The notes: generated from the sequence alone by a model not told the origin. Shown: positions 1-37,393, counted from the stretch's first letter. The stretch: 37,393 nt of DNA from Candidatus Ozemibacteraceae bacterium (GCA_937998695.1 CALLCO010000204.1:1-37393); one strand, 5' to 3'. Numbers and translations are program-made.

Positions 1-150
1 CACGGATGGCGCTCCTCCGCAGACCCGACCGACACGAGGTCGGAAGTGGGCCGCGGGCGCCACGGATGGCGCTCCTCCGCGGACCCGACCGACACGAGGT
101 CGGAAGTGGGCCGCGGGCGCCACGGATGGCGCTCCTCCGCGGACCCACCG
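1..150. repeat. 60-bp tandem repeat, about 2.5 copies, running off the left edge
   Basis: Units start at 1, 61 and 121. Copies 1 and 2 differ at a single base (cgcagaccc against cgcggaccc), and the third is partial (121 to about 147). The period of 60 is a multiple of 3, so the minus-strand gene reads through it. Related 60-bp-period copies lie at 33196-33283 and a degenerate copy at 14733-14785. Confidence 0.9.
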
Positions 151-638
151 GTTGCCCTGGGCGAGAACGTGACTCCCGGCCCGGGAGGGGCGGCCGGGGT
201 TCCATCCGAGATGCCGCCCGGTACCCGAAAGACCCAGAGTTCATGCCGAGGAAAGGGGGGGCGGAAGATCCGGCCGGCCAGGGCCGCCCAGTCTGCCCCC
301 TGCGTCGCGCCTTCGCGAAACTCGTAGCCCAACCGGCCCAGTTGGTCGGCGAACGACCAGCTCTGAGCCAGGGTTTCGAGCGCCTGCCGGGCGCGGTCCT
401 CCTCCTGGCGGAGGTCCCATTCCTGCCGCCGCTGCCGCCGCCAGGCATCTCCGAGCTCGAGGGCGGCCAACGGAATCAGCGCCGCCAGGGCCATGACCAG
501 CGGCCGGACGACCGCCGCCCACCCCGACCTGGCCTGCCCTGAGGCATCGGCCAGGGAACCAGCCGAACCCAATGGACCCATTCGGGTCTGCGGTGACTCT
601 TTCCCAGAGCCAGGGGGCCCGGGCGTCCCTGTCTCCAT
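1..638 (-). CDS. Membrane protein, 3' end beyond the window (possible sensor, repeat-containing)
   Basis: This frame is absent from the ORF track because it has no stop before the left edge. Reading the minus strand from the ATG at 638 gives 212 open codons. GGAG lies 7 nt before the ATG, and a TATAAT box lies about 70 nt upstream. Residues about 41-62 form one hydrophobic segment, followed by a charged Arg/Glu-rich helix (WRRQRRQEW). After residue about 155 the frame enters the 60-bp tandem repeat, translated as GSAEERHPW... with a 20-residue period and no stop. The layout of an N-terminal TM followed by a helical stretch resembles the starts of the two SpoIIE-type phosphatases in this window, and one of those also carries the repeat. 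A third paralogue is therefore plausible but unproven, because no catalytic domain is visible. The function is not recognised. Confidence 0.6.
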   Translation of the reverse strand, partial: METGTPGPPGSGKESPQTRMGPLGSAGSLADASGQARSGWAAVVRPLVMALAALIPLAALELGDAWRRQRRQEWDLRQEEDRARQALETLAQSWSFADQLGRLGYEFREGATQGADWAALAGRIFRPPFPRHELWVFRVPGGISDGTPAAPPGPGVTFSPRATGGSAEERHPWRPRPTSDLVSVGSAEERHPWRPRPTSDLVSVGSAEERHP

Positions 639-706
639 TTTCAGACTCCGAGGGTGAAGAGGCCGGCCCTTCTTGGTGTCACGCCCGCTGCTCCGCATGA
701 TGGTTC

Positions 707-712
707 ATTATA
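707..712 (-). promoter_or_regulatory. Perfect -10 box upstream of the left-edge gene
   Basis: The minus strand reads gggTATAATgaacc. No good -35 is visible at 17-18 nt. The start would fall near 700, giving a leader of about 60 nt before the ATG at 638. The same TATAAT box precedes phosphatase B (33978-33983) and occurs at 2308-2313. Confidence 0.45.
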
Positions 713-813
713 CCCGTCGCAGGACAGGGAACGCGAACTGTTGCTGGCCTCGAGGGAGTTCTGGGACCGCCTCCACCGCGCCCGCTGATTCCCTCGGTTG
801 CCCGGGCCCGGTA

Positions 814-1881
814 TCAGTCGGGCACCGGATAGTCGAGGGGCAGGAAGCCCTTCTCCCCGCGGATGCGCAGCGGGGGGCGGGCTCGTTCGAGATCGGGATG
901 GCGGCAGGCCCCGAACAGGTGCAGGGCGTTGGTGCGCCCCACCGCCTCGGCCGCCTCGTATGGCAGATAGACCAGGAACCGGCGCCAGGCGGACACCGTG
1001 GCGTCGGCCTCCCCGGCGAGGCTGCCCGGCTCGCCGAGGTCGAGCCCGAGCAGGAACCGGCGCGGGAAGCGTTTGATCAGTTCGAGCAGCTCATTCCCGA
1101 AGCGAGAAAGCCGGCCCTCGGCATCGTAGAGGTCGCGGTGCAACCCGGCCAGATCGACCCGGAGGTTGCGGTACCGCTGCAGCAGATGGTCGAGCACCGC
1201 GAAATGGTTCTCGCGATGCGGGGCCGGCCCACGGCCCAGGTGGGCGAGAATGAAGGTGGTGCCGGGATGGGCCCCCAGCACCCGCTTCAGCGCCTGGAAC
1301 CCCTCGCGCGTGCCGGCCTCGCGCTCGGCCCGCGAGCCGATCGTCCAGTGCAGCAGCACCGGCACCCGATATTCGCCGGCCAAGCGGTAGATCTCCATCA
1401 GCACGGGGTGGTCGCCCGGCGTGTGGTGCCCGTGGCCGTTGACGAACAGTTCGCCGATACCCTTGAATCGCCCGGTCGCCAACCGGTTGCGCACGTAGTC
1501 GATCGAGGTGCCGCGGTCGAGCTCGAATCCGCGCAGGAAGGGAAAGAACCGGTCGGGTTCGGCGAACCCCGCCCCCGCCACCAGCCGGTCGGCATCGTGC
1601 CAGACGAGGGCCGACACCCCCATCGCCTGGATCCGGTGCCGGTCCATGATCGCCAGCAGTTCGGCAAAGTCGGCCGCGCCGCGCCAGACGTGGGAGTGCA
1701 CATCCACCAGCCACAGGTCGGGCAGACACATCGCCGCCCCAGGACGCTGGCGGGCCTGGCCGCCCGAGCTGGCTCCCACCCCAGCCAGCTCTCCACCCAC
1801 GACCACCATCATCAGCGCTCCCACGAGGGCTACCGCCCAAGGCCACCTCCTAGGCGGCAAGATTGCAGCGACGGAAGCCAC
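814..1881 (-). CDS. Amidohydrolase-family metal-dependent hydrolase, exported or membrane-anchored
   Basis: This is a TIM-barrel hydrolase of the amidohydrolase_2 type. The metal-binding pattern is visible in order: DVHSH (HxH) near the N-terminus, a His in VLLHWT, a His in ILAHLG and a late Asp in LLGLDLG. The substrate cannot be told from sequence. The track ORF opens at 2193, but codons upstream of about 1881 look non-coding. I prefer the GTG at 1881 because it gives a basic N-terminus (PPRRW) and a hydrophobic stretch (AVALVGALMMVVVGG) that fits a signal peptide or anchor. The ATG pair at 1812/1809, with GGGAG just upstream, is the main alternative and would give about 332 aa. The gene appears monocistronic. 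A TATAAT at 2308 would imply a leader of about 420 nt, which is uncertain. Confidence 0.75.
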   Translation of the reverse strand: MASVAAILPPRRWPWAVALVGALMMVVVGGELAGVGASSGGQARQRPGAAMCLPDLWLVDVHSHVWRGAADFAELLAIMDRHRIQAMGVSALVWHDADRLVAGAGFAEPDRFFPFLRGFELDRGTSIDYVRNRLATGRFKGIGELFVNGHGHHTPGDHPVLMEIYRLAGEYRVPVLLHWTIGSRAEREAGTREGFQALKRVLGAHPGTTFILAHLGRGPAPHRENHFAVLDHLLQRYRNLRVDLAGLHRDLYDAEGRLSRFGNELLELIKRFPRRFLLGLDLGEPGSLAGEADATVSAWRRFLVYLPYEAAEAVGRTNALHLFGACRHPDLERARPPLRIRGEKGFLPLDYPVPD

Positions 1882-2442
1882 CCCTGACGGAAGAGACAGC
1901 CTTCGCAAGGCACCTCTCTGGGGAAGAATGGAGCGAACCACAACGGTCGGTGGTCGTCTCCCGCGCAGCTCCCATGGCGCACCCGCATGCCGGTTGCCCC
2001 GTCGGAGCGGCCCCACCTTCCGGCACGCCAAGAACTGTTCTGACAGCTCCCCCGCCCCGCTTCGCCCCGTCCCTTGGGGTAGCCGATCTGTTTTCGGAAT
2101 TTGGCCACCTTGGACCGTTGACCACGTTCCTTTTTCACCCATTTTCCATTCCCTCTCCGCTCTCGACCCCGCATGCCCGGCCTGAGGCGGCACCTTCCTC
2201 CCTCGGCCATCACCGAAGATTTGTTGAGCATTACCCCCGTCATCCCTCCCTCACCGGGCAATCGCATTTGGATTTCTGCTCTGGCAGCCTGCCCCTCTGC
2301 AGCGCCCATTATACGCTTGAAAATTTGTTTGATGCGGCCTCTCAAGAGAGGCGGGTTACGACAGTCGGCGGCAAACGCCCGAACAGGCGAATCCCAGAAC
2401 TGTACCGTTTAACGCGATTGCGCTGACCACCTCATGGCGAAA
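1882..2442. other. Intergenic stretch without a supported gene
   Basis: ORFs on both strands here have no recognisable domains and skewed composition, so I treat them as spurious. The only regulatory-like signal is a minus-strand TATAAT (gcgTATAATggg, 2308-2313) without a convincing -35. It could serve the hydrolase at 814-1881. Confidence 0.5.
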
Positions 2443-2471
2443 TTGACAAACACCCCAGAAAGTGGTATGCA
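2443..2471 (+). promoter_or_regulatory. Sigma-70-type promoter of the 910-aa lipoprotein gene
   Basis: A perfect -35 TTGACA (2443-2448) is followed by a 17-nt spacer and TATGCA (2466-2471), with TGG in front acting as an extended -10. The predicted start near 2478 leaves a leader of about 92 nt. Confidence 0.6.
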
Positions 2472-2569
2472 TTTCGGCGGCGGTTAGACCTGGTCTGGCT
2501 CCCAGTCTAGCCTGTCATTAGGGTTCTAACGCTAAGTCACGTCACTTCGAAACAAAAAGGGAGGAACTG

Positions 2570-5302
2570 ATGCGCATCCGATTTCTAGGAATTCTGGTGC
2601 TTGCCCTGCTCGTGACAGGGCTGACGGGTTGTCGCCTGATCAACGGCGGCAGCAGCGATGGTCCAAACGTGGTGAAGGCTCCCACTTCCAATACCGTCGT
2701 CTCGACCATCGTCAGGCGCCCCGTGGCTGGCGGCAGTTCGGTACGCGGCGTGAACGGCTCTATCCGCGCCGTTGCACAGACGGAAGTCGTCAAAGGCGCC
2801 CGCGTCACCCTCACCCTGTCCGATGGCACGCGCTACACCATGACCGACGACGGCAACGGCAAATATACCGCCACGGTCAGCAACATCGAGGGTGCCAAAG
2901 GGTTCGTCATCGAAGCCCACAAAGGCGACCTGGTGGTGCAGAACCTGGTCACCGACCTGAAGAATACCGACCTGGCCAACCTCGAAACCAACCACCTGAC
3001 CACCGCCTTCACTCAGATCGCCCTCGCTTTCGCCAAGAACGAAGGAACCATCCAGCTTGCCTCGGTCGAAGATCTGATCAAGAACGTCACCGCCATCAAC
3101 ATCGACCTGACCACCTTGCGCAAGGAAGTCACCGATGAAACCAACGTCACCTATGACCTGCAACGCCAGTTCTTCACCGTCGGCCTGACCAGCGCCAAAC
3201 TCGACGCGGCCGAAGGAACTCCGACCCTTCTCGACAAACTCGCCAGCGGGGAGCTGAAACCGACCATCGGCGGCACCCAGCAGACCTGGACGGACGTCAT
3301 CGTCAAGCCCATCGACGACGGCACCATCACCCCGCCGGTCGTGCCCCCCGCCGATGATGAAACCGCCCTCAAGGAGTTGGCCACTTCCTTCCTGAATCTC
3401 TTCGCCAAGGCCATGAGCGGCACCGCCATCACGCCCTCCGATCGGGAACAGCTCACGGCCATGCTCGGCGAAGATTTCATCATGAATGGTCAGACCAAGA
3501 ACACCCTGCTAGCCAATCTCGACTCGATCCAGGATGCCGAGGATCAATACCAGTTCGTCAGTTTCAGCGGCCAACCCGTCTTCCGCAAAATCGACGCGAC
3601 CACCTACCTCGTCGGGTTCCAGGGGACGGTCACCGAAAAGAACAAGACCACCAACGTCAACCATACCTTCTCGGTCGATTCGTTCAAAGACGGGTATGCG
3701 TTCGACTCTTCCTTCGCCACGTACCGGCGGACTACCCTGGATGCCGACGACCTGTTCCCGATGATCGCCAAGAAGTTCACCGACGGCAAATGGCGCCTGC
3801 TGGGCAACGGCATCAAGGTCAGCCAAGTCAACATGAATCTGCACTTCGCCCGCTGGAATAACCTCCCCAACTCCTCCTCCAACGACAACACCTACTTCTG
3901 GTTCGAGGTCAAAGATACCACGGCCTTCCCGGTCACCAAGATCGAGATCAGCGGCGGCAAGATCACCGAGACCATCACCCTGTCGAAGGTCCCTGACCAG
4001 GATGACTCCAATAAGTGGCGGTATTGGGGAAACGGGACCACTGGTTCCGACAAGCATCCGACCAACTATCCTGTGAACGGATGGCCCCTGACCGGGAATG
4101 GGTCGGTGACCCACGCCAACGGGGATGAATACACCTTCGTCGTCACCTACCAGGGCGAAGCCAAGCAGACCTTTAAGTTCCAGGTCGCCGGCCTGACCTC
4201 TAACTACCAGCCGTTGGCCGCCACCGTCACCCCCGGAGATACCGGGGTCACCGTGGCCTGGCCGAAGAACACCTTCGCCGACTTCGAAAATTACGAAGTT
4301 GCCGTTGATGCCCCCCAGGAGAGCGGCTTCAACCGTATCCTCAAGCAGGAAATCCGCAATCCCGACCAGTTGAACGTGTCCTTCAACTACCAGACCAGCG
4401 CCTACCAACTGGTTCCGGGCAGCCAGATCAACGTCATGATCCACAGCTGGCGCAAGGTCGGCATCGCCCAGAGCTTCAGCCAAACCCTCACTGTCCCCTT
4501 GTTCGGTGGCCCCGCCAACGCCCTCAAGGGCATCGCCGAAGCAGTCAAGGCTCTCGGCTTTGGCTCGGCCCGCCTGCCGTCCTTCGCCGCTCCCCCCGCC
4601 AATCCCTCCCCGTCCATCCGGGCTTTCGTCAATCCCGTTCCGAAGAGCACCGTGTGGCCCTATACAGGGTGGAGTTTCTTCATGGCGAGCGATCCAAGTG
4701 ACACCGACAGCTTCACCGCGATCGGCAACGAAACCAACTGCTTCGCCTATACCAGTGGGACATACGACAGCAACGGCATCTATCCCATCCTCAGGCTTTT
4801 CACCAGTGATGGTCAGATTGTGGCGTATGATGAGGCAAGCCTATCTCCCTGGCAGGGCATCCCCGCCAAGTTGTGGCTTCGCGCCCTCTTCAACAAACAG
4901 GTGAACGGCGGCCAGGTCACGGGTGACCTGAAAACCTTCCAGAATAATCAGGAAACCATCCCCTTGCAGAACGGTTTTACCCCGCTGTTCTTGACCGGCA
5001 ATGCCACCTTCACCGGGTCGATCGGCGGCACCAACCGCTCCGTCAGCCTCGGGGTTCAGGTCAGTGTCGAAAAGCCCGAAACCACCCAGATCGCCAACGG
5101 CTGGTTCAATGCCTCGATCTCCATCGGCAATGACACCTACGAAGTCCGCCAGGGAGAGTTTGACACCAACGGCTTGAAAAACAGGCAAAGCGAGACCAGC
5201 AACGCCGTCTACAAGAACGACGCGAAGATCGGCCGCCTGGGCGTCAACTCCCAAGGGCAGGTCACCTTCACCATGACGGGCGGTGCCCCGCAGGTGCTCT
5301 GA
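2570..5302 (+). CDS. Large secreted lipoprotein of unknown function (910 aa)
   Basis: The start is fixed by GGGAGGA a few bases before the ATG. The N-terminus is a lipoprotein signal with lipobox LTGC, lipidation at Cys21. The polar, Thr/Asn-rich remainder looks like a chain of beta domains. Residues about 85-125 (GARVTLTLSDG...) resemble a carboxypeptidase-regulatory or Ig-like fold. Residues about 275-410 have an NTF2/SnoaL-like look, with a helical start and a YLVGF strand pattern. Residues about 540-640 (VTVAWPKN) look like a fibronectin type III module. These fold assignments are impressions from pattern, not searches. No catalytic motif was seen. It is probably exposed at the outer membrane surface. 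It stands as a single transcription unit with its own promoter and a strong terminator. Confidence 0.9.
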   Translation: MRIRFLGILVLALLVTGLTGCRLINGGSSDGPNVVKAPTSNTVVSTIVRRPVAGGSSVRGVNGSIRAVAQTEVVKGARVTLTLSDGTRYTMTDDGNGKYTATVSNIEGAKGFVIEAHKGDLVVQNLVTDLKNTDLANLETNHLTTAFTQIALAFAKNEGTIQLASVEDLIKNVTAINIDLTTLRKEVTDETNVTYDLQRQFFTVGLTSAKLDAAEGTPTLLDKLASGELKPTIGGTQQTWTDVIVKPIDDGTITPPVVPPADDETALKELATSFLNLFAKAMSGTAITPSDREQLTAMLGEDFIMNGQTKNTLLANLDSIQDAEDQYQFVSFSGQPVFRKIDATTYLVGFQGTVTEKNKTTNVNHTFSVDSFKDGYAFDSSFATYRRTTLDADDLFPMIAKKFTDGKWRLLGNGIKVSQVNMNLHFARWNNLPNSSSNDNTYFWFEVKDTTAFPVTKIEISGGKITETITLSKVPDQDDSNKWRYWGNGTTGSDKHPTNYPVNGWPLTGNGSVTHANGDEYTFVVTYQGEAKQTFKFQVAGLTSNYQPLAATVTPGDTGVTVAWPKNTFADFENYEVAVDAPQESGFNRILKQEIRNPDQLNVSFNYQTSAYQLVPGSQINVMIHSWRKVGIAQSFSQTLTVPLFGGPANALKGIAEAVKALGFGSARLPSFAAPPANPSPSIRAFVNPVPKSTVWPYTGWSFFMASDPSDTDSFTAIGNETNCFAYTSGTYDSNGIYPILRLFTSDGQIVAYDEASLSPWQGIPAKLWLRALFNKQVNGGQVTGDLKTFQNNQETIPLQNGFTPLFLTGNATFTGSIGGTNRSVSLGVQVSVEKPETTQIANGWFNASISIGNDTYEVRQGEFDTNGLKNRQSETSNAVYKNDAKIGRLGVNSQGQVTFTMTGGAPQVL

Positions 5303-5347
5303 CGAAGCCAGGGCGCGCCCGCGCCTGAGCTTCCCTCCAGCCCTCTG

Positions 5348-5380
5348 ACCGGGCCGGCCCCCACAGGCCGGCCCGGTTTG
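5348..5380 (+). terminator. Intrinsic terminator after the lipoprotein gene
   Basis: A perfect 12-bp stem (accgggccggcc / ggccggcccggt) encloses the 6-nt loop cccaca. The T-run is short (TTT). It sits 45 nt after the stop codon. Confidence 0.8.
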
Positions 5381-5566
5381 CTGACAGCCGAATTGAGTCC
5401 GGCCCGCGAGATGAACACCGATATCGCCCCCCCCGCTGGCGCGGCCGAACCGATGCTGCCGAGATTTTTTTCTGCACGGAACACCGCTCTGAGAAGCGGC
5501 TTTCACAGCATCCAGGCCCGATGTCGAACCCGATTCGAGAAATTTCGTACAAATCCCCCCGGTTTG

Positions 5567-5575
5567 TGATATACT
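5567..5575 (+). promoter_or_regulatory. Extended -10 promoter of the cold-shock gene
   Basis: TGATATACT holds an extended TGn and a TATACT -10 (5570-5575). No good -35 is present. The predicted start near 5582 is about 150 nt upstream of the cold-shock ATG. Confidence 0.5.
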
Positions 5576-5581
5576 GAATGC

Positions 5582-5730
5582 ACTTCGAGTGTGCCGCCCT
5601 TTGGGTGTTCTGCGTTGAAGCGTAGTGGGTGTCCACGGTTCGGCGTGTTGCCCCCAGTGACAGAGCGAGACGGTAGGATTCCAGGTGGTTGGTGATATCG
5701 GAGAATATTTTTCAGGAGTGTTTTCGTTAC
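5582..5730 (+). promoter_or_regulatory. Long 5' leader of the cold-shock mRNA
   Basis: About 150 nt separate the predicted transcription start from the ATG, with no convincing ORF between them. Long structured leaders that change fold with temperature are known for cspA-type genes. That this leader acts so is inferred from its length and position only. Confidence 0.4.
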
Positions 5731-5934
5731 ATGGAACGCGGTAAGGTCAAATGGTTCAACGAGTCCAAGGGGTACGGCTTCATCGTTCGCGACAACGGCG
5801 GGAAAGACACCTTCGTGCATCATCGTTCGATCCTCGGCACCGGCTTCAAGACCCTCGAAGAGGGTCAGGCCGTCGAGTTCGACGTCGAGGAAGGCCCCAA
5901 GGGCCCCCAGGCCGTCAACGTTCGCAAGATCTGA
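5731..5934 (+). CDS. csp: Cold-shock domain protein (CspA family, 67 aa)
   Basis: A single cold-shock OB-fold domain that binds single-stranded RNA or DNA as an RNA chaperone. The start [10 protein letters not shown] is chosen over the track start at 5689 because the family begins at this point and AGGAG lies 12 nt upstream. RNP1 is KGYGFI and RNP2 is DTFVHH. The second motif is slightly unusual, since VFVHFS is commoner. The length of 67 residues is typical. The gene has its own promoter, long leader and terminator. Confidence 0.95.
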
Positions 5935-5999
5935 GCGAGTCGGCCCCGGCGGCCCCGCCCCTCGGGTCGGGGAACCCGCCAGGCTGAAAACGCCCCCTC

Positions 6000-6036
6000 C
6001 ACCGGCCCGTCCGTCAGGACGGGCCGGTGTGTTTTT
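6000..6036 (+). terminator. Intrinsic terminator after the cold-shock gene
   Basis: Stem caccggcccgtcc / ggacgggccggtg with tetraloop gtca, followed by tgTTTTT. A textbook rho-independent terminator. Confidence 0.9.
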
Positions 6037-6216
6037 CGGCCCATTCCCCCTGCTGCATCGGCTGCCACCGGGGGCATCCCAGGGAAAGCCCAGACCGGCC
6101 ATCGGCGTTGGCCTCAGCCTTCTGTCCCATCGCGTCACTTCACGCTCCGACCTGCCGATCGCCGGTAGCTCCTCACCAGGATTCCCTGCCACTCGAAGGG
6201 AACCCCTCATTCCCTC

Positions 6217-6246
6217 TTGGCAAACCCCTCGGGGTTGTCGTACATT
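6217..6246 (+). promoter_or_regulatory. Promoter of the aminotransferase gene
   Basis: TTGGCA (6217-6222), an 18-nt spacer and TACATT (6241-6246). The start would be near 6253, giving a leader of about 40 nt. The rest of the 5935-6292 gap shows only the preceding terminator. Confidence 0.5.
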
Positions 6247-6292
6247 ACCTACCATGGGGGCGGTTCCAAAATCCCCGCCCCAGGAGGAAAGG

Positions 6293-7783
6293 ATGAGTCA
6301 CCCCATGTTTGCCCGGTTACGCAGCATCCGCAACGCCGCGGGCCCCGTCCGCACCAGGGGTCTCGACGACGAGACCGTCGAACGGTTCCTCGACAGTCAT
6401 CCTCAACTGGGCCAGGCCATCGATGCGGCCGCCCGGCAACGCGAGGAGCTGGGCCGGGAATATGGCGATTGGTTCAAACTCGAAGAGGGTGCTTTGTGCG
6501 CCCTCCTGCAGGAACGCCTGTTGAATTTCTATCCCACCTACGGCATCAACCCCTACGTGCCGCTGGCCGCCGTCGGTCCCTGGATCGTCACCACGCACGG
6601 CGCTGTGCTGCACGACTCCGGCGGGTACGGCATGCTCGGCCTCGGCCACGCCCCGGCCAAGGTGCTCGAGGCGATGGCCCGCCCCTACGTCATGGCCAAC
6701 GTCATGACCCCCGCCTTCAGCCAGAAGCGGCTCACCGACCGCCTGCGCCGCGAGATCGGCCACACCCGCCGCACCGGCTGCCCCTACGACAAATTCGTCT
6801 GCCTGAACAGTGGGTCAGAGGCAGTCACTTTTACGTGCCGCGTCACCGACATTCACGCCAAGCGGATGACCGACCCCGGTGCCCGTCATGCGGGCCGCAC
6901 GCCCGCCAAGCTGGCTGCCATCGAAGGCTTCCACGGTCGCACCGAGGGGCCCGCCCGCCTATCGCATAGCACCCGCGGAATGTATCTGAAACACCTGGCC
7001 TCGTTCCGAAACCCCGACCGCATCAACTACATCCCCTTCAACGACCTTGCCGCCCTGCGCCACGCCTTCGCCCAGGCCGAGCGCGACAGCCTCTTCTACG
7101 AGGCCGTCTTCCTCGAACCCGTGATGGGGGAAGGCATCCCCGGCCTCGCCCTCACCCGCGCCTTCTACGACGAGGCCCGCCGCCTCAGCCGCGAGATGGG
7201 CAGCTTGCTCGTCGTCGACTCCATCCAGGCCGCCCTGCGCGCCCAGGGGTGCCTCAGCCTCGTCGACTACCCCGGCTTCGAGGACTGTGACCCACCTGAC
7301 ATGGAGACCTATTCCAAAGCCCTCAACGCCGGTCAGTATCCGCTGTCGGTCATCGCCCTCCGCCAGGAGGTCGCCGACATCTACGTGCAGGGCCTGTACG
7401 GCAACACCATGACCACCAACCCCCGCGCCCTCGAAGTAGCGTGCGAGGTGCTCGACAGCATCACTCCAGAACTGCGCCAGAATATCCGCGACCGTGGCCT
7501 CGAATTCGTCCGGAAGTTCCTAGCCCTGGCCGGGGAGTTCCCCGGCGCTGTCGACCAGGTGGTCGGCACCGGCCTGATGGTCAGCGTCATGCTCAACCCC
7601 CAGAAATACAAGGTCACAGGCAAGGCCGGGTTCGAGGAATGGCTCCGGATCAACGGCATCGAGATGATCCATGGCGGCGAGTATGGCCTGCGGTTCACCC
7701 CATCGTTCGACATCACCTCGGCCGAAGTCGACCTGATCGTCGAGATGGTCCGCCGCGGCCTGCGCGACCTCGGTTCCCGCTAG
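6293..7783 (+). CDS. Class III PLP-dependent aminotransferase (496 aa)
   Basis: The ATG at 6293 has GGAGGAAA just before it, and the track start at 6029 lies within the preceding terminator. Fold-type I, class III landmarks are present: a Gly/His-rich GYGMLGLGHAP region, NSGSEAV for phosphate binding, HGRT, Asp309 in LLVVDSIQAA for the pyridine nitrogen, and the Schiff-base Lys342 in TYSKALNAG. The usual VDEVQ reads VDSIQ, so the conserved Glu is Ser. N-terminal residues 1-90 are longer than in short family members. The amino donor and acceptor cannot be assigned: lysine, ornithine or another omega-amine are all possible. It stands alone, so context gives no pathway. Confidence 0.88.
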   Translation: MSHPMFARLRSIRNAAGPVRTRGLDDETVERFLDSHPQLGQAIDAAARQREELGREYGDWFKLEEGALCALLQERLLNFYPTYGINPYVPLAAVGPWIVTTHGAVLHDSGGYGMLGLGHAPAKVLEAMARPYVMANVMTPAFSQKRLTDRLRREIGHTRRTGCPYDKFVCLNSGSEAVTFTCRVTDIHAKRMTDPGARHAGRTPAKLAAIEGFHGRTEGPARLSHSTRGMYLKHLASFRNPDRINYIPFNDLAALRHAFAQAERDSLFYEAVFLEPVMGEGIPGLALTRAFYDEARRLSREMGSLLVVDSIQAALRAQGCLSLVDYPGFEDCDPPDMETYSKALNAGQYPLSVIALRQEVADIYVQGLYGNTMTTNPRALEVACEVLDSITPELRQNIRDRGLEFVRKFLALAGEFPGAVDQVVGTGLMVSVMLNPQKYKVTGKAGFEEWLRINGIEMIHGGEYGLRFTPSFDITSAEVDLIVEMVRRGLRDLGSR

Positions 7784-7794
7784 ACCGACGATCG

Positions 7795-7944
7795 ATGCCG
7801 CCCGCCAAGCCCAAGGGGGCCGCTCCGTCCCCTGCCCGCCGGGACATAGTCGCTCGCCATCCGGATGCCCTCACCGTCCGGATCGCCATTCCTAAAGGCG
7901 CGTCCCTGCTGGAGATCGAAGAGATCTGCACCAGTCTCGTATGA
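7795..7944 (+). pseudogene. Short ORF whose stop codon lies inside the adjacent inverted-repeat element
   Basis: 49 codons from the ATG at 7795, without a clear Shine-Dalgarno. The segment LTVRIAIPKGASLLEIEE recalls the lead-in to the C-terminal Fis-type HTH of NtrC-family regulators (pattern VRIPxGTSLxExE). The match is short and tentative. The TGA at 7942-7944 is part of the 14-bp terminal repeat of the element at 7939-8205, so the ORF looks truncated by that element. No convincing continuation was found after 8205. Confidence 0.35.
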
Positions 7945-8205
7945 CTACCGTAGTTTCTCAACCCCCGGGGCCGGGTTCGCCTCCAGACACCATTCCGCAG
8001 GCTCGGATCGGTGGTCTCGGGTTCGGCTCGATTCGTCGTCCGAACCTCGCAGAATCGCTAGCCATGGCGATCTGCGAGGCGTGAGGTCATCCAGGCCTCG
8101 CGGGACGTCGAAGCGGCCTCTCCCTCGGACCGATCCGGCCTGCTCCATGTGTGTCTTCCGGCGAATCCGGCCCCAGGGCGGATGTTTCAAATACGGTAGT
8201 CATAC
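7939..8205. mobile_element. MITE-like element: 267 bp bounded by perfect 14-bp inverted repeats
   Basis: The left end gtatgactaccgta (7939-7952) and right end tacggtagtcatac (8192-8205) are exact reverse complements. The interior has no credible gene but holds a long hairpin at 8045-8079 (cctcgcagaatcgc / gcgatctgcgagg, one bulge). No target-site duplication is visible next to the ends. A near-identical copy of the left end plus about 15 bp of interior lies at 19109-19138. Non-autonomous mobile DNA is the best reading; a paired regulatory structure is the alternative. Confidence 0.55.
8045..8079. repeat. Central hairpin of the inverted-repeat element
   Basis: The arms cctcgcagaatcgc and gcgatctgcgagg pair with one bulged base around the loop tagccatg. 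Confidence 0.7.
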
Positions 8206-8397
8206 TAGGCCCACCGTTTCAGGCGGTGCTGCCCCCGCAGAGTTCTGGCAAGTGCGTTGGCGGTTCACCCGCCTGTTGGCTGTTCTTCGCCTTGGGCAAC
8301 TCGTGCCCAGCCTCGTCGCCCGGGCCGATCAACAACCATTGACCGCCAGGAAGCCTTTGGCGGGACTGCCACCGCCTTTCATCCAGGGGGCCCACAA

Positions 8398-8434
8398 CCG
8401 TCGTCTCACGGGGCCGGACCCTGGGTGACGACGG
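8398..8434. terminator. Hairpin downstream of the serpin fragment
   Basis: An 8-bp stem (ccgtcgtc / gacgacgg) around a GC-rich loop, followed by cctttcg on the plus side. It could serve the minus-strand serpin remnant or plus-strand read-through. The T-tracts are poor, so the call is tentative. Confidence 0.3.
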
Positions 8435-8456
8435 CCTTTCGTGCAGAGACGTCCCG

Positions 8457-9000
8457 TCAGGAGGCAGGTTTGGTCACGCGGCCGAGGAAGAGGACCGCCC
8501 CCGTCGGCTCGTGGACGATGCAGAACAGGAAGGGGTGATCGGCGCGGAACTCCTGGGGGGGAAGCCGCATCGACCTGGTGCCCATCACCACCGCGGTGGC
8601 CGCCGCCGCTTCGGTGCCTTCCTCGTCGACGACCACGAAGGCCTTGTGAAAGGCCGCGGTGATGAACAGGCCGGCTTCCCCCTTCCCCTTCACCGGGTCT
8701 ATCATGCGGGAGAAGTCGGCCAGCTTCTCGTTGAAGGCCTGCCCAACTCCCAACGCGTGCAGTGGTGCGACGAGGGAGAAAGCCGTTTCCATCTTGAACC
8801 GGGGCAGGTAGACCTGCACCTCCTGTTCGGGCAGGCGGGCCCACCATTCGGACAACGGCTTGGCAGCGAGGGTTTTCTCGAGATCGGGAAGACCGGTCTT
8901 CTTCCGGGGCAGAAAGACGACCATGGCCAGGTCACCACCTTGGTACGGCAGACGGAGGGTCTGGGCATCCTCGGCCTCGGCATAGCCGAAGCGCTCGGGA
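8457..9000 (-). pseudogene. 5'-truncated serpin (C-terminal half, with reactive-centre loop)
   Basis: The minus frame shows the second half of a serpin. It starts at ERFGYAE, continues through LRLPYQGGDLAMVVFLP, and ends with HPFLFCIVHEPTGAVLFLGRV, which matches the serpin C-terminal signature. The hinge EEGTEAAAAT is of the inhibitory type. Counting P17-P1 from the hinge places Arg at P1 and Ser at P1', which would suit a trypsin-like protease. About the first 180-200 residues of a serpin (usually 370-400 aa) are missing. Upstream of about 9000 the frame stays open to 9311 only as antisense of the neighbouring plus-strand fragment. No plausible start is seen, so I call it a pseudogene. Confidence 0.7.
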
Positions 9001-9374
9001 AACTGGCACGGGAAGAGGACGGGCACGCCAGCCTGTTCGCCAACATCCAGGATGACCTGGCCACCCACCCGGACCGCTGGCGCCCCGGCCCCGGACGCGT
9101 CACCCCCGAGACCCTCGATGGGTTGCAGGCTCGCAGCCGGGCCCTTTTGGCCGAGGTCCGGGGAGGAAGGGTCGCCCTCCGCTACCTGCTGACCTCGCTG
9201 GCCAGCCTCGAACAGGGCATGGCCGAACGTGAGGTCCACCATCTGCTCGCCACCGACGAGACCCGCCTCGCGGACGCCCTCCGCCACATCGCCCAGGGCT
9301 TCGCCGATCATTTCAAGCGGCTACAACAGCTCGAAACCCGCCTCTTCCCCCCGACCCAGCCCTCGCTGTTCTGA
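9001..9374 (+). pseudogene. 5'-truncated gene fragment (C-terminal about 125 codons), unrecognised
   Basis: From about 9001 the plus strand has natural-looking codon use. It encodes an alpha-helical, Leu/Arg-rich C-terminus (e.g. LQARSRALLAEVRGG, RHIAQGFADHFKRLQQLETRLF) with a stop at 9374. Upstream the frame is open only because it lies opposite the serpin, and no start codon with a ribosome site is seen. It is probably the tail of a gene lost at the breakpoint near 9000. The family is not recognised. Confidence 0.5.
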
Positions 9375-9474
9375 CCGGGAGCACCGCGAGTGCCCCCACT
9401 CGCTTCGCAAGAGCATCTCCTCTGACGGGGACACCAAGAACCCCGCGAACCCGCTTCTCAGGGGCATCTGAAAA

Positions 9475-12400
9475 TTAGGTTTGTGGAACGGATACGTCCC
9501 ACCACCCGGTCACCTTCTCGCCTATCTCGATCGCCAGATCATATAAGGCGGGGATGAGAACCAGCGTCAGCACCGTGCCGAACGTCAGGCCGAAGCTGGC
9601 GACAATGCCGAGGGGGGACATCCGTTCGAGGCCGACCGCCTGCTCGAAGACGAGCGGCAGCAGGCCCAGCACGGTCGAGGCGGTGGTGATCAGGATCGGC
9701 CGCAGGCGGATGCGCACCGCCTGGAACAGGGCTTCCCGGCGCGGCATTCCTTCCTGCCGGGCCTGGTCGATGAAATCGATCAGGATGATGGCGTTGTTGA
9801 CGATGGTGCCGCCCAGCAGGATCAACCCCATCATGGCGGGCTGGCACATGGGTTTGTCGAAGAAGACCAGTCCCCACAGGGCCCCAATCAGCGACAGGGG
9901 AATGGACACCATCACCAGCAGCGGCCGCCACCAGCTTTCGAACAGCACCCACAGCACGATGAACAAGAAGACGATGCCGATGACCAGCGCTCTCCCCAGG
10001 CGCCGCGCCGTATCGGCGATGTCGCTCATGCTGCCGGTCAACCTGATCTCATAGCCCTCGGGCACCGCCAGCCCCTCGAGCACCTTCTGCACGTCGGCGG
10101 CGACCAGTGAGAGGGGCCGGCCGAGGTTGACTCCGAGGATATCGCTGGTCTGACGAAGATCCTCGCGGGTCAGCGAGGTCGGGGCCAGCGTGGGTCGCGT
10201 TTCGGCGATGGCCGAGAGGAACAGATCACCCGCGCCGTGGGGAATGACGAGATCGAGCAGGCCATCCTGCCAACGGGCACCTTCCTGGCCGATATCGACG
10301 CGGATCGGCAGGTCGAGAAAGCCCTGCATCTTCAGACGGGTGGGCACCCGCCCCGTCAGGGTCACGCCGAGAAACTCCCCAAGCCCGCGGGGGGTCAGCC
10401 CATATCTGGCGACCAGGTCGGCGAACGGGCGCAGGTGGGTCTCGGGCTTGGTCATGGTCCAGGCGGGGCGCAGATCGCCCAGTCCCTGCACCCCACGCAA
10501 GGCGGCCAACGTGCGCTCGGTGAGGGCGGCCAGCACCACGGGATCGCGGCCGACGATCTGCACGTCGATCGGCGCCCGCGTGGTCGACATCGGGGTGGCC
10601 CCGTATTCGGTCACCGACACCGCGGTCGGCCCGGGAATGGCAGCGAAGGCGCGGCGCCAATCCCCCATGATCTCCCAGATCGTCGCGGTGCGCAGGTCAC
10701 GGGTGGTCAACCGCACCTGGATCTCGGCCTGTTGCAAAAGTTGCCCGCCGGCCCCGAAGCTGACCTGCCCGGGCTCGGCCCCGATCACGGTCGAGATCGA
10801 GATGACCTGCGGGTGCTGGCGCATGACCCGCTCGAACCGGGAGACGGTCTCTTCGACCGCCGGCAACGGCATGGCCGGCGGCAGGTCGAGCCTGACGGTC
10901 AGCATGCCCGTGTCCATACGCGGCATCAGTTCGCGACCCACCACGGGGATGACCGTCCGTACGGTGGCAGCCAGGGCCACAAACCCCGCCAGCAGCACCA
11001 GGACTCTGGCCCGGAGAGCTCCCTCCAGGAGGGTGAGATAGACGTCGGCCACCGCCCCGAGCAGCCGGTCCATGTGGCGAGCGGCCCAGGCCTGCAGGCC
11101 GGTGGCGGCGGGTCGGGCGGCGGCGGGCGGCCCGCCGCGGAAGACCCAGCCCAGCGCCAGCGGGACGATGGTCACGGCCGCCGCGAACGACCCGACCAGC
11201 GTAGCCGAGATGGTCATCGTCAGTGGTCGCAGCACCTGCTGGGCATACCCGCCCACGAACATGATGGGCAACATGACGACGATGGTGGTCAGCATGCCGC
11301 CCAGGATGGAGAAGATCACCTCGCCGGTTCCCCGGGCGACCAGATCGATAGACGGTTCCCCCGCCTGCAGGTGCCGAAAGACGTTCTCCACGACGACGAT
11401 CGACGCATCGACCACCATGCCGACGGCGATGATCAGGCCCGACAGGGTCACCATGTTGAGGGTGAAGGGCGTGAACCAGAGGAACGCGAAGGCCGACAGG
11501 AACGACAGGGGAATGGAGATGCCGATGACCAGGGAGGTGCGCAGTTCGAGCAGCATCACCAGAACGACCAGCATGGTCAGCCAGACGGCCGAGACCAGGG
11601 CGCCTTTCATGCCGGCCACGTTGCGATCGATGATCGGCTGCTGATCGGTGGTCACCTCGAAGACGAGCCAGGGAAACATCCGTTCGAAGCGGGGCAGGGC
11701 TTCCTTGACGGACTGCAGGGCGGCCATCGCATACCCGCCCTCCGGCTTGAGCACGTTGAGGGCGATGGCCGGCGAGGCGTTGCCGTGGTAGAGGCTCCGC
11801 GGTTCCGCAGGCCGCAGGCTGATCGAGGCGACGTCGCCGACCGTGACGATGCCCCCCTGGCGGATGCGCAGCGGCAGCGCGGACAGATCGGCGGGCTGGC
11901 GGGCTTCCTGCATCGTCTTAACCAGGGATTCCCGCCCCTGATTCACCCAATAGCCACCGGGCAACGAGAGGTTGTTGGCACCGAGAGCCGCCAACACCAC
12001 CTCGGGCGTCAGGTCATAGCGACGCAACCGCTCGTGGTCGAGCCGCACCAGCACCTCGAGCTGGTTGGCCCCGAAGACATCGACCTTGCCGACCCCGGGC
12101 AGGGCCAGCAGTTCCTCGCGCAGGTCGTTGTCGGCCAGCAGCCGCACCGCGGGCAGATCGAGCCCAGAGCCGGGCCGCGGGGTCACCGCCAGGGTCAGGA
12201 CCGGGCGATTGGCGTCGGTGATGCGGAAGAACTGGGGCTCCTGAGCCCCCGCCGGAAACTGGCCCTTGATGCGGTTCACCGCGTTGATGACATCGTTCAT
12301 GGCCAGGCCGATATCGCGGTCGTAGTCGAACTGAGCGTTGACGGACGAGATTTCGTCACGGGAAGTGGCCGTGACGCGGGTCAGGCCCGTGATGCCTTTG

Positions 12401-12612
12401 ATCTCGCGGTCGATCAGGGAGGAGACCAGACGGTTGACGTCCTCGGCTGGCGCTCCGCGCACCACCGTCATCACCACGATCTGGGGCGGCACGGTGTCGG
12501 GGAACAGGTCGATGGGCATGGTCAGGAAGGCCCGCCCGCCCAGAACTCCCACGATCAGCCAGAGGGCGATCACCGCGGTCGGGCGCGGCAAGAGCCGGGC
12601 AACGAGGCTCAC
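9475..12612 (-). CDS. RND-family efflux transporter permease (HAE1/AcrB-like, 1045 aa)
   Basis: An inner-membrane proton/drug antiporter. I place the start at the GTG at 12612: GGAGGT lies 6 nt upstream and the GTGA overlaps the stop of the adaptor gene, so translation is coupled. The RND layout is clear: TM1 (ALWLIVGVLGGRAF), PIDLFPD just after it, a first periplasmic porter domain (residues about 35-330), TM2-6, a mid-protein repeat of the same plan and a C-terminal TM bundle. The TM4 relay segment is VGMVVDASIVVVENV, which keeps one Asp where AcrB has Asp-Asp. GLERMSPLGIVASFG near the C-terminus is typical. The substrate is unknown. No outer-membrane TolC-type gene is in the operon, so it must use one encoded elsewhere. 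Confidence 0.95.
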   Translation of the reverse strand: MSLVARLLPRPTAVIALWLIVGVLGGRAFLTMPIDLFPDTVPPQIVVMTVVRGAPAEDVNRLVSSLIDREIKGITGLTRVTATSRDEISSVNAQFDYDRDIGLAMNDVINAVNRIKGQFPAGAQEPQFFRITDANRPVLTLAVTPRPGSGLDLPAVRLLADNDLREELLALPGVGKVDVFGANQLEVLVRLDHERLRRYDLTPEVVLAALGANNLSLPGGYWVNQGRESLVKTMQEARQPADLSALPLRIRQGGIVTVGDVASISLRPAEPRSLYHGNASPAIALNVLKPEGGYAMAALQSVKEALPRFERMFPWLVFEVTTDQQPIIDRNVAGMKGALVSAVWLTMLVVLVMLLELRTSLVIGISIPLSFLSAFAFLWFTPFTLNMVTLSGLIIAVGMVVDASIVVVENVFRHLQAGEPSIDLVARGTGEVIFSILGGMLTTIVVMLPIMFVGGYAQQVLRPLTMTISATLVGSFAAAVTIVPLALGWVFRGGPPAAARPAATGLQAWAARHMDRLLGAVADVYLTLLEGALRARVLVLLAGFVALAATVRTVIPVVGRELMPRMDTGMLTVRLDLPPAMPLPAVEETVSRFERVMRQHPQVISISTVIGAEPGQVSFGAGGQLLQQAEIQVRLTTRDLRTATIWEIMGDWRRAFAAIPGPTAVSVTEYGATPMSTTRAPIDVQIVGRDPVVLAALTERTLAALRGVQGLGDLRPAWTMTKPETHLRPFADLVARYGLTPRGLGEFLGVTLTGRVPTRLKMQGFLDLPIRVDIGQEGARWQDGLLDLVIPHGAGDLFLSAIAETRPTLAPTSLTREDLRQTSDILGVNLGRPLSLVAADVQKVLEGLAVPEGYEIRLTGSMSDIADTARRLGRALVIGIVFLFIVLWVLFESWWRPLLVMVSIPLSLIGALWGLVFFDKPMCQPAMMGLILLGGTIVNNAIILIDFIDQARQEGMPRREALFQAVRIRLRPILITTASTVLGLLPLVFEQAVGLERMSPLGIVASFGLTFGTVLTLVLIPALYDLAIEIGEKVTGWWDVSVPQT

Positions 12613-13931
12613 GGCATGACCTCCACGGCACAACTGGCGGGCCAGCGCACCATGCCAAGGAAGCCATCGGCCACCAGCCGGGCATCGGTCGCCAGGGCCC
12701 CCTCAGCCACCAGCACCTCGCCCTGATCGCCGATCAGAAGAGGCTCGATCGGACGCCGGCGCGCCTGGCTGTCTCGCACCTCGAAGACACTGACGGTCGG
12801 GCTCCCCGCCGGGGTGGCTTCCCCCATCGTGGAGACAAGATCTGGACCCAGCACCAGGCCCGCACCACGGGCCGTAACGATGCGGGCGACACACTGCCGG
12901 TCATAGACGAGGCCAGGCACGGGCCCTTCCGCCGCCGCTTCGACCGTCACCTGACGCCACTCGTTGAGGGAAGGATGGATGCGAACGACGCGAAAACCCG
13001 GACAGGCGGTCGTTCCGCCGCGCGGTGGATCGACCAGCACCTCCTGGCCCGTCTGCACCTCGGCGGCCCGCTCCTGGGGCACCTGCAGGAGCAGGCGGGG
13101 GCGGCTCTCGTCCTCGAGGACGTAGACGGGGGTGCCGGGGCCGACGAACTGTCCCTCCTCCTGCAGCCGGGCCGAAATCACCCCCGCCACGGGCGCGACC
13201 AGAGTGGAATACCCTTCCCTGACCTTCCAGAGGGCGGCGGTCCGGTCGGCGGAGTCGCGCTGGGCCGAGAGAGCGGCCTGCTGCGCCCGCAGGGACTCGA
13301 TCTGGGCATCGAGCGCCTGCCGCTTGCTCTGGGCCTCGGCTTGGCGGTTGTTCATCTCGTCGAGCTGGCTGCGGGCGATCGCCCCTTTCTGGAAGAGGTT
13401 GTCGAAACGCCGGGCCTCGGTCTGCCAGAAGGTCTCGTTGATGAGGGCAGCTTCACGCTGCGCCAGGAGGGCCTTCAGGTTGGCAGCCAGGGCCGCGGCC
13501 TGTTCGGTGACCGACCGGGTCTGGGCGGTGGCGGCCTGGACCTGGGTGCGGGCCTCGCTCGGATCGATGGTGGCCAAGACTGTGCCAGAGGCCACGCGAT
13601 CGCCTTCCCGATAGGGCAGGGAGATCAGGCGGCCGGCCATCTCGGCGGGCAACCGGATGGTCGCCGCGCTCTTGACCGTGGCGATGGCGGGCACGGTCCG
13701 ACGCACCTCGCCCACCACGGGCCGGCCGACCCGCACCAGTCGGGGCCGTTCGACATCGAAGGGCGCGGCCGCCAACCGGGACCGCAGGACAGCCACCTGC
13801 CGGGCTCCCAGGCCGACCAGGCCGGCGATCAGGGCGAGACATCCGAGCCAGACGACGGTTTTCCACCACCGGGAAGAGGGCGGTTGCAGGGATGGTGAGA
13901 GAGGGTTGGCAGGTGGTTCCGTGGTGGTCAT
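12609..13931 (-). CDS. Periplasmic adaptor (membrane fusion) protein of the RND pump
   Basis: An HlyD/AcrA-type adaptor of 440 aa that bridges the RND permease and an outer-membrane channel. A single N-terminal TM (WWKTVVWLGCLALIAGLVGLG, residues about 22-43) anchors it; no lipobox is seen. The first lipoyl half-motif is LPYREGDRVASGTVLATID. A long Gln/Ala-rich coiled-coil hairpin follows (about 130-240), then the second lipoyl half (VAPVAGVISARLQEEGQFV) and beta-barrel and membrane-proximal domains. GGGAG stands 8 nt before the ATG. It is second in the tetR-adaptor-permease operon, 49 bp after tetR, with a 4-bp overlap into the permease gene. Confidence 0.93.
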   Translation of the reverse strand: MTTTEPPANPLSPSLQPPSSRWWKTVVWLGCLALIAGLVGLGARQVAVLRSRLAAAPFDVERPRLVRVGRPVVGEVRRTVPAIATVKSAATIRLPAEMAGRLISLPYREGDRVASGTVLATIDPSEARTQVQAATAQTRSVTEQAAALAANLKALLAQREAALINETFWQTEARRFDNLFQKGAIARSQLDEMNNRQAEAQSKRQALDAQIESLRAQQAALSAQRDSADRTAALWKVREGYSTLVAPVAGVISARLQEEGQFVGPGTPVYVLEDESRPRLLLQVPQERAAEVQTGQEVLVDPPRGGTTACPGFRVVRIHPSLNEWRQVTVEAAAEGPVPGLVYDRQCVARIVTARGAGLVLGPDLVSTMGEATPAGSPTVSVFEVRDSQARRRPIEPLLIGDQGEVLVAEGALATDARLVADGFLGMVRWPASCAVEVMP

Positions 13932-13980
13932 GAGGGTTTCTCCCGGGGCGTCTCGTGAGGCGGGTGATGCCGGGCTGGGC

Positions 13981-14628
13981 TCAGTCCCCGCTTCCTTCGC
14001 AGATCTGCGACAAAGGCAGGGGCTTGCCGAGGGGAGCCGAGGCGCCGCAACCGGTCACCAGCAGGCGCAGGCTGCGATCGACCTGCGGGCGCAGCCCGGT
14101 AGCGCGACCGGTCAGGGTCCAGCGGATGACCGCCCCCTGCAGCAGGCCCAGGATGCACCGAGCCGCGGCCGCGACGTCGAGGTCGGCCGCCAGACTGCCC
14201 TCGCTCACCCCCTGCTGCACGATGGTACGGATGGAGGTGCGGAAGAGCCCCATCTGGCGGGTGAGGGCCGCCCGCAAGCGGGTCTGCCCGGGGTCGATCG
14301 CGTCGGACAGCAGCAGGGCGGGGTTGATGCGCGACTTCAGCAGCAGGTCGAGGTGTAACCGGCCCAAAGTCAACAGCCGCACGGGTGCGGGCGCGGAGTG
14401 GCGGACGAGAGCCGAGAACCGCCGGCGCATGCGGTCGAACAGCCGCTCGAGGAGGGCCAGCAGCAGCTCCTCCTTCCCCGAGAAATGGCGATAGACCGCC
14501 CCTTCGGTGATGCCCACCCGCTGGGCCAGGCGGCGCATGGTGAACCGAGCGGCGCCCTCGGTGAAGATCAGGTCGCGGGCGGCGTCGAGCAGGCCGCTCC
14601 GTCGTTGCCTCGAAATCAAACGTCCCAT
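13981..14628 (-). CDS. TetR-family transcriptional repressor of the efflux operon
   Basis: 215 aa from MGRLISRQRR. The track start at 14697 lies upstream of the predicted transcription start and so cannot be used. The N-terminal TetR HTH is clear: GAARFTMRRLAQRVGITEGAVYRHFSGKEELL, residues about 22-55. The rest is the helical ligand-binding and dimer domain. It is the first gene of the operon with the adaptor and RND permease, the usual arrangement for a drug-responsive local repressor. A 16-bp palindrome over the predicted transcription start is its likely operator, so it should repress itself and the pump until a ligand binds. The Shine-Dalgarno is weak (GAAAG). Confidence 0.93.
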   Translation of the reverse strand: MGRLISRQRRSGLLDAARDLIFTEGAARFTMRRLAQRVGITEGAVYRHFSGKEELLLALLERLFDRMRRRFSALVRHSAPAPVRLLTLGRLHLDLLLKSRINPALLLSDAIDPGQTRLRAALTRQMGLFRTSIRTIVQQGVSEGSLAADLDVAAAARCILGLLQGAVIRWTLTGRATGLRPQVDRSLRLLVTGCGASAPLGKPLPLSQICEGSGD

Positions 14629-14646
14629 GCGCACCGCTTTCGTCGA

Positions 14647-14662
14647 AAGTAAACGTTTACTT
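14647..14662. promoter_or_regulatory. Palindromic TetR operator
   Basis: AAGTAAAC-GTTTACTT is a perfect 16-bp palindrome. It lies immediately downstream of the -10 box and covers the predicted transcription start, a position where a repressor would block initiation. Its place 19 bp upstream of the tetR start codon supports autoregulation. Confidence 0.8.
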
Positions 14663-14668
14663 ACATAA

Positions 14669-14697
14669 AGGATAGGCGAATTCGGTTGGGATGTCAA
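14669..14697 (-). promoter_or_regulatory. Promoter of the tetR-adaptor-RND operon
   Basis: On the minus strand TTGACA (14692-14697) is followed by a 17-nt spacer and TATCCT (14669-14674). The start is predicted near 14662, at the edge of the palindrome. Confidence 0.75.
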
Positions 14698-14732
14698 GCC
14701 GGATCCTCTGCCCCAGCCCTTCGCCCGCCGTC

Positions 14733-14785
14733 GATCGCGACGAGGTCAGAAATCGGTCGCGGGCGCACGGAGGATGCCCTTCCAT
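14733..14785. repeat. Degenerate intergenic copy of the 60-bp repeat
   Basis: The segment cgacgaggtcagaaatcgg...cgcgggcgcacgga aligns with the left-edge unit (acgaggtcggaagtggg...cgcgggcgccacgga) with a few substitutions and small indels. It lies just upstream of the efflux-operon promoter, in the same strand sense as the left-edge copies. Confidence 0.6.
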
Positions 14786-14835
14786 GAGCCCGCGGGGGAA
14801 CGAATCGCCTACAAAGAAGGGGCCGCCCAGAAACG

Positions 14836-15567
14836 TCAGGGTTTGGCGCCAACCGATGCCGGATTCCCGAGGGTGGGGACCCCGCCCCAATATTCGCGGG
14901 TATCCAACCGTTCGATCGGGTCGAACTTTTTGGGATTGGTGCTGGGAGCCTTGCTCATCCAGGGATCGGCATACATGCGAACCCCATCCGGTAAATCGAT
15001 GACCACGAAGGAGTGCCACAGCCCAGGAGCCCGGGCAACATAGACCTTCGCGTCAGGGATGGCGATCTGCAATTGGTCAGCCAGATACGGGGCCTGGTCT
15101 TCGCACTTCCAGCGCAGGCTGTCCTCCCCATGCCGCTCGAGGATATTGTCCTGGATATTGCCCAAGGCACCGCCTAAGGTGCCGCCGGGAATCTTGTGCT
15201 CATATCGGACCATGTCCTTGATGGCCTGGTTATACACCGACTTGACAATGGCCGCATACTTGGAGGTGGGAAAGGCGCCGAGTTTCCCGCCCCAAGCTCC
15301 ACTTTTTACACTCGACCCTGGCGTTTTGACGGTGGGGGAGGCTAGGGTTGACTGGCCCTGAGTTCCGAGACCGAGGCGTTGGAAGACATTTTTGACCGAC
15401 TTCACACCGACAGAAGATTTTGCAGAAGGGGCCGTGGAACCACTGGAGGGATTGTTGCGACCCGACTTTTTTTCATCGGCCAGACAGGGGTGGAGGGAGA
15501 GTGTCAGACAGGTCAAGCCCATAACTACGAGCAAAGCACGTTTGAACGCCCTGTACCATCGAGCCAT
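14836..15567 (-). CDS. Secreted protein with a possible papain/transglutaminase-like Cys-His-Asp triad (243 aa)
   Basis: I start at MARWYRAFK (15567) because GAGG lies 9 nt upstream; the track ATG at 15582 has no ribosome site. The N-terminus is a signal peptide (ALLVVMGLTCLTLSLHPCLA), cleaved near ADEK. A Ser/Thr-rich linker of about 80 residues follows. The C-terminal 140 residues contain RWKCEDQAPYL, then LWHSFVVIDLPDG and YADPW. Cys, His and Asp in this order and spacing are what one sees in transglutaminase-like and YopT-like cysteine peptidases. I did not recognise the exact family, so activity is an inference. It is not clearly in an operon with the efflux genes, which have their own promoter. 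Confidence 0.75.
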   Translation of the reverse strand: MARWYRAFKRALLVVMGLTCLTLSLHPCLADEKKSGRNNPSSGSTAPSAKSSVGVKSVKNVFQRLGLGTQGQSTLASPTVKTPGSSVKSGAWGGKLGAFPTSKYAAIVKSVYNQAIKDMVRYEHKIPGGTLGGALGNIQDNILERHGEDSLRWKCEDQAPYLADQLQIAIPDAKVYVARAPGLWHSFVVIDLPDGVRMYADPWMSKAPSTNPKKFDPIERLDTREYWGGVPTLGNPASVGAKP

Positions 15568-15605
15568 GATCGTTTCCCTCATTTCGTTTTGAAGTCATGC
15601 CCCCT

Positions 15606-15632
15606 GTAAAAGGCCCCAACGGAACCTTTTAC
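15606..15632. repeat. Short inverted repeat upstream of the secreted-protein gene
   Basis: Arms gtaaaagg and ccttttac are separated by 11 nt, 40 bp upstream of the start at 15567. It may be an operator or part of a terminator for the 30-aa gene. There is no T-run, so the role is open. Confidence 0.4.
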
Positions 15633-15689
15633 CGAACGGCAATACCGACCATCACCACAGTGCCATTTTCCTCAAGCCAAAGCAAGACC

Positions 15690-15782
15690 TCACGCCAAGG
15701 TCGCCCCAAACAACAGCCCGATCCAGAGTCCATAGACGCCCAGCAGTCCGCACAGAAGCGCCTGCCGTTCTAGTGTGGTCAT
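15690..15782 (-). CDS. Small membrane protein (30 aa)
   Basis: Too short to appear by itself in the track, where it is the tail of 15690..15896. The reading MTTLERQALLCGLLGVYGLWIGLLFGATLA has AGGAGG 6 nt before the ATG, the best ribosome site in this neighbourhood. It forms one hydrophobic helix (residues about 9-29) after a short charged start, the usual shape of a single-span regulatory membrane peptide. It is divergent from phosphatase A, whose start is 156 bp away, and lies upstream of the secreted-protein gene on the same strand. Function is unknown; the strong ribosome site is the main evidence that it is real. Confidence 0.5.
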   Translation of the reverse strand: MTTLERQALLCGLLGVYGLWIGLLFGATLA

Positions 15783-15938
15783 GGACAACCTCCTCATTCC
15801 CGTCGTTTCCGGAGTCTCCTGAAGGACGAACCACCCCCGTGAACCATTACAAAAATTTCCGCAAGAGGCTGGCCCGTGCAGCGAAACCCTGATCAAAGCC
15901 GGAAACGCATTTTTCGGAAGGCGAAGAAGGGTCCATGG

Positions 15939-18900
15939 ATGGTATCATGCAAGCCGATCATGAACCAACCGCCACCTGCCTTCGCCCGCCACCCCCCCCT
16001 CCCGGCAGGCGGGCCGTGGCCTCCGGCCAACCCCGACGGCTCCCGGCGACCCGTCGGCTTTTTCTGGTTTCCGTGGGGCAAGTGGCTGATCGCCATGGTC
16101 GTCTTCTTCCACCTCCCGTTCCTGTTGCTCAATTTCGGCATGGGAACGCTGTGGACCCGCCGCGAAACCCAGGCCCGGGAACAGGCCATGAACCAGCTCG
16201 AAATCCATGTCTCCGATTTGGCGGTCCAGGGGAACACACGAGGGTTTATTTCTCGTTCTCTGCAGCGCGTCCATGACGAGGCCTCGGCTTTTCCGGCCCG
16301 GCGACCAGCCATTTTGCGGCGCTGGCAACGTCTTCTCGATCGCGAGTTTCCCAGGTTCTTCCATTGGTATGTCACCGACCGAAATGGCGATCTGATCGCC
16401 GAATGCTCTTCTCCCCAGGCGCCACGCCGGGTCATCCGCGAGTTGTATCAGGTGGCGGTGTCGAAGTGGCGCAACGACCCACAGCATGATGACCTGCGCC
16501 GACGATTCCAGGAGCGAATCTGGCCGTTCATCGGGCCCCAGGCCCGCAGGGATTTCCTGGCCCCGCTGGGTCCGGGACAGTCGACCATCATGGCGGAAAC
16601 CCGGTTCGGGGAAGAGAAGACCTTCTTCTTCATCCACCTCACCGCTGAGGGAGCGCTGTTCGCCCACATCAACCAACGGCCCGACTGGGCTCGACGAGCG
16701 CTCGACGTTCTGGTGCGACGCTTGAACCGGCGACGCGGGCCGATGGGCTGGCGGGCCGGGACACTCATCCCCAGCGAAACCAAACCGCTTCATCCCGAGG
16801 TGGCCGCGGCCCACCTCGCTTTCGAGCGCACCGGGCAGGCCCGGTATTTCGGCCGGACAAGCCTGGTCATCTTCCGCCGTATCCATCCAGGACTGCTGCT
16901 GTGGCTGCAGCGTCCCGCCCCCAGCGACAAGATCGCACAGCAAGCCCGGTGGTGGCTCGTTCTCGGCGGAGCCCTCCTCGGGTTCCTGATCCACGTGGGG
17001 AGTTTCCGGGTATTCAGCGGGCGCTGGCCGCTCACCCTGTCGATCCGACATCGCCTGATCCTGTTGTTTCTGTTCATGGCCGGGCTTCCCCTGCTGGCGG
17101 TGTGGTTGTTGGGGGTCGATTACCTTTCCCGCCAGGAGGGCATCCTGCGGGCCCGCGCCGAAACCGAGATCCAGGATACCTTGCGCGGCTTCGACCAGCA
17201 GTTTCTGCGCGAACTGTCCCTGTTGAACGACCGCCTGCGCGAGGCCATCGACCTGTCCTTCGGCTGGGGGGGGAAACGGCCGCCCGTGCCCCAGCGGAGG
17301 AGTCGCTGGTTCCGTCGACAGTTCCAGGTCGAGAAACTCTACCTGTTCGATCAAGCGGGCCAGGTCGTCTATTCCCACCCCCCGCCCGGGGATGAAGGGA
17401 CCGAAAGCGAACGGCGGTTTATCGGCAAGCTTTCGGCCAAAGCGTTGCGCGATCTCAATCAGGAACCCCCCACCGAGGCGGGCCAGGCAACCGACCTCGT
17501 CTGGTCGGCCATCGGGGGCGACGAGGAGAGTTGGAAAGGGATCCTGCGCGACCTGGGCAAAATCGTGTATTTCGATCTTTCGGGCGAACAGACCTACGCC
17601 TTCATGCACGCCATCAAGGATCGCTCGGGAATCAGTCGCCGGTTTATCGTGCTCACCTGGCAACGGCAGCACTTGCACACCCAGTTCGTCCGCAAGCACC
17701 TCCTTGAGCAGCAACGCCTTATTCCCGGCGGACGGCTGTGGGCAACCACCCCGACGGGGGGGATCGTGGCCGCCCCAACAGAGCTCGACCGGCTAAACCC
17801 GCGGTTGTTCCAGCGGTTGGCCCCGCTGCTGAACGCGCGTCAGAGCACATCATTCCGGGTGGGGAAAGGTGACGCCCCCCGATTGCTGGTCGGGTTCGCC
17901 GCCCGGGAAATGAATGGCCTGATCCTGTGGGGGGCGCGAACCGAGAGCGACATCCAGCGCGACCTTCACCAGTTCAGGTTCGGACTGGGACTATTCCTGG
18001 CCGGCATCGCCCTGCTCGCCCTGGGGCTCGGTGGCCACCTGTCCGAGGGTTTCCTGGTGCCGGTGGCGGACGTGTCGCGGGGGGTGGAAGCCATCCAGCG
18101 ACGCGACTTCCGGCACCGGGTGCCGGTCGGCCCACCCGACGAACTGGGGCGCCTAGCCGCCACCTTCAACCAGGTCATGGAGGGGCTCGCCGACCTCGAG
18201 GTCGGCCGGTTCGTCCAGGAGAACCTGATGCCGCGCGAGGAGATCGTCTGGGGCGAGTATCGGGTGTTTGGGCGCAGCCGGTTCCTGACCGCCCTGTCGG
18301 GCGACTATTTCGATCTGAAAGTGCTGCCCGGGAACCGACTGTTCTTTTTGGTCGGCGACGTGGCGGGGCACGGGGTGGGCGCGGCGCTGGTCATGGCGAT
18401 GGCCAAGGCGCTGGTCGAGCGGGAGATCCCGCGCGGGACGACGGCGTCCGGCTTCCTGACGATCCTCAACCAAGTGCTGCGGGCCACGTTGCGCCGGGGC
18501 AGCATGATGACGTGCGCGGTGGGCCTCCTGGACATGCGGACGCACCGACTCAGCTTTGCCAACGCCGGCCAATGCCCGGCGGTGCAGCTCACCGGGCCGG
18601 ACACGTGGCAGGAGGTGGCGCTTCCTTCCAAGCCCCTGGGGGTCAGCAGCTCATGGCAGGGGAAGGAGCTGATCGAGGAGTTCAGCCCTGGTCACCGCTG
18701 GCTGCTGTTCACCGACGGTCTGATCGAAGCCAGGACTCCCGGCGGGATGCTGGGCTTCGCCCCCTTCCAGGCTGCCGCCGCCCGCCTGGTCGGCAGCAAC
18801 CCCCGGGCCGGCTGGGAGGCCTTGATGGCTTGGCACGACGCCGCACGCCAGGGCATTCCCCCCACCGATGACATGACCCTGCTCATCATTGCCCGGCACG

Positions 18901-18947
18901 GGGAAGCAGACTCGACCTCCGAGGCCACCGGAGCCTTCCGGGCTTGA
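15939..18947 (+). CDS. SpoIIE-type PP2C phosphatase A with two sensor segments and HAMP (1002 aa)
   Basis: A membrane Ser phosphatase, likely acting on STAS-type anti-anti-sigma proteins. I start at MVSCKPIM (15939), with GAAGG about 9 nt upstream; the track uses a GTG at 15876 and MNQPPP (15960) is also possible. Order of parts: proline-rich cytoplasmic tail; TM1 about 48-68; sensor segment 1 about 75-330 (includes WYVTDRNGDLI, as in Cache/PAS-like folds); TM2 about 336-355; TM3 about 370-395; sensor segment 2 about 400-675; TM4 about 680-700; HAMP about 700-755 (ending PPDELGRLAATFNQ); PP2C about 770-990. Metal-binding motifs are intact: GDYFD, GDVAGHGVGAAL, NAGQ, FTDGL, DDMTLL. It shares its whole plan with phosphatase B, so the two are paralogues. 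It is not in an operon. Confidence 0.92.
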   Translation: MVSCKPIMNQPPPAFARHPPLPAGGPWPPANPDGSRRPVGFFWFPWGKWLIAMVVFFHLPFLLLNFGMGTLWTRRETQAREQAMNQLEIHVSDLAVQGNTRGFISRSLQRVHDEASAFPARRPAILRRWQRLLDREFPRFFHWYVTDRNGDLIAECSSPQAPRRVIRELYQVAVSKWRNDPQHDDLRRRFQERIWPFIGPQARRDFLAPLGPGQSTIMAETRFGEEKTFFFIHLTAEGALFAHINQRPDWARRALDVLVRRLNRRRGPMGWRAGTLIPSETKPLHPEVAAAHLAFERTGQARYFGRTSLVIFRRIHPGLLLWLQRPAPSDKIAQQARWWLVLGGALLGFLIHVGSFRVFSGRWPLTLSIRHRLILLFLFMAGLPLLAVWLLGVDYLSRQEGILRARAETEIQDTLRGFDQQFLRELSLLNDRLREAIDLSFGWGGKRPPVPQRRSRWFRRQFQVEKLYLFDQAGQVVYSHPPPGDEGTESERRFIGKLSAKALRDLNQEPPTEAGQATDLVWSAIGGDEESWKGILRDLGKIVYFDLSGEQTYAFMHAIKDRSGISRRFIVLTWQRQHLHTQFVRKHLLEQQRLIPGGRLWATTPTGGIVAAPTELDRLNPRLFQRLAPLLNARQSTSFRVGKGDAPRLLVGFAAREMNGLILWGARTESDIQRDLHQFRFGLGLFLAGIALLALGLGGHLSEGFLVPVADVSRGVEAIQRRDFRHRVPVGPPDELGRLAATFNQVMEGLADLEVGRFVQENLMPREEIVWGEYRVFGRSRFLTALSGDYFDLKVLPGNRLFFLVGDVAGHGVGAALVMAMAKALVEREIPRGTTASGFLTILNQVLRATLRRGSMMTCAVGLLDMRTHRLSFANAGQCPAVQLTGPDTWQEVALPSKPLGVSSSWQGKELIEEFSPGHRWLLFTDGLIEARTPGGMLGFAPFQAAAARLVGSNPRAGWEALMAWHDAARQGIPPTDDMTLLIIARHGEADSTSEATGAFRA

Positions 18948-18953
18948 CCGCGG

Positions 18954-19018
18954 ATGATCCGGTCGCTGCATCGCGAGAAAGGCCTCGATCAACGCGAGAT
19001 CGCGGTCATGGTGGGAAT
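18954..19018 (+). pseudogene. HTH fragment resembling an IS21-type transposase N-terminus
   Basis: The reading MIRSLHREKGLDQREIAVMVGM matches the opening HTH pattern of IS21-family IstA proteins (IRxLhxxGLsxREIAxxLG). Only about 22 codons remain before the frame joins a phosphatase-like segment. A residual insertion sequence is the simplest reading, on a short match. Confidence 0.35.
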
Positions 19019-19180
19019 GAACCAGCTCATAATCAATGTCTCCGACCTGGCGGTCCCCAGGGGAACGCCCGGGGATTCTTCTATCGCGCCCTCCCGCGCG
19101 CCCCTAATATGACTACCGCAGTTTCTCAACCCCTGGGAGGTCACTGACCGGAACGGGGAGCCGATCCCCGATGGCCGGCA
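19018..19180 (+). pseudogene. Remnant of a phosphatase A-like gene, split by an element end
   Basis: atgaaccagctcataatcaa... (from 19018) closely follows the phosphatase A sequence at 16188 (atgaaccagctcgaaatcca...), which encodes MNQLEIHVSDLAV. Downstream, gtcactgaccggaacgggga (19138-19157) follows the segment at 16370 that encodes VTDRNGDLIAE. In the intact gene about 110 bp more lie between these parts. In the scar that interval is lost and replaced by the 30-bp element end at 19109-19138. It reads as a decayed partial duplication or a relic of a fourth paralogue. Confidence 0.6.
19109..19138 (+). repeat. Solo end of the inverted-repeat element
   Basis: tatgactaccgcagtttctc... matches 7940-7969 at 28 of 30 positions by eye. 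No second end or interior is found nearby. Confidence 0.75.
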
Positions 19181-19192
19181 CGGCCGACTGAG

Positions 19193-19984
19193 TCAGAAGG
19201 CGGGGCCGACGATCGGAGCGTGCCAGACATAGTTCATGTGGGGATGGTTCCACACCGCGTTGAAAAACTCGGAATAGACCACGTCGGAAACATCGATGAT
19301 CTGCGGCCCGGGACCGGGGCCTGTCCTTGGGCCCGTCCCGGCCGCCGGCTTTCCCAGTTGCAGCGTGATATGAAAACAGAACAACCGGCCTGTCGCCGCC
19401 GCCCCCAGCTCGACGGGCTGGATGGCCAGGAAGTTCACCTGGGACGACAACACCTGCGTGCGCACCCGTCCCTCCGGCAGGCCGGGAGGTGGCACTTCGG
19501 TGCGGACCAACTGCCAGAAGGGGCCTGGCCGGGTGGGAGCGGCCTGCAACCGGTAGGTGACGCGCACTGCGAACCGCGGAGCGGGGCCGGTGCGGATGGC
19601 GGTCGAGCAGGCGGCGGTCACTTCCCCCTCGTGTGGGAACCGCAGGAACGACCAGGTCATGCCCTCGAGCGGGTGGGAACCGGATCCCGGACGCACCTGC
19701 ACCAGCCGGGCGAAATCCTGCACAAACCCCTCGGGGCCGCGCTCGAAGCAGGACATCTTCAGATCCTGATGGATCTGCTGGATGACCCGCCGGGCCTCGA
19801 GCGTCAGATCGACCTGTCTGATGCCATGGAGAGAACTGTCGAGGTTGGCCCGCAACACCCGCCAGGCAACCCCGAGCAGGAGGATGGCCAGGGTCACCGC
19901 GACCAGGATCTCGACGAGGGTGTATCCGCCTGCCCGGCGCGTTTCACGCAGGGAAGGCAAGACACCAGCGAAGCGTCGGCTCAT
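19193..19984 (-). CDS. PilW/GspJ-like minor pseudopilin (263 aa)
   Basis: The N-terminal prepilin signal is RRAGG-YTLVEILVAVTLAILLLGVAWRVL: basic leader, Gly before the cleavage site, Glu at +5 of the mature protein and one hydrophobic helix. The long C-terminal beta-rich part fits the PilW/GspJ group, which helps prime pilus or type II secretion pseudopilus assembly. The ATG overlaps the stop of the upstream pseudopilin as ATGA (19981-19984). It is the last gene of a four-gene operon; no clear terminator follows it. Confidence 0.82.
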   Translation of the reverse strand: MSRRFAGVLPSLRETRRAGGYTLVEILVAVTLAILLLGVAWRVLRANLDSSLHGIRQVDLTLEARRVIQQIHQDLKMSCFERGPEGFVQDFARLVQVRPGSGSHPLEGMTWSFLRFPHEGEVTAACSTAIRTGPAPRFAVRVTYRLQAAPTRPGPFWQLVRTEVPPPGLPEGRVRTQVLSSQVNFLAIQPVELGAAATGRLFCFHITLQLGKPAAGTGPRTGPGPGPQIIDVSDVVYSEFFNAVWNHPHMNYVWHAPIVGPAF

Positions 19985-20544
19985 CGCGGTTGCTCCACCA
20001 GCAGGGCGGTCATCGCCACCTCCTCGCGCCGCAGCCAGACCTGGGCCCGGGTGGCCCCCCGGGGCCTCACCCGTACTTCGACCAGCACTCCGGCGACCGG
20101 CGCGGAGACGGGAGTCAGGGTGATCTCGCGCTCGAACAGGGCGCAGTCGACCGGCCGGTGCAAGACGCCGCGCCCCGGTTCGATCACGTTGGTGCCCAGC
20201 GGAAACTCGGGCAGCGGGTGGGCATGGTAGTCCTTCACCCAGGCCGCCCCCAAGCCCCGGAAGACCTCGATGGGCTCCAGGGCCATCTGGACGGCGAGGA
20301 ACTCGAACTGGGCATCCATGGCCCCCAACCGAGAGCGGCTCACCATCACCAGCGCCCCGATCAGCACCAGCGACAGGATCAACAGCGAGATCAGCACCTC
20401 GACCAGGGTGAACCCGCGCCGGGCATCTCGGCATCGCGCGGGCGGGCGAAGGTGGCCTGCAGATGTTCGGGCCGAAAGAACGCCTCGATTTTCCCAGACA
20501 TCCTGCCTGTTCCGCGGGCCATTGTCCATTTTCCGACAGGTCAT
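19981..20544 (-). CDS. PilV/GspI-like minor pseudopilin (187 aa)
   Basis: The prepilin site is RRG-FTLVEVLISLLILSLVLIGALVM, with Glu+5 present. If the ATGA-coupled ATG at 20544 is used, the leader before the cleavage Gly is about 44 residues, which is long (6-25 is usual). A downstream start is therefore possible, but the 4-bp overlap with the preceding stop favours 20544. The size and the place beside K- and J-like proteins fit the I/V component of a pseudopilus tip complex. Processing would need a prepilin peptidase, which is not in this window. Confidence 0.82.
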   Translation of the reverse strand: MTCRKMDNGPRNRQDVWENRGVLSARTSAGHLRPPARCRDARRGFTLVEVLISLLILSLVLIGALVMVSRSRLGAMDAQFEFLAVQMALEPIEVFRGLGAAWVKDYHAHPLPEFPLGTNVIEPGRGVLHRPVDCALFEREITLTPVSAPVAGVLVEVRVRPRGATRAQVWLRREEVAMTALLVEQPR

Positions 20545-22610
20545 GGGGCACCCTCCGGAGCATCAGGGATCCATCGATGAAAGCTGACCCAGCGCGACAG
20601 GTTGACCACATAGCTGGCACGATCGGGCGACTTCAGCGCCGGATCGTAGGCCAGCCGGTGGGCCACCCCGATCGCCCAGCGCTCGGTGGCCAGTCGGTCG
20701 ACGACAATCGCCCCCCGCAGGTCAAGGGCGCGGCGCGCCAGCACAGCCCCGGTCTTGGCGTCGTTGACCGCGACGAGGGCGGCCTCGATGCGGCGGTCGG
20801 TCTCGACCACGATTGGACCGCGCCGGGCGAAGAGCACGCACAGGTCATCGGGCCGCGCCTTGACCAGGCTTCCCCGCACGGTGATGGCCGGAGCGACCAG
20901 CACGCCCTGGCCTTCGACCGTCCACGGGCTCTCCGGATCGCCCAATGACAGATCACCCGCCACGTGAACAATGCCGTTCAGCCGCACCACCCGACGCCGG
21001 GAATCGAGCAGGCCCAAGCCCTCGAGGGTCGCAGGGTCGGCGGGGCACTGCCGGCGATGCCACAGGCTGAAGTGCCCCCAGGGCCGGAACCCGGTGGGGC
21101 CGGTCGTCGCCTCATCGATCGCCAGCCCCGTCCGATCGAAAAACCGGGGAAGGGGAAACTGGTCGGCGACGGGCGGGTGGGCCGGATCGCCGCTCGTCGT
21201 GCCGTATTTGAACGAGGCTTCGGCTTTCGAAGTGAGCAGCGGCGGGTGCCGGCCATCGACCTCGGGCAGGGCGGTCAGGAAAGCAACCTGTTCGCTGGTC
21301 ATGTCGGGAGGCGGCACCGACGGCAACGGCACACAGGGTGTCCGATAGGCCAGGTCTTTCAGCTGATCGGCCTCGGCGGCCAGATCGGCGCGGCTGCGGA
21401 TCGCGGTCCAGGCCCCGTCGAGGAAGAGGCTCGCCTTGTCGAGATCGACATAGAAATGACTGAACACATGGAACCGCTGGCGGATGGCACCTTCAAGGAT
21501 CGAACCAACGAAGCCGGGATCGGCCGCCCTCCCGGGATCGCCCGAGACGATGGCCAACCCGGGGTCGAGATTGGCGGCGGCGCCCTCGAGGGTGAGAGCC
21601 AGCAAGTCCCGGTTCTTCTCCCAGAACCGGTCTTCAGACGTAACGGGTGCGGCGTGGAACAGCGGTCGATGGGCGAAGGGGAAGACGCCCTCGATGCCCT
21701 GCCAATCGCCCGGCGAATCCCAGCTCGGAACGAGCGTCAGCACATCATCTTGGGGGATGCGGTATTCCGTCATGAGCGGCGGGGGAATGAGCCGCTCGAA
21801 TGGGGGGGCGAGGTTCAGGAAGACGTAGTTCTCGCGCGGCAGCTGCCCCGCCGCGGCCGTCGACGGCTTCGTGCTGTCGGTGCCGCCGAAGAAGACCTTC
21901 CCCCGGCGACCGGCCGGCAGGTCGTCTTGGGTGATCGTGAAGGTGAAGGCGGCCGTGTTCAGCGACCGCCCCCCGCTTTCGCGGAACTCGGCCAGCCCAT
22001 CCCGCACCAACAGCACGTGGTCAAGGGCGAAATTGTGGGCATAGGCGGCGCGTGGGCGGGTATTGTCCCGCGGGGTGACCATGCTGACCACCCAGAGGTC
22101 GTGGTGCCGAATCAGGTGGCCGGTGGCGAGGCGGGTACGGCCGAGCAGGCCGCGCTGCCAGAGGGTGGCGGTGATCCGGCATTCGAGAGTGCCGACCCCC
22201 TCGCCCGGCGAACCGTCTGCCGGGCGGAAGAAGGGAGCACCGTCGTGATCGTTGGAGCGGAAGTCAACCAGTCGGGCCTCGGCCGCCAGTTCCACAAACT
22301 GGCCCCCCCGCAACTCGGTCGGCAACAGCCGCCGGACGGCCGGAAGGGGGATGGTGAGCGACTTCGCAGGGCGTTCCCGCACCCAGGCCGCCGTGGCACT
22401 GCGGAAGTCGGAACATTCGCGGTGCAGCCAGGCGAAGGCTTCCTCCATCGCCGATTCGGCCAATCCGCGCACCGTCTCGGCCTGCTCGAACCGGAAAGAC
22501 ACCAGCTGCCCATGTCGCGACATCTGGAGGTAGATCAGCGCGAAGCCCACCGCCAGGATCGCCAGGGCGAGAAGGATGAGCAGAGTGAGCCCCCGACGCC
22601 CATGCCTCAT
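20541..22610 (-). CDS. PilX/GspK-like prepilin-type protein (689 aa)
   Basis: I start at MRHGRRG (22610): its ATG overlaps the upstream stop as ATGA and GGGAG lies 7 nt before. The N-terminus RRG-LTLLILLALAILAVGFALIYLQM is a class III-type signal without Glu+5, as is common in GspK/PilX tip subunits. The mature part is far longer (over 650 aa) than typical PilX (about 150-200) or GspK (about 320). It looks like a multi-domain beta-rich protein with a C-terminal stretch (NGIVHVAGDLSLGD...) that may form a beta-helix. No catalytic motif was seen. It is probably the tip or a surface-exposed adhesin-like part of the pseudopilus. Confidence 0.78.
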   Translation of the reverse strand: MRHGRRGLTLLILLALAILAVGFALIYLQMSRHGQLVSFRFEQAETVRGLAESAMEEAFAWLHRECSDFRSATAAWVRERPAKSLTIPLPAVRRLLPTELRGGQFVELAAEARLVDFRSNDHDGAPFFRPADGSPGEGVGTLECRITATLWQRGLLGRTRLATGHLIRHHDLWVVSMVTPRDNTRPRAAYAHNFALDHVLLVRDGLAEFRESGGRSLNTAAFTFTITQDDLPAGRRGKVFFGGTDSTKPSTAAAGQLPRENYVFLNLAPPFERLIPPPLMTEYRIPQDDVLTLVPSWDSPGDWQGIEGVFPFAHRPLFHAAPVTSEDRFWEKNRDLLALTLEGAAANLDPGLAIVSGDPGRAADPGFVGSILEGAIRQRFHVFSHFYVDLDKASLFLDGAWTAIRSRADLAAEADQLKDLAYRTPCVPLPSVPPPDMTSEQVAFLTALPEVDGRHPPLLTSKAEASFKYGTTSGDPAHPPVADQFPLPRFFDRTGLAIDEATTGPTGFRPWGHFSLWHRRQCPADPATLEGLGLLDSRRRVVRLNGIVHVAGDLSLGDPESPWTVEGQGVLVAPAITVRGSLVKARPDDLCVLFARRGPIVVETDRRIEAALVAVNDAKTGAVLARRALDLRGAIVVDRLATERWAIGVAHRLAYDPALKSPDRASYVVNLSRWVSFHRWIPDAPEGAP

Positions 22611-25213
22611 GGGGGGGACTCCCAACGAACGAAGGTGCTGCGGACCAGCCGGTCCCCCTCACGGCGGAACGGCAGAACGGTGAGATCGACAGGCCGCTGG
22701 ACCAGCCCGGGAGAAAAAGAGCTCCCGGGCGGGGCCATGACCTGATGCTCTTCACCGGCGGGGGTGGTGATCCGCAGCCAGTCCGAGGCCGACTCGGTGA
22801 CCACGCCTTGGATGCGGGTCGGCACCGCGGGAAGGGGCCCCCCTGGCGCGGGGGAGGTGGCGGGACGCTCGACCGACGACAGCAGGCCGAACCACGCCAG
22901 ACCGATCAGAACCAGGCCGACGAGGGCCGGTCCACGCCAGATCTGCCCGAGCTGCTGACGGGTCTCCGGGTCGAGATCGCCGCGCAGCAGGTCGAGCCAT
23001 GGTTCCCACCAGCGCCGCCCGCCCGGCCCGTGCAGGCGGGCCGCGCTATACGGCTTGAGAGGGGCCCGCCGACCGGCTTCCGCCTCTTCCCATTCCTGCT
23101 GCAAGCGCGCGAGCAGTGCCTCGAGGCTCGGCGCCGGACGCCGTCCCAGCCGGTCGAGCTGGGCGAACGTCTCGGCCAGCAGTCGATCGGCCTGGGCAGC
23201 CTGCCCGAGATCGGCGCCCCCGGCGGCAAACTCCTGCCGGAGGGCAAACAGCAGCGGGAAGTTCTCGGGACCGGGGTTGTTGGCGAGCAGCAGCCAGGCC
23301 CCGCGCCGGATCTCGTCGCTGCCTCCCCGCCTGATCAGCGTCCCGACCAGCTCGCGCACCACCGCGAACTCGAAATGGATCAGGCACTCCAGACCCATCT
23401 TCTGCTGGACCACCGTCCCCTCGATCATCACCCGCAAGGCGGAGACGGCCTGGGTCTGGTCGATGGCGCGCAGGGCCTTGAGGGCCGCTCGCCGTACCGA
23501 AGAGCGCCCCGATTTGAGGAACCGGCCGAGCGACACGATCAGGCGCTCGGGCTGGAAGGAGCCGAGATATTCGAGCGCCGCCCCCACCACCCGGGGATCG
23601 GCGTGCCCCAGCAAGGCCTCGGCCTCGGCCAGGAAGCCGGCCGAGCCGGTTCGCAGGAGGGTGCGCAACTCGACCGCCAGCACGGCGGGCGGGGTATCGG
23701 CGGCCCGCAGGCGGCGGCGCAGGTCATCGACACGGGCGGCGACCCAGTCGGCATCGAGCGCCGCCAACCACCGAATCAGACCGGAAGTCGCCGGGTCGGC
23801 AGACGCCGGAACCCCGCCGACCGGCTCGCTCCTGAAAACGCGAGAGGAGCCAGGTGCGGAATCGGCGGCGGGACCGGCCGCAGGACCAGCCGCAGGACCA
23901 GCGGCGGGACCGGCCGCAGGACCGTCAAAGAAAGCGGCGGACGGAGCGGCGGAGCCGGCGGAGGGAAGGGCGGGGCTTTCCCTCAAGTCGGGGTTCAACC
24001 AGGTCGTGATCCAGGTGCGGGCGGACGGGTCCAGATCCCAGGTGGGGGCGTCCGCCAGTTGACGGGCGACCACCGGCGAATGGGCGGCGGCCCTGGCCAG
24101 CACTTCGTTCTCTTCAGGCTCGCGGTCGTCGAGCGTGGTCAGGAAGCGATGTACCCAGCGCCGGGCCGCCCGGTCCTCGGCATGCTCCTGCAGGCGGCGA
24201 CGGAATTCGGTTTCGTCGCCCGGCAGCAGACCGGAGGCCGCCAACGCCTGACAGAGATCGAGCACCAGCGGTTGCAGGTGCCGAATTCGCCGGGGTTCGT
24301 CCTCATCGGCCAGTTCGAGGATCTGGAACGGCAAGTCGGGGTCGGGGTTGTTGCGGACGATCAACAGAGCGCGTTCGAGCAGGTCGGGATCGGTCTCGGT
24401 GGCGAGCAGTTCGAGATAAAGAGGCTTGACCCGGTCGAAGGGGAAATGGACGCTGGCCAGCAGAGCCGCCCGTCGATGCTGGGGATCGGCACTATGGAAG
24501 AGGGCGGCCAGATGCGCGAAGGCCTCGGCCGGGTCGAGTCGCAGGAGGCCGCGAATGGCCAGCCCCCGCAACCGCGGCTCGGGATGCACCAACAGCCGGG
24601 GCAGGCTCTGCAGCAACCGGTCGGGCGCTTGCCGAGCCAGCAACTCGAGGGCGGCCAACCGCACCGCCAGACTGTCAGCCCGCAACAGCGACACCGCCAG
24701 GGGCAACGCGGACGCCGGCCATTCCCCCGCCCAGAGACGCAGGACCCGGGCCTGCACCAACGGATGGGCCGCGGCCGCCACCAGCTCCGCCACGTGAGGA
24801 ACGAGCGCGCGCTGGAGGGCCCCCGAAGCCGAAACCAACGAGCTGGCCTGCCGCGCGGGCCCGGCCTCCCGAAAAGCGCCAAGGAAAGCCTCCGCCATCG
24901 CTTCGTGTCGCGCCGTTGTCTGCGCCGCAGATGCGGAAGCGCCACCCCCCGCGTTATCGGGGCCAACCGCCGCGGCTGTCACGCTCGTCCCGGCCGCTCC
25001 GTCCCCCGAACCGCTCACCCGTGTACGCAGGATGTGGAGGGCATGCTCCAGGGCGATCCGGCATTCTTCGTCGTCTTCCCGACCGCGCCGTTCTTCGAGG
25101 ATCGGCACCCAGGGATCGGCCTCGCCGCGCCGGATGATCTCCTCGATCGCCATCAACCGGAACGAGCGGAAGGGAGCTTCCAGGTCACGTCGCAGAAACT
25201 GCTCGCCGCTCAT
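22607..25213 (-). CDS. HEAT-repeat membrane protein of the pseudopilin operon (868 aa)
   Basis: I start at MSGEQFLRRD (25213), with AGGGGA upstream. Residues about 140-330 and 520-640 are tandem helical HEAT-type repeats (e.g. LAVRLAALELLARQAPDRLLQSL), separated by a low-complexity linker (AAGP repeats). A single TM (ALVGLVLIGLAWFGLL, about 762-782) precedes a small C-terminal beta domain of about 80 residues. The large N-terminal part should therefore be cytoplasmic and the small domain periplasmic, if the positive-inside rule holds. It opens the operon and is coupled by ATGA to the PilX/GspK-like gene. HEAT proteins are scaffolds, so a role in assembling or regulating the pseudopilus machine is a reasonable inference. 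Confidence 0.8.
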   Translation of the reverse strand: MSGEQFLRRDLEAPFRSFRLMAIEEIIRRGEADPWVPILEERRGREDDEECRIALEHALHILRTRVSGSGDGAAGTSVTAAAVGPDNAGGGASASAAQTTARHEAMAEAFLGAFREAGPARQASSLVSASGALQRALVPHVAELVAAAAHPLVQARVLRLWAGEWPASALPLAVSLLRADSLAVRLAALELLARQAPDRLLQSLPRLLVHPEPRLRGLAIRGLLRLDPAEAFAHLAALFHSADPQHRRAALLASVHFPFDRVKPLYLELLATETDPDLLERALLIVRNNPDPDLPFQILELADEDEPRRIRHLQPLVLDLCQALAASGLLPGDETEFRRRLQEHAEDRAARRWVHRFLTTLDDREPEENEVLARAAAHSPVVARQLADAPTWDLDPSARTWITTWLNPDLRESPALPSAGSAAPSAAFFDGPAAGPAAGPAAGPAAGPAADSAPGSSRVFRSEPVGGVPASADPATSGLIRWLAALDADWVAARVDDLRRRLRAADTPPAVLAVELRTLLRTGSAGFLAEAEALLGHADPRVVGAALEYLGSFQPERLIVSLGRFLKSGRSSVRRAALKALRAIDQTQAVSALRVMIEGTVVQQKMGLECLIHFEFAVVRELVGTLIRRGGSDEIRRGAWLLLANNPGPENFPLLFALRQEFAAGGADLGQAAQADRLLAETFAQLDRLGRRPAPSLEALLARLQQEWEEAEAGRRAPLKPYSAARLHGPGGRRWWEPWLDLLRGDLDPETRQQLGQIWRGPALVGLVLIGLAWFGLLSSVERPATSPAPGGPLPAVPTRIQGVVTESASDWLRITTPAGEEHQVMAPPGSSFSPGLVQRPVDLTVLPFRREGDRLVRSTFVRWESPP
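23871..23923. repeat. 12-bp tandem repeat inside the HEAT-repeat gene
   Basis: About 4.4 copies of ggaccggccgca with few changes, translated as repeated AAGP. The number of copies could vary without a frameshift, changing the length of the linker between the two HEAT blocks. Confidence 0.85.
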
Positions 25214-25726
25214 TCCCATTCCCCTTTCCCGGCACCCGGCCATCGGTTCGCTCCCCAGGCCCCGAGCTGGATCGGCTCCGCATGGGTGGCATCATCCCGT
25301 CGGGCCCGGTCACCATCTTACCAGTTTCCCAGCGCCCGGTCAGGAAGTGCCTCAGGCCAAACAGGGTCACGTGCTTCGCCGGCCATCGTCCTGGCAACCA
25401 GGGCCTGGGGCCGGGTTTGTTTCCGAGCCCATTCTGCCAGCTCGACTCGGCCGAGGGGCGGCCCTGTGGCCTCAGACTCGGCCAGGCTCGAATCTGATTC
25501 CAACCTCGCCGACGCCCTGGGCCGCCCCCGGGCGGGGCGGCCCCGGCCCTCCGAGCTTCGCGGGACGTCGATTCGGCTACGCCTGGCTGGCCCTCGGAGC
25601 GAATGGAGCGGCCTGCCCGCAGAGAGGGCTTCCATGCCCGCCCCCACCTCAAGAAGCAGGCATTGGGCCTGCACTCCGGCCACCAAACCGGAAGCGTTCC
25701 CTCACCTGTGATACCATAGGGGGGTC
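25214..25726. other. Divergent intergenic region between the pseudopilin operon and the STAS gene
   Basis: No supported gene. The minus strand has an extended -10 (TGGTAAGAT, near 25312-25320) that could serve the operon, with a poor -35. The plus strand has TGATACCAT (25709-25717) 10 nt before the STAS start codon. The motif cgcgggacgtcga near 25560 recurs at about 8101 inside the inverted-repeat element; this may be chance. Confidence 0.4.
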
Positions 25727-26089
25727 ATGAGTACGACAGGCCACCATTCCATCGAGACTGAGATCATCGACGCGGATACCGCCGTGATCCGGTTCCAGGG
25801 CTATCTGGGCGAAGAGGCAGGAGAAGAACTGATGCGCGTCAGCGAACCCCTCCTGCGGGGCGGGCACGTCCGGCTGGCGCTGGGCATCACCCACTGCCCG
25901 GCCATCGCCAGCCCGGGAGTGGCGTGGCTGATCGAGCTCATGGAGCGGGTGACCGGCGATTTCTCTGGCGACCTCGTGTTCTTCGGGCTCGACAAGAGCC
26001 AGGTCGAGCTGCTGACCTTCATGGAGGTCCTGACCCAGGTGCCGCACGCCCCCAGCGAAACCGACGCGCTCGATCTGCTCCGGAGCTGA
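25727..26089 (+). CDS. STAS-domain anti-sigma-factor antagonist (120 aa)
   Basis: A single STAS domain of the SpoIIAA/RsbV class fills the protein. Such proteins are released to bind an anti-sigma kinase when a PP2C phosphatase removes phosphate from a Ser. Here the equivalent site is IASPG (Ser62), where RsbV has MDSTG, so the acceptor Ser is kept but the preceding Asp is Ala and the next residue is Pro. GGGGGG lies very close to the ATG, and TGATACCAT upstream may be its -10. It is the only candidate substrate in this window for the SpoIIE-type phosphatases, but no HPK anti-sigma kinase is nearby. Its 3' end overlaps the end of a minus-strand ORF. Confidence 0.82.
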   Translation: MSTTGHHSIETEIIDADTAVIRFQGYLGEEAGEELMRVSEPLLRGGHVRLALGITHCPAIASPGVAWLIELMERVTGDFSGDLVFFGLDKSQVELLTFMEVLTQVPHAPSETDALDLLRS

Positions 26090-26510
26090 GGACGCCGTTT
26101 CCGCACCACCACCGGCCGTTCCCCTCTTGGACAAAGATTAGGAGAGGGTCGTCGCGACCCGCCCCAGCCGGAGACCGGCGATGAACGGGTCGCGACGGTG
26201 GTTCGGGGGGAGCTCCGGAACGCTCGAACAAGCTCTGGGCCAGCTTGACCAAGCGCCTCAGGCAGAACTGCAGGTCGCTCTTGGCCTCTTCAAACCGGTC
26301 GAGGGCGGCCGCCACAACGGCGGATTCTCCAGTCAGAGCGGTGAGCGTGCGGCCGCCTTCGCGTTCGAGGTCGGGCAGACCCCGTCCCACGGCCGCCACT
26401 TCCTGGCGCAGCGCTTTCTTCTGATCCTCGTTGGGCAGGAACCCCATCGATTCGCTCGCCAGGCGGCGCAACCGGGCCTGCTCGGCTTCGAGAATCTCCC
26501 GAACGGTCAG
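26019..26510 (-). CDS. Helical protein of unknown function, coupled to the anti-sigma gene
   Basis: The segment from LTVREILEAEQARLRRLA onward has coding-like codon use and predicts an amphipathic, Glu/Arg/Leu-rich alpha-helical bundle of about 100 residues. No family was recognised. No ATG or GTG exists at its beginning: a CTG at 26510 overlaps the anti-sigma stop as CTGA, and the first ATG is at 26447. Rare CTG initiation by coupling or a frameshift from the anti-sigma gene are both possible, and a -1/+1 shift would make one longer anti-sigma protein. The last 24 codons are antisense to the STAS gene and may not be functional sequence. Confidence 0.5.
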   Translation of the reverse strand: MTVREILEAEQARLRRLASESMGFLPNEDQKKALRQEVAAVGRGLPDLEREGGRTLTALTGESAVVAAALDRFEEAKSDLQFCLRRLVKLAQSLFERSGAPPEPPSRPVHRRSPAGAGRDDPLLIFVQEGNGRWWCGNGVLSSGADRARRFRWGRAAPGSGPP

Positions 26511-27100
26511 TGGCCGGCGTCGACGTCGGCCCCGGGGCCGGCGGCTCCCACGGTGGCGGACGACGGGGCGGACGTGGTGAAGGGGGTGATCGCGCCCGCG
26601 AGGGAGGCGGGGGCGGCGAGGGTGGCGGCGGAGGCGGTCAGGGCGGTGCTTCCCGCCGCACCCGTGGGCCCCACGGGGACACTGACAGCCGGTTTGGGGT
26701 CGGGGCCAGACAACCCGCTCCGTGGCTGGGTCGCCCACCACCCGCCGATGGCCAGGGTCGCCACGACCACCACGGCGGTGCCACCCAGGCCGGCCAGGCC
26801 TCCGGTGGCCCCTGCTCCAGCGGCCGCGCCGGCGCTAAGTCCGGGAGCGGAGCCGGGGCAGGTGCCCCCGCCCCCGTCGCCGGGGAATGGAGTCTGATGG
26901 ATCAAGTTCTTGATGCGCTCGGCCCCGGCGGCAAACGCTGCGGGCCGGTAGAGGGAGCCCAGTCCCTGCAGATCGCCCAGCCGGCTCTGGAACTCCCGGC
27001 AGGACGGGCAGGCGGCCAGGTGCTGCAGGACGGCGGGAACGGTTCCCTTCCCATCGATCAGGGCTTCCTGGATGCGATCGCACTCACCGGACTGGCTCAT
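26507..27100 (-). CDS. Zinc-finger anti-sigma factor (197 aa)
   Basis: The N-terminus carries a zf-HC2/ZAS-type zinc site: Cys7, then His27-x3-Cys31-x2-Cys34 (HLAACPSC). This matches anti-sigma factors that clamp ECF sigma factors. A Gly/Ala-rich linker leads to one TM (about 101-122, GLAGLGGTAVVVVATLAIGGWW). A Pro/Ala/Ser-rich, low-complexity tail follows, presumably periplasmic. The start overlaps the sigma gene by 17 bp, so the pair is co-translated. The rhomboid protease at 35.5 kb is not linked, and how the sigma factor is released is unknown. Confidence 0.85.
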   Translation of the reverse strand: MSQSGECDRIQEALIDGKGTVPAVLQHLAACPSCREFQSRLGDLQGLGSLYRPAAFAAGAERIKNLIHQTPFPGDGGGGTCPGSAPGLSAGAAAGAGATGGLAGLGGTAVVVVATLAIGGWWATQPRSGLSGPDPKPAVSVPVGPTGAAGSTALTASAATLAAPASLAGAITPFTTSAPSSATVGAAGPGADVDAGH

Positions 27101-27638
27101 GGTCCGCCTCCTTGGCCGTGGGCCCTGTCAGCTTCGCCAGGGCCCGATGGACCTTGACCCGCAGGGCATTTTCGGTCTCGCCGGTCAGTTCGGCCAGATC
27201 GGCGAACGACAAGCCCTTGAACACGCGGGCCTCGATGAGGAACCTCGTCTCCTCGTTCAGGGTGGCCAGGAAATCCTGCATCGCCACCCGTTTGACCGCT
27301 TCAGATTCGGGGTCGGGCAGCTCGGCGGGCGGAATGGCCAGGAGCACGCGCTCCTCGACCCGCCGGCGCCGCACCAGATCGATCAGGGCATTCTTGGCGA
27401 TGGCCGCCACGAAGTTGAAGAACTTGTTCTTGGGATCAAACTGCCGGATGTTGAGAAACGCCTTCAGGAAGGATTCCTGCGCCACATCCTCGGCCACCGG
27501 GGCAGGTGCCCCCCGCGCCCGCAACAACCCCACGAGCAGAGGGAAGTGGCGGTCGACGAGGGTATCGAACCACTGCCGGTCGCCGTTCTGCACGCGGACG
27601 ACCAGTTCGGCATCGGGAAGGTGCGAACCGAGGGTCAT
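27084..27638 (-). CDS. ECF-type RNA polymerase sigma factor (184 aa)
   Basis: Region 2 is seen in DAELVVRVQNGDRQWFDTLVDRH and the -10-binding stretch AEDVAQESFLKAFLNIRQF. Region 4 is seen in FLATLNEETRFLIEARVFKGLSFADLAELTG followed by the recognition helix ENALRVKVHRALAKL. The start MTLGSHL (27638) has GAGGAG 5 nt upstream. The gene heads a three-ORF unit with its membrane anti-sigma factor, so its activity is probably controlled by an envelope signal. On the minus strand, GGAAAT near 27749 with a following GTATC resembles an ECF promoter only weakly. Confidence 0.93.
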   Translation of the reverse strand: MTLGSHLPDAELVVRVQNGDRQWFDTLVDRHFPLLVGLLRARGAPAPVAEDVAQESFLKAFLNIRQFDPKNKFFNFVAAIAKNALIDLVRRRRVEERVLLAIPPAELPDPESEAVKRVAMQDFLATLNEETRFLIEARVFKGLSFADLAELTGETENALRVKVHRALAKLTGPTAKEADHEPVR

Positions 27639-28264
27639 TGCTCTCCTCTGCGACCTGGGGGAAGGTATCAGTATGGAATGTGGTCTCCCCCGTGGGGGCG
27701 GTGGCAAACCGCCGGTGTTGGATTGATACCATGTTTAGCACCTGATTTCCACCTTTCGCGGGGTGATGCCCCGTCGCCTCATGGGCATCATCGCCTTGTA
27801 GTCACCCCCTGAGACGGATGACCGGGCCGGCACATTACACGGAATTTCCGCTACTGGAACATCTCGGCCAACGGGAACAGCCAGCCCTCTTCTCCTCCCC
27901 CTGGTTTTTTCCTCCAGGGTTCCCTCGCGCACTGCAAGGAAAATGGCCAACGTCCGTCCCGCACAAAGATTGCAGAGGGGCTGAGGAAGCAATCGAGCGG
28001 CAAATAAGGAGAAAGGGAGACTCCAGCATCAGGAATGAGCCCTTGATCCCGGAAGGAGATTGGGGAAGGGGGGGAAGGGGCATAGGGGGCCGTCCGTCGA
28101 TCGTCGAGGGAGGAATCGGGCTGAAACCAGCTTCCAAAGATGATCTGCGTGGTTCCTTCCCGGCGGCGGAATTTTTGTGTAATGCCGGCGGGGGGGGGTG
28201 ATCGTCTTCAGGGTGAAATCGGCCCCGCGATCGAACACACGAAAACGAGGAAGGAGAACGAACG
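27639..28264. other. Divergent intergenic region between sigma factor and secreted protein
   Basis: The track ORFs here (such as 27818..28201) lack ribosome sites and recognisable features. A plus-strand TGATACCAT (about 27723-27731) could be an extended -10. The minus strand may hold the sigma-operon promoter. A run of ten G (28188-28197) lies about 65 bp before the next gene. Confidence 0.4.
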
Positions 28265-28819
28265 ATGACCAGTCAGCACGTGAGCTTCACCCGGTTCCCG
28301 ATCCTCCTGGCGGTCCTGGCGACCCTGGCCCTGACCACCCCCCTGCTGGCCGGCCCCTTCAACGACCAGGCCGTGCGCCTCAGTTCGGGCGATTCCTATG
28401 ACTCGCCCGCCGTCAGCCCCAGCTCCCGGCGTCCCGCCCCTCCCCCCCGCCGGCCCGCCGCCCCCGTGCCGCCTCCTTCCACTGGCGGATATGTCAGTGC
28501 CAACGTCGGCCCCTTCTCGGTGACCGTCTCCGGGAATGGCCGTGATCCGGCGGGTATCTCGTTCGGCGTGAGCGCCTTCGGCGGCAAGGCTTCGATCTCC
28601 ACCAACGGCACCGTCTGCGTCGGCGGTTCCCTCAGCGGCGGGGCCGGCCCTTACGGATCCGTCGGCCAGTCCGTCTGCCGCGACCCCCGCTCCCCCTACC
28701 CCAAGACCACCACCACCGGCGGGGTCGGGATCGGCCTGGGCGGCGACGCGATCTCGGTCTCGGTCACCGGCGGGGCCTACCACTCCCGGTACGTGCCGAT
28801 CGGCGCTCCGATCCGCTGA
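28265..28819 (+). CDS. Secreted protein of unknown function, proline- and glycine-rich (184 aa)
   Basis: GGAAGGAG stands 8 nt before the ATG. A Sec signal (FPILLAVLATLALTTPLLAG) is followed by a proline-rich linker (RRPAPPPRRPAAPVPPP, about 55-75). The domain of about 105 residues that follows is Gly/Ser/Val-rich and appears all-beta, with two Cys (GTVCVGG and QSVCRD) that could form a disulfide. I do not recognise the family. The gene is monocistronic, followed by a tandem repeat and a likely terminator. Confidence 0.8.
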   Translation: MTSQHVSFTRFPILLAVLATLALTTPLLAGPFNDQAVRLSSGDSYDSPAVSPSSRRPAPPPRRPAAPVPPPSTGGYVSANVGPFSVTVSGNGRDPAGISFGVSAFGGKASISTNGTVCVGGSLSGGAGPYGSVGQSVCRDPRSPYPKTTTTGGVGIGLGGDAISVSVTGGAYHSRYVPIGAPIR

Positions 28820-28831
28820 CCGCCCGCCAGC

Positions 28832-28959
28832 CCTGACCCAGCCTGACCAGCCTGACCAACTCGGCCAGCCTGACCAACTCGACCAGCCTGACCAACTCAA
28901 CCAGCCTGACTAACTCGACCAGCCTGACCAGCCTGACCAGCCGAGACAAGCCTGACCCA
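28832..28959. repeat. Intergenic tandem repeat, about 18-bp unit
   Basis: Repeated cagcctgaccaactcgac units alternate with shorter cagcctgac units over about 125 bp. Point changes are few. The minus-strand ORF of repeated LVELVRL is a by-product and not a gene. It lies between the stop at 28819 and the hairpin at 28969. Confidence 0.85.
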
Positions 28960-28968
28960 ATCCGACCA

Positions 28969-29016
28969 GACCCGGCCGGTGGCCCCAAAGGCCCTGGCCG
29001 GGTCGCCGCTTTCTTG
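28969..29016 (+). terminator. Likely terminator of the secreted-protein gene
   Basis: Arms gacccggcc (28969-28977) and ggccgggtc (28996-29004) enclose a nested ggcc...ggcc stem. A broken T-tract (gctttcttg) follows. Confidence 0.5.
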
Positions 29017-29042
29017 CTTGTTCTGCACCGGTGCGGTAGAAA
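29014..29042 (+). promoter_or_regulatory. Possible promoter of the M20 peptidase gene
   Basis: TTGCTT (29014-29019), 17 nt and TAGAAA (29037-29042). Both boxes are partial matches, but the spacing is right and the ATG is 26 nt downstream of the -10. Confidence 0.35.
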
Positions 29043-29067
29043 TGACGTAATCTCAGGAGGTTCCCTC

Positions 29068-30264
29068 ATGATCCACCGCCTGCGGGAACATCTGGCCGGC
29101 AAGACGGACGAATATCTCGAAACTTTGCGGGAACTGGCAGAAACCGAGTCGCCCTCCGCCGACAAGGCGGCCGCCGACCGGTGCGCCGATACCATCGCGG
29201 CTCTCCTCGGCCGATGTGGGTTTCGTGTCGAGCGTCGGACCATGGTCGAGGTGGGCGACATACTCATCGGCAGGTCCCCGGGGCGATCGAAGAGTCAACG
29301 AGGGAGTTCGGGGGAAGGTCCTCCAAAGGAGCCAACCGACGGATCGGCTCCGGGTCCACGCACCCTCCTGCTGGCCCACTACGATACGGTCTGGCCCCGG
29401 GGCACCCTGGCCCAGATGCCGTTCGCCCGCGAGGGTGATGTCATCCGGGGCCCCGGCGTCGCCGACATGAAAGCGGGCATCGTCGCCGGCGCCCTGGCCG
29501 TGGACGCGCTCACCCGCCTGGGCGATGGGCCGGTAGGGCCGGTCACGTTCCTCGTGACCTCAGACGAAGAGACCGGCAGCGACCATTCCCGACCCATCAT
29601 CGAAGACCTGGCCCGCCAGCACGACCGTGTCCTCGTCCTCGAGCCGGCACGCGAGGACGGTGCCCTGAAGATCGGCCGCAAGGGGGTAGGCAATTACGCC
29701 GTCACCTTCCGCGGTCGCAGTGCCCACGCCGGCACCGAGCCGGAAAAGGGAGCCTCGGCCCTGCGCGAGCTGGCCCACTTTCTTTTCGCCGCCGAAGATC
29801 TGAACGCCCCCGACCGCGGCACCACCGTCAACCTGACCGTCGCCCGCGGCGGGTCGGTGACCAACGTCATCGCCGAGGAAGCGGTCGCCTCGCTCGACGT
29901 GCGCGTCCTGGCCATGACCGAGGCGACCAGGGTCGACGGAGCGTTGCGTGGGTACAAACCCCACGATGACCGCGTCACCTTGTCCATCGGCGGCGGACTC
30001 AACCGACCGCCGTTTGAGCCGGGGCCGTTGCATCAGCCGCTGTTCGACAGGTGCCGCGACCTGGGCCACGCGATCGGTCTCACCCTCGAGGGCGCGGTGG
30101 TCGGCGGCGGCTCGGATGGCAACTTCACCGCGGCGCTGGGCGTGCCGACCCTCGACGGCCTCGGCGCGGTCGGCGGCGGTTGTCACGCGCGCCACGAGTA
30201 CATCCGCCTGGCCGATTCCCTCGACCGCATTGCCCTCCTGGCCACCTTCCTGGCGAGTTCCTGA
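29068..30264 (+). CDS. M20-family zinc metallopeptidase (carboxypeptidase G2-like, 398 aa)
   Basis: AGGAGG at 7 nt fixes the ATG at 29068, not the track start at 29014. Di-zinc M20 ligands appear in order: His in LLLAHYDTVWP (about 105), the bridging Asp in GVADMKAG (about 133), catalytic and ligand Glu in SDEETGS (about 167-168), a Glu in LVLEPA (about 192) and His in CHARHEYI (about 376). The dimerisation insert (NYAVTFRGRSAHAGTEPEKG) includes the conserved His of substrate binding. The family cleaves C-terminal Glu or other amino acids from peptides and conjugates; the substrate here is not known. Residues about 70-98 are a Gly/Ser/Pro/Arg-rich segment absent from typical members. No signal peptide, so cytoplasmic. 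Confidence 0.92.
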   Translation: MIHRLREHLAGKTDEYLETLRELAETESPSADKAAADRCADTIAALLGRCGFRVERRTMVEVGDILIGRSPGRSKSQRGSSGEGPPKEPTDGSAPGPRTLLLAHYDTVWPRGTLAQMPFAREGDVIRGPGVADMKAGIVAGALAVDALTRLGDGPVGPVTFLVTSDEETGSDHSRPIIEDLARQHDRVLVLEPAREDGALKIGRKGVGNYAVTFRGRSAHAGTEPEKGASALRELAHFLFAAEDLNAPDRGTTVNLTVARGGSVTNVIAEEAVASLDVRVLAMTEATRVDGALRGYKPHDDRVTLSIGGGLNRPPFEPGPLHQPLFDRCRDLGHAIGLTLEGAVVGGGSDGNFTAALGVPTLDGLGAVGGGCHARHEYIRLADSLDRIALLATFLASS

Positions 30265-30597
30265 CCAGATCCCGTCCTGCCTGGCCGGTCAGGGCCGATC
30301 CCCTCGAGGCCTGTTCCACCCCGACGGCGGATGGGGGAACCGACACCTAAGGGGTATGCCCCCTCTCCCCCTGGCCAAGGCCACCCATTTGGGAGGCTGG
30401 GGGAAGAATGTAGCGCGCGCTCATCCCAGGCCGCTCCGTTCTCACCGAAGCCTGGTGGCCTGTTACACTTGAGTTTACGCCTAACAGGGGTTGGGGGGGC
30501 CTTTCCCATGCGCGTTCGAACGTGGCAGAGGACCAGCCGATCGAAGCGAGGCAAAGGAAAGGGGGCCTTGGGGATGCCGAGGCCGAGAAAAAGTCGA
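30265..30597. other. Intergenic region without a supported gene
   Basis: Only a 7-bp inverted repeat (cctgtta / taacagg, about 30460-30490) stands out. The plus-strand track ORFs through this stretch are composition artefacts that run into the scar at 30.65 kb. Confidence 0.4.
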
Positions 30598-30628
30598 CCG
30601 GCCGAACCCCCCGAGGGGGTTCGGCCGG
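30598..30628 (-). terminator. Strong intrinsic terminator (minus strand)
   Basis: A perfect 14-bp stem (ccggccgaaccccc / gggggttcggccgg) with a 3-nt loop, followed on the minus strand by tcgacTTTTTc. It lies 25 bp after the stop of the gene fragment at 30654 and 279 bp after the stop of phosphatase B, which may now use it. Confidence 0.88.
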
Positions 30629-30653
30629 CCGGAAAGACGGACAGGAGAGAAGG

Positions 30654-30722
30654 TCAGCTCTTGAACAGGCTATTGAAGCGGCGGTCCTGCATACTGGCCG
30701 ACCTGCATCAGCACCGTTTCCC
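30654..30722 (-). pseudogene. C-terminal fragment of a lost minus-strand gene, frameshifted
   Basis: Two adjoining frames read WETVLMQVGQY and then MQDRRFNSLFKS with a stop at 30654. A single frame change at cagtatgcag would join them. Its own terminator follows directly. It is probably the relic tail of a gene removed by deletion. The family is not recognised. Confidence 0.35.
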
Positions 30723-30850
30723 AAGTGCGCCTTCTGCGCCATCGCCCGCGCCTGGGACAACCGCTACTTCACCAAGCCGGTGGCCACCATCATCGACGAG
30801 GCCAGCCGGCTCGACGGCCCCGAGCTGTGCTTCCTCAAATCAGGGCTTTG
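30723..30850 (+). pseudogene. Internal gene fragment on the plus strand, unrecognised
   Basis: The reading KCAFCAIARAWDNRYFTKP continues for about 42 codons with GC-rich third positions typical of real genes here. It has neither start nor stop of its own and fades near the phosphatase B stop codon. A CxxC pair is present. It appears to be a fragment left by rearrangement. Confidence 0.35.
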
Positions 30851-30906
30851 GGCCGGGTGTCCAGCATCTGGGTGCCAGGGAACCGTCAGACGGGCCGAAC
30901 CGCCGG

Positions 30907-33900
30907 TCAGACCCGGCGTTCGAGGACGACCACCGTGAAGTCGTCGGGGCGCGGCCGGCCGGCCTGGACGCAGGGGTGGCGCTCGACCAGCAGGCGGGGC
31001 ACCTGATCGAGAGGCTCGCCACTCCACCGGATGAAGTGAGGCAGGAGTTCGTCGAACCCTGAAGCTCCCTTGACCCGTGACAGCGATTCCGCCAACCCGT
31101 CGGTGTAGCAGAGCAGACGTTCCCCGGGCTGCAAGATCAGCCGCCGCGGCTCGACCTTGACGGTCGGACGGATGCCGATGGGGAAGCCGCGCGTGGGCTG
31201 CTCGCGCAGGCGCCCATCGACCGTGCGCAGGTGCGGGTAGGTGTGGCCGCAGTTGAAGATCTCGAGCTCGCCGGGGGCGGTGCCGGTCCGCACCAGGGTC
31301 ATGGGCAGGAAGGCCCGTTTCCCCATCGTGGAATAGACGACCTCGTTGAGCGTCGCCAGCAGTTCGGAGGTCGGGACCCGCTGCCGGCGTGCCGCCAGGA
31401 CGGTGGCCTTGGCCATCGCCATGATCAGGGAGGCCGGCACGCCGTGGCCCGAGACGTCACCCAACAGCACGGTCAGGCTGCCATCCTCTTCCGCCACGTA
31501 GTCGAAGTAATCACCACCCAGCTCGGAGGCCGGCAGGGAGAACCCCGCCACGGCCCATTCCCCCGCCGCCAGGAAGGCCGGCGGCCACAGGCGTTCCTGC
31601 ACCGCGCGACCGAGGCCTAACTCCTCGAACCGTTCCAGCAGGCTGTTGAACGCGGTGGCCAGCTCGCCCAGCTCGTCACGATCGCCGGGCGGCAAGCGGC
31701 GATCGTACCGCTTGGCGGCGAGATCGCGCAGACCATCCCCCAAATTGGCCACCGGGCCGAGGACCGCCCCCGCCAGCAGATGGGCCAACAGCGCGGTGAA
31801 CACCACCGCTCCCAGCGCCGACCAGAGCATGCGCGTCCGCAGCGCGCCCAGTGCCGCCTCGAGGGGAGCGGCCGGCACGAACGCCAGCAGCAACCGCCCA
31901 CGCATCTGCTGTCCCGGCCACCCGGCGATCAGGCGCGGCTGCCCTTCGAAGGGGATCATCCCCGTGGTCAGCTGCCCGCGTCGACGCAACGCGTGGAAGA
32001 AGGCCCGCAGGGGCCGGTTGACCCGCAACCAGGGGCGCATGGGAAAAACCGCCCGCACCGTGTCCGGCCGCTCGGGGGTTTGCCCCGCCCCGGTCAGCCG
32101 ATAGACCGGCGTCTCGCGCACCGCCGCCAGACGGGTGCCGTCCTCGAGGGGCCGCACCGGCAGAAAGCGACGCAGATGGAAGTCGACCAGATCCTCGTAG
32201 CGCCAATACAGCACGATCAGGGCGGGTCTCGGCCTGGCCTGGCCGATCAACTCGGAAAAAAGGAAGCCCTGCTCCCGACCCCACCCGAACGGCACGACCC
32301 CACCCGTGGGGAATGGAAATGGGGTGCAACCATACGGCAGCTCCGGGACCGGCACCGCGGCGGGAGGCCCCCCCGCGCGGATCGCTCCTTCCACAGCCGC
32401 CGCCGGGCCGGAAGCCCTTGGCCACCCAGCCGATCCGGCAGGGACGGCACCCGCAAGGTGCGAGGCCAGCATCTCCAGGACGGGGTTGCCGTGGAACGTC
32501 CCACCGATTTCCCGAACCGGTTCCCCCGGGCGCCACAGGAATCCGCCCCGGGCGCGCAGTTCCGGGATCTGCTCGGCAAAGGCCAGGCCTAACCGCTCGA
32601 GGGGGACCGGGGGTACGGAAGCCGCCGGTGGCAGCAGGCGCCGAACACTCGCTTCCGCCTCGATCCGGCCAAGGGCCAGCTTGCCGTCGAAATCGCGGAG
32701 GAGGTCGGCCAGCCGCTGCCAGGTCTCCTGGAAGAGGATCTGCCGGCGCTGGTGCAGGTGGTCCCAGGCCAGGAAACCCAGGATGGTGGCGGGAATGACC
32801 GCGGTCAGCGCGAACAGGGCGAGGATCTTCCAGCGGATCGACACGAACGGGCGCTGCGACGACGCGGTCAGGAAGAACAGCACGGTCGCCAGACCGACCA
32901 GCAGAGCGAGTTCTCCCCACCGGAAGGCGGTCCTCAGCTCGTGATCGGCGGTCCCGCCGTCATCGGGGGCGGCCGCGGCCAGCAGATAGCGGGAATCCAA
33001 CCCCAGAGTCGCCCATAGGTGTCCGCCCTGCCGGAGGCGTGTCCCGGGTTCGTGGGCATAGCGGGCCCCGATGGTGTCGAGGTCGTGGCGTGGACCGCCC
33101 ATCGGCCCGGCCACGAGACGCCGCGCCTGCAGATCGTACAGGAACAACGACCGTTCCGGAGTAGAGCGGGCGAGCAAGGCCCGACGAAGGCCGACCTGGG
33201 GGCCACGGAGGAGCGCCATCGGTGCCACCCCAGGCCCATCCCTGCCGGGCGGCGAGGTGGGTCTGCGGAGGAGCGTCATCCCTGGGGGCCGGGCGACGGA
33301 GGGGAGCCACCCGTCCGCTTCCCCCTGGAGGCCGGGTTGATCGGAATGACGGTGGAAAAAGGCGAGCAACCCCCAGGAAGGGGCGAGATGAAAGAAGACA
33401 CCCGCCTTGCGCGCCCGATCGGGGAAAGCCAGCCAGCCCGGCGCCGTTTCGAGGGCGGCAAGATCGGCAGGCTCACCGCCAAGCAGGTCGGCCACAGCGG
33501 CGGCCCGGGGGGCGAGGCGGCCAGCCACCCGCCCCCGGTCGCGGCGCAGGGCCGCCATCAGGGCTTCGGCGGGGGCAGCGGGTTCCTTCCCCCCCACCTG
33601 CGCGACCAGGCGGTCATCGGCCCCGAACAGGAGGAAGGTCGCCATCCCTGGGAAGCGCCGCGCCTGAGCCCGGGTGCGGGCCTGCAGGAAGCGCATCGGT
33701 TGGGGGTGCCGCAAGGCCCGCCGGACCATCGCCCGCCACGACCGCCGCGCCGCCTCGCCCGGGTCGGCCAGCGGTTGCAGCTCGATCAGCAGGTCGTCCA
33801 GGGCGGCCCAGGTCAGGCTGCGGGCCGCTTCCCGGCGGGCGTCGAGCAGGGCCCCCAGGCCGAAATCGGCCAGCAGCAGGGGGAACCCGCCGACCAAGGT

Positions 33901-33969
33901 CAGCAGGATCCAGGTGCGCAGGGCGGCCGGCCGCCGGTCAGCCGCGGGCGGAAGATGCATCGATGACAT
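30907..33969 (-). CDS. SpoIIE-type PP2C phosphatase B with two sensor segments and HAMP (1020 aa)
   Basis: Paralogue of phosphatase A. Order of parts: TM1 about 19-41 (TWILLTLVGGFPLLLADF); sensor segment 1 about 45-350; TM2 and TM3 about 356-410; sensor segment 2 about 415-710; TM4 about 713-738; HAMP about 740-790 (ending RDELGELATAFNSLLERF); PP2C about 805-1018. Metal-binding motifs are intact: GGDYFDYV, GDVSGHGVPASL, NCGH, YTDGL, PDDFTVVVL. Residues about 229-258 encode the 60-bp repeat (MTLLRRP... and MALLRGP...). A perfect TATAAT sits 8 nt before the ATG at 33969, so the mRNA is probably leaderless. ATG 33960 (MHLPP) is an alternative with equally little ribosome site. A STAS protein would be the expected substrate type. 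Confidence 0.92.
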   Translation of the reverse strand: MSSMHLPPAADRRPAALRTWILLTLVGGFPLLLADFGLGALLDARREAARSLTWAALDDLLIELQPLADPGEAARRSWRAMVRRALRHPQPMRFLQARTRAQARRFPGMATFLLFGADDRLVAQVGGKEPAAPAEALMAALRRDRGRVAGRLAPRAAAVADLLGGEPADLAALETAPGWLAFPDRARKAGVFFHLAPSWGLLAFFHRHSDQPGLQGEADGWLPSVARPPGMTLLRRPTSPPGRDGPGVAPMALLRGPQVGLRRALLARSTPERSLFLYDLQARRLVAGPMGGPRHDLDTIGARYAHEPGTRLRQGGHLWATLGLDSRYLLAAAAPDDGGTADHELRTAFRWGELALLVGLATVLFFLTASSQRPFVSIRWKILALFALTAVIPATILGFLAWDHLHQRRQILFQETWQRLADLLRDFDGKLALGRIEAEASVRRLLPPAASVPPVPLERLGLAFAEQIPELRARGGFLWRPGEPVREIGGTFHGNPVLEMLASHLAGAVPAGSAGWPRASGPAAAVEGAIRAGGPPAAVPVPELPYGCTPFPFPTGGVVPFGWGREQGFLFSELIGQARPRPALIVLYWRYEDLVDFHLRRFLPVRPLEDGTRLAAVRETPVYRLTGAGQTPERPDTVRAVFPMRPWLRVNRPLRAFFHALRRRGQLTTGMIPFEGQPRLIAGWPGQQMRGRLLLAFVPAAPLEAALGALRTRMLWSALGAVVFTALLAHLLAGAVLGPVANLGDGLRDLAAKRYDRRLPPGDRDELGELATAFNSLLERFEELGLGRAVQERLWPPAFLAAGEWAVAGFSLPASELGGDYFDYVAEEDGSLTVLLGDVSGHGVPASLIMAMAKATVLAARRQRVPTSELLATLNEVVYSTMGKRAFLPMTLVRTGTAPGELEIFNCGHTYPHLRTVDGRLREQPTRGFPIGIRPTVKVEPRRLILQPGERLLCYTDGLAESLSRVKGASGFDELLPHFIRWSGEPLDQVPRLLVERHPCVQAGRPRPDDFTVVVLERRV
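33196..33283. repeat. 60-bp-period repeat inside phosphatase B
   Basis: The units gaggagcgtcatc (ending 33280) and gaggagcgccatc (ending 33220) are exactly 60 bp apart. On the minus strand they read gatgacgctcctccgcagaccc and gatggcgctcctccgtgg, the same core as the left-edge repeat (gatggcgctcctccgcggaccc). Here the gene reads the strand opposite to the one read by the left-edge gene. Confidence 0.8.
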
Positions 33970-33977
33970 GCGGGCCC

Positions 33978-34007
33978 ATTATAGGCAAGCCCCGCCCGAA
34001 ACGGCAA
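33978..34007 (-). promoter_or_regulatory. Promoter of phosphatase B (leaderless start)
   Basis: TTGCCG (34002-34007), an 18-nt spacer and a perfect TATAAT (33978-33983) on the minus strand. The usual start 6-8 nt downstream falls at 33970-33972, directly before the ATG at 33969. Confidence 0.65.
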
Positions 34008-34234
34008 TGCGCTGCGACGATAGCGGGGGCGGGGCACAAATCCGACAGAGGCGCTTTTCCACCGGTTGCCGCTTCCGGGGTTCCCTGGCGTGGGGCCATG
34101 AGTACGAGGCACGAACGCCCAAAAGGCCCCTCTTTCGCATTCCATCGGTTCGCAAATCCGCACCGAACCGAGGCCCGGTTGAATCGGCCGGCACTCGGCT
34201 GGAGGTCTGCACCAGGCTCAGATGAGGGCAGAAT
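34008..34234. other. Intergenic region between phosphatase B and the lipoprotein terminator
   Basis: Nothing supported: no RNA structure or gene with a ribosome site was recognised on either strand. Confidence 0.4.
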
Positions 34235-34270
34235 GAAAAACCGGCCTCCCTCGCGAGAGAAAGGCCGGTC
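34235..34270 (-). terminator. Intrinsic terminator of the lipoprotein gene
   Basis: Arms accggcct (34240-34247) and aggccggt (34262-34269) with a partly paired loop. On the minus strand the stem is followed by TTTTTC. Confidence 0.8.
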
Positions 34271-34294
34271 GATTGGTTGGGCAACTCCCCCCGC

Positions 34295-35245
34295 TCAGGG
34301 GGCAGTGCGGAAGGTGCGGGTGACGTTGGCCGGGAAAGTGACGGTCGGCTTGTCATTCCGGGCGATCGAAGAAGAGGTCAAGGTGACGCGGTAGTTGGTG
34401 TTGCCTTTCAACTGGCGGCCGGCATAGCCATGGACCACCACGGTCATCACCGACTTGCCGCCCATGACGGTGGGGGTGACAATGAAAAGATCGCGATCCG
34501 CGGGGACCCCGCTGTCGAGCTGGAAAGACCTGGTGCTATCGATGTTGGTCACCGTAGCAGTCCAGGTGGTGTGGTTGATGACCTCGGTGTTGAAATAGAG
34601 CTTGAAGGTGGTCCCGCTGGAGGGGACGTCGGTCACCCCGGAGGCCAGGATATATTCCACGTTATTCTTCAGGTAGGTGACTTTTTCGAGGAAGAGAGTG
34701 TCACTGGCCGTGGTGATCACCTGGACCGGAGTTCCCGTGCCCGAGATCAGGGTGATGGTCACCCGATCGGCCGATATGGAAAACTTGGTGACGACCGTGG
34801 CCGGGGTGCCGGTCGAGGTGGTGGCCTGATCGTTTCCCTTGGTGGCATTGATGGTCAGAATGGGCTGCCCGCCTTCGATCAGCTGGATGCCAGTCAGGGT
34901 TTTGTTCGACTCGTTCCAGACCGTACCCAGAGCGTTTTTGTTGAGGGTCAGAGCAAAGGTGAGAGTGACCATGGGGGGCTGGGCGGTGGCATCGATCGTA
35001 TAGGTAGAGGGGGCATAGTCGATCCCGTTGATCCGCAGGGCGAAATCCTGCCACCAGGTCTGACCCCGCAGGCTGCCGTTGGTATTGACGGTGGACTGGG
35101 GCATCACGAAGCTCTGGGTGAACGACACCACGTCGCGGGTGACGGTGGTCGGCACCAGGGTGACAGGCTTGTCATCGCCGTTGCCACAACCGGTGGCGAC
35201 GACCAGGGAGACCACCAACAGGAACAGAAGGCCGGAACGGATCAT
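34295..35245 (-). CDS. Lipoprotein with Ig-like domains, unknown function (316 aa)
   Basis: GAGGAGGT lies 7 nt before the ATG at 35245, and the track start at 35308 lies within the promoter. The N-terminus MIRSGLLFLLVVSLVVATGC is a lipoprotein signal with lipidation at Cys20. The rest is Thr/Val/Asn-rich and beta in character. The segment from about 210 (VPSSGTTFKLYFNTEVINHTTW) resembles the SbsA/Big_5-type Ig-like domain found in bacterial surface proteins. No enzymatic motif. It is a single unit with its own promoter and terminator. Composition recalls the 910-aa lipoprotein, but no direct similarity was seen. Confidence 0.88.
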   Translation of the reverse strand: MIRSGLLFLLVVSLVVATGCGNGDDKPVTLVPTTVTRDVVSFTQSFVMPQSTVNTNGSLRGQTWWQDFALRINGIDYAPSTYTIDATAQPPMVTLTFALTLNKNALGTVWNESNKTLTGIQLIEGGQPILTINATKGNDQATTSTGTPATVVTKFSISADRVTITLISGTGTPVQVITTASDTLFLEKVTYLKNNVEYILASGVTDVPSSGTTFKLYFNTEVINHTTWTATVTNIDSTRSFQLDSGVPADRDLFIVTPTVMGGKSVMTVVVHGYAGRQLKGNTNYRVTLTSSSIARNDKPTVTFPANVTRTFRTAP

Positions 35246-35280
35246 CGGGAATACCTCCTCGCGCATCTTGGGCATGTCAC

Positions 35281-35308
35281 ATGGTACCACAACCACGCGA
35301 GAGGTCAA
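35281..35308 (-). promoter_or_regulatory. Promoter of the 316-aa lipoprotein gene
   Basis: TTGACC (35303-35308), 16 nt and TACCAT (35281-35286), with TGG just before the -10 on the minus strand as an extended element. The start near 35274 gives a leader of about 29 nt. Confidence 0.6.
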
Positions 35309-35472
35309 GACCCGACGGCCCCCCCCTCTCTGTTGCCGTCATCGCCAGGGGCCCCTCCTCAGGCCTGGGAGGAGGCCAGCAGTGAAATACCATCCTCGGT
35401 CGTCAGAACGAACCTTGGACCCTGTGGAGCAGAACCGAATGGGAAAATGGTGCAAGTGGCCGGAGGATCCAC

Positions 35473-36237
35473 TTACCACCGTTGGAGGATGATGAAGCCG
35501 GGACCGCGAATGACCTCGGGGGCAACTCGAGGCGGGATGTACTCCGGCTCACGAGCCCGCGCGGCTGCTTCCGCCAACCACCAGCGGGCCCAGGCCAGGC
35601 CGGTGACGAACCCGCCGATGTGGGCCCAGAAAGCCACCCCGCCAAACCCAGGGGCGGCCAGGGCCAGCGTTCCCGAGAACAACTGCCCGAAAAACCAGAC
35701 CGGCAGATAGAGCGCCGCCGGGATCCGCCAGATGTCGACGAGGAAGAAGATCGGCACCAGCACATGAAGCCGCGCCGCGGGGAACAACACCAGGAAGGCG
35801 CCCATCACTCCAGAAATGGCCCCAGACGCCCCAATCGTCGGTAACGTCGAGTCGGGGAAGAGCCAGACGTGCGTCAAGCCAGCCGCCAGCCCCGTTCCCA
35901 GATACAAGGCCAGGTAGGGCAGATGACCCAGCCGATCCTCGACGTCGTCCCCGAACAGCCACAGTGTCCAGGCATTGGCCAGGAAATGGAACCAGCCGCC
36001 ATGCAGGAACATGCTGGTTAACAGCGTGAGCGTCCCGCTCCCGCGGAACCCGTGCCACCATGCCCATTCCGGGTCGGTCAACCGGGCCGGCACGATGCCC
36101 CACAAGAGGTAGAGCCGCTCGAGCGCCCACTCCGGCAACCCAAGCTGGAACAGGAAGACAGCAGCATTCAAACCCAACAACGCCCAGGTCACATAGGCGG
36201 GCGAGCGGGGCCGCAAGTCATCTCTGATCGGCAGCAT
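35473..36237 (-). CDS. Rhomboid-family intramembrane serine protease (254 aa)
   Basis: GGAGGT 7 nt before MLPIRDDLRPRSP (36237) sets the start; the track adds 18 upstream codons. About six TM segments are seen. The catalytic dyad is Ser138 in GASGAISG and His206 in FWAHIGGF. HGGWFHFLANAWTLWLFGDDVED carries the oxyanion-side His/Asn region typical of the family. The C-terminal tail (about 30 residues) is cytoplasmic in character. Rhomboids cut TM helices of membrane proteins; no substrate is linked. An inverted repeat (atttag-N6-ctaaat) lies about 55 bp upstream. Confidence 0.94.
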   Translation of the reverse strand: MLPIRDDLRPRSPAYVTWALLGLNAAVFLFQLGLPEWALERLYLLWGIVPARLTDPEWAWWHGFRGSGTLTLLTSMFLHGGWFHFLANAWTLWLFGDDVEDRLGHLPYLALYLGTGLAAGLTHVWLFPDSTLPTIGASGAISGVMGAFLVLFPAARLHVLVPIFFLVDIWRIPAALYLPVWFFGQLFSGTLALAAPGFGGVAFWAHIGGFVTGLAWARWWLAEAAARAREPEYIPPRVAPEVIRGPGFIILQRW

Positions 36238-36292
36238 GGCGGGACCTCCTTCTACTTTACTCGAAGCATATTCCATGCCTGGTTTGCACAAA

Positions 36293-36310
36293 ATTTAGAC
36301 CAGACTAAAT
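36293..36310. promoter_or_regulatory. Inverted repeat upstream of the rhomboid gene
   Basis: atttag (36293-36298) and ctaaat (36305-36310) with a 6-nt spacer, in an AT-rich patch 56 bp before the rhomboid start codon. It may be a regulator site; the regulator is unknown. Confidence 0.4.
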
Positions 36311-36424
36311 CCCGCTGGGTTCCCGCCAGTTGTCTGACAGCCTGCCCTCATTCTATCCGCGAGATTTCTCCCGGCCAGGCCCGCGGACGCAACGTCGCAC
36401 GCGACGCTCTGGTCGGTCTGGGTC

Positions 36425-36901
36425 TTGAAGAACCTGCTTCAGGTGACCAACACCCTGTCCGGTCACACCGCCCTCAAGGGCGAGTTCTCCGGCACCCTCG
36501 GCCGGGCCGGGCGGCTGGCCGAAGAGCTGACGACCGAGCTGGGCCGCCGCAAGGTCTCGACCGAGGAGGTCGGCCTGTTCACGTCGGGCACGACGGGCGG
36601 CGACCTGGTCCCGGTCGTGGTGAACGGCAAGGTCGTGTATCGAGCGGTGACCGATGCCGCCGTCGTGAGCTGGTTCGTCAAAGAGATGGCCCCCACCCTC
36701 GACCTCGCGGGCACCCCTGGCCTGCGGGAGCTCGACGAACGGTTCGTCAAGAACTACGACACGTTCCGCTTCCTGCGCACCTTGAAGCTCGTCGTCGAGG
36801 GCGCCCTGCCCGGCCAGAGCCACGGATTCGTCATGGTCCGTCACCAGGCCAACCCGGCCGTCATCCAGACCCTCGAAATCCCCGCCATCACCTGTCGGTG
36901 A
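36425..36901 (+). CDS. Unrecognised protein, possibly 5'-truncated (158 aa from a TTG)
   Basis: Strong coding composition from about 36400 to the stop at 36901, but no ATG or GTG with a ribosome site at its beginning. The track start is a TTG (36425), and the frame is open further upstream through TLWSVWVLKN. Seen in the protein: a basic helical N-part (RAGRLAEELTTELGRR), then LFTSGTTGGDLVPVVVNGKVVYRAVTDAAVV, which looks like alpha/beta sheet strands. SGTTGG resembles an AMP-binding motif, but the rest does not fit an adenylating enzyme. No family recognised. A strong terminator follows. It may be the tail of a longer gene cut near 36390. Confidence 0.55.
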   Translation: MKNLLQVTNTLSGHTALKGEFSGTLGRAGRLAEELTTELGRRKVSTEEVGLFTSGTTGGDLVPVVVNGKVVYRAVTDAAVVSWFVKEMAPTLDLAGTPGLRELDERFVKNYDTFRFLRTLKLVVEGALPGQSHGFVMVRHQANPAVIQTLEIPAITCR

Positions 36902-36916
36902 GGCCCGCCCCGCTTC

Positions 36917-36955
36917 CTCGCCGGAACCACTCGTGCCGGTTCCGGCGGGGATTTT
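36917..36955 (+). terminator. Intrinsic terminator after the 36.4-kb gene
   Basis: Stem cgccggaacc (36919-36928) / ggttccggcg (36938-36947), followed by gggATTTTC. Confidence 0.75.
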
Positions 36956-37157
36956 CTCCGTGGGCGCTTGGTTAATCCCTGCCGGTTTCTGTCGGTATCA
37001 GGCCATGGAAGCGGCTTCCGCCAGGATCCTATCTCGCCCGTCCCTTCCCGGAGGGGGGCGAGCATGAGAAAGCCCTCTCTGGCTGGGCCTCGTCCGGCCG
37101 GGACTGGTCCGGCCGGGACTCATCCGACCCTCCCCCGGGCGCAAACTCGGGATTTCT
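36956..37157. other. Intergenic stretch with a short direct repeat
   Basis: gtccggccgggact occurs twice with period 15 (37092-37105 and 37107-37120). No supported gene. Confidence 0.5.
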
Positions 37158-37393
37158 TCAGAAAGGGGCCAACCGGGATGCCCCCATTGTCTTCATTCTT
37201 CTGAAATCACCCAAAGCCGTGAAATCTGCGGACTCCTCCTTCGGCCCGCACTCCAGGGCAATCGCATTAAATATTTCGCGCTGGAAGCCCGTTTCCCAGT
37301 CTCCCTCTCTGTACGATTGAAAAATGGATGCGGGTTTCCAACGAGGGCGAGGTACGGCAGTGTGCGCGCGGTTTTTGAGCAGCCCCACTTCCA
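37158..37393 (-). CDS. Partial ORF at the right edge, unrecognised
   Basis: The minus frame is open from the window edge to a stop at 37158 (78 codons), so any true start lies outside. Its base composition is lower in GC than the surrounding genes. Part of it (SYREGDWETGFQREIF) looks protein-like, but no domain is recognisable. It may be the tail of a gene or a translated repeat. Confidence 0.25.
   Translation of the reverse strand, partial: EVGLLKNRAHTAVPRPRWKPASIFQSYREGDWETGFQREIFNAIALECGPKEESADFTALGDFRRMKTMGASRLAPF

Follow-up and report, generated by a model that had tools for sequence, protein, structure and literature searches.

The cluster at positions 19193-25213 of the analyzed DNA stretch (37,393 nt, hereafter the window) is part of a recurring, multi-copy cassette in which, judging from gene content across relatives, minor prepilins of the K, I and J types, a HEAT-repeat protein with one transmembrane (TM) segment and an OB-fold tail (HEAT-TM-OB, or HEAT-OB), an ECF sigma/anti-sigma pair, a STAS protein and SpoIIE phosphatases almost certainly travel together. 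The explanation proposed here, to which we give about even odds of being correct, is that the cassettes are regulated and encode interchangeable pilus tips, each of which would be linked to a common type IV pilus machine by a HEAT adaptor from the same cassette. The host genome (4.5 Mb in 324 contigs) is of the same genus as Candidatus Ozemobacter sibiricus BY5 (G001), of the phylum Candidatus Riflebacteria.

The minus strand carries all four frames (25213-19193), which are open and encode the HEAT protein (22607-25213, 868 aa), K (20541-22610, 689 aa), I (19981-20544, 187 aa) and J (19193-19984, 263 aa). Each of the HEAT-K, K-I and I-J junctions is a 4-nt ATGA overlap, as had been described in the initial annotation of this DNA, and overlaps of the same length are found among paralogous loci, at two of them for HEAT-K (L078, L082), at about 12 for K-I and at about 20 for I-J. 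If started at the ATGA, the leader of I would be 42 aa long, against 4-7 aa in most paralogues, and it is without conservation in O. sibiricus; because the overlap start yields such a long and unconserved leader, the true start codon of I is uncertain, the ATGA overlap itself being real. The I/V-like protein is recognized by Pfam N_methyl (1e-8) and, above cut-off, by NCBIfam TIGR02532, while the J/W-like protein, which carries the prepilin motif GG|YTLVEILVA and co-occurs with K family-wide, falls just under the Pfam cut-off for N_methyl (3e-4; 20.6 bits vs 21.2). A class III prepilin leader followed by a hydrophobic N-terminal helix is present across I, J (just sub-threshold) and K, the N-terminus of the latter reading GRRG|LTLLILLALAI. 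No GspE/PilB ATPase, secretin or prepilin peptidase is encoded in the 37,393 nt of the window, and the claim that none adjoins the cluster accordingly holds; elsewhere in the same genome 28 T2SSE-family, 4 secretin and 2 peptidase matches were retrieved, with the ATPases and secretins sitting on contigs other than that of the window.

The HEAT protein matches Pfam HEAT_2 (58.8 bits, E 6.8e-16), has no N-terminal signal and contains one TM segment (residues ~763-781), past which ~87 residues remain; most paralogues likewise end in a tail of 84-103 aa after a single C-proximal TM. Considering that an N-terminal signal is absent and that the only TM lies near the C-terminus, the HEAT part of ~750 residues very probably lies in the cytoplasm, with only the ~87 terminal residues outside, and the periplasmic HEAT domain assumed in the initial annotation is wrong. 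The tail was modelled as a five-stranded beta-barrel of OB type (pLDDT 88). A PilP/GspC-type identity of this tail was considered and found to be unsupported, the best profile and fold matches being generic OB folds, all of them weak. The OB tail is present in 24/24 genomes of the family and in 0/16 other genomes of the phylum.

The K protein has no Pfam or NCBIfam match, and the T2SSK/GspK family models match neither the window K nor any of 26 K proteins. Its AlphaFold model (pLDDT 90.2, pTM 0.86) proceeds from a 64-residue N-terminal helix through pilin strands (104-178) and a long insertion, closed by a beta-helix (~541-637), to a last long strand (666-683), and the prediction of a pilin fold, expanded by this large insertion, is a confident one. 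Among K proteins, conservation is seen in the N-terminal helix and in the region of the beta-helix, variation being greatest in the middle (~320-360 and 400-500). The only fold match in the PDB with E <0.001 is ComZ (6qvi; E 5e-4), at low TM-scores (0.16-0.22), and sequence similarity between K and ComZ was not detected; because of these two results the likeness is one of plan, from which descent is not inferred. ComZ, from Thermus thermophilus, is a tip pilin whose penultimate and last strands are separated by an inserted solenoid (PMC6561018), and the secondary structure of K would fit a solenoid at this position, the sole match (6qvi) having the low TM-scores given above. ComZ shares with K its very large size for a minor pilin, encoding together with smaller minor pilins and, as far as the K model indicates, a beta-solenoid-type insertion before the last strand; it differs in belonging to a competence locus, for which the consulted part of the source (PMC6561018) reports no HEAT, STAS or sigma gene, and K has many paralogues. 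The insertion of K lies near the last strand, while that of GspK is placed between strands 3 and 4 in this part of the source (PMC6561018). As modelled, K resembles a solenoid-type tip pilin such as ComZ more than it does GspK, this being a likeness in plan, and a role of K-I-J at the pilus tip appears likely. In type II pseudopili, K-I-J constitute the tip trimer, and the window trio is like GspK-GspI-GspJ in comprising three prepilin-like genes ordered K-I-J, with a K that far exceeds the other two in size and is without Glu5; it differs in that the window cassette has no nearby Gsp core genes and no T2SSK/GspK match.

The unit was initially taken to consist of four genes; it is in fact larger and multi-copy. 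The window holds a full set of ECF sigma, anti-sigma, STAS and SpoIIE/RsbU-type phosphatase genes within 15 kb. The STAS gene (25727-26089, plus strand) is divergent from HEAT and its product is SpoIIAA/RsbV-like by profile and by the conserved Ser62, the phospho-acceptor position, which is invariant in 19 STAS members. The family profile retrieves SpoIIAA-type structures (4hyl, 2.6e-10; 1th8, 6e-10), and the STAS domain is found in 18/19 members at E up to 1, the window member alone being weak (E 0.18). The ECF sigma factor (27084-27638, minus strand; Sigma70_r2 2e-12, Sigma70_r4_2 1.5e-9) is matched in O. sibiricus by an orthologue of 93% identity that has the same neighbours beside it. The window sigma gene is overlapped by a gene (26507-27100, minus strand) whose product, on the grounds of an HxxxCxxC-type motif (the zinc-finger-like HLAACPSC), one TM and gene order, is a probable membrane anti-sigma factor; the window protein has no Pfam match, equivalents in other cassettes match zf-HC2/FecR, and its orthologue directly follows the sigma gene in O. 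sibiricus. Two membrane sensor phosphatases of the HAMP-SpoIIE type flank these genes, one RsbU-like (15960-18947, plus strand; SpoIIE 9.4e-34, HAMP 1.6e-9), with its start at 15960 inferred from conservation with O. sibiricus, and the other (30907-33960, minus strand; SpoIIE 1.9e-35) with a syntenic copy in O. sibiricus that is 73% identical. Order and content of the O. sibiricus locus are largely as in the window, with two extra SpoIIE genes between sigma and STAS.

In Rsb-type systems, SpoIIE phosphatases act on STAS proteins. SpoIIE matches number 38 in the host genome and 61 in that of O. sibiricus, and the cassettes encode no RsbW-like kinase; HATPase_c_2 genes are present in the genomes, the strong ones distant from K loci or on separate contigs. 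A partner switch tied to type IV pilus-driven motility has been described in Nostoc punctiforme, and the consulted sections of the two sources (PMC6495340, PMC8256260) present this Hmp system (phosphatase HmpU, STAS protein HmpV and kinase HmpW) as one that also links a SpoIIE-type phosphatase and a STAS protein to such motility, with a STAS output other than a classical sigma factor. Unlike the cassettes described here, which are multi-copy and in which the kinase is missing, Hmp is a single locus with its own kinase, for which the same sections (PMC6495340, PMC8256260) report no HEAT or minor-pilin genes.

The window holds a 9-mer, ATGGTATCA, in three copies where 0.05 would be expected, and 0/100 shuffles reach three. 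The copies lie at 15939-15947 (plus strand), 12 nt ahead of where the RsbU-like gene starts; at 25709-25717 (minus strand), in the divergent intergenic region between STAS and HEAT, where O. sibiricus has TGGTAGCA; and at 27724-27732 (minus strand), upstream of the ECF sigma gene within a conserved block, where O. sibiricus is identical. All three places are kept in O. sibiricus with the pattern TGnTAnCA. Because the motif was first noticed at two places, the third site alone represents an independent match. An equivalent of ATGGTATCA was not established for other cassettes, in which the comparison of shared 9-mers is affected by overlap of the divergent regions and by inflated counts in AT-rich genomes.

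K-I-J-HEAT recurs within the family of Candidatus Ozemobacter, with up to ~10 paralogous cassettes per genome. Both K and HEAT are multi-copy families, and strong K matches occur in no taxonomic family but that of the host, nearly all of whose genomes have them. Near 47 K-family genes (~9.5 kb), many of whose stretches end at contig ends, I and J are both found at 45, an ECF sigma gene at 29, HEAT at 27, STAS at 20 and SpoIIE at 19. In two well-assembled genomes (G001 and G007), 12 of 14 K genes have a HEAT gene within 10 kb, where ~3.5% would be expected from whole-genome density; STAS and SpoIIE are each near 11/14 (expected 0.077 and 0.14, respectively) and sigma near 8/14 (0.096), in a calculation that treats paralogous K loci as independent, which they are not fully. 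One locus (L081) is a complete single operon, HEAT-STAS-ECF-antisigma-K-I-J, with RsbU adjoining. A STAS or ECF gene is the direct neighbour of HEAT in most cassettes, and linkage is kept across genera despite changed gene order and orientation. The suggestion that HEAT belongs to minor-pilin clusters is therefore borne out by these 12 of 14 K genes and by an orthologue in the core pilMNOPQ operon; its absence from the cluster in all relatives, named in the initial annotation as the contrary outcome, was looked for, and HEAT was found to be present in relatives.

The divergence of HEAT follows that of K from the same cassette (r 0.81) more closely than after exchange of HEATs inside each genome (0.70+-0.04; p 0.001), and so more closely than common ancestry of the genomes would give. 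Such co-divergence can come from linkage alone, and block duplication accounts for part of it. Some K-I-J loci are without HEAT (G007:C7, G007:C44:285k and several g4 loci), and some HEAT loci without K-I-J adjoin a flagellin gene (L073/L150) or an ABC-2 exporter (L074/L155/L157); since each occurs alone at some loci, neither HEAT nor K-I-J strictly needs the other. The apparent class of HEAT-STAS-SpoIIE loci devoid of pilins arises in part from the threshold used in searching for K, as three of them (L151, L152, L154) hold divergent K and/or I/J genes. Truly pilin-free loci of this kind remain, namely those with flagellin and ABC-2 neighbours.

A sister of the cassette HEAT gene is found beside the core pilus operon. 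On another contig of the host genome (C114) the gene order is a pilM-pilN fusion, pilO, a PilP-like gene, a lipoprotein gene, pilQ, STAS and HEAT-OB, with PilM, PilN, PilO and Secretin confirmed by Pfam. At least 14 genomes of the family have HEAT-OB after pilQ, the two genes being ~2 kb apart in two of these genomes. In a quick tree with several long branches, the core HEATs (18 sequences) group as a single clade (SH-aLRT 100) that excludes the cassette HEATs. No HEAT gene follows the secretin gene at 30 genes in 16 genomes from other families of the phylum (flanks of up to ~1.4 kb). This result, together with the distribution of the OB tail, makes HEAT-OB beside the core machine look like a family-specific addition, which would have expanded later or in parallel with the tip cassettes. 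Most core pilQ-HEAT loci have no STAS, sigma or phosphatase gene near them within the stretch examined; the link to the switch is therefore not universal, and HEAT-OB is more closely tied to the pilus machine than to the switch. The operon is like PilMNOPQ of type IVa pili in its PilM, PilN, PilO and secretin genes, and unlike it in that PilM and PilN are fused and that it ends with (STAS and) HEAT-TM-OB. We know of no described pilus operon that ends with a HEAT-TM-OB gene, and a search of the literature collection used here retrieved no paper joining HEAT repeats, minor pilins and the type IV pilus, nor one that brings together any three or more of HEAT repeat, minor pilin, ECF sigma factor and STAS.

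According to the proposed explanation, K, I and J would form an alternative priming or tip complex put on pili that are built by shared machinery encoded elsewhere, with K outermost and its insertion and beta-helix possibly serving as a ligand-binding head. HEAT-OB, of which every cassette would supply its own copy, would act as an inner-membrane adaptor that reaches proteins of the machine or of the switch (PilM, PilB or STAS) through its cytoplasmic solenoid, and PilNOP or the nascent tip through its periplasmic OB domain. The phosphatases would sense an outside signal and set the phosphorylation state of STAS, which, with the sigma/anti-sigma pair, may select the cassette to be expressed or admitted. 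From gene company we infer both the adaptor role and the direction in which signals run, and hold them with somewhat less than even confidence.

The direction could also be reversed in a surface-sensing cassette, in which the K-I-J tip is the input and HEAT-OB relays its state from periplasm to cytoplasm, where STAS/anti-sigma would be acted on and the ECF sigma factor would start an adherent programme, as a pilus analogue of cell-surface signalling. The sigma/anti-sigma genes, at some loci with FecR-type regulators, lie directly beside HEAT and K-I-J, and the HEAT protein crosses the membrane, its large part lying inside and a small, sensor-like OB part outside; yet the phosphatases have membrane sensor halves of their own, a simpler input, and the core HEAT beside pilQ is usually without sigma and phosphatase genes, and we consider this reading rather unlikely. 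The same core loci bear on the idea that HEAT-OB serves only the signalling arm, as a STAS/anti-sigma scaffold, has no part in pilus building and leaves the pilins as a regulated output: direct adjacency of STAS or ECF to HEAT in most cassettes, and the loci where HEAT, STAS and SpoIIE adjoin a flagellin gene rather than pilins, would suit it, but HEAT-OB stands after pilQ in at least 14 genomes, mostly without STAS, sigma or phosphatase in the stretch examined, which leaves it improbable.

A similarly small chance is given to a type II secretion variant, in which K-I-J would cap the pseudopilus of a dedicated secretion system and not a type IV pilus. The tips of type II secretion systems and type IV pili are homologous, and the K-I-J gene order, the GspI/GspK-like roles and the 28 T2SSE-family matches of the host genome, which are not assigned to systems, would be compatible with it; against it, no T2SS core gene (gspD, E) lies in the window, 26 K proteins lack a T2SSK match and the HEAT paralogue sits with PilMNOPQ, not with Gsp genes. 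Chance or hitch-hiking, by which expanded HEAT, STAS, SpoIIE and ECF families would adjoin pilins by accident or block duplication, can draw on the size of these families (e.g., the SpoIIE counts of both genomes) and on the part of the co-divergence that block duplication explains. The neighbourhoods are nevertheless far above genome density, linkage persists across genera with altered order and orientation, and the core HEAT clade is vertically kept beside pilQ, which makes this reading highly improbable.

The initial idea of a variant tip or assembly platform stays alive, because HEAT is present both with minor pilins in relatives and, as an orthologue, in the core operon; the periplasmic HEAT domain and the four-gene unit attached to this idea do not. 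Within the explanation based on interchangeable tip cassettes, we tentatively put forward, as a prospect that is still doubtful, that HEAT-TM-OB is an undescribed inner-membrane component of the type IV pili of this family, of which a housekeeping copy would belong with PilMNOPQ and cassette copies would license alternative K-I-J tips, so that one machine would exchange tips under the control of partner switch and sigma factor. The cassettes bear on how a single pilus machine selects its tip, and on the route by which outside signals reach that selection. Tip, proposed adaptor, switch and sigma factor come packaged in units that are repeated, and the core pilus operon holds a sister of the adaptor; this offers a candidate for a new family of pilus-associated proteins, along with paralogue pairs in which specificity may be compared.

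The cassette of HEAT and minor-pilin genes is also present on DYKG01000029.1 (locus L133), a contig titled Candidatus Methylomirabilis in the public record; this label looks to be wrong, the contig apparently being one that is placed here in the Ozemobacter family. In Candidatus Ozemobacter sibiricus, the orthologue of the K-like prepilin (locus L078, 11161-12546) lacks its middle part in frame, corresponding approximately to residues 255-479 of the window's protein, and this gap may be either genuine, the protein being naturally shorter there, or an artefact of the assembly. The sole domain match of a 910-aa lipoprotein-like protein specified by the window (2570-5302) was to Invasin_D3, being weak and below the cut-off (E 0.0076).

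With regard to the core pilus machinery, PilM and PilN are combined in a single protein (L076:176-2017; PilM_2 at residues 55-381 and PilN at 508-586), equivalents of which were found in L162-L178, and this fusion is apparently family-wide in the Ozemobacter family. The window's own 4.5 Mb genome contains a large number of matches (28) to the PilB/GspE ATPase family.

HEAT genes were also encountered in other company. A short flagellin-like protein (Flagellin_N, E 1.5e-32) is located, instead of pilins, beside the HEAT-STAS-SpoIIE set of L073 and L150, and ABC-2-type exporter-like genes adjoin one HEAT-OB lineage (L074, L155, L157), there without STAS. In a different HEAT-K-I operon, the gene for a 1577-aa AAA/NACHT-TPR protein (L082:2811-7544) shares a 4-nt overlap with the HEAT gene. 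In other cassettes (L109, L110, L151, L075), FecR-domain proteins, some of which also contain zf-HC2, are encoded near the ECF sigma factor and HEAT genes, which suggests that they are anti-sigma factors of the surface-signalling type.
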